The notes under the pieces: model-generated
Seen by the model: the letters and a program-made list of their open reading frames with translations, nothing else
Database searches by the model: none
Told to the model about the DNA's origin: nothing
Source of the DNA: Metarhizium brunneum
Lineage: Eukaryota; Ascomycota; Sordariomycetes; Hypocreales; Clavicipitaceae
Direction of reading: 5' to 3'
Assembly: GCF_013426205.1 (NCBI RefSeq)
Contig: NC_089423.1
Span: 5,084,001 to 5,148,000 of the forward strand
Length of the DNA: 64,000 nt
Made by a program: the position numbers and the translations under genes
In this document: one piece after another, positions 1 to 64,000 of the stretch
How positions within the stretch are numbered: the stretch's first letter is position 1
Layout: every line of letters begins with the position of its first letter

Positions 1-561
1 CACCCCCAAGGATAAGGCAATCAAGAGATTCACCATCCGCAACATGGTTGAGTCTGCCGCTATCCGTACGTTTAATCCCCGCCATTATCTCACGTGTGAT
101 TGTTGCCTCTGGTCAATTCACACGGAGACGATCTTGGTGCCTTTTTTTTTTCAATCGGGCAATAGTGCTAACAATCCTCGGCAGGTGATATCTCGGATGC
201 CTCTGTCTTCGCCGAGTACACGGTTCCCAAGATGTACCTGAAACTGCAGTACTGCGTCTCTTGCGCTATCCACGGCAAGATTGTCCGGTACGTTGTCTTT
301 CCCGGGAGTGTGACAACTGCGCCTCGGCGTATGTGCTTCAGATGAACCTTGGCCGTACACCAGCAATTGGATACACTCCCCCCTCATATTCGCCATGACG
401 CAAATGACCCGGTACGTTTCTTTACGATGTGCATGACTGACATGATTTTTGTGCTTGGCAGTGTCCGATCTCGCGTGGGCCGCCGCAACCGTGCTCCCCC
501 ACCGCGTGTCCGCTACAACAAGGACGGCAAGAAGATCACCCCTACTGCACCTAAGGCTTGA
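1..561 (+). CDS. RPS26: 40S ribosomal protein S26 (eS26), 3' part, three visible exons
   Basis: This gene encodes eS26, a small-subunit ribosomal protein near the mRNA exit site. The 5' end lies outside the window. Visible exons are 1-65, 185-287 and 462-561 (TGA at 559-561), separated by introns 66-184 and 288-461. Both introns begin GTACGT and end CAG, and both joins keep the frame by completing a split Arg codon. The spliced peptide contains the family signatures [16 protein letters not shown], then the segment with the Cys pair CVSC, and the basic C-terminus [17 protein letters not shown]. Introns inside ribosomal protein genes are usual in ascomycetes. The reading is secure; only the missing 5' exon(s) are unseen. 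Confidence 0.97.
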
Positions 562-1110
562 GTGGGTTTCATGATTGGGATGGAGTCTGGTGATGTTTTA
601 CGTCTGCATTCAGTAAAAAGGATTAGATGAACAACTAGGGTTGAGAGTCTAGGGAGATTCCAAATTCAAATCGGACTACGTTTCTTGTCGTTGATGTGAA
701 CTGTTGTCGTCTCTTTCACGTTTGAACTGTGACTGGTATGCTTCCTCGATGCAATGAGGGAGAGCTAATAGTAGTGTTGTGAATTCCACGCCATGGATGC
801 GCTGCTGTCTTTGAGTTGGCTTTACTTGATGTTGCAAGTTGGGCTGCTCGCTGGTTCGGTTGATTACCGGATCGAAAAACATATATGTACAGCAAAGGGA
901 TGTTGTTTGGGCAGTACAGTATACCCTCAGAACCGACCCCAAAGAAAAAATATGTCTTGCTTGTCAAATGCAAAAGATATTCGACTCAACCTTTTTGTGA
1001 CATTGGACAGGCTCCGGTTTGAAATTGCGCACACGCATCTCATTAATTGGAACAAGTGGTCGTCTACAGTGCCTACATAGATGGGAATACCCTATAGACT
1101 CAACACCAAC
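562..1110. other. Convergent intergenic region
   Basis: This stretch separates two convergent genes, eS26 (+) and the secreted protein (-), so it holds their 3' untranslated regions and terminators. Short open frames on both strands show no recognisable protein. No RNA gene or repeat is apparent. Confidence 0.5.
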
Positions 1111-3621
1111 TCAAATCAACGGTACCCCTTTCTGCGAACAAGCGTAGGGATCAAAGCAAACACCTCCTCCGCAGCAACTTCCAGTAAGACACTTGTACGT
1201 CTTATATCCCGCCTTTGCGCAATCATCATCGGACGTGCACCGGCTCACAAAGTTGGCGCACTCCATGTACTCAAACGCGATGGCGTCACCGCCCGGAGTC
1301 TGTCCACAAACACAATCTGAATCCCCAACAGTGGCGTTTTCCGGATACGAGCAGGTTCCCCGGGGCCTATTCAACGAAGACTTGCTACCGTTTTTACAGC
1401 AAGCTATTTGATTCGAGTCTTGAACAGTAATGTTGAATGGCTTGGGGTTTTCCGGCGCTGCCTTCAGCGACGTAATCGAGTCTATTGTAGTCACACCAGC
1501 TCGGAGGCTCATGTTGAGCGGGAGATCGCCAGCATGCAAGTCGTTGCAGATGTCACCCTCGAAACTTCGATACTTGTTGTACATGTTGATGTATTGCTCC
1601 AGTGTGCTGCTCCCTTGGCCAGGCGTGCCCGCCGTACCCTTGGCCAAGGCCTGTTTGAAGACATTCCATAGTTGGCCGTACTTTTTGACCGTGGCGTCAA
1701 CTTGGCTCTTTTGCGTCCCACTGAGAGGTAGCTGATATAGCTCCTCTTCGAGGGAATGCTCGTTGAGAAAATCTCGAGCCGTGGCTGCGAGAGTGGTCGC
1801 CACCGTGGACAGGTCGGGACAGGCTTCGCCGAATGGATCCGTGAACAAGAACCGAACAATGTCGTTGTTTACGGAGGCGCGACACCTACTATTTCCAGAA
1901 TCTGAGCCAGGGAATGGACACAGAAAAGTCCACTTGCCTGTGGATGAGTCCACCTCTGTGTCCATGCAGTCCGAATCGCCAACACTGAGGGTAGGATATG
2001 TCCGGAGGGCCCGTTTGATGCCGTTTCCGCATTGATCCTTGAGAAAAAGGACTTGTTCGAAGCTGGACTCTTCCATGGAGCGCTTGTTGGAGATGGACTT
2101 GGCGCAAACTTCGCCCGAAAGACTTTCCAACTGCTCGTACATGTCTTGGATGGTGATGGAAACGTCGAATGCACAGGTGTTGGTAGAGAAATGAATCCCA
2201 TTCGCGTCGATGAGCATCGAATTCTTTTGAGAGTCCATGATAGATACACGACTTCTGTTAGACACGTCCATGTAGTAGGTTCCGTTCAATGCGTCCCACA
2301 ACGTGAGAAAGATTGGATCGATCCCAGCCGAGTCGAAGAATACCGACTCGATATATGGGGAAGGAAGCGTAATATTTCGCTCCGCGACTTGGTCATTATG
2401 CAAGGTTGCGCTGCGATCTTTGTTTCCGGCATCCGGATCTTGGGGAAACTGGTAGCAAGTCTCCTCTGCGATTGCCGCTGTACGGGTCACTAGCGTAAAG
2501 TTGGCAACTGAAAGAGAGGGCGAGGAAGTAGTGGAAGCTGAGGTTGAGATGTACGCAGAGGTGCTCAATTTGGAAAGAGTCTGTGTTGTAGTCGTGTTGA
2601 TTGTTGAAACAAGCAATGACGACGTCTTGGAACTAATGCTACCGGACGTGGAATCATGCGTTAATAGAGACACTGGAACCGTCCTGTTGACGGTAGAAGT
2701 CGCATTTGTAGAAGTGGACAACAAACTCGATCCTGGAAGGGTCAAATGCACCGTTGAAATGTTTGCACTAGGAATCGGAGTAAGAGTAATGGTTGGAAGC
2801 AGCCACGAATCAGTCACACTATCTGAAGTTGACGAGATTGAGGTCTTGCTCGAGGTACCGTTCGTGGAGCTGGACTGTGATGAAGACCAAGGTTTAAAGC
2901 TGCTTTGAGTATCTGTCGAGTGTGTGACACTGCTGGTGGATGAGTTGAGAGAGTGCGTTGAACTGGAGCTGGAAGTTATTCCAGAGAGAACGCTTGACAC
3001 TGTAGCGGTTGGTGAAACCGAGCTGGTTGTATTTGAGTAGGAAATGCTCGAAGAACTATTGGTATACATGTACGAGGTTGACACTGACGAGGAGGTGTAG
3101 ACCGCCGTTGAATCTATGTCTACCGTAGTCCGGTTCGAGCTTGATGACACAGTATGCGAAGCAGCACACTTAGTCGAGCTCGTCCCACCTGCAGCAGTCG
3201 AAGTAGCATGGTCGGAGCAAGTCCTATTACGACTAAGATGTGAGCTCGATGTAGAAGACACAGTCGAGCTGGCCGCTCGGGTTGTCGTTGAGGAGCTGTC
3301 CGTCGGGCGAGGAAGACATTTGTCCATCAATACACAGCTGCACTATGCTCAACTTAGAAACGCTGCATACAATAGACTCTCCAAGGAAATACATACGCGG
3401 GAAGAAATCACAGCCGGGTCATAGGTCGCGTAAGCCGTTGGCGTCACAACCTCACAGGGCGGCTTGCCAAGGACAGACGAACAAAACTGCCGGCCATTCT
3501 GGTACAGAGAGCTGTAAAGAGCGTCTTTCGTACAAACAAGCACAATGTTACCGCTCGCAAAGACCGAAACGGCGTGAAGAAGAGCGAGAATGAAGAAGAG
3601 AAGCATGGCGGAATAACACAT
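1111..3621 (-). CDS. Secreted Ser/Thr-rich, Cys-rich protein of unknown function (818 aa)
   Basis: I read two exons, 3621-3397 and 3342-1111, with a 54-bp intron (donor GTATGT, acceptor TAG) that joins in phase 0. The ATG at 3621 is chosen because it is followed directly by a hydrophobic signal peptide (MCYSAMLLFFILALL..., cleavage near residue 23). A short Cys-containing N-terminal module follows, including FCSS and the motif YDPAVISSRCSC that straddles the splice join; this arrangement recurs in secreted proteins of filamentous ascomycetes. Residues from about 86 to 340 are an extended Ser/Thr-rich, probably O-glycosylated, stalk. The C-terminal half has many cysteines and ends in a dense cluster (CTSDDDC, CLTGSCCGGGVC). 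No catalytic motif, GPI signal or membrane anchor is visible. A cell-wall or extracellular role is inference. Confidence 0.8.
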
Positions 3622-4423
3622 GGTAAAGAGTGACTGGAAAGGCCGATTCGACACAGCCAAGTTGGAGACTCGACAACAGTGTCGCGCCCAGCCGATGCTG
3701 GTTATTCCATTATATATTTCCCATCGGGTCACAAGAGACTTGTTTAGAAATGAGTCTCCTCGCCTCCTTCATTTCGTGGTTTAGTTTCAGAGTACGCCAT
3801 CTTCGACGCTCGCTAGCCAAGCACGAGCCTGACTTATATTACAACTCGCTTGTCCGAGTATGCTTAGCGATGGAGTCTCGGGAGAAGATCCCGTACTCTG
3901 CTATTCGATGGTGTACCCTGCCGTTGCCCAGCTGAACCGTGTACCACGTTGGATTGAAGCAAAGCGATACATCAGCCACTCAAACTGTCTGATATTTGCA
4001 ACACCCACATGGCTATGAACGCCACGGGTGTTACTCGACTTTGAGTGTGACTCTCAGATCCCAACTTGGCATCTCCAACTCGAGCCACTCGGCTTCCAAG
4101 GCAAAGAGCTGGAACAGGATCGTGACTCTGACCGTACGACATGCGAGGACCTGTTGAGAGCGGAAATCGAGCTGCATGGCCTTGCGTCTCCCTGAATGTA
4201 GACAGAGGCAAGTTGAAAATAGGCAATTACATCCACTCTCGCTCTCTATAGTTTCAATATGATGAATGCTCCGTTTCCGCCATCCAAAAAAATTTACATA
4301 AAACACCATGGCAACCTTTGCTATCATGACCCGTCATCAAAATATCTACCCAGTCCAGTTCCCAAATTCCATTATGTACAAAGAACATGCAGAATCTCGT
4401 TCTCATCTCCCATTACGTCGTCC
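3622..4423. other. Intergenic region between two minus-strand genes
   Basis: This is the promoter side of the secreted-protein gene and the 3' side of SMC4. The short open frames present have no recognisable similarity. Nothing else stands out. Confidence 0.4.
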
Positions 4424-7400
4424 TCATCTGAGGGCCAGGGTTGTGGTGAAACCAGTGCCTGGCTGCGGTCGTTGTTGTGGTTGTGGCTGTGGTCGGTCGA
4501 TATAATCCTTGTTCTCAATAGTAACACTCTTGGTCATGTGATTGACCTTGTAAACTCCGACCAAACGAGCCGCAAGTTCGAACATGTTATTCCTCAATGA
4601 GATGACGATGAACTGAGCATTCTTGGTTCGCTCCTTGATATAATTGGCAACGATGGAGACCTGTCAAACATCATTAGAACATGGAGCATTACATCATTCT
4701 GGTTGAAGAAGTCGACTTACGTTTCTGAAATCCAACGCGGCATCAATCTCATCCATGACATACAGTGGTGTAGGTTTGTAGTGATGCAGGGCGAAGACTA
4801 GAGCCAAGCTACTCAACGTCTTTTCACCTCCAGACAAGTTGCCGATATTCTTCCAGCTTTTCTTGGGTGGCATCACGCTGAAAAGGATACCTTCGCTGAA
4901 TGGATCAAGACTGTCCACAAGCTCCAGTTCTGCGTTACCGCCCATTGTGATCATTTGGTACATCTCTTTTAAGCGAAGCGAGATGGCGCTGAAACCCTCC
5001 ATGAAGCCCTCCAATCGTCGTCTTCGGAGGTCGTCACAACGCTTCTTGGCCGCGTCTCGCTGGTTGATTGCTGCTTGTAGATCTGAGGACCTAGCCGCAT
5101 GTTCCTCTACTCTGCGGCGGTACTCGGCCAAAACCCCAAGGTCGACGCTGGCGTTCTGTGTCTTCTCCTCCAGTGCAGCGATCTCGCCCTTCAAGGTCTC
5201 CTTACTCATGTCAGCCAGTTCGTCGGGTGTGTATCTGGGTAGTTCGTAAGGTGGGTTGTTTGAACCACCTTCCGTTGACTTTTCTGTTGTAGATGCATCG
5301 GCCATGCTGGCATCTTCAGCTTCCTCCGCTTCAGATTCGGCCATTTCAATGTCTTCGTTGGATGTCGAGGAGTCTTCTTCCTTTTCGGGCTGCTCAGCTT
5401 TAGCAGCTTGTTCGGTAGGGCTGGGCGCACCAACGAGGTCCTCAACGTTCTGCAAGACTAGTTTTGACAGCTTGTCTTCCCAGTATCGATGTCTTTTTTC
5501 ATTCTCAGCCAAAGTCTTTTGGTTCTCCTCCAATTTGTTTCGCATTTCAATCTCCACGGCACGACTTGTGTTAAGCTCCGCTGTCTTGGCATCAAGCTCC
5601 TTCTTGAAGGCCCTGAGCTCTTCCCTTTTTGATGCCAAATCCGCCTCCGCCTCCTTAACCTGAGCCTTGAGGTCGTCCGACTTCTCGCCCTGGTTGTTGA
5701 CATCGGCTTCAAGGTTTTCTAGCTCTCTCACTGCGTTCTCCAACTCTTTATTGGCCTTGGCCATGTCCTTTCCAAGTTTAACTTTTTGTTTCTCGGCCTT
5801 GACTCGGCGGACTTCCGCATTCGACGTCTCTTCGTTATGAGAGTTGATTTGCTCCTTGAGGTCGTCAACCTTTGCACGCTGGCTTCGCAGCTTCTCTCCA
5901 CCAGCTTCCATGATTTTCTCCTGCAGAGCTTTGATCTCTTCCTCCACACTGGCAGTCTCCCCACGAAGTTGCTCAATTTCCCCATTTAGCTTCGCAACCT
6001 CCCTCTCCAAAGCGGCGACACGAGATGAGTCGGATGTTGATGGCTGATGCTCTTGGCTGACTTCCTTGATACGTTTCTTTACATCCGAAAGATTGCGTGT
6101 AGCGCTTTCAATCTCGAGGCCAAGCTTCTGCATCTTTGTCTCGAGCTGAGGGATTTTTTCATTGAGGTCCTTGAGCTTACCCTCGCATTCACGCTGATAC
6201 TCTTGGAACTCTTGGAACTTGGTTTCCCATTGATCTCGATCCTCTTCGAGCTTGGCAACGTGCTCCTTGCTGATATCTGCAACAATCTTGGAAGACATCA
6301 GTCCCTTCTTCACAGTAGTCCCGCCGCCAGACATAGTGCCGGACTTGTCGATGAGCTCACCAGCCAAGGTCACTACCCGCCATCTCTTGGCTCCATATGC
6401 GATACGATTAGCTTGGGCTAAATCGTTGGCGACCAATGTGTCCTGCATTGCGTGGTAGAAAGCTGGACGGAACTTGTCTTTGGATTTGACCAGATCAAAC
6501 AGGCGTGGTGCGTTCTCTGGTGTCTGGATAGGAGACATGTCTCGTGATCTGAGCTTGTCCAAGCATATAAAATTGCCACGACCCAAGTTATTCTTTCTTA
6601 GATACTCGATGCACTGCTGACCAGACTCAACCGACTCGGTGACGAAATTGTCGAGCGCGGAGCAGGCCGTTGAAACCGCAACGTCGTACTTTTGGTCAAT
6701 GGTTCCTAGATTGCCAAGACGTCCGTGGAAACCATCAATTCGGCCAGATTCTTTCATGCGCATCAAAGCTGTGAGAACATTGCCACGAGCCTGCGTACTT
6801 GCTAGACTCGAACGAGCCTCGTCAGCCTTTTGTCGTGAATTAGAAATCTTGGCTTGGATCTTGGGCTCTTGCTGAGCCAAAATTGCGAGCTCAGAGTTCA
6901 TTTTTTCAGCCTCTTTCTGGAGTTCGGATTTCTCCTTTTCGCAAGCCTTGAGTTCCTTGGCCTTGGCCGCTTTGTCCGTTTCGATAGTGGTAATCTTGCC
7001 CTCAAGCTCTTCGATTGCGACAGCGCCAGCATTTGCCTTTTCTTTGAGGATGTTCATTTCACTCTCGGCCACAGCAATAGCAGACTGCTTTTGATTAATC
7101 TTCTCCATCCAAGGTTCGAGAGTCTTCTGCTTGGCTGCGATTTTATCGGAGAAAGCCTGAGTTTTGCCTTTGAGGCTTTCTCGGATATTGGCCAGCTCGG
7201 CTTCCTCGATCTTGACTTGGGACTCGAGGTCAGCGACTTCTTGTGTTCGGGTCTCAATATCTTGCTTGGTTTCCTCAATAGTTTCGTCTGCTTCGTTGGT
7301 TGCGTTTTGAGCGTTATTAATAGTCTTTTCGAGCTTTTTCTGCTTTTCGACAAGGAACTTGCGCTTCTCATCGAACTTGACGCGCTCCTGTTCGAACTTT

Positions 7401-8971
7401 GCTAGTTCTTTGACAAGGCTTTGGGTTTGCTTCTCTTGTGTTTCAACTTCCTTGGTTCCCTTTGTGTACTGTTTTTCAAGGTCCTTGATGAACTGCTCAC
7501 TGCCTTGGTGTTTTTCAAGTTCTGCATCGAGCTGGGCTTGCATCTGGTTGACTGCTTCCTCGGTGACAGTAATATTGTCATTGCATTCGTGAATAAAAAG
7601 CTGGTATAAAGCGGATTGCTTCATGGTTAGCTCGTTTTCGTCGCGTATGTACGCGAGAGCCTTGTCTTTTTTATCCTCGAGACTGTTCCTCTCTTTCTCG
7701 ACATGTTGCACACGCCCGCTCTTCTCCATGCACACATCGTTCAAAGTTTCGACCTCAGCGGCCGACTCTTCAATAGGAGTTTTGTATTTGGAGGTGCCAA
7801 TAATATCCTCGAGGTATTCAAGCAAGCCGTCCTCGTGCTCGTTAGCGGCCTTTGATTTCATTTGAGCAATTGATTCGACTTCTCCTTGAAGAATTAAGAA
7901 TCGCTTGTGATCCAAATCGACACCATGGTTCTTGAGTAATGTCGTGACAGTCGTAAAGTTGGACTCCTTGCCATTGATGTAGTATTTGCTCGTGTTGTTG
8001 CGGAAGGCCTTTCGAGAAATGATGAGTTTCGAATTGGGGATAATCTCGTGGCCGGTAGGCTTATCAATGACTTCCTGAAAGTGGACTTCAACTTCGCAAT
8101 ACTCCAAGTTTGGGTGCTGAGCAGAATTGTGAATCAGAGCCGAGATTTTACCCTGGCGCATCTTGCTGGCCCTGAAACCAAACACAAAAAGCAGGGAGTC
8201 AATGACATTGGACTTGCCAGAACCATTGGGCCCAACGACAGATGAAAACGAGGCGTGAAAAGGGCCGACCTCTTGACGGCCAGCGTAACTCTTGAAGTTG
8301 TTCAAAATCAAATGAGTCAACACAATCCGAGACTTGGGGGACGTTGATGGTTCCTCAACAAATGGGATTGTTGTGGTTCGGGATTTGAGTATGATATCTA
8401 GAGGCTTATCCATGATGGAATCAAACGGCTTGATAGGCTTGACGTTGGCTTGTGTCTCCTCGACATTTTGCGCCGCATTCACGCTGACAGCCGTGATGTC
8501 TGCCAGCGGTGATCCGTGAGCCTGGGGTCCTTCGAAAGGCTCGGGCTGCTTTGGTACTGGTGGCGCCAGGTCTTCTGTGGGAGCAATCGATGCTCTAGGC
8601 GCAGCGCTCTTCCTCTTTCTCGGTGATGGCTTTTTGGGAGGCGTTTGAGCGGTTTGTTGAATGGTGGTATCGGCATCAACAGCATGGCTTGAGTCCGGCC
8701 CTCCTTCAAGCTCATCTGGCTCAGTGGATGCGATGGACTGCTTCTTGACGCGCGATCTTCGTCGTGTAGGTGCGGAACCAGGCGCGACAGACAACCGCCC
8801 ACCGCGAGTTTGGCGTCGAGTTGTCCTCGAAGCTTCAGGAGTGTATTCGGCTTCGTCATCAGCGCGTATCTTTGTTGTATTGCCGATTTCATCCTCGTCA
8901 TCGGAGTCGATAATAGCCGCTCGCCTCATCGCGGCGCGTCTTGATGGCCTCGTTGGGGCAGCGGCCGACAT
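4424..8971 (-). CDS. SMC4: Condensin subunit SMC4 (structural maintenance of chromosomes)
   Basis: SMC4 pairs with SMC2 in the condensin ATPase that compacts mitotic chromosomes in the nucleus. Exons are 8971-4721 and 4660-4424, with a 60-bp phase-0 intron (GTAAGT...CAG); the product is 1495 aa. The open frame extends further upstream, but the ATG at 8971 fits the family and follows a long T-tract. An acidic/basic low-complexity N-tail (residues 1-215) precedes the head. Walker A is GPNGSGKS at 247-254. Two long coiled coils flank a hinge at roughly 740-885 (DGFHGRLGNLG ... GTMSGGG). The C-terminal head carries the signature LSGGEK from residue 1379 and Walker B VMDEIDAALD. The short last exon supplies SLRNNMFELA and a Pro/Gln-rich tail. 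The gene is intact and unremarkable in length. Confidence 0.97.
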
Positions 8972-9444
8972 TTTGTGTGGGAGCCGCACGAGCGAACGGC
9001 AGATATCTAGGTGTCGTGTAGAGGTAAAAAAAAAAAAAAGAAAATTGCAAAGTGGAATTGCCCTCGTAGCGGAATGTGAAAGTCTCCTGGACTTCCTGAA
9101 TGGGCACAGCAACGGTCGCGTAGACACGGCGCAATTAATGGTGAGTTGAGGTTTAGATCCAAGTGGTTGTCGTCGCCCCGCGTTGCCAGCTATTGTTTGG
9201 AAATGTCCCAAAGGGTCGTTTGTAAACAATGCAAGTGCAGCCACACAGTCCGTCAGCCACGACGCCACACCCTCGCGGCGACTAGACAGTCACACGTGAC
9301 AGCGCGTCAAGATGCCTTGTTCTTTGAGTCTCGTTCCAGTACCCAAGCTCGGCGAATTGCCTGGTTTAACTACTCCAATATTCGGACAGAACTCGGGTTG
9401 CAAATAAACCATCACGGGCCCCTGGGCATACCTTGGCAGAAGCC
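8972..9444. promoter_or_regulatory. Divergent promoter region SMC4 / ELYS-like gene
   Basis: These 473 bases separate the start codons of two divergent genes for nuclear proteins, so they should hold both promoters. A pure T-tract on the SMC4 strand (A-run at about 9027-9040) lies ~55 bases upstream of the SMC4 ATG. No sharply defined factor site can be claimed. Confidence 0.6.
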
Positions 9445-10509
9445 ATGTTCAACTATACTAGCTTTCACGATGTCTTTCCCACGGAAGTTCAGCTCCCGTA
9501 CGATCGCAGGCTGCAACACGACATTGAAGCGCATCGCAAGAATGCCGATGATGTCTTATTCATTGACCGAGTAATGCGAGCGCTTGGTATTTCCAAAGGT
9601 GAGCCATATTGGATTGGATCTGGCGCCTACGGAGCTCTGTTTAAGAATGGCCTGGCTGACAATATTGCCCATTACAGCCAAGGTGTATCCCCCAAAGACC
9701 GAGAATGCGCTCCGACAATTACATCAGCAAATCTGCGAAGCGGGAATGTCGATGCACCACAAATTCTCCCTCCTTTACTATATCCTCCTGGATTTTGACG
9801 ATGCGAGCAAAGAGGTTTTTGTATCAGAGAGCTTTGCCAGCTTGTCTGGCATGCCGGCTAACTACCAGCTCTTTATGAAAGGCCTATGGCACATGGATAG
9901 AGAGGAGTATTCTGTAAGACTACCTGAACACTTCCTGAGAGGTCTTTTTCTCTCTCTCTTACTCACATGATGGTGCAGAGAGCTATTGAATACGTCGCGC
10001 ATCCGTCATTAAATCCTGATTTCGCCGACGACATCATCATTGCCTTGATCAAGCAGGCGTCAGACCAGGACTACACTCTCGCTTTGTCGTATTTCTACTC
10101 GGTGCAGCCAATTTTAAAGTCCCCGGTTGCTCTTGAGCTTCTCTACGACGCCATGGCTCGCACGAATGTCACACAGGCGCTTCTATACTCGCGCACGCAC
10201 CCGCAACACACCAGAGAACAATTGTTCCGCCGATGGATCTCATGTGTGCTCAATAATGGCGGTGGCGACGACTTGCCCAGCCGCACGAGCGAACTGGCGT
10301 TTATGCCTTTTGATTCGCTGGAAGAAACTTGGTTCGAAGAATACCTCACAACGGGTGAGGGAAGGACGTTGAAGAGGGCCAAGGACACGCTGCTGATTCG
10401 CAAGATTGCCTGTGATCGGTTCTCATACGTGGCCAAAGTTCGACCTAGCGGGCAATGGGCCGGCATTTTGGAAGGAATCAAGGGAGGGACCGAGGGCCAA
10501 GGGGACTAG
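9445..10509 (+). CDS. ELYS-like domain protein (putative nucleoporin, Ely5-type), 306 aa
   Basis: This looks like a short fungal ELYS-like protein. ELYS homologues attach to the Nup107-160 (Y) complex of the nuclear pore; assignment of that role here is from family resemblance. Exons are 9445-9598, 9678-9913 and 9979-10509, with introns of 79 bp (GTGAGC...CAG) and 65 bp (GTAAGA...CAG). The joins restore KAKVYPPKTE and EEYSRAIEYVAHPSLNP. Family-like segments are the N-terminal FHDVFP, the central LYYILLDFDDAS and the motif MKGLWHMDREEYS, followed by helical repeats. The first in-frame ATG (9445) is used. It sits back to back with SMC4. Confidence 0.85.
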
Positions 10510-11992
10510 GTGACTGGCATTATCATGCGCATGATTAGGTCTGTGTATGCATAGCGACGGCGTTTGAAATGCAGGAAATTGCTGTATTTGTGCATTTACG
10601 AGACACGGCAATAAAAGGCCTTATCTTGAAGCATCTGTAGGCTGTGTACTCCGTACAGATGCCAAGATGGACGCACAATCTTGGAACGACTAGCATGACT
10701 AGCAATTGTATGGGTTGGCCGTGCGGCAGTGAGCGAGTCGCACACAAGCAGACCTTGACATTTTCCAAACCATCTCAGGGCTGCAAAACAATCAATGGTC
10801 TCGCCAGCAGCACACGAAACACAATAGCAGCGGTAAATGGGGTGGTCGGCGATGTTTCCAATGTCTGGTTGCGTGCAACGCCAAGATGGCCCTTTTCAAT
10901 GCAGCGCCTCTCGGCACATCGGGGCAGGGTACATGTGTACTGGATTTTGTTCTAGAAGTGCCTTCTTTGTCGGCAATCGCCGTCAAAGTCTGGCTCGATA
11001 GCCACATCCTAAAGAACTTTTGGTAATGAAGACTCCCAGGACGGGGCCCGGTTGCCAACACAGCCTCTTTGCCTATTGGCCAATATACTACTAGTACTAC
11101 TACCATCCATGTACCTTGTCTTTTGTCAATTGACAACCTTGGTTCGTCACGTGTTTCGGGGAAAAGACTATTGATACTAGTACTGTCTTTTCTGTTCAGG
11201 GACCCAAGTCTATCAAAGAGATCAATTCCATCGTGGCTCGTCTCGTAATCTGCCAATGTTCCATGCAGAACAGCAAACATTGGAGGACTACTAAACCTGC
11301 GGTCCGTTACAAGCCTCCGGGTTTGCGCAAAAGTAACGAACTGATAAAAACTGCCGATCAGCTCCCCCTTCAATCTGCCAGACTTTTTTTCGTTGGCACG
11401 CACCCCAGACTAGACGCGCAATATCCGCACAACTCGACACTCTGGGGAAGACGACAAGCGATGACCCCCAACTGCTCCGTATCTTCTTCCGTTCGTTCCG
11501 GAGCAATGACTGGCTGATGGAAAAGACGCCCGGGAAAAAAGTTCCATCAATGGCACCTTGCAAAACGCTGGGCAATGGGCCCCATGGTGGGGTCGATACG
11601 GAAAAGATAAAGATGTTCTCGACGCACGGTGGAACGACAGTGGAGATGATGGAGTCTCAGCCGAGACATGCAGAGGACAAAAAGGCCAATACACGGCAGG
11701 GGTGGCAGTTTTGGCTTTAATGTTGGGACGAGTCCACCTTGGGCGAACGTTACAACGGCCGTCTGCGAGCATGGCGATGTTGTATGTGCAGATAGAATGT
11801 GCTCCTTGGTGTGTGAGTCTGTCGCGTCTTGGAGTTTCGTCTCTACTGGATAGGATACAGCCTCCGTTTGTATTATCTAAAATGCCAGCATCTGTCTGCG
11901 TACGGAGTATAGTACACCCAAATGCCCCATCATCTCGGTGCGTAATATCTAGTATTGAGTCAAATGCTGGTCCAATATATCCAAGTGCGGCC
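10510..11992. other. Long convergent intergenic region, no gene recognised
   Basis: About 1.5 kb lies between the ELYS-like gene (+) and the MurQ-kinase gene (-), which converge. Open frames of 60-200 codons exist on both strands, but their composition is not protein-like and no domain is visible. Short direct copies of the element TACTCCGTA or its complement occur at about 10647 and 11901. Confidence 0.4.
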
Positions 11993-14276
11993 CTACAACC
12001 CCTTTGCGAGCAACTCGGCGCCATCAAACGCGGGCTGCTTCACAGTCGCACTTTGGCCAAATTCCCCAAGCTGCTTCCTGACAGCATCAAGCAGAGCGTC
12101 TCTATACAGCTCGCTCTGCATCAGGCCGCCCGCCAAGACGAGTCCACATCTCGACACGTCCATGCCCTGGCCCCTTACCAACAGCGTCACCAGCTCAGCC
12201 AGACTCGCAGTCCCGCCGGCCACGAGGCTCTTTGCCTCGTCGTCGCCCGCAGCGGCCATGAACAAGACAATCTTGGCAACCCCGGCAATACGCTTGGTCG
12301 TGCCCAAAGAGGCATTTTCTGCCGCGCCAAGCCCCGAGAAGGGCATGACGATGGCGCTGAGGAGATCACCGGGGTTACTGGCGGGATATTGATGCTCAAA
12401 GTGCCTGAAGATAGCCTGTGACAGCGGAGACAGAGATGGCGCCGGGGAAGCAGCAGTAGTCGCTCCATCATGGGTCATCCGATAAACGTCTGTTTCTCGC
12501 AGGGCCCTGCGAAGGGCCTCCCGTCCGATGCTGTAGCCCGAGCCGTCATCGCCCAGCAAATGGCCCCATCCGCCGACACGCGCGGTGCGCTGGAAGCCCA
12601 GCCCGGCTCGTCTGAAGCTGGTGCCGATGGAGCCGGTGCCAGAGACAAGGACGATGACGGAGTCGATGTCCCGTTTCACAGACATGGACGCGGACAACAG
12701 GTCCGTGTCGGCCGTGATGCGTGGCCGCGTCCCAGGCGGCGTTTTGACAAGCCCACAGACTGCGTCGCCGAGTGACTGCGCGAGAGCCGGCCGCTCGTAT
12801 CCGGCGATGCCAATCCATACCGATTGAAAGGTCATGTGGCCAAACTTGCGACCCTTGGTCACGGGGCAGTCGTCTGCCGCCTCTTGGATCGCCTGCGACA
12901 TGGAGGCCATGGCTGCATCCAGCCCGATGCTCGACCTACCGCGAGACGCAGAGAAGTTAGCCAGGCGCGCAATACATCGACCGCGCGTCGATTGCTAACA
13001 TTGAAGACATTAATGATGAATGACGCCACTTACACGTTGCACGGCCCTGCTGCGCCGCACCCAGAAACACCGTCCCTGGACATGATGACGGCCTTGCAGC
13101 TCGTGCCGCCGGCGTCCACGCAGAGGACAAGCCCGTCGTCCTGTGCTTCGTCCGTAGCCGCTTGCTGGCCCTCATGCTCTTCAATCACCCTCGCGAGAAG
13201 GCCCCCGTGCTGCCGGAGACGGGCTTCGGCGTCAGCAACCGGCACGCCCAACACAATAGTGGCGGCGGCGAGTTTGACGCTGCCGTGGCACTCGTGCAGG
13301 ATGCGGCCGAGCTCCTCGTCAGACTGCGTGCAGCGCGGGCCTCCAATGAGCCTCAGGATATTCCTTGCCCGCTGCTGCAGCTTGATGTTGGTTGCTCGCA
13401 GATCCACCATCTGGTCTCACAGAATCACAGGTCAGTTGCTTGTTATACCATCCGAAAGAGGCAATTTCAATGTCGCCATTTGCCGGGACCAAGTTGAAGT
13501 GCACACCAGGCCAGACGGGACTCACGAGATTGCCATACGTCTTCCCCAGCCTGACCATGATGCCGGTGCTCATCATGTTGAGAATCAGCTTGGTCGCCGT
13601 GCCGGCCTTCATGCGCGTGCTGCCCGTCACGGCTTCGGGGCCCGTCACGGCGGCCACGAGATACTGGGCGTTGCCCTCGCTCGCCACCGCCGACGGCTCG
13701 ACGCAGACGACGCCCACGGTGACGCCGCCGGCCCTCCGGACGTACTCCAGTCCCCCCAGGACGTAGGGCGTCCGTCCGGAAGAGGCGATTCCAACCAGCG
13801 AGTCGACCTGCGGATCAAAGCCGTGCGCCTCGAGGTCGGCCTCGGCGCCGGACCGGCTGTCTTCGGCACCCTCCTTTGCGTGCCGGAGGGCCTCGTCGCC
13901 GCCGGCGATGAGAGCCACAAATTGGCCGGGAGGCGCCGAGTAGGTGGGCGGGATCTCGGACGCGTCAAGCACGCCGAGCCTGTTGAGGCGAGGGTCAGCT
14001 CTGGGTGTGGCCGGGGCTCGTGAGTCGTCAGGAGAATGAAGCTCACCGACCGCTTGTGCCTGCGCCCATGTAGAAAACGCGACCGCCGGCGCGGAGCCGC
14101 TCGGCAAGCGTGTCAATGGCCTGCGCAATGATGGGGATGCATGGCTCGACGGCGGCAGGTATTCCGGCGTCTTGGCTGTGCAGAATCCGACAGAGCGTCT
14201 CGGTGGAAACGCGATCGATGGCCGTCGTCTGAGGGTTTCTCGTCTCGGTTTGGAGGCCGGCTAATGGGGCCGTCAT
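11993..14276 (-). CDS. Fused N-acetylmuramate-6-phosphate etherase (MurQ) + N-acetylglucosamine-kinase-type ATPase, 667 aa
   Basis: Four exons, 14276-14047, 13979-13526, 13410-13034 and 12935-11993, join in frame through GT-AG introns to one 667-aa protein. Residues 1-300 are a SIS-domain etherase of the MurQ/GCKR family, with GAGTSGRLGVLDASE, AKEGAEDS, SSGRTPYVLGG, GSTRMKAGTATK and MVDLRATNIKL. The two glutamates expected for catalysis are E85 and E116, spaced 31 residues as in bacterial MurQ. After a Gln/Glu-rich linker, residues ~323-667 form a BadF/NAGK-type ASKHA kinase: phosphate-1 loop DAGGTS at 327-332, GIAGYERP, phosphate-2 loop SGTGS ending at 456, GGWGHLLGDDGSGY and LAGGL near the C-terminus. 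MurQ turns MurNAc-6-P into GlcNAc-6-P plus lactate; NAGK-type enzymes phosphorylate amino sugars. Together they could process muropeptide sugars in the cytosol; substrate is inference. Confidence 0.93.
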
Positions 14277-15296
14277 TTTTTTTGTAGTTGCTAGCCGGAA
14301 TCAAGCCAAAAGTTAAAGAAAAAAACACACAAGGAAAAGAATAAAAAAATCGCACAAGTGACTCGAGATACGACCGACTACCAACACCCAAACCCTGACG
14401 AACCCCGACGGTCAGGGGCCCAGCTCAACCACGCTACGAGTATGTGATGCTCCGTATGTAGCGCCAACTGCAATGAGTCTACGAGGCCCAGTCAGAAAAC
14501 ATTGAATCCCACAGACACAAACAGTAACGGCGTGAGGGCGGACGTGGCGCCCGACAAAACTGCCTTTTTCGGGCACGATTGCTCCGTTCGCCGACATCAG
14601 CCCTTGGACCTTGACAACCTCGACAGCCTTGCACGTACCTACATGCATAATTTATTGCCTCATGGCCGCCGGCAAACGCACCGCACCGAAATAGAACCAT
14701 CCCTTCCGCCCCCTCAAAACGCACCCCGCAACATTGAACCTCCAAGTCGCCCTCTGGACTCCAGTTCCCCCGTGGGAGAGCGAGGCGGCCAAGAGGAATC
14801 GTCACCACACGAGCGAGCCCCCATCCACGGCAAAAGGTCTTTGATCACACGAGTCAAGACCAAACATGGATAAACAAGCTTACCCCCGGGCTCCGCTTGC
14901 AACCAGGCCAGTTGACCCGGCTGTGGAGTTGAGCGCCACCATGTAACGTGTGAGGATTTGCAGACCTGCGCGCCCATTCCAACGGCCTTGTCGCAACGAC
15001 TTGATGGAAATCGCCCATGAATACCATCAAATGCCCAAGTGCCAAGTTTGCCAAGCTTGGGGGCGCGCCGAGGGTCTACGCCAGGGCTTCTGATATGCAA
15101 GATCCCCTGTTTACATAGATTGTCGGGCGCCCTTGATATATGATCCATTGTAACCCCGAGATTTGGGGGCGCTCCCATGCTCGTCCTGGGAAGAAAAAGC
15201 GTAGAGCCATTTCTTTTTTTATTCTCCTTCCCCCTTTCCCCAGATTCTGCACAGTAGCTGCGCCCTCCGTCCCCTCCTCCCCTCTGCGGATTCGCC
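14277..15296. promoter_or_regulatory. Divergent promoter region MurQ-kinase / UNC93-like transporter
   Basis: This ~1 kb region separates the start codons of the divergent fusion gene and transporter gene. A pyrimidine-rich stretch (about 15205-15245) precedes the transporter ATG, as is common in fungal promoters. A copy of CTCCGTA occurs near 14450. The open frames inside it look non-coding. Confidence 0.55.
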
Positions 15297-16880
15297 ATGG
15301 CACAGTCATCACACGAGGCGGATCGTGTACCTTCGGCCGAGAACCAGAAGCCCTCGGCGGTTCATAATCACGACGCGGACAACACCACGACGACTCCAAG
15401 GGCCATGTCCCCCGAGGAGCCGGAGACGGAGACGGGCTTCCAGCCGCATCCCTCCAAGATTGTCCGCTTCTACTCTCACCCGTGGACGCAGATCCTGCTC
15501 ATCTCCTTTATCTGCTTCTGCATGCCCGGGGTACGTTTTGCGTCTTGCGTCTTCTCCCGTGACACAGGAATACAAGACTGACAAGGTTGAACCCCCTAGA
15601 TGTACAATGCGCTCACGGGACTCGGCGGCTCAGGACAGGTCGACTCGACCGTTGCCGCCAATGCCACCGTCGCTCTCCTCTCGGCCACGGCGGCCACGGC
15701 CCTGACCGTCGCCGGGCCCGTCTTCTCCATCCTCGGGCCGCGCATCAGCTTTCTCATCGCCGGCTGGACGTACGCCCTGTACAGCGGATCGCTGCTCAAC
15801 TTCAACCACACGGGCAACGGCGCCTTTGTCATTGGATCCGGCGCCGTCGTCGGCGTCGGCGCCTCCTTTGTCTGGATCGTCCAGGGCGCCATCATGACGA
15901 CGTACGTCGACGAGGCGCAAAAGGGCCGCGCCATCGCCGTCTTCTGGGTCATCTTCAACCTCGGCGGCGGCATCGGCTCGCTGGCCTCGTTCGGCCTCAA
16001 CTACAACTCGACGTCCGGCACCGTCTCCGACTCGACCTACATTGCCCTCATGGTCATGATGCTGTTCGGCTGGACCCTCGGCGTCTTCATCTGCTCGCCC
16101 TCCCGCATCCGCCTGGCCCAACTCAACAAGGCCGTCGAGACGGAGAAGCACACCCTCGCGGGCACCGCCGCCACCGCCTTCAAGACTATTGCCCGCTGGC
16201 GCGTCCTCTGCATGCTGCCGCTCTTCTACTCGGCCAACGTCTTTTACAGCTACCAGCAGAACCAGGTCAACGGCGAGACCTTCAACATCCGCACCCGCTC
16301 CCTCAACGGCGCCCTGTACTGGATGGCCCAGATGCTCGGCGGCCTCCTGATCGGGCTGCTCCTCGACCTGCCCTGCTTCGACCGCCCCATGCGCGCCAGG
16401 CTCGGCTGGCTCGCCGTCTTCGTCACCGGCATGGCCATCTGGGGCGGAGGCTACCGCTTCCAGCAGTGGCAGGACGCCCGGCTGGCCGCCGGCCATCGCC
16501 AGGACGTCGACTTTAAGCAGGGGAGTATCTCTACCGGGCCCATCTTCCTGTACATCTTCTACGGCGCCTACGACGCCCTGTGGCAGGGCTACGCATACTG
16601 GCTCATTGGCACCGAGTCCAACAGCTCGGCTCGCGCCGCCGTCCTCGTCGGGGCGTACAAGTCTCTGCAGGCCGCTGGTGGTGCCATGGCGTGGCGTATC
16701 AATGCCCAGAAGGTGGCTCCGATGAGCCAGTTTGGCATGAACTGGGGCATGTGTATCGGCTCCCTGGTCATCGTGTTGCCGACCGTGCTGACAGTCTCCA
16801 AGACGACGACGACCGATGATGAGGCAAAGGTTACGTCGGGAGGGCAGGAACAGCCTGGCAAATTGGTCTCGGAGGAGTAG
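15297..16880 (+). CDS. UNC93-like major-facilitator membrane protein, 504 aa
   Basis: This is an integral membrane protein of the UNC-93 branch of the major facilitator superfamily. Exons are 15297-15530 and 15600-16880 with a 69-bp phase-0 intron (GTACGT...TAG). The ATG at 15297 opens a hydrophilic cytosolic tail of about 60 residues, then the first membrane helix (ILLISFICFCMPG). The family hallmark MYNALTGLGGSGQ sits right after the intron, followed by ten or so further hydrophobic helices, e.g. the glycine-rich GAVVGVGASFVWIVQGA. The loop FYSYQQNQVNGETFNIRTRSLNGALYWM is also typical of fungal members. Transport substrates of fungal UNC93 proteins are not established. High GC at third positions creates long spurious frames on both strands here. 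Divergent pairing with the MurQ-kinase gene suggests, but does not show, shared regulation. Confidence 0.92.
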
Positions 16881-18125
16881 ACGTGGCGAGCGTTTGAATG
16901 AAATTCATGTCTGGTTTATTTATATAATTGCATAGCGTAATATACACCACTTGATTGAGTTGCCGTCTTTGGTCACTGGGAAGATGTCAACTAGGATTTA
17001 AAAAAAAAAGTCGGGAGAGAGAACGAAGAGAGTGGTAGAGGCTCGTGGGGAGGAGGGAAGAACGATGGGCCCTTCACTTTTGGTAGATTCGCAGCAGAAC
17101 GTGACACGGGCAAAAGTCGTGGAGCAATTTGTGGTGGGCACCTTCCTAGTGGGCCAAAAATGTCCCGTGCCTGCATGTCGATGTTCCTGCTGTCAAGTGC
17201 TGAATCGCTTCAGGTCCATCAGCATCAATAGCTGGGCACACCATGTTTATTCACCGACTACCCCGTACACGGAGTAAGTGAAAGTCGAGACACTGACACG
17301 ATTCAGTACCAAGTCAAGTCTAGCTTCACCCGGCTTTTAAGCTGGCTGATAAGCCAGAACCAGCGGCAATTGCCTAGCTGAGGCGATCAATCCTGGCGCT
17401 TCGGACGGCCCAGGCCGGGGTCAATATACAGACTGGACGAATCGAAATACTCATGGAGCACATCGTCTAAAAATAGGCTCGCTCATGACGGCACGGAGCA
17501 CTGCTGCCCAACTCATCCATCAGAATTGCAAAATATCAACTGGGAAGAGTGACCCGTACAGGCATCTGCGTGCTGGCAGGAGGGATCCGAAAGCTGCTCC
17601 GTATGCATCTCAATGCTCCGTATTCAACATGGAGACTAATGGCCATTGTCGAGGCGCCAATAATGACGATACAAATCAAGCCAGGAAGCGCCCCATGGGC
17701 TTCACTATAGGCAGGGCTGAAGCCGTGGCGGTCCGCCGCAATGGATAAGATCATAAGAGGAGCTCGAAGGAGGAATACTTCCTGGTTGTGCCATCTGCAA
17801 CCTGCATCTCAGCCTCAGCTACCCTTGCCACGTTCTGCTGTCAAGCTGTTATGGTGGCGGCGCCTCAACCTGCCAATGGTCGAATAAGGTCAATGGGCGA
17901 CGATGATCAAGAAGGCTGGATGTGTGCCGACTTCCCGGCGCCATTGCACATAAACGCGCAAGCCGAAATTGCGAGTTCAGCTGTTGTAGCAGCTGATTCA
18001 CTATGAAGGAGGAGGGTTAGGTTGTGGAAAATCGACAGGAAGTTTGCCTCTCTTTTTATTCACCCCGACCCCAAGACGAGCTCGTCTCCTTTGCCCTCTC
18101 CCCATCATTCGTCTTGATCACCAAA
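16881..18125. other. Intergenic region, no gene recognised
   Basis: About 1.2 kb between two plus-strand genes. It holds the 3' end of the transporter transcript and the promoter of the next gene. Copies of the short element CTCCGTA / CGGAGTA occur near 17264-17276, 17597 and 17614. The small open frames show no domain. Confidence 0.4.
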
Positions 18126-18665
18126 ATGGCATACGAAATGGTCAGCCCGCAGGGCCAAACAATTGTGCATCAGCAACATGTCCCTGCGAGACGAGGCATG
18201 TCACGCTGGTGGCCCGTCTCCTTCTTCATCGCTGCCATCATCTTCTTCATCATTGGGGGAGGTCTCATGGGCGCATGGGCTGCCAGCTTCGACGGCTACG
18301 CCTATTACACCGACGGCAACTGGTATGGCGCCATAGCCTGCTTCGTCATTGCCAGTCTTCTCAAGTTGACCGCCTGGATTCTTCTCATCGTTTGGTGTGT
18401 AAAGGGGAGGAACCGGGCCCAGCCATCGACGACCGTCACCTACGTCAACCCGCCGCCCGTGAACGGCGCTTATGCCGCGCCGCCGCAGAATTACTTCCAG
18501 CAGCCTTACAATGAGGATCCGACAAAGTCGCAGGCTCCTGCTCCGGTCTATCAGAACGTCGAGCCTGTCCCGATGCAATACGGGGAGACGGCGCGCTATT
18601 GCGGCAACTGCGGCAATGCTACTACAACACCATTCTGTGCTCAGTGCGGGGGAAAGGTTTTCTGA
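18126..18665 (+). CDS. Small two-TM protein with C-terminal zinc ribbon, 179 aa
   Basis: This is a single-exon gene; the ATG at 18126 has a favourable context (ACCAAAATGGC). Residues ~30-52 and ~66-92 are two hydrophobic membrane helices separated by an aromatic loop (DGYAYYTDGNWYGA). A Pro/Gln/Tyr-rich cytosolic-type tail follows (residues 100-155). The C-terminus has Cys159, Cys162, Cys171 and Cys174 in the order CGNC-x8-CAQC, a compact zinc-ribbon signature. Similar small two-TM zinc-ribbon proteins are common and uncharacterised in filamentous fungi. Membrane location is a confident inference; function is unknown. Confidence 0.8.
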   Translation: MAYEMVSPQGQTIVHQQHVPARRGMSRWWPVSFFIAAIIFFIIGGGLMGAWAASFDGYAYYTDGNWYGAIACFVIASLLKLTAWILLIVWCVKGRNRAQPSTTVTYVNPPPVNGAYAAPPQNYFQQPYNEDPTKSQAPAPVYQNVEPVPMQYGETARYCGNCGNATTTPFCAQCGGKVF

Positions 18666-20198
18666 GTCGTTGTGCAACGTCTGCGTGTTCAAATTGTTGA
18701 GAAGATGATGTAAAGGGAAGTTTTTGGGGCCATGTCACATGTTGACGATGCTTGGTGACTACCTAGGTAGTTGGCAACAGGGACTCGGGAAGTTGTTGCC
18801 GTGTGTTTCGAACCGTCGATTCGTCTGCCGATACGGTTGAACGAGGATAAGCTAATCTGGAGTCAATTTCATGAAGCCAATGTGCTGCATACCGTTCCTA
18901 GTGTCCGATGTGTAACAATGTCGTCCCAAGACGAGGTAGTACCTCCAAAATTACAATACAGCTGATTTCCGTGTTGTATCATTGGTCAGAAAGTCAAGTC
19001 ACATAGCTAGATCTTGAAACAATACTGGTCTCTGATCCATCCCAAGGCTCTTTATCCTCTGATTATCTTGCTATTTCCATCTTCTTCACTCCCGCTACGA
19101 TAAGAGTGGCATAGGCAATAGTTGTCAGAGAAGTGCCTCTTGTCCTCGTTCGTAAGCAGTTTAGGGTTCTTTATTCTGTCTGGCTTCTTCGGTGCAATGT
19201 TGTACTTGGTTGGCGCAAGACTGCAACCACTGCCCGTTACTGTCCTGCGAGCAGAGTTCATCTAAGCAGACTGCTCTGGTGTGCCGTTTAAGAATCCGCA
19301 ATCAACTCGAGCCTATTTTAGTTGGGAGATGCGTCCTCGGCTATCAAACTAGGTTACTAACCAGCAGTTTCTCTTTAGTAGAAGGCCAATTAACACCGTC
19401 ATTGGGCCAAGTAGTAACGGCACACTTGCTGCAGCGGTTGGTGCCTATTACCTTGAAGCTTCCCTCGCCTTTTCCTATCGTCTAAACACAAGATTAGCAG
19501 CATACGACAAGACTGACTATTAGTAGGGGCTCATACGTCGTCTTTTCAGACTCTTCGTTTGGCACTGGAGAAGCCGCGCCAAGTCCCGTGGGCTTCGGCC
19601 ATGTGCATCCAAGCACTGCTCCGCGGACTCGAAGCTGCTGATGGTGTGGATGAGGTTGCGCCTAGGCAGATCGTCAAGACTTAAAAGCCTTGCAGGATTC
19701 TTTAGTGCCACAGGTCCTTTCTGCAATTGGCGTATTATCGCTACGGCGAAAGCTATTTTTTAAGAGCTTAAAAATTATTTTTTAGGCTTTTTATTAGTTA
19801 TAAATTATTTACTTAAATTTTAATATATTTAGGTTTTAGTTCTTAATTTTTATTTTCTTATATAGGTAATTATTAAGCTTATTTTAAAGTTTTAGGTATT
19901 TTTTTTAAATAATTATATTTTAAAAATAGCTTTTATTAATAATAAAACTTTTAATTAAATAGTTTAATAAAGCTTATAAAATATTTAATTAAGAAATAAT
20001 TTTTTTTTAGATTTTTAGATTTATTTTACTTTATAAACTTTAGTTGCAATTCCCCGTATAGCAGGCATCATTTTCAGCTTGACGATGGGCATCAACACGA
20101 CGATGCAAGTACGATGGGTGCTGCTCATTTGGTTGCTGAATTTACTTCTTGCGTAGCAATTGGTCAAGACAAGCTATGCGCTTTTTGTATTGATATCA
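18666..20198. other. Gene-poor transition zone
   Basis: This region links the gene-rich arm to the AT-rich block. On the minus strand, 19261-19052 has an open frame (start MNSARRTVTGSGCSLAPTKY) with a Cys-x-Cys-His segment near its end. On the same strand, 19726-19520 has another (segment LDAHGRSPRDLARLLQ). Both look like eroded fragments of larger proteins; I cannot name either with confidence. The AT-only tract at 19756-20045 is listed separately. Confidence 0.35.
19756..20045. repeat. Short AT-only tract, RIP-like
   Basis: Nearly 290 bases contain almost no G or C apart from AAGCTT-like steps, bounded sharply by normal-composition sequence on both sides. The composition matches the large block downstream, so it is probably a RIP-degraded repeat fragment. 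No origin is recognisable. Confidence 0.6.
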
Positions 20199-21588
20199 CT
20201 AGCTTTCAATATCCCCCCATTCATCTTCGTGATGACCGTCATCATGGCAATACTCGTTTGTGCTGTCAGTGTCGTCGTCTATGGCACCTTTTTCTTCCAC
20301 TGCGTTAATGGCGGTCGAGAACGATGCTTCAGACGGCGCAATTGCCTCTTCTACATGTTTTCCTGCTAGAATCTGATACTCGCTATCTTCTTTCAATATC
20401 TCAGCAATGACAGACCTTTCGGCACTGTCCAGCTGAGCACGCTGATCAGCGATATTCCGCAACTCTTCTCCAAAGCGCACCTGCAAGAGGTGTTTATTCC
20501 GTTCAAGCTCCTCCATAGTAGCTAGCGTCTCTCGGCGGAGCTTGTCAATTGTTTCAAGATGTACTGTATCGCCAATGAGCGTGACAAATAACTCAGCATC
20601 GCTGAGGTATTTCTCGATACCCTTTGCACTAAGACGAATACGGTGAACCGCTGTGTGACGAATATTCGCAAGGGATTGAAAGAGCTGGTTGATTGGCTTC
20701 CCCACGTCCGGTTTCTTTCTAAATATGTCTGTCCGTTTGGAAAATTCGTCAGTCCAACGATTCAGTTCAACAGCTTCGGGGCAGTCCCATCCACGACCCT
20801 GCAGGACCTCCGGCATTGCTTGCGTCCCGTAAGTATAACAAACTCGTTCAAGCAACCCCTGCAGATACACAAAAAGCTTATGCTGAACACTTAGAGGAAG
20901 GTAAAGTGGAAAAAGTGATGGCATGTGAACCATATGTTGTTTTACCGCTGCTGTGTGTTTGGATACTGTCGGGGTCTCGGTAAATTCTGCTTGTTTACCC
21001 TCTGCATCGTCGGCTGGTCGCCAGTCAGTCTCTTGGACTAGGACAAAACAATAGGTACATACCATGAGCCGCATCAACATGTTGCGGGTCATCACTTTGT
21101 ATTTCTTTATAACGATTTTGTGTGGCGTCCTTGATTGCGTTTGCCTCATTTCGAGCTGCTTCGGCTTCCGACGCCTCTTTTTCGGCGCTTTGTGCAGGGG
21201 AACTGTCGAAGAGCTCCGGGAAGTGTACTTTCGCTTTGAGCGTAGATTCGAATATTTTGGCGCTGAGCAATCGGCCAGCCATGGTGCAGATGGTATCAAA
21301 GTCGTGCTCGCGCAGTAGATTAGCCACCGCATCCTCTTTGTTGGACCCCTTGATGAGCTTTGCAACAGTCTTGCTCTTTCTGACTTGCGCATTTTGGCCT
21401 TTAAATAGGTTTTTTAGGGCCAAGTAAACAACCCTCTCGTCTGGTGGTGGATTCTTCTGTCCCATGGCAAAGGCTTGAAGCTGTCTAATGCGGGCTTGTT
21501 TCGCTCGAGAGCCGACAACAGGAAGGAAGATGCTCAGAATAAAACTTCGTATTTCATCGGAGCGGGGTATGTGGCTTAAAGATGTCAT
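20199..21588 (-). CDS. Uncharacterised two-exon protein, 442 aa, lying between AT-rich tracts
   Basis: Exons 21588-21063 and 21001-20199 join through a 61-bp intron (GTATGT...CAG) that completes a Glu codon and keeps the frame. The first ATG in the frame is used; a short upstream extension lacks one. The N-terminal half is Lys/Arg-rich and helical (ALKNLFKGQNAQVRKSK, LLREHDFDTICTMAGRLL), then an Ala/Glu-rich stretch. The second exon has a conserved-looking helical core (WTDEFSKRTDIF, NIRHTAVHRIRLSAKGIE) and a coiled coil (ETLATMEELERNKHLLQVRF), and ends in an acidic tail rich in Asp, Glu and His. No enzyme motif is seen. The core resembles lineage-specific fungal families found in accessory regions; I cannot name a function. 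It is intact despite its surroundings. Confidence 0.7.
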
Positions 21589-21720
21589 CAAATCCTGCGA
21601 TCTGTTTGTGTGGTGTCAAGACCGGGCCAATTGCATGAAGACACCCCTCTGGAGATTTGTTCATTAGCACAGATGTTTCCATTCCCGGAAAAAAAGAGAA
21701 AAAAGAGAAAAAAACTTCTC

Positions 21721-22020
21721 TGTATTAAAGCCTCCGTCATCACCTCGTTTAGCAGTCTGAATAACCTTAGCGTGATGCTTGAGAATCTGGGAAAGTACGA
21801 GGAGGCAGAGAAGATATATTAGCAAATACTTAACTTTAAGAGACCGTGCTAGGTAAAAAGCATTTATATATATTTAGGAGTATAAATAACCTTATAATTA
21901 TACTTAATAGCCTTAGAAAGTATAAGAAAGCAAAGCAGATATATTAGTAAACGCTTAATCTTTAAAAGATAGTACTAGGTAAAAACTATCTAGATATTTA
22001 CTAGTATAAGTAACCTTATA
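21721..22020 (+). pseudogene. Decaying end of a TPR-repeat gene (kinesin-light-chain-type repeats)
   Basis: Starting near 21754 the + strand reads SLNNLSVMLENLGKYEEAE, a canonical TPR of the 42-residue type found in fungal NB-ARC/NACHT-TPR proteins. It runs into a stop (TAG at 21820), then a one-base frameshift, then a second unit starting at 21885 (INNLIIILNSLRKYKKAK) and a third near 22009, spaced about 125 bases apart. The second and third units differ from a normal repeat mostly by C-to-T and G-to-A type changes (for example HPDT becoming HLYI, QT becoming stop plus T). The 5' part of the parent gene is absent. Confidence 0.75.
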
Positions 22021-22134
22021 TATATTTTATTGGTCGGTAATATATATATATAATACTAACTATTAAGACCTATAATATCCTTTATAAGCCCTAATATATA
22101 ATTTTATAATTTTTATTATAATATTATTAATTTA

Positions 22135-22360
22135 TAGTTAATTCGCTTTATAATTAAATAAAATTATATATATAATATAAGTATTATATAAGTATAAAAT
22201 CTAAAATAATATTAGGTTATATTAGGCTAAAAATAATAAAAAACTAAAAAAGTAAACTATTTATATATATATTATAATATATTAAATATACTAGTATAAT
22301 TAGTATTATATTATAATTACTAGCTAAAGCTATTTTATAATAGCCTTAGCTATTATTATT
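22135..22360 (+). repeat. Direct repeat R1, heavily mutated copy
   Basis: This ~225-bp stretch starting TAGTTAATTCGCTTTATAA is repeated at 23939-24165 in the same orientation. In this copy nearly all C and G are converted. Downstream, at 22818-22872, the + strand reads KAFKNIKLKYNFKKAIIL, which aligns residue by residue with the better-preserved Lys/Ala-rich tail after the second copy. The two therefore belong to the same element, probably a DNA transposon. Confidence 0.65.
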
Positions 22361-22872
22361 ATAAAAGTAAACTAACTTTATACTTATAATTTATATTAAG
22401 TTATACTAAAAACCTAAAATACCTATATATATAATATATTTATATAGTTTTACTTATATTTTAAATTAGTTTTATTCCTTTTTATTTAAGTTATTTACCT
22501 TTTTTATTATTAAAACCTAATATAACTAATTATAAGTTACTACCTTTATATATATATATTTCCTATAAGTACTTACTAATATTTATTATAATTATTTATA
22601 AATAATAATAATATAAGTAAAAATATTAAGAAGCTTAATATAAGTAAATTACTTATTATAACTTTTAAGGGTTAAAAGCTAATAAGGCTTAGAAAATAAT
22701 ATAATTAATACTAAATTAAAAGCTTTTTATAATAAAAAAAATAGCTATTATAAAGCTAAAAATCCTAACCTAATAAAAATTAAGAAAAATAATAAAGCTA
22801 TTAAAAATATAAAAAAGAAGGCCTTTAAAAATATAAAGCTAAAGTATAATTTTAAAAAAGCTATTATATTAA

Positions 22873-23065
22873 TATTATAAACTTAAGCTAAAAGCTTAGG
22901 TCTAAGTAAAATCCTAAGTAAAGCTAGCTTAAACCTAATATAAATAAACTTTAAGTTATTAAAAACCTTAAAGTCTAAGTAAAACCTTAAATAAAACTAA
23001 GCTAAATCTAATATAAATAAACTTTAAGCTAAAATAAAGTATATTAAAAAGAATAAAAAAAAAAC

Positions 23066-23096
<31 letters not shown>

Positions 23097-23130
23097 TAAG
23101 TTTATTTTTATTATTTAATAATATATATAT
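22873..23130. repeat. Dispersed repeat R2, first copy
   Basis: About 255 bases beginning TATTATAAACTTAAGC and ending in a TTTTTTTTCTTTTTTTT tract and an (AT)n run recur at 44203-44458. Internal sub-repeats ACCTAATATAAATAAACTTT occur twice. It looks like the terminal part of an old element; identity unknown. Confidence 0.6.
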
Positions 23131-23938
23131 ATAATTATAAATATAATTAATTTTTTATAAAAAATAAACTTTATTATAAATAACCTTATAAAATAAATAA
23201 TTAATATAAAATTAAGCTTACTTATACCTAAAAATATTATATTAGTTAATAGCTTTTAAAGTAATATTATAATACTTTAAAAAATTATTATTATTTAAGT
23301 ATAAAAGCTTTATAAGCTTATTAAATAATATTTTCTTCTTAAAAACTAAATAATATAAAATTTTTTTATAATAATAATATTAACTTATATTAACCTTTAA
23401 ATAAAATATAAATTAATTCTAATAAAAGCTTTATTTAATAATAATAAAACTATATTTATAACCTAAAAAAACCTAATATAATATAAGCTAGTTATAAATA
23501 TAATATTTATAAATAATAATTATAATTAATAAGCTTTTATTTTTTAGAACTTTTTAATTAAAATTTAAGGCTAAATAGCTTTTTACTTTAAAAATAATAA
23601 AAAAATTAGCTATAATTTGGTTATATTTTTAAGCTATTTAGCTATTATATATATTAACTTTTATAAGAAAAAAATAGCTTTTATTAAGCTTAATTAAATA
23701 AAATAATAATAAAATAAATTATTTATAAATTTTTTTATTTAATTTAAAAATAAAATTATACTTATTAAAAGCTTTAAATAAAAAAATTTTATTAAGTTAA
23801 TAAAATTATAATAATTTTTTAATAAATATAGATAAAAAAAATTATTAATTAAGAAATATTATATTTTAAATATATTAAAGTAATAGCTTACTTTTATAAT
23901 ATAATTATAAATATTAAATTATTATTAATATTAATATT
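23131..23938. repeat. Unassigned RIP-degraded sequence
   Basis: AT-only sequence between repeat R2 and the second R1 copy. No frame or terminal structure can be read; presumed transposon remnant. Confidence 0.4.
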
Positions 23939-24165
23939 TAGTTAATTCGCTTTATAATTAAATAAAATTATATATATAATACTAGTATTATATAAGCATA
24001 AAATCTAAAATAATATTAGGCTATATTAGGCTAAAAATAGTAAAAAACTAGAAAAGTAAACTATTTATATACGTATTATAACGTGTTAAATATACCAGCG
24101 TAATTAATACCGCGCTATAGCCTGCTAGTCGCGGCCACCTCGCGATAGCCTTAGCTACTGTTATA
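23939..24165 (+). repeat. Direct repeat R1, better-preserved copy
   Basis: This is the partner of 22135-22360. It still contains CG-rich stretches, e.g. GTCGCGGCCACCTCGCG near 24128-24144, that are wholly AT in the first copy. The copy is therefore younger or escaped most mutation at its right side. Confidence 0.65.
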
Positions 24166-24235
24166 TAGTTAAACCTTGTATATTGTCGTGACTTCGCGGA
24201 AATTAAAAAGGTTACGAAGATAATCAGGAATTTAG

Positions 24236-24385
24236 AAAAAAAAGGCCTCTAAAAACGCTGAACTAAAGCGTAGTACTAAGAAAGCTATAAGACTAGCCAC
24301 AAAAGGGGCCGATAAGGCTAGTAAAGCCGAGGCCAAAAAGGCCAAAAAGGCCAAAAAAGCTTATAAGGCTAAAGCTACCAAATAA
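24236..24385 (+). pseudogene. Lys/Ala-rich C-terminal tail, probable DNA-transposon transposase remnant
   Basis: The + strand is open for about 50 codons to TAA at 24383, reading KASKNAELKRSTKKAIR then runs of AKK. Such Lys/Ala-rich tails end many fungal pogo-type DDE transposases. The tail is preceded by a TAG at 24233 in the same frame and no catalytic part can be read. Assignment to pogo is an inference from the tail only. Confidence 0.4.
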
Positions 24386-24419
24386 ATTTATATTAGCGGT
24401 TTTACCTCTTCTAGAGGGG

Positions 24420-25849
24420 TATTAAATTATTATAATTAAAAAAGAAATTTTATAATAAGTAAAATAAATATAATATAAACTTTAAGAAAAAATAATATAA
24501 TAATAAAAATATAATTATAATAAATATAAGTAAATTAAAGTTTTAAGCTAAGCTTAAAAAAAGTATAAATTATAATTACCTTTAAAATTAATAAAAAAAA
24601 TAAGCTTATTAAATATTAATTAAAATAATTAATTAATAATATAAAAAAAAAAATACTTATATTATAAATTTATAAATTATTATATTTTAAAGTATATATT
24701 TTTTTTTATATAATACTTATAAATATTTAATATAAAAAAAATAATAATAAAATATTTTACTTTTAATATAAATAAAAATAAAAAGCTATTAAAAAATAAA
24801 ATACTTTTATAATAAATTTCTTATTAAAAATATTATAATATAATAATAATTATAAATTAAAAAATATATTATATAAAAAATAAAAATTAAAAAAAATTAA
24901 ATTAAAAATAAATATATTATTTTTCTTAGTTTTTATATTAATTAATTTCTTAAAGTTTATAAATATTTAAGTAAATATAAATTATAATTATTATATAATA
25001 ATAAATAAAAAATTTATATAATATATAAAATTAAATTTAGTTTTATTAAGTAAATAATAATAAATATATATTATAATAAAAATAAAAAATAAAAAAATAA
25101 TATAATAAAAGTTATATTTCTTAATTTTTTACTTAATATAATTTAAAATAAATATAAATAACTAAGAATTTTTAATAATAATATATATAATATTAGGCTT
25201 TATATAAAATATTATATTAAAAATATTATAAATAATATAATATAATATAAATATATAATTAGCTAAGAAAAAAATTATAATTAATATTATAAATAACTTA
25301 ATAATTTAAGAGTTAAATAACTAAAAAACCTAAAAGCTTATAATATTAATAATAAAATTAATATTTATTAATATTATTTAATAAGCTTAAAAAATAAAAA
25401 AAAAGTATTAATTAATAATTATAAGCTTATATAAAATAATATTAATATTATATATATAAAAAGCTAATTTAAATTAATAATAAAAAAAGTTATTTTAGTT
25501 TTTTTATAACTTATAAAACTTTTAAAACCTTTTTAACTAAGAAAAAGTAAATAAGCTACTTTTATATTAAAGCTAATTAAATTATTATATATAATTAAAG
25601 TAATATTTAAATAAAACTAACCTAGATTTATTATAAGTATTACTTTATAATATATTATAAGAATATTTATTAAAAATTAAGAAATAAATTATAAACCTAA
25701 TAAATAAAAAATAAATTAAAATAAGCTTTTTATTAATTATAATTTTAATATTATTAGTTAAAAAGCTAAAAGAAAAATAATAATTTTATATAAATTATTA
25801 TACTTTAAATAAAATAATAAAATAAAATTATTATTTACTTTTATTTATT
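24420..25849. repeat. RIP-degraded sequence upstream of a degraded Gypsy pol
   Basis: AT-only sequence that should correspond to gag, protease and the start of reverse transcriptase of the element recognised at 25850-26900. No motif is readable here, so the extent of that element is uncertain. Confidence 0.4.
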
Positions 25850-26900
25850 AAAAAAATATTATATTTTTTTTTTAAAGTTAAGTAATTTATAAAACTAAAT
25901 ATTTAATTAATATTTTATAAACTTTAAATTATATTAAATAAAAAGCTTTTAATTATATTTTAAACCTAATTTAAGCTTTTTAAGTAATTAGTTTATTTAT
26001 TTAAGTTAATAAATACTTTTATAATATTTTAATAATATATTAATAATACTTTAAAAAAAATCTTAAATAATTTTATTATAATATATTTTAATAATATTTT
26101 TATTTACTTAAAAAGCTTATAAAAAAATTATATATAAAAAATATATAATATATTTATAAAACTTTATATAATTAAATTATATTTTAATATAAAAAAATAT
26201 ATATTTTATATTTAAAAAGTTAAATACTTAAAATTTATTATTTATATAAATAAAAACATTTACTTTAATTTAAAAAAAATTAAGGTTATATAAAGTTAAA
26301 AACCTTTAATATATAAAAAAAAAATCTAAGAATTTTTAGGTTTTATTAATTTTTATTAAAATTTTATTTTAAACTTTTTTTTTTTATAAAATTACTTTTA
26401 AAATTATTAAAAAAAAAAATATTTTTTTAATAATTAATTAAGTATAATAAAGCTTTTAAAGTATTAAAAAAAGTATTTATTTTTTATTTAATTTTAAAAT
26501 AATAAAATTTTATTAAAAAAATAATAATTAAAGTAAATTATTTAATTAATATCTTAAAAAAATACTTATTATAAATTATTAATAAAGTATTTTATTTAAT
26601 AATATATTATTTTATAAAGTTAATAACCCTAAAAAAAAACTATATAATTTATAATAAAAAGCTATTAATAATTATTTTTTATTTAAAATTATAATTAATA
26701 AAACTTTAAAGTATTATTAATTTATTTATAATTTTTATTAATTATAAAAACCTAAAATATTTTATAATATTAAAAAAATATTAAAATATTAAGTATAATA
26801 AGCTAAAATATTATTTTTATTTAATTTTTACTTTTAATATAAACTTAACTTATAAGTATAATACCTAAATATACTTTTTAAATAAAACTAAAATAAAAAC
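25850..26900 (+). pseudogene. RIP-destroyed Ty3/Gypsy pol (RT-RNase H), a family different from copies A-E
   Basis: Despite near-total AT content, the + strand keeps a recognisable order of motifs. Near 26040-26110 it reads INNTLKKILNNFIIIYFNN, matching the reverse-transcriptase YxDD block with both Asp codons changed to Asn. At 26320-26370 it reads EFLGFINFY, then a Lys-rich stretch, the usual RT-RNase H linker. Near 26760 it reads KNLEYF, the RNase H 'DHKNLEYF' segment. The orientation is opposite to copies A-E and the motif variants differ from them. Many stops make it certainly non-functional. Confidence 0.7.
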
Positions 26901-27114
26901 CTATTATTATCTTATTTTAATAGTATTATATAACTTATAAATATATAGCTTTTATTACTTAATAATTAATTATAATATAAAAATAATTAAGAGAAAATAA
27001 GTAAAATAACTAGGTTTTTCTTAGAAAGGAAAATTTTTAATAATTTATATTTATAAAGCTTATAAGACTAAGGTACCTTATATAATAAGGCAATAATATA
27101 ATATATATATAACT

Positions 27115-27160
27115 CTCTCTTAGCAGGCTACCCTGGGAAAAACACGACTTTTAAGCTGCT
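27115..27160. other. Small unmutated island inside the AT-rich block
   Basis: About 45 bases (CTCTCTCTTAGCAGGCTACC and following GGGAAAAACACGAC) have normal composition while both flanks are AT-only. It may be the end of a single-copy or young insert that RIP did not reach. Identity unknown. Confidence 0.35.
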
Positions 27161-27558
27161 ATAATAGAAGTATTATTAGAATAAGATATTCTAGGATATT
27201 ATATAGTTTATAAGGAATTACTACTATTATAATAAGTATAAAAGCTACTAGCTTTAATAAAAACTATTATAACTTATATTAGTTATAAACTAGTACTAGT
27301 TATAAATCTTAATTAACTTTATAATAAACTTTTTAGCCTAAAAAAAAAATATTAAGTACTTAATAATTATTATAAACTAATTATTTAAATATATTTAGCT
27401 TAAAGCTATAATATTAATAAAAGCTAAAATATATATAAAATACTTTAAATAATATTAATAAAAGTTTTATAAATTTTTTATATAAATTATTATAAATTAA
27501 AAATTAAATTAATTAAGTAAGTTTTAAATAATATTATATATATTAATAAGAATTATAT

Positions 27559-28347
27559 CCTTTATAATAAAAGGGAAAACTATAATATAAAGCTACTTTT
27601 TATTAACTAACTTTATAGTATTTTTTTTAATTTTCCTTTTTATTTCTTTTTTTTTTTTTATTTTTTTAATTATTTTATTAAATTTATTAACTTTTTTAAT
27701 ATTTTTAGCTTTTAATAATATATTTTTTTTCTTATTAATATTTTTTATAATAATAGCTTTTTTATTATTTTTTTAGGCTTATTAGCTTTAATTCTTAAAG
27801 TTATAATAAATAACTTACTTATATTAAGCTTATTACTTTTTTTAATATTAGTTATAATTATAGTTTCTTTTTTAGGTTATTAACTACTAACTAAGTTTAA
27901 TATTAGTAAGCTATAATACTTTAAGAAATAATATAAAGCTAAAAACTTATAAGTAATTACTTTATAAAGTAATTTATTTAAATTAGGTATATAAAGGTAA
28001 AATAAAGTAATTATAAGAAAAATAATAAGCTTTATAAAAATTAAGTATAAACTTTATTAATTTATATTATATTAGATTACTCTAAGCTTTTTAGGGTATA
28101 ATTTATATAATTATAAGTTATTATTATTATTACGTTTTTAACGTGTAAAGTTATAAGCTTTTACTAGTATATAAGGTTATAAATTACTTTTTAAATTAAT
28201 AGATTTAATATATTATAATATATATATATAGTATTTTTTTAATTATATATTATTATTTAATTAGCTAGGTATAGCTATTAATTATGTTATTAGTAGGTTT
28301 TAGTAATTAACTAGCCTTTTTTTTTATTTTTTTATTATAATTTAATA
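27559..28347 (+). repeat. Long inverted repeat, left arm
   Basis: This arm begins CCTTTATAATAAAAGGGAAA and is repeated in inverted orientation at 28881-29665, with a 533-bp spacer. The arms differ by scattered single-base changes. They may be the long terminal inverted repeats of one DNA transposon, or two copies inserted head to head. The Lys-codon-rich outer parts resemble the transposase-tail sequence near 22625-22745. Confidence 0.75.
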
Positions 28348-28880
28348 AGAATTATATAACTTTTTTTTATAATATATTACTCTTAAATAAATAATAAAAT
28401 AAAAAGGGTAAATTAAAAAGTATAAGTAGTTTTATAAATTATAATTAGCTTTAAATAATTTAATTAAACTAAATATTTTATAGCTTATTAATTAATATTA
28501 AATAATTATAACTTAATAATAACTAAAATAAGCTTAAATAAAGCTTTATATAAGTTTAATATACTTTTAATTTAAAAATCTTTTTACTTATATAAGTTTA
28601 TAATTTTACCTAAAGGTAAAATAATTATATTTATTAATTACTTATAAAAGGGAATTAACCTAGCCTAAATTATTATAATATTTAACTAATAATAATTCTA
28701 GAACTTAATAAATAAATAATAATAATTTATAAAAAAGTTTAAAAAAGAAAATATTATATAATTAAACCTATATAATATTAAAATAAATAAACTAAGTAAA
28801 AAACTAAACTAAATTATAATAAAATATAAGGTTATAAAGGTATTATTATTATTAATTATTTAATTAAATATCTTAGAAAG

Positions 28881-29665
28881 TATTAAATTATAATAAAAAA
28901 ATAAAAAAAAGGCTAGTTAATTACCAGGACCTACTAATAATATAATTAATAGCTATACCTAGCTAATTAAATAATAATATATAATTAAAAAAATACTATA
29001 TATATATATTATAATATATTAAATCTATTAGCTTAAAAGGTAATTTATAACCTTATATACTAATAAAAGTTTATAACTTTATATATTAAAAATATATTAT
29101 ATAATAATAATAACTTATAATTATATAAGTTATACCCTAAAAAACTTAAAGTAATTTAATATAATATAAATTAATAAAGTTTATACCTAACTTTTATAAA
29201 ACTTATTATTTTCCTTATAATTACCTTATTTTACCTTTATATACCTAATTTAAATAAATTACTTTATAAAGTAATTACTTATAGGTTTCTAGCTTTATAT
29301 TACTTCTTAAAGTACTTACTAATATTAGACTTAGTTAGTAGTTAATAACCTAAAAAAAAAACTATAATTATAATTAATACTAAAGAAAGTAATAAGCTTA
29401 ATATAAATAAGTTATTTATTATAACTTTAAGAATTAAAGCTAATAAGCTTAAAAAAATAATAAAAAAGCTATTATTATAAAAAATATTAATAAGAAAAAA
29501 AATATATTATTAAAAACTAAAAATATTAAAAAAATTAATAAATTTAATAAAATAATTAAAAAAATAAAAAAAAAAAAAAAATAAAAAGGAAAATTAAGAA
29601 AAATATTATAAAGCTAGTTAATAAAAAGTAGCTTTATATTATAGTTTTCCCTTTTATTATAAAGG
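28881..29665 (-). repeat. Long inverted repeat, right arm
   Basis: Inverted partner of 27559-28347; it ends ATTATAAAGG at 29665. Directly after it begins truncated Gypsy copy E, so the inverted-repeat element, or a rearrangement involving it, has replaced E's left end. Confidence 0.75.
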
Positions 29666-32600
29666 GAAATATTAATATATTTTATTTTTTATTTTTATAT
29701 TTAGAATTTATTTTATTTTATATTTTATTTTATTTATAACTTTAATATTTTTTTTATTAATATATTATTTAATACTTTTTTAAAAAATAAAATATATATT
29801 ATAAAATAATTTCTTATAATTTTTAATAATAAAAGTTTATAATTATTTATTAATATTTATTTTTTAATAATAAATAATTCTAATTTTTTATAATTTAATT
29901 TATTACTTAATTATATTATTTTAATATTTTATTAAAGTAAATAAATTATATTTTTTTTTTAAAAATTAATTTTTTTAATTTTTTATAATTATAATATTAT
30001 ATTATTTTATTTTATATAAATTTTAATTTATATTATATTTTTTTATATAATTTTTTTAGTTTATTTATTTATAATATTACTTATTTTACTTATAATTTTT
30101 TATATTATATTTAAAATATTTTAAAATTAAATTTATAATTAATATAAGCTAATATTTACTTTATTAATTCTAATATTAAGTTATTATAAAATAATTATAT
30201 TATAAATAATTATTTAACTTAATTATTTTATTAATAATTAATATAATATTATAAATATTATTTAAGTATTTAATTTAATTTTTTTATTTATTTATTTATT
30301 TATAAATAATATATAATATTTAATTTATAATTTATTTTAAGTTATATTATAAATACTTATTAAAATTTAAAAATAAATATTTTTTTTTTATTTAATATAA
30401 TTTTTTTTAATAATTTATAATTACTTATTATTATTTATAAAAATATATATATAAATTCTTTTATATTATTTATTTTTTTATATAATAAAAAATATTTATA
30501 TTTTATAAATTTATTTATAATTATAAATATATTATTATATTTTATATTAATTATTAGTTTTTTTAATATTAATAATTTTATAATATAATTAAAAGCTATT
30601 AATGTTTATAATTATATTAATATTAATAATAATTATAATTTTTTATATAGCTTATATTATAAAGCCTTATTTTTTTTATATTATTAATATATTAATAAGT
30701 TTTATTAATATTATTAAATATTTAAATAATTTAAATTTTATTTTAAAAGCTATTATTTATTTATAATTTTTTTTTATTTAAATTAAATTATATATTTTTT
30801 TTAGGTTTATTATAATAAATTAATTTATATTATATAATTAATTTTATAATTCTAATATTAATAATAATAGTATTTTATTTTTTATAATAATTATATTTAA
30901 TTATTAATAATTTATTATTAATTATAATTTTTTATTTTTTTTTAAAATAAATATAATTAAATATTTAGCTTTTAATATTAATATTTTAATATAACTTTTT
31001 ATTAGTATTTTATTAATATATTTTTATAATATTTTAAGTTTTTTTATATTTAAATTATAAATTTTATAAAATATTATTAATTTTTTATTTATTAATTTAA
31101 TTTTATAATTTTATTAATTATATTTAAATAATTTAATTTTTAATTTTTTTATAAATAATTTTTTATATTTTTAATATTTTTTAAAAATATTTTTAAGTTT
31201 TTTTTTTTTTATTATTAAGTTTTTATTATTTTTATTATTTTTAATTTTTTTTTTTTTTAAGTTTTTTATTTATATTTATAAGATTTTTTCTTAAAATAAT
31301 AATAATTTTTTAAATTTTAACTTTTATTTTTTTATTACTTATTATTATTTATATTTTAATTTATAATATTATTAAAATTATTATAATAAATTTAATTATT
31401 TTTTTTTATATTTATTATTTTTATATTATTTATTTATTATTATTAATTTTTAAATAATTTACTTAAAAAAAATTTTTTTTTAAAATTTTATTTATAAGTT
31501 AAATTATAATAAAAAAATTTTTTTTTTTAAATTTTATTAATTTTATTAACTTAAAATTTTATTTTATTTTAATTAATTTATTTTTTAATTAATTAATAAG
31601 TTATTTTTTTATAATTATAAGTATTTTAATATTAAATTATATTTTAATATATTTATAATATTAAATTAAATTACTTTTAAATAATTTTAAATTTATATTT
31701 TAAAATAATTAATTTTTTAATTAATAATTTTATTATTATAAATAAAAAGTTTTTTTTTAATATTAATTAATTTATATAATATTTTTTTATATTTTTATAA
31801 TAATTAATAATAATTAATAATTTTAAGTAAAATATAATTACTTATTATATTATTATTTATAAGTATATAAATATAATATTTTATAATTTTAATATTTAAT
31901 ATTATTTTATTATTTTATTTTTTAATATTATTTTATAAGTTTAATTTTATTTTATAAGTATTTAAAATAAAACTTATTATTAAATATTTAATATAAATAA
32001 TTATAAATTTAATTTTTTATTTTTTTATATTTTTTATATTTTAAATTATTATAATTTATTATATATTTTTTATTATATTTAAAATTAAACTTTTATTTAT
32101 AATATTATTTATTTAGCTTTTATTTATTATAATATATTAATTTTATAATTTTTTTAAAAAATTTTTATTTAAATATATTTAATATTTATTATATTTATTT
32201 ATATATTATTAATATTTTATATTATTACTTATATTATTTTTTAGTTTTATTTATTATATATTTTAAGTAATTTAATAATAAATATATTATATAATTTTTT
32301 ATTTTATATTAAAATAACTTAAATAATAACTTTTTTTTATATATTAAAATTTTTTTTTTATATATATATTAATATTATTACTTATTTTTTATATATATAT
32401 ATAATTAATATATATTTAATTTATATATATTTATAAAATTTATATAAATTTAATATTTAATAAATATATTTAAATTAAATTTTAAAATTATTATTTAATT
32501 ATTATTAATTATTTTTATTTTTTATTTTAAAAGTTTTTATTTAAAATATAATATTTTAATTAAATATTTTTTTATTTTAATTAAAAATATATTTAATTAT

Positions 32601-34830
32601 ATTTTAATTATAAAATATACTTAATATATTATAAATATATATAATATTTATATTAATTATATATAATTTTTATATTTTAATAAAAGTTTAAAATTATTTT
32701 TTTTTTTTAAGTATTATAATATTAAATTTTTTAATATTATAATAATATTTATTATAATAATAAAAATTATAAAATATTTTTTTATTAATATAAAAAAATA
32801 TTATTATATAATTTACTTTTATATAATTATTAATTTTATTAATATTTTTTTTTATTTTATTTATTTTTAAATACTTTTAAAGTATTTAAAATTATATTAT
32901 TATTATTAATATTTATTTTTTTTATTTTATTTTTTAATTTATTAAAAAAAATAAAAATTTATATATTTTATTTTTTTTTATATTATTATTTTTTTTAAAT
33001 TTTTTTTATTTTTATTTATTATTATATTTAATTAAAAAATTTTTAATATAAGTTTTTATTTAAATATTTTAATAATTTTAATTTATAAAGTTTTTTTTAT
33101 TTTATTATTATAAAAGTTTTTTTTTTATTAATTATTTATTTAATTTTTTTTATATTAATTATTTAATTATTTATAACTTATTTTTTATAAAATTTATAAT
33201 TTTTTTTTTAGTTTTTTTAGTTTTTTTAAAAATTATTTTTTTTTATTTATTATTTATATAAATATAATAATTATTATTATAATAAAAAGTTTAATTAAAA
33301 TTTTTATATTTTACTTTTAATTTAATAATTTTATTTTTTTATTAATTAATAATATTAAGTTATTTTTTATTTTTTTTTAATATTAGTTTTTATTTTTTTT
33401 TAGGTTTTTTATATTTATTAATAAAATATTTTAGTTTTTTATAATTATAATATTTTTTTTTATTATTTTTTTTAATAATATTAAGCTTTATTTATTTAAA
33501 ATTAAAAATATAATTATAAATAATAAGTTTTTTTTATTTTTTTTTTAATTTACTTATTATTCTTTTTTTTTATAAAATTCTAGGTTTTTTTTTTTATTAT
33601 TTTTATATATATTATTAATATCATTTATTATTAATTTAAATTATTATTATTATATAATTTAAAAAGTTATTTAATATATTTTTTTTATATAATTTATTCT
33701 TAATTTTTTTTTTAATTTTTAAAAAAAATCTAATATAAATAGCTTATTTTTTTAATTTAATACTAAAATAACTTATTTAAAATATATTATATAATTTAAT
33801 ATAAATTCTTTTTATTTAAGTTAATTTATATAAATAATTATAATTTTTATTTTATTAATTAATTTAAATATTTTTTTAATTATTTTTTTAAATTTTTTAT
33901 AATTAATAAATATTTTTTTTATTTTATTTTTTTAATTATTTTTTATATTAATAAAATAATTTTATATAATTAATTTAAATTATATAAGTATAATATTTAT
34001 TATATATTTTTTAATATATAATACTTTTATTTATATATTAATTAACTTATTTAAGTAAAATTAATAATATATTTTAAGCTAAATTAAGAATTTTTAAAGT
34101 ATTTTTAAGTTATTATTATAAAATTTTAATATTTTAAGCTTAATAATTTTTTTTAAGTTTTTTTATTTTAATATAAATATTTAATATTTAAGGCTAAATT
34201 ACTTAACTTATTAATATAATTATATAAATTTAATTATAAAGTTTTAAGGTTTAAAACTTTAAAATGTTTAAAATATTAATAATATAATTATTTTAAATAA
34301 AATAAATATTATAAGTATTATTTTAATAATTATTAGATATTACTTAAAGTAATATAATAATTATTTAAATAAAAGCTTTTAATATATAATAGCTAAGATT
34401 TTTAAGAAATAAACTAATTATAATTTATATTAATAAAATAATTAAAATAATTAATTTAAGTAATTAATTATTATATTAATAATAAATTATAAATTATAAT
34501 TAAGTAATTAAAATTAAAAAGTTATAAATAAAGCTTATTTAATATAATAATTTATATTAAAAGCTAAAAAGCTAAAATTTATTTATAAAATAAATTTAAG
34601 GGTTTTTATATATTATAATATTTACTTATTATTTATTAAAGTTTTAATAAACTATAATTATATATATATTATTAGTTTATTTAAAGTTTATTAAATAATT
34701 AATAAACTTTTTTTTATTAATAGCTTATTTTAACTATTAATTTATTACTTATTATACTTATATTATCTTATAGCTTATATAGCTAGCCTAACTTATAACT
34801 TATATTATAGCTTATAACTAGATTATAATA
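29666..34830 (-). mobile_element. Gypsy copy E: RIP-destroyed, truncated, with an internal deletion
   Basis: This is the same chromovirus family as intact copy C, on the - strand. Similarity starts at the 3' end of pol (equivalent to about 57690 in C), so the 3' LTR and the antisense gene are missing. The 5' LTR is present at 34385-34830 (446 bp). Compared with copy D, about 1.25 kb is missing near 30690, between two TATTATTAATAT-like stretches, and about 145 bp is missing near 31925. With copy D it is the most heavily mutated member here. Confidence 0.85.
34385..34830 (-). repeat. LTR of copy E (5' LTR in element orientation)
   Basis: 446 bp, co-linear with the LTRs of copy D. It starts TATAATAGC (from TGTAACGGC) and ends TTATAATA (from CGTAACA). 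No matching target-site duplication can be tested because the other end is lost. Confidence 0.85.
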
Positions 34831-35283
34831 TATAAATACTAAATAAAGTATAAGTTAAAAAACGCGTAGTAAAAATAAGCCTAATAGGGTAATTAGCCTA
34901 AGCCTTTTAAAACCAAATAATATTAAAAGTATAATACTAAAAAACCTTAAGGTTAAGTAAAATACTAAAAGGTAATAATAAGTTAAAACTAAAATTATTA
35001 TTAATTAAGTTAATATTACTTTTATTATTAATATTATATTAATTATTAAAGTTAATATTATTATAAAATAAGTTTTTATTAAAAACTAAAATAATAATAA
35101 AAAGAATAAGCTAATAAATAATACTTTTATTAGGGGTTAAAATAATAATAAGAAAAAAAAGCTAAAAAGTATAATAAGTAAAAAAAGTTATAAACTAAGT
35201 AATAACTTAATATAATTAATAAATTTTATATATAATTAAGCGCTATTATTAAACTATTTTATATTAGTTAATAATAATTTAGG
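34831..35283. repeat. Older RIP-degraded sequence, left of copy D
   Basis: Host sequence into which copy D inserted; it continues at 43253 after D. It retains a few G/C bases (ACGCGTAG near 34862). Not identifiable. Confidence 0.5.
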
Positions 35284-35729
35284 TGTAACGGCTAAGGTTT
35301 TTAAGGGATAAACTAGTTATAGTTTATATTAGCAGAATAATTAGAGCAGTTAATCTAAGCAGTTAATTATTATATTAGTAATAGGTTATAAACTATAATT
35401 AAGTAATTAAAGTTAAAAAGTAATAAGTAAAGCTTATTTAATATAATAATTTATATTAAAAGCTAAGAAACTAAAGTTTATTTATAAAATAAATTTAAGA
35501 GTTTTTATATATTATAATATTTACTTATTATTTATTAAAGTTCTAATAAATTATAATTATATATATATTATTAGTTTATTTAAAGTTTATTAAATAATTA
35601 ATAAACTCTCTCTTATTAGTAGCTTATTTTAATTATTAATTTATTACTTATTATACTTATACTATTTTATAGCTTATATAGCTAGCTTAACTTATAATTT
35701 ATATTATAGCTTATAATTAAGTTATAATA
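35284..35729 (-). repeat. Copy D LTR (3' LTR in element orientation)
   Basis: 446 bp, starts TGTAACGGC and ends GTTATAATA. It keeps its first CG pairs but is AT-only at the far end. Confidence 0.9.
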
Positions 35730-37304
35730 TAATATTCTTTTTCTTATAATTTTACTCTTAAAACCTAAGCTTTATTTTATAAATAGTTTTATTTACCTTT
35801 TCTTTTATTAGTTATAAATATTTTACTTTTTTATAATATCCTTTTTTTATTATATCTAATTATATAAAAAAACCTAAAAAATCTTATTTTATTATTAATT
35901 ATATTATAATTATTACTTTTATTTATAAATAAGATTTTAAGGTATTACCTTATAATTATTATTTTAAAAAAAAAAGTTTTTATTAGGTTATTAAAAGTAT
36001 TAGTTATTATACTTTTTATTATTTTTTAGGTTATTTTTATAATAATTTTTATACTTTTATAATAAATTATATATATAAGGTTTTTTTATTATAATATATA
36101 CTATTAATATATTCTAGTAAATTATATTATTAAGAAATTTTATTAGCTTAAAAAAAAGGAGAAATTAATAAAAAAACTATTAATTAAAAGGTATTATAAA
36201 GCTTAATTAAAAATAAATAAAGCTTTAAATTATTTAATATATTTTTAATATATATATTATTATTTATATAAAAAAAGTCTAAAAATAGCTTATTATAACT
36301 TTACTTTTTTAAAAGAAATAAAAAATATAAATTAAAAGAAAAAGAAAAAAAAAGCTTAAAAGTATAAATTAAAGTAAGTTTAATAATAAAAGTTTAAGGC
36401 TATTTAAAATACTTAAAACTAAGGTACTTTTAATATTTTAAACTAAAGCGCTTTACTTAACACTAAGTTATAAGCTACTAGTAATACTATTATAATAAAT
36501 ACTAGTAATTTTTTAGGTATTTTATAGGTTTTTATATATTTTTCTTATTTTTATAGTTTTTTTATTTAATAAGATATTAGTATATTTTATTTTTTATTTT
36601 TATATTTAAAATTTATTTTACTTTATATTTTATTTTATTTATAATTTTAATATTTTTCTTTATTAATATATTATTTAATACTTTTTTAAAAAGTAAAATA
36701 TATATTATAAAATAATTTTTTATAGTTTTTAATAATAAAAGTTTATAATTATTTATTAATATTTATTTTTTAATAATAAATAATCTTAATTTTTTATAAT
36801 TTAATTTATTACTTAATTATATTATTTTAATATTTTATTAAAGTAAATAAATTATATTTTTTTTCTTAAAAATTAATTTTTTTAATTTTTTATAATTATA
36901 ATATTATATTATTTTATTTTATATAAATTCTAATTTATATTATATTTTTTTATATAATTTTTTTAGTTTATTTACTTATAATATTATTTATTTTACTTAT
37001 AATTTTTTATATTATATTTAAAATACTTTAAGGTTAAATTTATAATTAATATAAGCTAGTATTTACTTTATTAATTCTAATATTAAGCTATTATAAGCTA
37101 ATTATATTATAAGTAATTATTTAACCTAATTATTTTATTAATAATTAATATAATATTATAAATATTATTTAAGTATTTAATTTAATTTTTTTATTTATTT
37201 ATTTATTTATAAATAATATATAATATTTAATTTATAATTTATTTTAAGTTATATTATAAATACTTATTAAAATTTAAAGGTAAATATACTTTTTTTATTT
37301 AATA

Positions 37305-37544
37305 TAATTTCTTTTAATAGCTTATAATTATTTATTATTATTTATAAAAATATATATATAAGTTTTTTTATATTATTTACTTTTTTATATAATAAAAAGT
37401 ATTTATACTTTATAAGTTTATTTATAATTTCTTTTAATAGCTTATAATTATTTATTATTATTTATAAAAATATATATATAAGTTTTTTTATATTATTTAC
37501 TTTTTTATATAATAAAAAGTATTTATACTTTATAAGTTTATTTA
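37305..37544. repeat. Perfect 120-bp tandem duplication inside copy D
   Basis: Two adjacent identical 120-bp units (unit begins about ATTTCTTTTAATAGC) lie in the degraded pol. Copies A, B, C and E have a single unit at this position. Being identical after heavy mutation, the duplication arose later than the RIP. Confidence 0.9.
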
Positions 37545-40500
37545 TAATTATAAATATATTATTATATTTTATATTAATTATTAGTTTTTTTAATATTAAT
37601 AGCTTTATAATATAATTAAAAGCTATTAATTTTTATAATTATATTAATATTAATAATAATTATAATTTTTTATATAGCTTATATTATAAAGCCTTATTTT
37701 TTTTATATTATATATATTTATTAATAACCTTTTTAATTATTTTCTTAATTCTTAAAAAATTATTATATTATTATTATATTTTATTTAATATTTTATGGAT
37801 TTTTTAATATTTATAAACTAAATATTTATATATTTTTTTAATATATTTTTTTTATAACTTTAAAAGTATTTAGGTTTTTTTATAATACTTTAAGATAATT
37901 TTAGGTTTTATAAAATATTTTTTTAGTATATTTATAAACCTAACTTTTTTTTTATTTATTATTAGATTTTCTTATATATTAGGTTTTTATTTTATACTTT
38001 TAATATAATATTTAATTATTTTTATTAAAAATTATTATTTATATTAATTTTAAGAAGTTATTTTATTATTATAAATACTTTTATATTATAATTATTTTTT
38101 TAATTTAAAGTATTTACTTATTTATTTTTAGATTTTTTTTAATAAATAATTTTATAATTAAATTCTAAAAAATATTTAATTTATTAAATTTATTATTTAT
38201 TTAATTATTATATTATTATAAAGTAAAAAATATTTTTATAATTAATATATACTTTAATTTTATATTTATTTTTTATAAAATAATATTTAAATTTCTTAAA
38301 AGTATTAATAATTACTAAGAATTTTTTATTATAAATAAAATAATTAAGTTTTATTTTATAAAGTTTTTTTAAATAAAATATAATAAAATATAATTTTTTA
38401 TTATTATTTTTTTATTTAATTTATACTTTTAAAGTAAAATTTAATAAATTAATTTTTAATTTTATTTTTTTTTTAAATTAAAAGTTTTTAAAATAAGTTT
38501 AAATATAATAAGTTTTTTAATTTTATTAAAAGTATATTATATTTTATTATTTTAATTTTATTACTTATTTTTTTTAATAAGTTTATTTAAAAATATTATA
38601 ATTTTATTATAACTTTTAATAAATTTTTTATAATAATTTATAAAGCTTTTAAAACTTTATATATTCTTAATATTTTTTAATATTAATTAGTTTTTTATTA
38701 CTTTAATTTTTATTTTTTTTATTTATATTTTATTTAATTATATTATATATTTTAAAAAGTTTATTTTTTATATATAAAACTTATATTTTATTAATTTAAG
38801 TAATAATTTAATATTTTATAATATTTTTAATATTATATATATATATTTTTTATAGTTTTTTAAGGTTTTTAAGAAAATTAATATATTATTAAAATATATT
38901 ATTATAAAGTTATTTAAATATTTTTATAATATATTATTAATTATTTTTTAAAATATTATTAATATATTAATAAGCTTTATTAATATTATGAAGTATTTAA
39001 ATAATTTAAATTTTATTTTAAAAGCTATTATTTATTTATAACTTTTTTTTATTTAAATTAAATTATATACTTTTTTTAGATTTATTATAATAAATTAATT
39101 TATATTATATAATTAGTTTTATAATTCTAATATTAATAATAATAATATTTTATTTTTTATAATAATTATATTTAATTATTAATAATCTATTATTAATTAT
39201 AATTTTTTATTTTTCTTTAAAATAAATATAACTAGGTATTTAGCTTTTAATATTAATACTTTAATATAGCTTTTTATTAATATTTTATTAATATATTTTT
39301 ATAATATTTTAAGTTTTTTTATATTTAAATTATAAATTTTATAAAATATTATTAACTTTTTATTTATTAATTTAATTTTATAATTTTATTAATTATATTT
39401 AAGTAATTTAATTTTTAATTTTTTTATAAATAATTTTTTATATTTTTAATATTTTGTAGGAATATTTTTAAGTTTTTTTTTTTTATTATTAAGCTTTTAT
39501 TATTTTTATTATTCTTATTTTTTTTTTTTTTAAGTTTTTTATTTATATTTATAAGGTTTTTTTTTAAGATAATAATAATTTTTTAGATTTTAGCTTTTAT
39601 TTTTTTATTACTTATTATTATTTATATTCTAGTTTATAATACTATTAAGATTATTATAATAAATTTAATTATTTTTTTTTATACTTATTATTTTTATATT
39701 ATTTATTTATTATTATTAGTTTTTAAATAATTTACTTAAAAGTTTTTTTTTTAAAAAACTTTATTTATAAGCTAAGTTATAATAAAATTTTTTTTTTTTT
39801 TTTTAAATTTTATTAATTTTATTAGCTTAAAATTTTATTTTATTTTAATTAGTTTATTTTTTAATTAATTAATAGGTTATTTTTTTATAATTATAAGTAT
39901 TTTAATATTAAATTATATTCTAATATATTTATAATATTAAGTTAAATTACTTTTAAATAATCTTAAATTTATACTTTAAAATAATTAATTTTTTAATTAA
40001 TAATTTTATTATTATAAGTAAAAGGTTTTTTTTTAATATTAATTAATTTATATAATATTTTTTTATATTTTTATAATAATTAATAATAATTAATAATTTT
40101 AAGTAAAATATAATTACTTATTATATTATTATTTATAAGTATATAAATATAATATTTTATAACTTTAATATTTAATATTATTTTATTATTTTATTATTTT
40201 ATTTATTTTAAATTATATTAAAAGTTATTAATATTTTTTTTTATATTAATTTATAGCTTTTTTATAAATAATATATTTTATTTTTTAAGTTTTTTAAAAT
40301 AAATTTTTTTATAATTTATTATTTTATTTTTTAATATTATTTTATAAGTTTAATTTTATTTTATAAGTATTTAAAATAAAACTTATTATTAAATATTTAA
40401 TATAAATAATTATAAATTTAATTTTTTATTTTTTTATATTTTTTATATTTTAAATTATTATAATTTATTATATATTTTTTATTATATTTAAAATTAAACT

Positions 40501-42806
40501 TTTATTTATAATATTATTTATTTAACTTTTATTTATTATAATATATTAATTTTATAATTTTCTTAAAATCTTTTTATTTAAGTATATTTAATACTTATTA
40601 TATTTATTTATATATTATTAATATTTTATATTATTACTTATATTATTTTTTAGCCTTATTTATTATATATTTTAAGTAATTTAATAATAAATATATTATA
40701 TAATTTTTTATTTTATATTAAAATAATTTAAATAATAATTTTTTTTTATATATTAAGATTTTTTTTTTATATATATATTAATATTATTACTTATTTTTTA
40801 TATATATATATAATTAATATATATTTAATTTATATATATTTATAAAATTTATATAAGCTTAATATTTAATAAGTATATTTAAATTAGGTTTTAAAATTAT
40901 TATTTAATTATTATTAATTATTTTTACTTTTTATTTTAAGAGTTTTTATTTAAAATATAATACTTTAATTAAATATTCTTTTATTTTAATTAAAAATATA
41001 TTTAATTATATTTTAATTATAAAATATACTTAATATATTATAAATATATATAATATTTATATTAATTATATATAATATTTATATTTTAATAAAAGTTTAA
41101 AATTTTTTTTTTTTTTTTTTAGGTATTATAATATTAGGTTTTTTAATATTATAATAATACTTATTATAATAATAAAAATTATAAAATATTTTCTTATTAA
41201 TATAAAAAAATATTATTATATAATTTACTTTTATATAATTATTATTTTTATTAGTATTTTTTTCTTATTTTATTTATTTTTAAATACTTTTAAAGTATTT
41301 AGAATTATATTATTATTATTAATATTTATTTTTTTTATTTTATTTTTTAGTTTATTAAAAAAAGTAAAAATTTATATATTTTATTTTTTTTTATATTATT
41401 ATTTTTTTTAAATTTTTTTTACTTTTATTTATTATTATACCTAATTAAGAATTTTTTAATATAAGTTTTTATTTAAATATTTTAATAATTTTAATTTATA
41501 AAGTTTTTTTTATTTTATTATTATAAAAGTTTTTTTTTTTATTAATTATTTATTTAGTTTTTTTTATATTAATTATTTAGCTATTTATAGCTTATTTTTT
41601 ATAAAATTTATAATTTTTTTTCTTAGTTTTCTTAGTTTTTTTAAAAATTATTTTTTTTTATTTATTATTTATATAAATATAATAATTATTATTATAATAA
41701 AAGGTTTAATTAAAATTTTTATATTTTACTTTTAGTTTAATAACTTTATTTTTTTATTAATTAATAGTATTAAGCTATTTTTTATCTTTTTTTAATATTA
41801 GCTTTTATTTTTTTTTAGATTTTTTATATTTATTAATAAAATATCTTAGTTTTTTATAATTATAATATTTCTTTTTTTTTTTATTATTTTTTTTAATAAT
41901 ATTAAGCTTTATTTATTTAAAGTTAAAAGTATAATTATAAGTAATAAGTTTTTTTTACTTTTTTTTTTAATTTACTTATTATTTTTTTTTTTTATAAAAT
42001 TTTAAGTTTTTTTTTTTATTACTTTTATATATATTATTAATATTATTTATTATTAATTTAAATTATTATTATTATATAATCTAAAAAATTATTTAATATA
42101 TTTTCTTTATATAATTTATTTTTAATTTCTTTTTTTAGTTTTTTAAAGAAAGCTAATATAAATAGCTTATTTTTTTAGTTTAATATTAAAATAACTTATT
42201 TAAAATATATTATATAATCTAATATAAATTCTTTTTATTTAAGTTAATTTATATAAATAATTATAGTTTTTACTTTATTAATTAATTTAAATATTTTTTA
42301 ATTACTTTTTTAAATTTTTTATAATTAATAAATATTTTTTTTATTTTATTTTTTTAATTATTTTTTATATTAATAAGATAATTTTATATAATTAATTTAA
42401 ATTATATAAGTATAATATTTATTATATATTTTTTAATATATAATACTTTTACTTATATATTAATTAACTTATTTAAATAAAATCAATAATATACTTTAAG
42501 TTAAATTAAGAATTCTTAAAGTATTTTTAAATTATTATTATAAAGTTCTAATATTTTAAGCTTAATAATCTTTTTTAAGTTTTTTTATTTTAATATAAGT
42601 ATTTAATATTTAAAGCTAAATTACTTAACTTATTAATATAATTATATAAGTTTAATTATAAGGTTTTAAAGTTTAAAGCTTTAAGGTTTTTAAAGTATTA
42701 ATAATATAATTATTTTAAATAAAATAAGTATTATAAGTATTATCTTAATAATTATTAGATATTACTTAAAGTAATATAATAATTATTTAAATAAAAGCTT
42801 TTAATA

Positions 42807-43252
42807 TATAATAGCTAAGGTTTTTAAGGGATAAACTAATTATAATTTATATTAATAAAATAACTAAAATAATTAATCTAAGTAATTAATTATTATATTA
42901 ATAATAGGTTATAAATTATAACTAAATAATTAAAGTTAAAAAGTAATAAGTAAAGCTTATTTAATATAATAATTTATATTAAAAGCTAAAAAGCTAAAAT
43001 TTATTTATAAAATAAATTTAAGAGTTTTTATATATTATAATATTTACTTATTATTTATTAAAGTTTTAATAAATTATAATTATATATATATTATTAGTTT
43101 ATTTAAAGTTTATTAAATAGTTAATAAACTCTCCCTTATTAATAGCTTATTTTAACTATTAATTTATTACTTACTATACTTACGCCGTTTTATAGCTTAT
43201 ATAGCCGGCCTAACCTGCGACCTACGCTATAGCTTGTAACTAGGTTGTAATA
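42807..43252 (-). repeat. Copy D LTR (5' LTR in element orientation)
   Basis: 446-bp partner of 35284-35729. Its last ~75 bases keep C and G (TATAGCCGGCCTAACCTGCG) where the left LTR is AT-only. Confidence 0.9.
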
Positions 43253-44474
43253 TTAGGTAATAAAAGTAATTATATTACTTTATTTATAAAAAAAGTTAGT
43301 TAAAATAAGCTTATTAGCTTATAATAAGTTTTATTTATATTAGCTAAAAGGTAAAAAAATATTTATTAGAATAATAGCCTAATTAAAAAATTAATTATAA
43401 GTATTAATAGCTTAAATTATTTTAGGATTATAATAGGTATAATTAAGTATAATTTTAAATTTCCTTATAATAAAAGTAAATAAGGCTAAAAATCTAGTAT
43501 AATATACTTTTTAGTTATTAATTATATTTTTCTTAAAAGCTATAAATATAATATATTACTTATTAATATATAAGTATATAACTTTTTTTTATTAATAATA
43601 TAATTTTATATTTTTAATAAAAATATATATTTTTTAATAATAATATATATTTTTTAATAATAATATTTATAAGTATTATAATAAGCTTTATAAGCTATAT
43701 TAAGTTTAAGTATATATTTTTTTTTACTTATATTTATAATTTATTAATAATAAAAAATATAAAAGTTAAGTATTTTATTATTATTTAAAAGATTTTTATT
43801 ATTTAAGTTACTTTTAATAATATATTTACCTAGGTAATAATTATAATTAAAGCTAAAAAAATAGTTTAAAAGTATTAAGTTAAATATAATAATAATAATA
43901 AATATTTTTTTTTTATATTTATAAATAAAATAACTTAAAAAAAATATTTTAAAATAAAATAATAATAAAAGTATAAGTAAAAAAGTAATTAAGTAATTTT
44001 AATTAAAATAATTAAAATATTAAGATAATTAAGAGAAAAAAAAAAGAAATTATAATAAATAAGTAAAAATATTTTTATTTTTTTTAAAAAAGTTATTTTA
44101 TATTTTATAAAAAAGCTAAAATAAATAAAAGTAAAAGTAAAATATATATATATTAGCCTTAAAAAAAAGGGTTATTTAGTAATATAAGTAAGTAAAAAAA
44201 TATATTATAAACTTAAGCTAAAAGCTTAAATTTAAATAAAATTTTAAGTAAAACTAACTTAAACCTAATATAAATAAACTTTAAGTTATTAAAAACCTTA
44301 AAGTTTAAGTAAAACCTTAAATAAAGCTAAGCTAAATCTAATATAAATAAATTTTAAGCTAAAATAAAGTATATTAAAAAAATAAAAAAAAAATAAAACC
44401 TTTTTTTTTCTTTTTTTTTTAAGTTTATTCTTATTATTTAATAATATATATATATAGCTGTAAGTATAGCTAGT
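43253..44474. repeat. Older RIP-degraded sequence between copies D and A, with second copy of R2
   Basis: This continues the host sequence interrupted by copy D. Bases 44203-44458 repeat 22873-23130. Copy A is inserted just beyond the (AT)n run. Nothing is readable as protein. Confidence 0.5.
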
Positions 44475-46576
44475 TATAACGGCTTAGGTTCCTAAGGGAT
44501 AAACTAGTTATAGTTTATGTTAGCAGAGCTATTAAGGCAGTTAATCTAAGTAATTAAGTGTTATGTTAGTAATAGGTTATAAACCGTAATTAAGTAATTA
44601 AAGTTAAAGAGTTATAAGTAAAGCTTATTTAATATAATAATTAATATTAAAAGCTAAGAAGCTAAAGTTTATTTATAAAGTAAATTTAAGGGTCCTTATA
44701 TATTATAATTATTAGTTATTATAAAGGTAAGTATTCTTAATACTTACTTTTAAATATTAATAAGTATTATATATACTTACTTATAATAACTAAGCGTCCT
44801 TCTTATTAGTCTTATTATACTAACTAATATTCTATGGCCTATTATACCTATGCTGCCTAGCGGCTTTATATAGCTGGCCTAACTTATAGCTTATATACTA
44901 GGTTATAATATAATATCCCCTCTTTTATAGTCTTATCCTTAAGACCTAGGCCTTATTTTATAAGTAGTTTCTTTACTCTTTTCTTTTTATTAATAAGTTC
45001 CTTTTTCTTTTTATCCTTTATAATATCCTTTTAATACTATATCTAATTATATTATTATTCCTTATACCTAAAAGTAAAAAGATCCCTTATTAAAGGCTCC
45101 TTTTACCTTATAAAATAATTACTTAATTAATTTTATTAAATTATTTAGTTATAATATTATATTATATTCCTTTTATTTTGCCTATAGTTTTTATTATAAG
45201 ATAATTAAGCGTTCCTTTAAGTATAAGGAATATATATAATAAGGGCGTTCTTATAATACTTTTAGTGTTATAATTAGCTTATATAAATATTCTTTTTATA
45301 TATTATTATTTTTTATTAATAAGTATTTTTATAATTAATTATATTATTTTTAAATTAAAATATTTAAATTAAGAGGAAAAGAAAGTAAAAGAGTAAATAC
45401 TTAAGGCTTAAGTTAAGTTAAATAAAGCGCTGGCCTATTTAGCATAATTATACTATTAAAAGCAGTAATTAATTACTAAGGGTTAATAAATAACTTACTT
45501 AGGTTTATAATTACTAAATAAGTTAAAGGAGGAGAAGTATTATAAATCTAAGGCTATTATTAATATATAATTTCTAGGTACTATTAATATATTAGATTAG
45601 AATATTATGTTTAAGGATACCTTATTAAATATTACTGGTAATATTATTATAATAGGTACTAATAATTCTTTAGATGCTTTATAAGCTCCTATATATTTTT
45701 CTTATTTTTATAGCTTTTTTATTTAATAAGATATTAGTGTGTTTTATTTCTTATTCTTATATCTAGGATCTATTCTACTTTATATTCTATTTTATTTATG
45801 ACTTTAATATCTTTTTTTATTAGTATATTACTTAGTGCTTTTTTAAGGAGTAAAATATGTATTATAAGATAATTCCTTATAATCTTTAATAATAAAAGTT
45901 CATAGTTATTTATTAATATTTATTTTTTAATAGTAAATAGTCCTAATTTTTTATAATTTAATTTATTACTTAGTTATATTATTTTAATGTTTTATTAGAG
46001 TAAGTAAACCATGTCTTCCTTCTTAAAGATTAATCCCTTTAATCTTTTTTAATTATAGTATTATATTATTTTTTTTATATAAATTCTAGTTCATGTTATA
46101 TTTCTTTATATAATTTTTTTAGTTTATTTACTTATAATATTACTTATTTTCCTTATAGTCTTTTACGCTATATTTAAAATACTTTAGGATTAAATCTATA
46201 ATTAACATAAGCTAGTGTTTACTTTATTAATTCTAATATTAAGCTATTATAAGCTAATTATACTATAAGTAACTATTTAACCTAATTATCCTATTAATAG
46301 TTAATATAGTATTATAAATACTATTTAAGTATCTGGTTTAATCTTTTTATTTATTTATTTATTTATAGATAATATATAGTGCTTAACTTATAATTTATTC
46401 TAAGTTATATTATAAATACTTACTAAAACTTAGAAGTAAATATACTTTTTTTATTTAATATAATTTCTTTTAGTAGTCCATGGTTATTTATTATTATTTA
46501 TAAGAATATATATATAAGTTCTTTTATATTACTTACTTCTTTATATAGTAAAAAGTATCTATACTTTATGAGTTTA
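44475..46576 (-). mobile_element. Gypsy copy A, left part: LTR plus end of pol, RIP-mutated
   Basis: The 3' LTR is 44475-44910 (436 bp, starting TATAACGG). It is followed by a degraded antisense gene (about 45030-45690) and the 3' part of pol. The copy is cut at the sequence equivalent to about 58540 of copy C by insertion of copy B. Mutation is intermediate: many C-to-T changes but G and C still present. Confidence 0.9.
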
Positions 46577-47013
46577 TGTAACGGCTAAGGTTCCTAAGGG
46601 ATAAACTAGTTGTAGTTTATGTTAGCAGAGCCACTAGGGCAGTTAATCTGAGCAGTTAGGTGTTATATTTAATAATAGGTCGTAGACTATAACTAAGTAA
46701 TCAGAGTTAAAGAGTTATAAGTAAAGCTTATTTAATATAATAATCTGTATTAAAAGCTAAGAAGCTAGAGTCTATTTATAAAGCAAATTTAGGGGTTCTT
46801 ATATACTATAATTACTAGTTATTATAGAGGTAAGTATCCTTAATACTTACTTTTAAACACTAGTAAGTATTATATATACTTACTTATAATAATTAAGTGT
46901 TCTTCTTATTAGTCTTATTATACTAACTAATATTCTATAGCCTATTATACCTATACCGCCTAGTAGCTCTATATAGCCGGCCTAACCTATAGCTTATATG
47001 CTAGGTTATAATA
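46577..47013 (-). repeat. Copy B LTR (3' LTR in element orientation)
   Basis: 437 bp; starts TGTAACGGC and ends TTATAATA. It has one extra base relative to copy C, at the ATATTTAATAATAGG stretch. Confidence 0.92.
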
Positions 47014-50000
47014 TAATATCCCCTCTCTTATAGTCTTATCCTTAAGACCTAAGCCTTATTTTATAAGTAATTCCTTTATCCTTTTTTTTTTATTAATAAG
47101 TTCCTTTTTCTTTTTATCCTTTATAATATCCTTTTAATACCATATCTAGTTATACTATTATTCCTTATACCTAAAAGTAAAAAGATCCCTTATTAAAGGC
47201 TCCTTTTACCTTATAAAATAATTACTTAGCTAATTTTATTAAATTATTTAGTTATAATATTATATTATATTCCTTTTATTTTACTTATAGTCTTTATTAT
47301 AAGATAATTAAGCGTTCCTTTAAGTATAAGGAATACATATAATAAGGGCATTCTTATAATACTTTTAGTATTATAATTAGCTTATATAGGTGTCCTTTTT
47401 ATATATTATTATTTTTTATTAATAAGTATCCTTATAGTTAATTATATTATTTTTAAATTAAAATATTTAAATTAAGAGGAAAAGAAAGTAAAAGAGTAAA
47501 TACTTAAGGCTTAAATTAAGTTAAATAAAGCACTGGCCTGTCTAGCATAACTATACTATTAAAAGCAGTAATTAATTACTAAGGGTTAATAAATAACTTA
47601 CTTAGGTCTATAATTACTAGATAAGTTAAAGGAGAAGGAGTATTATAAATCTAAGGCTATTATTAATACGTAATTTTTAGGCGCTATTAACGTGTTAGAT
47701 TAAAACACTATATTTAGGAATACCTTATTAAATACTACTAGTAATACTACCATAATAGATACTAGTAATTTTTTAGGTGCTTTATAGGTTCCCATATATT
47801 TTCCTTATCTCTATAGCTTTTTTATTTAATAAGATATTAGTATGTTTTATTTCTTATCCTTATATTTAAAATCTATTTTACTTTATATTTTATTTTATTT
47901 ATAACTTTAATATCTTCTTCTACTAGTATATTATTTAATGCTTTCTTAAGAAGTAAAATATATATTATAAGATAATTCCTTATAGTCTTTAATAATAAAA
48001 GTTCATAGTTATTTATTAATATTCTTTTCTTAATAGTAAATAGTCCTAATTTTTTATAGTTTAATTTATTATTTAGTTATGTTATTTTAATATTTTATTA
48101 GAGTAGGTAGACCATATCTCCCTCCTTAAAAATTAGTCCCTTTAATCTTTTATAATTATAATATTATATTATTTTATTTTATATAAATTCTAATTTATGT
48201 TATATTTCTTTATATAATCTCTTTAGTTTATTTACTTATAGTATTACTTATTCTACTTACGGTCCTTTACATTATATTTAAAATACTTTAGGATTAAATC
48301 TATAATTAGTATAGGCTAGTGTTTACTTTATTAATTCTAATATTAAGCTATTATAAGCTAATTACGCTATAAGTAACTATTTAACCTAATTATCCTATTA
48401 ATAGTTAATATAATATTATAGATACTATTTAAGCATTTAGTTTAATCTTTTTATTTATTTATCTATTTATAGGTAATATATAATGCTTAACTTATGATTT
48501 ATTTTAAGTTATGCCATAAGTACTTACTAAAACTTAGAGGTAAATATACTTTTTTTATCTAATATAATTTCCTTTAGTAGCCTATAATTACTTATTATTA
48601 TTTATAAGAATATATATATAAGTTCTTTTATATTACTTACTTCTTTATATAGTAGAAAGTATCTATACTTTATAAGCCTATTTATAACCATAAATATACT
48701 ATCATATTTTATATTAATTATTAGTTCTTTTAATATTAGTAGCTTTATAATATAATTAAAAGCTATTGATTCCTATAATTATATTAGTACTAGTAATAGT
48801 TATAATTCTTTATATAGCTTATATTATAAAGCCTTACTTTTTTTGTATTATATATATTTATTAATAACCTTTTTAACCATTTTCTTAATTCCTAAGAAAT
48901 TATATTATTATTGTATTTTATTTAGTATTTTACGGATTCCTTAGTATTTGTAAACTAGGTGTTTATGTATTTCTTTAATGTATTCTTCTTGTAGTTCTAG
49001 AGGTATCTAGGTCTTTTTATAGTACTTTAGAATAGCTCTAGGTTCTATGAGATATTCTTCTAGTATATCTATAAACCTGACCTTTTTTTTTGCTTATTAT
49101 TAGATTTTCTTATATACTAGGTCTTTATCCTATACCTTTAGTATAGCATTTAGTTACCTTTACTAAAAATTACTATTTTTATTAATCTTAAGGAGTTATC
49201 TTATTACTATAAGTACTCTTATATTATAATTACTTCTTTAACTTAAAGCGTCTACTTATTTATTCTTAGATCCTTTTTAATAAATAATTTCATAGTTAAA
49301 TTCTAAAAGATATTTAGCCTATTAAATTTATTATTTATTTAATTATTATATTATTATAAAGTAAAAGATATTCTTATGATTAGTATATACCTTAACTTTA
49401 TATTTACTCCTTATAAGGTAATATTTAAATTCCTTAAAAGTATTAATAATTACTAGGAATTCTTTATTATAAATAAGGTAATTAAGTTTTACTCTATGAA
49501 GTTTCTTTAAGTAAAACATAATAAGATATAATTTTTTATTATTATCTTATTATTTAACTTATACTCTTAAAGTAAAGTCTAATATATTAGTTTTTAGTTC
49601 TATTTCCTTTTTTAGGTTAAAAGTTCTTAAAATAAGTTTAAATATAATAAGTTCTTTAATCTTATTAAAGGCATATTACACCTTATTACTTTAATTCCAC
49701 TACTTATCCTTCTTAGTAAGTTTATCTAAGGGTGCTATAATTTTACCGTAGCTCTTAATAAATCTCTTATAATAATTTATAAAGCCTTTAAAGCTTTATA
49801 TGTTTTTAATATTTTTTAGTATTAGCTAGTTCCTTACTGCCTTTATCTTAGATTTTTTTATTTATATTTTATTTAGTTATATTATATGTCCTAAAAAGTC
49901 TATTTCCTGTGTATAGAACTTATATTTTACTAGTTTAATTAATAGCTTAGCATTTTATAGCGTTTTTAGTATTATATATATATGTTCCTTATAGTCTTCT

Positions 50001-53000
50001 AGGGTTTTTAAGAAGATTAATATATTATTAAGATATACTACTATAAAGTTATCTAAATATTCTTGTAATATATTATTAATTATTCTTTAGAATATTACTA
50101 GTGTATTAATAAGCCTTATTAGTATTACTAAGTATTTAAATAATTTAAGTTTTATTCTAAAGGCTATTATCTATTTATAACCCTCCTTTATTTAAATTAA
50201 GTTGTATACTCCTTTTAGGTCTACCATAATAAACCAATTCATATTATATAATTAGTCCTATAGTTCTAATATTAGTAATAATAATATTCTATCTTTTATG
50301 GTTATATTATTTAATTACTAATAATCCACTACTAACCGTAATTTCTTATTTTTCTTTAAAATAAATATAACTAGGTATCTAGCTTTTAATATGAATACTT
50401 TAATATAACCTTTTATTAATATTTTATTAATATATTCTTATAATGCTTTAAGTTCTTTTACGTTTAAGTTATAGATCTTATGGAATATTATTAACTTTTT
50501 ATTTATTAACTTAATTTAATAATCTTATTAATTATGCTTTAATAGTCTGGTTTTTAATTCTTTTATAAATAACTTCTTATATTTTTAGTATTTCTTAGGG
50601 ATATTTTTAAGTTTTTTTTTTTTTATTATTAGGCTTTTATTATTTTTATTATTTTTATTCTTCTTCTCTTCTTTAAGTTTCTTATTTATATTTATAAGGT
50701 CTTTCCTTAAGGTGGTAATAACCTTTTAAATCTTAGCCTTTATCTTCTTATTATGTATTATTATTTATATTCTAGTTTATAGCGCTATTAAGGTTATTAT
50801 GGTGGATCTAATTATTCTTTTCTTTATACTTATTATTTTTATGTTATTTATTTATTATTATTAGTCCTTAAATAACTTACTTAAAGGTTCTTTTTCTTTA
50901 GAACTTTATTTATAAGCTAAGTTATAATAAAATTTTATTTTTTTCTTCTAAAATCTTTTAATTTTATTAATTTAAAGTCTTATTTTACTTTAATTAGCTT
51001 ATCCTTTAATTAATTAGTAGGTTACTCTCCCATAACCATAGGTACCCTAATACTAAGTTATGTTCTAATATATTTATAATATTAAGTTAAATTACTTTTA
51101 AATAACCTTAAATTTATACTTTAAGATGATTAATCTCTTAGTTAATAATTCTATTATTATAAGTAAAAAGTTTTCCTTTAATATTAGTTAACTTATATAA
51201 TACCTCTTTATGTTTTTATGGTAGTTAATAATAATTAATAACTCTAGGTAAGATATAATTACTTATTACATTACTATCTATAAGTATATAAACGTGATGT
51301 CCTATAACTTTAATATCTAATATTATTTTATTACTTTATCTGTTCTAGGTTACGTTAAGGGTTATTAGCGTCTTTCTCTTTATGTTAGCCTATAGCCCTT
51401 TTATAAATAATATGCCTTATTTTTTAAGTTTTTTAGAATAAATTCTTTTATAATTTATTATTTTATTTCCTAGTATTATTTTATAAGTTTAGTTCTATTT
51501 TATGGGTACTTAAAGTAAAACCTATTATTAAATATTTAATATAAGTAATTATAAATTTAGTTTTTTATTTCTTTATGTTTTTTATATCTTAGGTTATTAT
51601 AGTTTATTATATATTTCTTATTATATCTAGGGTTAAACTTCTATTTATTATATCACTTATTTAACTATTATTTATTATAGTATATTAATTTTATAGTTCC
51701 CTTAAGGTCTTTTTATTTAAGTATATTTAATACTTATTATATCTATTTATATACTACTAGTATTTTATATTACTACTTATACTACTCTTTAGCCTTATTT
51801 ACTATATATTCTAAGTAATTTAGTAGTAGGTATACTATATGGTCTTTTATTTTATATTAAGGTGATTTAAGTAATAGCTCTCTTTTATACATTAAGATCT
51901 TTCCCTTATATATATACTAATATTACTACTTATTCTTTATATATATATATAATTAGTATATATTTGATTTATATATATCTATAGAATCTATATAAGCTTA
52001 GTATTTAATAGGTGTATTTAAATTAGGTTCTAAGATTATTATTTAATTATTATTAATTATTTTTACTTTTTATTCTAGGAGTTCTTATCTAAAGTATAGT
52101 ACTTTAATTAAATATCCTCTTATCCTAATTAAAAATATATTTAGTTATGCCTTAATTATAAAATATGCCTGGCATATTAGAAATATATATAATGCCTATG
52201 CTAATTATATATAGTCCTTATAGCTTAGTAAGAGTCTAGGGTTATCCCCTTCTTCTCTTTTTAGGTACTATAATATCAGATTTCTTAATATTATTATAAT
52301 ATCCACTATAATAATAAGGATTATAAAATATTTCCTTATTAGTACAGGGAAATATTATTATATAGCTTATTCTTATATAGCTATTAGCCTTATAGGTATT
52401 TCTTCCTTGCTTTATTTATCTTTAGACGCTTCTAAAGTATCTAGGATTATATAATTATTATTAATGCTTATTTCCCTTACTTTATCTTCTGGTTTATTAA
52501 AGGTAATAAGGATTTATATGTCTTACTCCTCCTTATATTATTATTCCCTTTAAATTTTCTTTGCTTTTACTTATTATTATACCTAATTAAGAATTTCTTA
52601 GTATAAGTCTTTATTTAAATATTTTAGTGATTTTAGTTTATAAAGTTCTTTTTATCTTATTATTATAAGTATTCTTTTTTTTATTAATTATTTATTTAGG
52701 TCTTCTTATACTAATTATTTAGCTACTTATAGTTTATTTCTTATAAAGTTTATAATTTTTTTTTTTAGTTTTCTTAGTTCTTTTAGAAATTATCCTCTTT
52801 CTTATTTATTACTTATATAAATATAATAGTTATTATTATAATAGAAAGTCTAGTTAAGGTTCTTATATTCTACCTTTAATTTAATAACTTTAATTTTTTA
52901 TTAATTAATAAAATTAAGTTATTTTTTACCTCCTTTTAATACTAGCTTTTATTCTTTCTTAGGTTTCTTATATTTATTAGTAAAATATCTTAGTTTTTTA

Positions 53001-53962
53001 TAATTATAGTATTTCTTTTCCTTTTTATTATTTTTCTTAGTAATATTAAGCTTTATTTATTTAGGGTTAAAAGTATGATTATAAGTAATAGGTTTATTAT
53101 ACTTTTTATGTTAATTAGCTTAATAACTCTTTCCTTTGGTAAGAATTTAGGTTCCCTTACCTTATTTTTTTTATATATATTATTAATATTATTTATTATT
53201 AATTTATATTATTATAATAATATAATCTAATAAGTTATTTAGTTTATTCTCTTTATAAAGTTTATTTTTAACTTCTTCTTTAAGCCCCTTATAAAAGGCT
53301 AATATAAAAGGTTTATCCTCCTAATTAAGCTAAGATATAAGTTATTTAAAGTAAGTAGTATAATCAGAGGCTAATCCTTTTTACTTAAGTTTATTAATAT
53401 AATATTTAATAGCTTTAGCTTTATTAACTATCTTAAAGGCTTTCTTAATAGCTTTTTTAAATTTATTATAACTTTTAAAAATAATATTAGTTTCTTCTTT
53501 ATGGTTATTTTTTTCCTTATTAAGGTAGTCCCTTATAATAGGTTTAAACTATATAAGTATTACTCCTATTATATATCTTCTTATATAAAGTACCTTAGTA
53601 AAGGATTCTTTTATTTTATTTAAGAATTATTAATAATAAGCCTTAAGTTAGGTAAGGAATCCTTAAAGTATACCTAGGGATTTATTATATAATCTTAATA
53701 TCTTAGGCCTAAGGATTTCTCTTAAGTCCTTTTTAATTATAATAGTAATTATAGCTTATTCTTATTATTCTTCTTTTATTTATTAGACCTATTCTTAAAA
53801 ATATATAATCTTAATAAGTATCTTATAAGTAAAGATAGTTATTAGTCCTTCTTAGGTTTTATTTAATCTAGATATAATAGTAGTCTTATATAGTGCTATA
53901 TTAATAGTTATTAGGTATTACTTAAAGTAATATAGTAATAGTCTAAATAAGAGCTTTTAACG

Positions 53963-54399
53963 TGTAATAGCTAAGGTTCCTAAGAGATAAACTAGTTATA
54001 GTTTATATTAATAAAGCTATTAAGGTAATTAATCTAAGTAGTTAAGTATTATATTTAATAATAAGTTATAAACCATAACTAAGTAATTAGAGTTAAAGAG
54101 TTATAAGTAAAGCTTATTTAATATAATAATTTATATTAAAAGCTAAGAAGTTAAAGTCTATTTATAAAGCAAATTTAAGGGTCCTTATATACTATGGTTA
54201 TTAGTTATTATAGAGGTAAGTATCCTTAATACTTACTTTTAAATACTAATAAGTATTATATATACTTACTTATAATAACTAAGTATCCTTCTTATTAATC
54301 CTATCATATTAACTAATATTCTATGGCCTGTTATGCCTATACTACCTAGCGGCTTTATACAGCCAGCCTAACTTGTAGCCTACATGCTAGGTCGTAATA
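53963..54399 (-). repeat. Copy B LTR (5' LTR in element orientation)
   Basis: 437 bp; starts TGTAATAGC and ends GTCGTAATA, directly followed by the duplicated GTTTA. Confidence 0.92.
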
Positions 54400-56439
54400 G
54401 TTTATCTATAACTATAAATATACTGTTATATTTTATATTAGTTATTAGTTCTTTTAATATTAGTAGCTTTATAATATGATTAAAAGCTATTAATTCCTAT
54501 GGTTATATTAATACTAGTAATAGTTATAATTCTTTATATAGCTTATATTATAAAGCCTTACTTTTTTTATATTATATGTATTTATTAATAATCTTTTTAA
54601 TTACTTTCTTAATTCCTAAGAAATTATATTATTATTATATCTTATTTAGTATTTTATAGATTCCTTAATATCTATAAACTAAGTGTTTATATATTTCTTT
54701 AATATATTCTTCTTATAAGTCTAGTAGTATCTAGATTTTTTCTTTATATATTAGTACTCCTCCTAGGTAATATATATATCTTATTAATATATCTCTAATA
54801 TATTAAATATTATTTATTACTTATTAGTATATTTTACTATATATTAGGTCTTCTTTTTATACTTTTAATATGATATTTAGTTATCTCTGTTAAAAATTAC
54901 TATTTTTATTAATCTTAAGGAGTTATTTTATTATTATAAATACTCTTATATTATAGTTACTTCTTTAACTTAAAGCGTCTACTTATTTGTTCTTAGATCC
55001 TTTTTAATAAATAATTTTATAGTTAAATTCTAAAAGATATTTAGCCTATTAAATTTATTATTTATTTAATTATTATATTATTATAAAATAAGAGATATTC
55101 TTATGATTAATATATACCTTAACTTTATATTTATTTCTTATGAGATAATATTTAAATTCCTTAAAAGCATTAATAATTACTAAGAATTCTTTATTATAAA
55201 TAAGGTAATTAAGTTTTACTTTATAAAGTTTCTTTAAGTAAAATATAATAAGGTATAATTTTTTATTATTATCTTTTTATTTAACTTATGCTCTTAAAGT
55301 AAAGTCTAATAAGTTAGTTTTTAATTCTGTTTCCTTTTTTAGGTTAAAGGTTCTTAAAATAGGTTTAAATATAATAAGTTCTTTAATCTTATTAAAGGTA
55401 TATTATGCCTTATTATTTTAATTCTACTACTTATCCTTCTTAGTAAGTTTATTTAAGGGTACTATGGTTTTATTATAGCTCTTAATAAACCTCTTATAAT
55501 AGTTTATAAAGCCCCTAAAGCTTTATATATCCTTAATATTCTTTAATATTAGCCAGTTCCTTATTACTTTTACTTTAGATTTTTTTATTTATATCTTATT
55601 TAATTATATTATATATCCTAAGAAGTCTACTTCTTATATATAAAATTTGCTTTTTACTAGTTCTACTAGTAACTTTACGTCTTATAGCACTTATAATACC
55701 TTATATATATGTCCTTTATAGTCTTTTAAGGTTTTTTAAGAAGATTAATATATTATCTAGATATATTACCATAAAATTATTTAAATATTTTTATAGTATA
55801 TTATTAATTATTTATTAAAATATTACTAGTATATTAATAAGCCTAAATAATATTACTAGGTATTTAAATAATCTAAACTTTATTTTAAAGGCTATTTTTT
55901 ATTTATAGCCTTTCTTTATTTAAATTAAATTATATACTCCCTTTAGGTCTAAAGTAATAAACTAATTTATTTTATATAATTAGTCCTATAGTTCTAATAT
56001 AAGTAATAATAGTATTTAATCCTTTATAGTAACTGCGTTTAATTACTAATAGTTTATTATTAACCGTAGTTTTCTGTTCTTTTTTAGAATAAATATAACT
56101 AGGTATTTAGCTTCTAATATAGATACTTTAATATAGCCTTTTACTAGTATTTTATTAATATATTCTTATAGTATCTTAAGTTCTTTTATGTTTAAGTTAT
56201 AAATCTTATAGAATATTATTAATTTTTTATTTATTAAGTTAATTTAATAATCTTATTAATTATGTTCTAATAGTCTGGTTTTTAATTCTTTTATAAATAA
56301 TTTTTTATATTTTTAGTATTTCTTAGGAATATTCTTAAGTTTTTTTTCTTTTATTATTAGGCTTTTATTATCTTTATTATTCTTATTTCTTTTTTTTTCT
56401 TTAAGTTTCTTATTTATATTTATAAGGTCTTTCCTTAAG
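54400..56439 (-). mobile_element. Gypsy copy A, middle part of pol, between copies B and C
   Basis: The degraded pol of copy A resumes exactly where it was cut at 46576 (equivalent to ~58540 of copy C). It runs to the position equivalent to ~60575, where copy C is inserted after CTTTCCTTAAG. The rest of copy A must lie beyond the window. Confidence 0.9.
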
Positions 56440-56875
56440 TGTAACGGCTAAGGTTCCCAAGGGATAAACTAGTCGTAGTTTATGTTGGCAGAGCCACTAG
56501 GGCAGTCAATCTGAGCAGTTGGGTGTTACGTTGGTAATAGGTCGTAGACCGTAACCAAGTGATCAGAGTCAAAGAGTTGTAAGCGAGGCTTATTCAATGT
56601 AATGATCTGTGTTGAAAGCTAAGGAGCTAGAGGCTATCTATGAAGCGAATTTGGGGGTCCCTATATACTACGGTTGCTAGTTATCGCGGAGGTGAGCATC
56701 CTCGATGCTCACTTCCAAACACTGGTGAGCGTTGTGCATGCTCACTTATAATAACTGAGCGTCCTTCCCATTGGTCCTGTCGTGCCGACCAATGTTCCGT
56801 GGCCCGTCATGCCTGTGCCGCCCGGCGGCTCCATGCAGCCGGCCCATCCTGCAGCCTACGTGCTGGGTCGTAACA
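56440..56875 (-). repeat. Copy C 3' LTR (436 bp)
   Basis: On the + strand it runs TGTAACGGC...GTCGTAACA, i.e. TG...CA ends in either orientation. In element orientation, a TATATA at 56662-56667 lies about 42 bases before the predicted transcript start near 56620. Two adjacent palindromes built on GTGAGC/GCTCAC lie at 56692-56712 and 56725-56745, in what would be U3. Confidence 0.95.
56611..56620 (-). promoter_or_regulatory. Predicted self-primer segment / R start in the LTR
   Basis: In element orientation this reads AGCTTTCAAC. It is perfectly complementary to the primer-binding site next to the 5' LTR (63804-63813). In Tf1-type elements the first bases of the transcript fold back onto such a site. 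The transcript start is inferred from this pairing, not seen. Confidence 0.65.
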
Positions 56876-56880
56876 CGATG

Positions 56881-56891
56881 TCCCCTCTCCC
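56881..56891 (-). other. Polypurine tract (plus-strand primer)
   Basis: In element orientation GGGAGAGGGGA lies five bases upstream of the 3' LTR, the expected position for the primer of second-strand synthesis. Confidence 0.8.
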
Positions 56892-57003
56892 ATGGTCTTG
56901 TCCTCAAGACCTAGGCCTTGTTTCATAAGTAGTTCCTCTGCCCTTTTCTTTTCGTTGGTAAGTTCCTCTTTCTTTTCATCCTTTGTGATGTCCTTCTGAC
57001 GCC

Positions 57004-57649
57004 ATGTCCAGTCGTACCGTCGTTCCTCGTACCCGAAAGCGAAAAGATCCCTCGTTGAAGGCTCCTTCTACCTTACGGAACGATCGCTTGGCTGATTCCA
57101 TTGAATCGTTTGGTTACGACGTCATGCCGTGTTCCTTTTGTTCCGCCCGTGGTCTTCGTTGCAAGATGATTGAGCGTTCCTCCAAGTGCGGGGAATGCGT
57201 GCGGCGGGGGCGTTCCTGTGATGCTTCTGGTGTCGCGATTAGCTCGCGTAGGTGTCCTTTTTGTGTGTCACTGTTTTTTGCTAATGAGTGTCCTTGTAGT
57301 TGGTCGCATTATTTCCGAATCGAAACGTTTGGATCAGGAGGAAGAGAGAGCGGAAGAGCAAATGCTCAAGGCTCAGGCTGAGTTGAATGAAGCGCTGGCC
57401 CGTCTAGCGCGACTGCGCCGCCAAAAGCGGCAGTTGGTTACCAAGGGTCAACAAATGACTCGCTTGGGTCTGCAATCGCTGGATGAGTTGGAGGAGGAGG
57501 AGCGTCGCGAATCCGAGGCTGTTATCGATGCGCAATCTCTAGGCGCTATTGACGTGTTGGATTGGAACGCTGTGTTTGGGGATGCCTTGTTGAATGCTGC
57601 TGGTGATACTGCCGTAATAGGTGCTGGCAATTCTTCAGGTGCTCCGTAG
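57004..57649 (+). CDS. Antisense element gene: Zn2Cys6-like cluster plus coiled coil, 197 aa, one intron
   Basis: This gene runs opposite to gag-pol, between the 3' LTR and pol. Exons 57004-57247 and 57300-57649 are joined by a 52-bp intron (GTAGGT, branch-like CTAAT near 57281, TAG) that keeps the frame through a split Leu codon. The N-terminus is basic (RTRKRKDP). Residues ~43-72 hold C-x2-C-x6-C-x8-C-x2-C-x6-C (CSFCSARGLRC ... CGECVRRGRSC), which fits the spacing of fungal Zn(II)2Cys6 DNA-binding clusters. Exon 2 begins a long heptad-patterned coiled coil (EEERAEEQMLKAQAELNEAL), then QSLDELEEEERRESE and a hydrophobic VLDWNAVFGDALL tail. The last 104 bases overlap the 3' end of pol. Similar Cys-cluster/coiled-coil frames recur in fungal Gypsy elements as I recall; function is unknown. 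A DNA-binding regulator is inference. Confidence 0.72.
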
Positions 57650-60600
57650 GTTCCCATGTGTTTTCCTCGTCTCCATAGCTTTTCCATTTAATGAGATATT
57701 GGCGTGTTTTGTTTCTTGTCCTCATGTCTAAGATCCGTTCTACTTCATATTCCGTTTCGTTCATGACTTCGATGTCTTCTTCTGCTGGTGCATTGTTTGG
57801 TGCTTTCTCAAGAAGTGAAATGTGTACTATAGGATGATTCCTCATAGTCTTTGGTAATGAAAGTTCGTAGTTGTTTGTCGATATTCTTTTCTTGATAGCG
57901 AATGGTCCTAATTTTTTGTAGTCCAATTTGTCGCTTGGTCGCGTTGTTTTGATGTTTCGTCGGAGTAGGTAGACCATGTCTCCCTCCCCAAAGATTGGTC
58001 CCTTCGATCTTTTACGATTATGGTATTGTGCCATTCTGTTTCGTACGAATTCCAATTCGTGTCGCATTTCTTCGTGCAATCTCTTCAGTTCATCTGCTTG
58101 CAGCATCGCTCGTTCTGCTTGCGGTCCTTCGCGCTGTGTTCGAAATACTTCGGGATTAAATCCGTAATTGGCGTAGGCTGGTGTTTGCTTTGTCGATTCT
58201 GATATCGAGCTATTGTAAGCCAATTGCGCTGTAGGTAACCATTTAACCCAATCGTCCTGTTGATGATTGATGTAACATCGTAGATACTGTTCAAGCGTCT
58301 GGTTCAATCTTTCCGTCTGTCCATCTGTCTGTGGATGGTATGCGGTGCTTAACTTGTGATTCGTTCCAAGTTGTGCCATAAGTGCTTGCCAAAACTTAGA
58401 AGTAAATGTACTTCCTCTGTCCGATATGATTTCTTCTGGCAGTCCATGGTTACTTGCTATTGTTCGTAAGAACACATATGCAAGTTCTTCTGCATTGCTT
58501 GCTTCTCTGTACGGTAAAAAGTATCCGTATTTTGTGAGTCTATCCGTGACCACGAATATGCTGTCATATTCCACGTTGGTCATTGGTTCTTTTGACATTG
58601 GTAGCTTCGTAATATGATCGAAAGCTATCGATTCCCATGGTCGTGTTGGTACTGGTAATGGTTGCAGTTCTCCGTATGGCTTATGTCGTGAAGCCTTACT
58701 TTTTCCGCATTGTATGCATTCGTTGACAACCTTTTCGACCATTTTCTTGATTCCTGAGAAATCGTATTGTCGTCGTATCTTATCCAGTGTCTTGCGGATT
58801 CCTTGATGTCCGTAGACTGGATGTTCATGCATTTCTTTGATGCATTCTTCTTGTAATTCTGGTGGTATCCAGATTTTCTCTCCATACATTGGTACTCCTC
58901 CTGGGTGGCATGTGCATCCCGTCGGTACGTCCCCAATGTGTTGTATATTGTCTGTTGCCCATTGGTGTATTTTGCCGTATACTGGGTCTTCTTTCTGTAC
59001 TTTCAATATGGCATTCAGTTGTTTCTGCTGGAAATTGCCATTTTTATTGATCTCAAGGAGTGGTCCTGTTGCTGTAGGTACTCCTGTATCGTAGTCGCTT
59101 CTTCGACTTAGAGCGTCTGCTCGTCCGTTCTCGGATCCTTTTCGATGGATGATTTCGTAGTCGAATTCTGAAAGATATTCGGCCCATCGAATTTGTCGTC
59201 CATTCAATTGTTGCGTCGTCGCAAAATGAGAGATGTTCTTATGATCGGTATACACCTTAACTTTGTGTTTGCTTCCCATGAGATAGTGTCTAAATTCCTT
59301 GAAAGCATTGATGATTGCTAGGAATTCTTTGTCGTAGATGGGGTAGTTGAGTTCTGCTCCATGAAGTTTCTTCGAGTAGAACGCAATAGGGTGTAGTTTT
59401 CCGTCATCGTCTCTTTGTCCAACTTGTGCTCCTAGAGCAAAGTCTGATGAGTCGGTTTCTAGTTCCGTTTCTTTTTCTGGGTCGAAGGTTCTCAAAACAG
59501 GTTCGGATGTGATGAGTTCTTTGATCTTGTCAAAGGCACATTGCGCCTCATCGTTCCAATTCCACTGCTTATCCTTCTTGGTGAGTTCATCCAAGGGTGC
59601 TGCGATTTCGCCGTAGCTCTTGATGAATCTCCTGTAATAGTTCGCAAAGCCTCTAAAGCTTTGTATGTCCTTGACATTCTTCGGTGTTGGCCAGTTCCTT
59701 ACTGCCTCAATCTTTGTCTTTTCCATTCGTATCTCGTTTGGTCGTATCGTGTGTCCTAGGAAGTCTACTTCCTGGGTATGGAATTTGCTTTTTGCTGGTT
59801 CCACTAGTAACTTCGCGTCTTGTAGCGCTTGTAGTACCTTGTGTACATGTCTTTTGTGGTCTTCCAGGGTTTTTGAGAAGATCAGTATATCGTCCAGATA
59901 CACTACCACAAAATTGTCCAAATATTTTCGTAGTACGCTGTTGATCATTCGTTGGAATGTCGCTGGTGCGTTGGTAAGCCCGAATGGCATTACCAGGTAT
60001 TCGAATAGTCCGAACTTCGTTCTAAAGGCTGTCTTCCATTCATGGCCTTTCTTTATTCGAATCAAATTGTATGCTCCCTTCAGGTCCAAAGCGGTGAACC
60101 AATTCATTCCGTGCAATCGGTCCCGTAGTTCCGATATTAGTGGCAACGGTGTTCGATCCTTCATGGTAATCGCGTTCAATCGCCGATAGTCCACTACTAA
60201 CCGCAGTTTCCCGTTTTTCTTTGGAACAAACATAACTGGGTATCCAGCTTCTGATGTGGATGCTCTGATGTAGCCTTTCGCTAACATCTCGTCGATGTAC
60301 TCCCGTAGTGTTTCGAGTTCTCTTGCGTTTAAGTTGTAAATCTTATGGAATGTTGTCGACTTTCCGTCTATCAATTCAATCTGATGATCCCATTGGCTGT
60401 GTTCTGGTAATCCGGTTTCTAATTCTTCTGCGAATAATTTTTCGTATTTCCGGTATTCCTTAGGGATATTCTTGAGTCTTTCTTCTTTCGTTATTGGGCT
60501 TTTGTCGTCTTTATCGTTCTCGTTCCTCTTTTCTCCTTCGAGTTTCTTGTTTGTGTTCGCGAGGTCTTTCCTTAAGGTGGCAATAACCTTTCGGATCTTG

Positions 60601-61370
60601 GCTTTTGTCTTCTTGTTGCTTATTGTTGTTCGTATCCCGGTTTGTAGCGCCGTCGAGGTCGTTACGGTGGATCCAATTGTTTTGACTGCTTTTCTGCCGC
60701 TTGTTTGTTGTCGTTGGTCCTTGGATAACTTGCTTGAAGGTTCTTTTTCTTCAGAACTCTGTTCATGAGCTAAGTTATGACGAAATTTCGTTCTTTCTTC
60801 CGAATTCTGCTGATTCTGTTGGCCTGAAGTCTCGTTCCACTTCAGTTGGCCTGTCCTCCAGTTGATCAGTGGGTTACTCTCCCATAACCATGGGTACCCT
60901 AACACTAGGTCGTGTTCCGATACGTCCATAACATCGAGTTGAATCACTTCTGAATGACTTTGAATCTGTACTTCGAGATGATCAGTCTCTTGGTTAATGA
61001 TTCCGTCATTATAGGCAAAAAGTTTTCCTTCGATATCAGTTAACTCGTATGGTGCCTCTTTGTGTTTCCACGGTAGTTGGTAACGATTCACAACTCTGGG
61101 TGAGATATAGTTGCCCATCGCGCCACTGTCCACAAGTATGCGAACGCGATGTCCCATGACTTCGGCGTCTAATACCATTTTGTCGCTTCGTCCGTTCTGG
61201 GTTGCGTTGAGGGTCATTAGCGTCTTTCTTTTCATGCCAGCCTGTAGCCCTTTTACAGATGGCGTGCCTCGTTTTTTGAGTTTTCCGGAATAGATTCTTC
61301 TGCGATTTGTCGTTTCATTTCTTGGTACCATTCTGTAGGTCCAGTTCCGTTTTGCGGGTGCTTGAAGCAA
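57546..61370 (-). CDS. pol: Pol polyprotein (PR-RT-RNase H-IN-chromodomain), expressed by -1 frameshift from gag
   Basis: This is the pol open frame of copy C, 1274 codons, ending at TAA-type stop 57548-57546. It lies in the -1 frame relative to gag and is entered at the slip site 61277-61271, so residues upstream of KKRGTPSVKG are probably not translated in this frame. The protease has DSG (residues 81-83). Reverse transcriptase has PVMFVPKKNGKLRLVVDYRR, FRTKFGLFEYLVMPFGLTNA and YLDD (near 59900). RNase H has ETDSSDFALGAQV and YTDHKN. Integrase has the HHCC zinc domain (H-x-H-PVYGH ... CIQCGKSK) and a DDE core (FDHITKLP, IISDRGSTF, TDGQTERLNQTLE). A GPY-type region is followed by a chromodomain (QYLIKWKSYGDEENTWEP). 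All catalytic residues are present, so the element looks competent. Confidence 0.97.
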   Translation of the reverse strand: MLQAPAKRNWTYRMVPRNETTNRRRIYSGKLKKRGTPSVKGLQAGMKRKTLMTLNATQNGRSDKMVLDAEVMGHRVRILVDSGAMGNYISPRVVNRYQLPWKHKEAPYELTDIEGKLFAYNDGIINQETDHLEVQIQSHSEVIQLDVMDVSEHDLVLGYPWLWESNPLINWRTGQLKWNETSGQQNQQNSEERTKFRHNLAHEQSSEEKEPSSKLSKDQRQQTSGRKAVKTIGSTVTTSTALQTGIRTTISNKKTKAKIRKVIATLRKDLANTNKKLEGEKRNENDKDDKSPITKEERLKNIPKEYRKYEKLFAEELETGLPEHSQWDHQIELIDGKSTTFHKIYNLNARELETLREYIDEMLAKGYIRASTSEAGYPVMFVPKKNGKLRLVVDYRRLNAITMKDRTPLPLISELRDRLHGMNWFTALDLKGAYNLIRIKKGHEWKTAFRTKFGLFEYLVMPFGLTNAPATFQRMINSVLRKYLDNFVVVYLDDILIFSKTLEDHKRHVHKVLQALQDAKLLVEPAKSKFHTQEVDFLGHTIRPNEIRMEKTKIEAVRNWPTPKNVKDIQSFRGFANYYRRFIKSYGEIAAPLDELTKKDKQWNWNDEAQCAFDKIKELITSEPVLRTFDPEKETELETDSSDFALGAQVGQRDDDGKLHPIAFYSKKLHGAELNYPIYDKEFLAIINAFKEFRHYLMGSKHKVKVYTDHKNISHFATTQQLNGRQIRWAEYLSEFDYEIIHRKGSENGRADALSRRSDYDTGVPTATGPLLEINKNGNFQQKQLNAILKVQKEDPVYGKIHQWATDNIQHIGDVPTGCTCHPGGVPMYGEKIWIPPELQEECIKEMHEHPVYGHQGIRKTLDKIRRQYDFSGIKKMVEKVVNECIQCGKSKASRHKPYGELQPLPVPTRPWESIAFDHITKLPMSKEPMTNVEYDSIFVVTDRLTKYGYFLPYREASNAEELAYVFLRTIASNHGLPEEIISDRGSTFTSKFWQALMAQLGTNHKLSTAYHPQTDGQTERLNQTLEQYLRCYINHQQDDWVKWLPTAQLAYNSSISESTKQTPAYANYGFNPEVFRTQREGPQAERAMLQADELKRLHEEMRHELEFVRNRMAQYHNRKRSKGPIFGEGDMVYLLRRNIKTTRPSDKLDYKKLGPFAIKKRISTNNYELSLPKTMRNHPIVHISLLEKAPNNAPAEEDIEVMNETEYEVERILDMRTRNKTRQYLIKWKSYGDEENTWEPTEHLKNCQHLLRQYHQQHSTRHPQTQRSNPTRQ
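61236..61263 (-). promoter_or_regulatory. Frameshift-stimulating stem-loop
   Basis: In element orientation the sequence starts seven bases after the slip site. GCCA pairs with TGGC and CTGTA with TACAG around the loop AAAGGGC, with a small internal loop. Spacer length and position are typical of -1 frameshift stimulators. A pseudoknot was not worked out. Confidence 0.65.
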
Positions 61371-63751
61371 AACCCATCGTCAAACATTTGACATAGGCGA
61401 TTGTAAATTTGGTTTTTCATTTCTCCGTGTTTTTCGCATCTTGGGTTGTCGCAGTTTACCGCATATTTCCTGTTGCATCTGGGGTTGAACTTCTGTTCGT
61501 TGTACCACTTATCCAACTGTTGTTCACTGTGGTATGTTGATTCTGTGGTTCCCCTGGGGTCTTTCTGTTCGAGTATGTCTAATGCTCGCTGTGTCCGTTT
61601 GTATGCTGCTGGTGTTCCACATTGCCACTTGTGCCATTCCCTGGCCTTATCTACCATATGTTCTGAACAATTAGGTAGTGGGCATACCATGTGGTCTTTT
61701 GTTTCACATCGAGGTGACTTGAGTAGTAACTCCCTTCTGTGTGTTGGGATTTTTCCCTCATACACATACTGATGCCACTGCCTGTTCTTCGTATGTACAT
61801 GTAACTGGCATGTGTCTGATTCACATACGTCCGTAGGATCTGTATGAGCTCGGCATTTGATGGGTGTGTTTGAATCGGGTTCCAAGATCATCGTTTGATC
61901 GTTATTGATTATCTTCACTCTCCATTCTAGGAGTTCCCATCTGAAGTATGGTGCTTTGATCGGATATCCTTTCATCCTGATCGGAAACGCATCCAATCGT
62001 GCCTTGGTTTGAAAGTGTGCCTGGCACATTGCAAACGCGCATGATGCCCATGCTAAACGTGTATGTTCCGCGTGTCTTGGTGAGAGTCTAGGATCGTCTT
62101 CCTTCTCTCCTTCCGGAAACCATAGTGTCTGGTTTTCCATTGCCGTGGTGGTGTCCACTGCTAGAATAGGAATTGCGAAATGTTTTCCTGTTGGTGCGGG
62201 GAAATATCGCTGTACAGCTTGTTCTTGTGTGGCTGTCAGCCTTGCAGGCGTTTCTTCCTCGCTTCGTTCGTCTTCGGACGCTTCTGGAGTATCTAGGATT
62301 GCGTTGTCGTCATCGACGCTCATTTCCCTTACTCTATCTTCCGGTTCGTCGAAGGTGGTGAGGATTTGTGCGTCTTGCTCCTCCCTATATTGTTGTTCCC
62401 TTCGATTCTTCCTTGCTTCTGCTTGTTGTCGCACCCAATCGAGAATTTCTTGGTGCGAGTCTTCGTCCAAATATTCTGGCGATTTTGGTTCATGGAGTTC
62501 CTTTCGTCCCGTCATTGCAAGCGTTCTCTTTTCCATTGATTGTTCGTCCAGGTCTTCTTGTACCAGTTGTTTGGCTACTTGCAGTCCGTTTCCTATGAAG
62601 TTCATAATTTTCTTCTTTGGTTTTCTTGGTTCTTTTGGAAACCATCCTCTTTCTTGTTTGCTGCTCATGTGAACGTAGCAGTTGTCGTCATAGCAGAAGG
62701 TCCAGTTGAGGTTCTTATGTTCCACCTCTGATTCGGTAACTTCGATTTTCTGTTGGTTAGTAGAATTGAGTTGTTTCTTACCTCCTTCTGGTACTGGCTT
62801 CCATTCTTTCCTGGGTTTCTTGCATTTATTGGCGAAATGTCCTGGTTTTCCGCAGTTGTAGCATTTCTTTTCCTTTTTGTCGTCTTTCTTGGTAGCGTCA
62901 AGCTCCATTCGTCCAGGGTTAAGAGTGTGACCATAGGCAATAGGTTCGTCACGCTTTCTGCGTTGATTGGCTTGGTAACTCTTCCCTTTGGCAGGGCTCC
63001 AGGTTCCTTTACCCTGTTTCTTCTGTATGCGTCGCTGATACTGTCTGTCGTCGATTCGTACCGCCATAGCGATGTAGTCCGATAAGTTGTCTGGTCTGTT
63101 CTCCCTGTAGAGTTCATCTTTGACTTCTTCCTTAAGTCCTTTATAGAAAGCTGACATAAGAGGTTCGTCCTCCCAGTCAAGCTGAGATGCAAGTTGTCTG
63201 AAGCGAGCGGCATAATCGGATGCCGATCCCTTCTGCTTGAGCCCGTCGATGTAGTACTCAGCAGCCCTAGCTTCGTCAACTGTTCCAAAGGCCTTTTTGA
63301 TAGCTTTTTCGAATTCATCGTAACTTTCGAAAATGGTGTTGGTTTCTTCTTCGCGGTCGTCTTTTTCTTTGTTAAGGTAGTCCCTCATAATGGGTTCAAA
63401 CCATGCGAGTGCCACTCCCGTCATACACCCTCCTGCGTGCAGTACCTTGGCAGAGGATTCTTCCATTTTGGTCGGGAATTGTCGGTGGTAAGCCCTGAGT
63501 TGAGTGAGGAATCCTTGAAGCGCACCCGGGGATCCGTCGTACGGTCCTGGTGCCCTGGGTCTAAGGATTTCTCCCAAGTCCTTTTTAATTGTGGCCGCAG
63601 TCGTGGCTTGTTCCTGCCGTTCTTCTTCCATCTGTTGGACCCGTTCCCGAAGGCGTATGATCTCAGCAAGCATGTCGTGAGCAGAGATGGTGGTTGGTCC
63701 CTCTCGGGTTTCATTGGATCCAGATGCGGTGGTAGTCTCGCGTGGTGCCAT
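61253..63751 (-). CDS. gag: Gag polyprotein with zinc knuckle and three extra Cys/His repeats, 832 aa
   Basis: This is the structural protein of copy C. The ATG at 63751 (MAPRETTTASG) is the first in the frame. An acidic coiled coil (DMLAEIIRLRERVQQMEEE) precedes the retrotransposon-type capsid region (VALAWFEPIMRDYLN, YYIDGLKQKGSASDYAARFRQL). Next come a basic linker and a CCHC knuckle, CYNCGKPGHFANKC. An unusually long C-terminal extension follows. It includes three copies of C-x(7 or 9)-C-x4-C-x2-H: ending CESDTCQLH (about 61801-61856), CPLPNCSEH (about 61658-61712) and CDNPRCEKH (about 61427-61482). The frame ends at TAA 61255-61253, 118 bases inside the pol frame. Confidence 0.93.
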   Translation of the reverse strand: MAPRETTTASGSNETREGPTTISAHDMLAEIIRLRERVQQMEEERQEQATTAATIKKDLGEILRPRAPGPYDGSPGALQGFLTQLRAYHRQFPTKMEESSAKVLHAGGCMTGVALAWFEPIMRDYLNKEKDDREEETNTIFESYDEFEKAIKKAFGTVDEARAAEYYIDGLKQKGSASDYAARFRQLASQLDWEDEPLMSAFYKGLKEEVKDELYRENRPDNLSDYIAMAVRIDDRQYQRRIQKKQGKGTWSPAKGKSYQANQRRKRDEPIAYGHTLNPGRMELDATKKDDKKEKKCYNCGKPGHFANKCKKPRKEWKPVPEGGKKQLNSTNQQKIEVTESEVEHKNLNWTFCYDDNCYVHMSSKQERGWFPKEPRKPKKKIMNFIGNGLQVAKQLVQEDLDEQSMEKRTLAMTGRKELHEPKSPEYLDEDSHQEILDWVRQQAEARKNRREQQYREEQDAQILTTFDEPEDRVREMSVDDDNAILDTPEASEDERSEEETPARLTATQEQAVQRYFPAPTGKHFAIPILAVDTTTAMENQTLWFPEGEKEDDPRLSPRHAEHTRLAWASCAFAMCQAHFQTKARLDAFPIRMKGYPIKAPYFRWELLEWRVKIINNDQTMILEPDSNTPIKCRAHTDPTDVCESDTCQLHVHTKNRQWHQYVYEGKIPTHRRELLLKSPRCETKDHMVCPLPNCSEHMVDKAREWHKWQCGTPAAYKRTQRALDILEQKDPRGTTESTYHSEQQLDKWYNEQKFNPRCNRKYAVNCDNPRCEKHGEMKNQIYNRLCQMFDDGFCFKHPQNGTGPTEWYQEMKRQIAEESIPENSKNEARHL
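61271..61277 (-). promoter_or_regulatory. -1 ribosomal frameshift slip site A AAA AAC
   Basis: In the gag frame the codons are TCA AAA AAC, so the heptamer A AAA AAC stands in the correct phase. Slipping back one base enters the pol frame at KKRGTPSVKG, upstream of the protease. The heptamer is the canonical eukaryotic -1 type, and it sits 16 bases before the gag stop codon. Confidence 0.88.
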
Positions 63752-63803
63752 GTTGACAGTTATCAGGTATTGCTCAGAGTGACGCGGTAGTAGTCTGAAC
63801 AAG

Positions 63804-63813
63804 AGCTTTCAAC
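63804..63813 (-). other. Primer-binding site of copy C (self-priming type)
   Basis: In element orientation GTTGAAAGCT starts two bases after the 5' LTR end. It is complementary over all ten bases to AGCTTTCAAC inside the LTR (56620-56611; also 63995-63986). I did not find a comparable match to a tRNA 3' end. Tf1/sushi-group elements prime reverse transcription this way. Confidence 0.7.
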
Positions 63814-63814
63814 G

Positions 63815-64000
63815 TGTAACGGCTAAGGTTCCCAAGGGATAAACTAGTCGTAGTTTATGTTGGCAGAGCCACTAGGGCAGTCAATCTGAGCAGTTGGGTG
63901 TTACGTTGGTAATAGGTCGTAGACCGTAACCAAGTGATCAGAGTCAAAGAGTTGTAAGCGAGGCTTATTCAATGTAATGATCTGTGTTGAAAGCTAAGGA
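63815..64000 (-). repeat. Copy C 5' LTR, first 186 bases (continues past the window)
   Basis: It is identical base for base with 56440-56625. In element orientation this is the R-U5 end of the 5' LTR. Confidence 0.97.

What the first reader, a model, noticed from the sequence alone, without database searches (positions are those of the whole stretch)
57004..57649. Intron-bearing antisense gene in a Gypsy element encodes a Zn2Cys6-like cluster and coiled coil
The reading frame survives splicing, the six cysteines have Zn(II)2Cys6 spacing, and the coiled coil resembles a dimerisation region. The intron is in the strand opposite to the genomic RNA. It would therefore never be removed during retrotransposition, which explains how a retroelement keeps an intron. 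Degraded equivalents sit at the same place in copies A, B and (divergent) D, so the gene belongs to the family. A self-encoded DNA-binding regulator could control LTR transcription, target choice or silencing.
Basis: partly seen in the sequence, partly recalled or inferred. Interest (0 to 1): 0.8.

Follow-up and report, generated by a model that had tools for sequence, protein, structure and literature searches.

The report
Antisense zinc-cluster gene in fungal retrotransposon
A fungal jumping element carries, on its opposite strand, a conserved intron-bearing gene for a probable DNA-binding protein of a widespread family, and this gene appears to be exchanged between elements together with the promoter stretch it may control.

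Summary
A complete Gypsy chromovirus (56440-64250; identical 436-bp LTRs; TTAAG duplication) carries an antisense gene at 57004-57649 with a 52-nt intron: 197 aa, C-X2-C-X6-C-X9-C-X2-C-X6-C, coiled coil. Searches listed 52, then 215, relatives (named ones all Sordariomycetes, by my knowledge). The cysteines are nearly invariant; three types in this genome share the intron site. A Pyricularia relative also appears antisense to a chromovirus pol end.

Three element types here share pol and R-U5 (R/Y identity 99.4-99.7% and 98-99%). Their antisense genes fall in different clades (30-42% protein identity), and their U3 cores are dissimilar (28-47% identity). U3 type matched gene type in 32 of 32 typed elements, about three independent pairings. 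Each U3 has its own palindromes, on GTGAGC, GTGAAC or GTGATC.

Best reading: a self-encoded Zn2Cys6-like dimer that binds its own U3, inherited as a regulator-operator cassette. Transcription, zinc and DNA binding, and sign of regulation are untested. Antisense genes in LTR elements (brtn, plant aORFs, HBZ) and modular U3s (Tnt1) are known; the domain assignment, breadth and pairing I did not find in the papers searched. Against it: 5' gag also diverges, Pfam's cut-off is missed, and linkage alone could pair U3 and gene.

The parts
56440..64000 (-). Ty3/Gypsy chromovirus, gag-pol on the minus strand; the element runs on to 64250, beyond the window
   Evidence: LTRs of 436 bp identical, TSD TTAAG on both sides; Pfam RVT_1, RNaseH, rve, Chromo, gag, CCHC
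56440..56875 (-). 3' LTR
   Evidence: identical to the 5' LTR in L026
56440..56673 (-). conserved LTR part (R-U5 plus TATATA), 98-99% R/Y identity of fam1 to the other two types
   Evidence: the U3/R boundary itself was not mapped
56674..56805 (.). U3 island: differs between element types, proposed operator region
   Evidence: R/Y identity fam1-fam2 63.6, fam1-fam3 65.3, fam2-fam3 75.0%; 100% between fam2 copies compared and for L018/L019 against fam1
56692..56712 (.). palindrome GTGAGC-N9-GCTCAC, copy 1
56725..56745 (.). palindrome GTGAGC-N9-GCTCAC, copy 2
56769..56794 (.). further inverted repeat, 8-bp arms, in the U3 island
56876..57003 (+). leader between LTR and antisense ATG; includes the probable polypurine tract of the element (minus strand)
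   Evidence: sequence; PPT assignment inferred
57004..57247 (+). antisense gene, exon 1
   Evidence: relatives
57130..57219 (+). Zn2Cys6-like cluster CSFCSARGLRCKMIERSSKCGECVRRGRSC
   Evidence: conservation
57248..57299 (+). 52-nt intron, phase 1 inside a Leu codon; branch-like GCTAATG
   Evidence: same site in fam2 (49 nt) and fam3 (58 nt)
57300..57649 (+). antisense gene, exon 2; last 104 nt overlap the pol C-terminus
57305..57511 (+). predicted coiled coil (about aa 84-152)
   Evidence: (relatives modelled)
57551..57574 (+). conserved acidic-aromatic tail motif around D169-W170, possible activation motif
   Evidence: D and W each in 36 of 38 members; role inferred
57546..61370 (-). pol with C-terminal chromodomain (aa 1208-1257)
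61253..63802 (-). gag ORF with CCHC knuckle; its 5' end (about 63140-63740) also diverges between fam1 and a fam2-type copy
63815..64000 (-). 5' LTR, cut by the window end (to 64250)
35852..36363 (+). RIP-degraded antisense gene of fam2 type (exons matched at 35852 and 36118) in the copy at 35283, with fam2 U3 at both its LTRs (35518, 43041)
   Evidence: end coordinate approximate
45039..45580 (+). RIP-degraded antisense gene of fam1 type (exons at 45039 and 45335), fam1 U3 at 44709
   Evidence: end coordinate approximate
47142..47787 (+). RIP-degraded antisense gene of fam1 type (exons at 47142 and 47438), fam1 U3 at 46812 and 54198

Best explanation
The feature is an accessory gene of a fungal chromovirus, transcribed antisense from in or near the 3' LTR and spliced. 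It encodes a small Zn2Cys6-like protein that dimerises through a coiled coil. I infer that the dimer binds family-specific palindromes of GTGAnC half-sites in the element's own U3, just upstream of the sense TATA, and so regulates sense transcription from the 5' LTR and, in the 3' LTR, its own gene. Regulator gene and U3 target are inherited and exchanged as one 3'-terminal cassette. This could arise by intermolecular strand transfer at R plus one template switch near the pol end. Shown: gene structure, family-wide conservation, antisense layout, U3/gene pairing in this genome, palindromes. Inferred: transcription, zinc and DNA binding, regulation, the exchange mechanism. I lean to activator over repressor (about 60:40) because of the conserved acidic-aromatic tail.
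For: Protein family: 52 relatives, 215 listed after iteration, 173 of 215 with a loose six-Cys pattern. In A1 (38 rows, not chosen by motif) each Cys is present in 36-38 of 38. Intron at the same codon and phase in three types. Layout: antisense to the pol end in each family here where tblastn detected the gene, and probably in Pyricularia P0153, whose C-terminal 63 aa match the antisense translation of this pol end, E 8e-10. Codon positions 2>1>3 conserved in all 3 type pairs. Fold: for the second model, 7 of 7 Foldseek matches are proteins that I recognise as Zn2Cys6 factors (Hap1, Lac9, Gal4, Pho7 twice, Put3, a CBF3 subunit), though at E 0.33-3.3; for the first, 1 of 4 (Pho7, ranked first, E 0.95). 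Cassette: R/Y identity fam1-fam2 and fam1-fam3: pol 99.7/99.5%, R-U5 98.7/98.3%, U3 island 63.6/65.3%, exon 1 69.6/67.7%. The gene types sit in different clades. U3 type equals gene type in 32 of 32 typed elements. Palindrome arms of 9, 11 and 10 nt, reached by 1, 0 and 0 of 500 shuffles. GTGAGC x4 in fam1 U3, GTGAAC x4 in fam2 (L058), GTGATC x3 in fam3, none holding another type's hexamer; GTGAGC once in 6,938 nt of fam1 internal sequence.
Against: No RNA, zinc or DNA-binding data. Pfam Zn_clus is below cut-off in the window's protein; at E<=0.01 only 6 of 38 A1 members and 7 of 143 A3 members match it. Structure matches are weak by E-value. The 32 concordant elements reduce to about three independent pairings, and U3 and gene are close neighbours, so linkage alone could pair them. 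The U3s of fam2 and fam3 are not wholly unrelated (50.8% identity, R/Y 75.0%; inner part 46.8%), and all three become more alike towards the right end. The 5' gag (63140-63740) also diverges between fam1 and a fam2-type copy, less strongly. Leader and LTR end are intermediate (90-97%). U3 turnover without such a gene is described for Tnt1 (PMC1838419, passages read). The fam3 hexamer alone is not significant (59 of 500). Among 21 palindrome controls, R-U5 (13-17 of 500, three families), one pol piece (3 of 500), and LTR end plus leader in two families and another pol piece (26-27 of 500) also lean that way. The three-way half-site test is post hoc (37 of 5000).
Confidence: 0.62

Rival explanations
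1. The antisense protein is real and functional but acts elsewhere (integration-site choice with the chromodomain integrase, anti-silencing, host gene control). U3 islands diverge independently, as in Tnt1, and are merely linked to the gene.
For: U3-centred modular evolution is described for Tnt1 (PMC1838419, passages); the gag 5' end diverges too; gene and U3 are adjacent; fam2 and fam3 U3s keep partial similarity.
Against: Type-specific palindromes with related half-sites GTGAG/A/TC in exactly the stretch that changes with the gene.
Confidence: 0.26
2. The functional product is the antisense RNA (dsRNA source or transcriptional interference); the reading frame is incidental.
For: Antisense transcripts of LTR elements can feed silencing (PMC7264820, passages).
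Against: Protein-level conservation of six Cys, a D-W motif and the intron site, with codon-position bias.
Confidence: 0.04
3. A host transcription-factor gene recently captured by this element, with no lasting role.
For: Zn2Cys6 proteins are a fungal host family (established knowledge); exon structure retained.
Against: Relatives form a broad divergent set and lie antisense to pol in several element types here and probably in Pyricularia; capture, if any, is old.
Confidence: 0.05
4. Chance open frame on the pol antisense strand.
For: None beyond the 104-nt overlap with pol.
Against: 0 motif hits in 200 shuffles; the cluster and coiled coil lie outside pol; family-wide conservation.
Confidence: 0.01

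Closest known systems
brtn, antisense gene of Boty-like chromodomain Gypsy elements of Botrytis cinerea (Zhao et al. 2011; paper not held, seen only as a citation and through passages in PMC8365987, PMC4227169, PMC5987419)
   Same: additional antisense gene in a chromodomain Gypsy element of an ascomycete
   Different: sequence relation could not be tested; no zinc cluster or U3 pairing is mentioned in the passages read
Antisense aORFs of plant LTR elements (Grande gene23, RIRE2, Retand; review PMC7264820, passages read)
   Same: antisense gene between pol and 3' LTR; some of the products are nuclear; function unknown
   Different: described there as without clear similarity to other proteins; the words zinc and intron do not occur in its main text
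HBZ of HTLV-1 (recalled; the antisense promoter in the HTLV 3' LTR is cited in PMC7264820)
   Same: antisense, spliced, leucine-zipper regulator at the 3' end of a retroelement (recalled)
   Different: bZIP, not Zn2Cys6; no bZIP match here
Zn2Cys6 regulators of fungi (Gal4, Hap1, Put3, Pho7; Pfam PF00172)
   Same: Cys spacing, predicted plan of the cluster, coiled coil after it
   Different: below the Pfam cut-off; encoded by a retroelement; candidate half-sites GTGAnC rather than the CGG triplets of the classical cases (recalled)
Tnt1 U3 subfamilies (PMC1838419, passages read)
   Same: conserved coding part with differing U3 modules
   Different: no partner gene encoded with the U3 is mentioned in the passages read
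Immunity regions of lambdoid phages (recalled)
   Same: repressor and operator exchanged as a unit
   Different: DNA phages; here a retroelement, and the direction of regulation is unknown

Membership tests
Fungal Zn(2)-Cys(6) cluster (PF00172) | six Cys with C-X2-C-X6-C-X5-12-C-X2-C-X6-8-C (pattern recalled) | tested here: met
Fungal Zn(2)-Cys(6) cluster (PF00172) | Pfam gathering score | tested here: not met
   11.2 bits against 21; relative P0010 18.1 bits
Fungal Zn(2)-Cys(6) cluster (PF00172) | binuclear-cluster fold | tested here: inconclusive
Fungal Zn(2)-Cys(6) cluster (PF00172) | binds two zinc ions and DNA | not testable with these tools
   needs protein
Ty3/Gypsy chromovirus | RT-RNaseH-integrase order with C-terminal chromodomain, LTRs, TSD | tested here: met
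Antisense aORF between pol and 3' LTR (brtn / plant aORF-3R type) | conserved antisense frame between pol and 3' LTR | tested here: met
   here its end also overlaps the pol C-terminus by 104 nt
brtn | sequence homology with BRTN | not tested
   no BRTN sequence was available; paper not held
HBZ-like antisense bZIP | bZIP domain | tested here: not met
   no bZIP match in Pfam at E<=1
HBZ-like antisense gene | antisense promoter in 3' LTR | not testable with these tools
   needs RNA data

The most novel reading that the evidence does not exclude
Fungal chromoviruses carry exchangeable 'immunity-like' cassettes: an antisense-encoded zinc-cluster dimer and, in U3, its own palindromic operator of GTGAnC half-sites with a type-specific base. 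Replacing the cassette gives an otherwise nearly identical element a new regulatory identity, which could let it escape control by resident copies and start a new amplification burst.
Probability: 0.4. Interest if true: 0.92.

Novelty: new variant of a known kind. Interest (0 to 1): 0.8.

Why it matters
Antisense genes between pol and the 3' LTR are known in plants and, as brtn, in Botrytis; the review whose passages I read calls their roles undetermined. Here one belongs to a widespread fungal family with a recognisable DNA-binding architecture and a concrete candidate target inside the same element, so the question of what such genes do becomes directly testable by a three-by-three binding or reporter matrix. 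It would also show how an LTR retrotransposon can carry an intron and its own transcription factor, and that retroelements, like phages, may exchange regulator and operator as a unit.

Full report
What is there. The window ends inside a complete, recent Gypsy chromovirus of a 37.8-Mb, 7-contig genome. The closest relatives with an organism name are from Metarhizium, so the host is probably that genus or near it. The element spans 56440-64250, with two identical 436-bp LTRs and a TTAAG target duplication. Gag-pol is on the minus strand, with RT, RNase H, integrase and a C-terminal chromodomain. Between the pol end and the 3' LTR, on the plus strand, lies the reported gene: exon 1 57004-57247, intron 57248-57299, exon 2 57300-57649; 197 aa. 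The last 104 nt overlap the pol C-terminus; the cysteine cluster and the coiled coil lie outside pol. The Zn2Cys6 pattern is found nowhere else in the window and in 0 of 200 mononucleotide shuffles of the element interior. No minus-strand frame in 56876-57545 is open for more than 64 codons, so conservation of this stretch is not a by-product of another long gene.

A family, not a curiosity. One search gave 52 relatives; two profile searches (92 proteins, 174 proteins of which 120 were listed) raised the listed records to 215, 173 of them with a loose six-Cys pattern. I aligned 37 of the 52 plus the window protein (A1; 15 shorter or partial records were left out, two of which, P0021 and P0031, hold all or part of the cluster). 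In A1 each of the six Cys is present in 36-38 of 38, and D169 and W170 in 36 of 38 each. Of 39 records of at least 150 aa in the first search, 34 have strict spacing. In 14 unspliced database copies that I chose for it, a dissimilar insert lies at the intron site between conserved flanks. The two other types in this genome have an intron at the same Leu codon and phase, 49 and 58 nt long. One of the eight fam2 copies (L061) has lost start codon and donor, and the eight carry stops, as expected of RIP.

Layout elsewhere. In this genome the gene opposes the pol end in each family where tblastn detected it. DNA of other species was not available. However, the Pyricularia protein P0153 continues into a 63-aa tail that matches the antisense translation of this pol end at E 8e-10. 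The tails of P0044, P0132, P0150, P0176 and P0196 also align, at E 0.001-0.01, with the gene's end and the sequence that follows it here.

Fold. AlphaFold2 on relative P0010 with A3 (143 rows): mean pLDDT 87, short helices directly after Cys 1 and Cys 4, then a helix of 59 residues. On the divergent relative P0084 (A2, 7 rows): pLDDT 75, the same plan with a helix of 76 residues. For the second, all 7 of 7 matches are zinc-cluster proteins by my own recognition of the entries (E 0.33-3.3). No match is significant by E-value. Sequence-wise the window's protein misses Pfam's cut-off. So 'Zn2Cys6-like' is the right claim; formal membership is not met.

Three cassettes on one chassis. The searches list 17 fam1 copies, 8 fam2 and 3 fam3, besides RIP-degraded ones (lower bounds). 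To remove RIP I compared purine/pyrimidine state only. For fam1 against fam2 (L058) and fam3 (L025): R-U5 98.7 and 98.3%; U3 island 56674-56805, 63.6 and 65.3%; LTR end 97.1 and 94.2%; leader 90.2 and 96.8%; exon 1 69.6 and 67.7%; exon 2 outside pol 77.2 and 66.4%; pol 99.7 and 99.5%. For fam2 against fam3: R-U5 97.9, U3 75.0, exon 1 68.9, exon 2 67.3, pol 99.4%. In plain identity the inner U3 (56674-56775) is 28, 34 and 47% for the three pairs, and the last 30 nt of the island 60, 50 and 63%, so the island fades into the conserved LTR end and fam2 and fam3 are the closer pair. In three pairs of fam2 copies, and between fam1 and its RIP-degraded copies L018 and L019, all regions are 98.3-100%. 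The proteins are 42, 34 and 33% identical in one BLAST direction (42, 31 and 30% in the other) and fall in different clades: fam1 with P0005 and Chaetomiaceae relatives (support 0.97), fam3 with P0061/62/65/67 (0.95), fam2 with P0074 (0.99). Codon positions are conserved in the order 2>1>3 in all three pairs. I read this as replacement of a module rather than slow drift.

Pairing. U3 type and gene type agree in every element for which both are known: fam1-type 20 (17 intact, L018, and the window copies at 44474 and 46577), fam2-type 9 (8 plus the window copy at 35283), fam3-type 3; 32 of 32. Outside this count are U3 hits without a typed partner (2 exact fam1 LTRs that I take as solo, 3 degraded fam1-like, 3 fam3-like, and in the window a fam2-like one at 34619) and 7 of the 38 pol ends, all degraded. 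Copies within a type share descent, so the independent evidence is about three pairings.

Operators. Each U3 island holds an unusually long palindrome: arms of 9, 11 and 10 nt, reached in 1, 0 and 0 of 500 dinucleotide shuffles. Of 21 control regions, R-U5 in three families (8-nt arms, 13-17 of 500), one pol piece (3 of 500), another pol piece and LTR end plus leader in two families (26-27 of 500) also lean that way. The palindromes are built on related hexamers: GTGAGC four times in fam1 (two GTGAGC-N9-GCTCAC sites), GTGAAC four times in fam2 (2-5 in the 8 copies; two GTTCAC-N10-GTGAAC sites in L057, one in L058), GTGATC three times in fam3 (one N11 dyad plus a lone half-site). GTGAGC occurs once in 6,938 nt of fam1 internal sequence. 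The top hexamer count is reached in 1 of 500 shuffles for fam1, 2 (L058) and 0 (L057) for fam2, but 59 for fam3. Top hexamers this similar arose in 37 of 5000 shuffled triples, a post hoc test.

Mechanism. Most likely an antisense promoter in or near the 3' LTR makes a spliced mRNA; the protein dimerises, binds the half-site dyads in U3 next to the sense TATA, and regulates gag-pol transcription from the 5' LTR and its own gene from the 3' LTR. The intron is in the strand opposite to the genomic RNA and so should survive retrotransposition; all 17 fam1 copies keep it. The acidic-aromatic tail favours an activator; the cassette behaviour recalls repressor immunity; the sign is open. A cassette swap would follow from first-strand transfer at R to a second RNA and a later switch near the pol end (inference).

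Against. Nothing shows transcription or binding. The 5' gag also differs between fam1 and the fam2-type window copy, less strongly (R/Y 0.64-0.89 in 100-nt steps from 63139 to 63639, random about 0.65); a number of single low steps elsewhere in gag-pol are partly shared with the fam1-type control and probably mark indels. U3 modules change in Tnt1, where the passages read mention no partner gene (PMC1838419). Gene and U3 are neighbours, so linkage could explain the pairing without function.

Known and new. [quoted passage not shown] cited in PMC8365987, PMC4227169 and PMC5987419, passages). Whether BRTN is homologous could not be tested. The zinc-cluster assignment, the breadth across Sordariomycetes and the U3 pairing were not found in ten paper searches (listed under Tried and rejected). 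I therefore file it as a new variant of a known kind.

Noticed in passing
63140-63740 (minus strand, 5' gag): The gag 5' end is a third region that differs between fam1 and the fam2-type window copy, though still partly alignable; it might be another type-specific module.
   Followed up: partly
30001-34000: GC falls to about 2-3% in 2-kb windows of RIP-degraded repeats, an extreme value.
   Followed up: no
27546-29678: Large inverted repeat, arms over 700 nt in pieces at 82-94% complementarity, inside AT-rich DNA.
   Followed up: no
G000:C3:4550281-4565164 (L016, L006): Two fam1 elements in tandem seem to share the middle LTR (U3 hits spaced 7377 and 7375).
   Followed up: no
57004-57378 unspliced: Retention of the intron would give a 125-aa product with the zinc cluster but without the coiled coil; intron lengths are 1 mod 3 in all three types, so retention shifts the frame in each.
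   Followed up: no
L017 (G000:C3:438878-439522): One fam1 copy lacks a T in the intron, so both exons lie in one open frame of 219 aa; may be a sequencing difference.
   Followed up: no
P0128, P0164, P0167: Several Pyricularia oryzae relatives are named 'hypothetical protein, variant' in public records, which may reflect transcript evidence.
   Followed up: no
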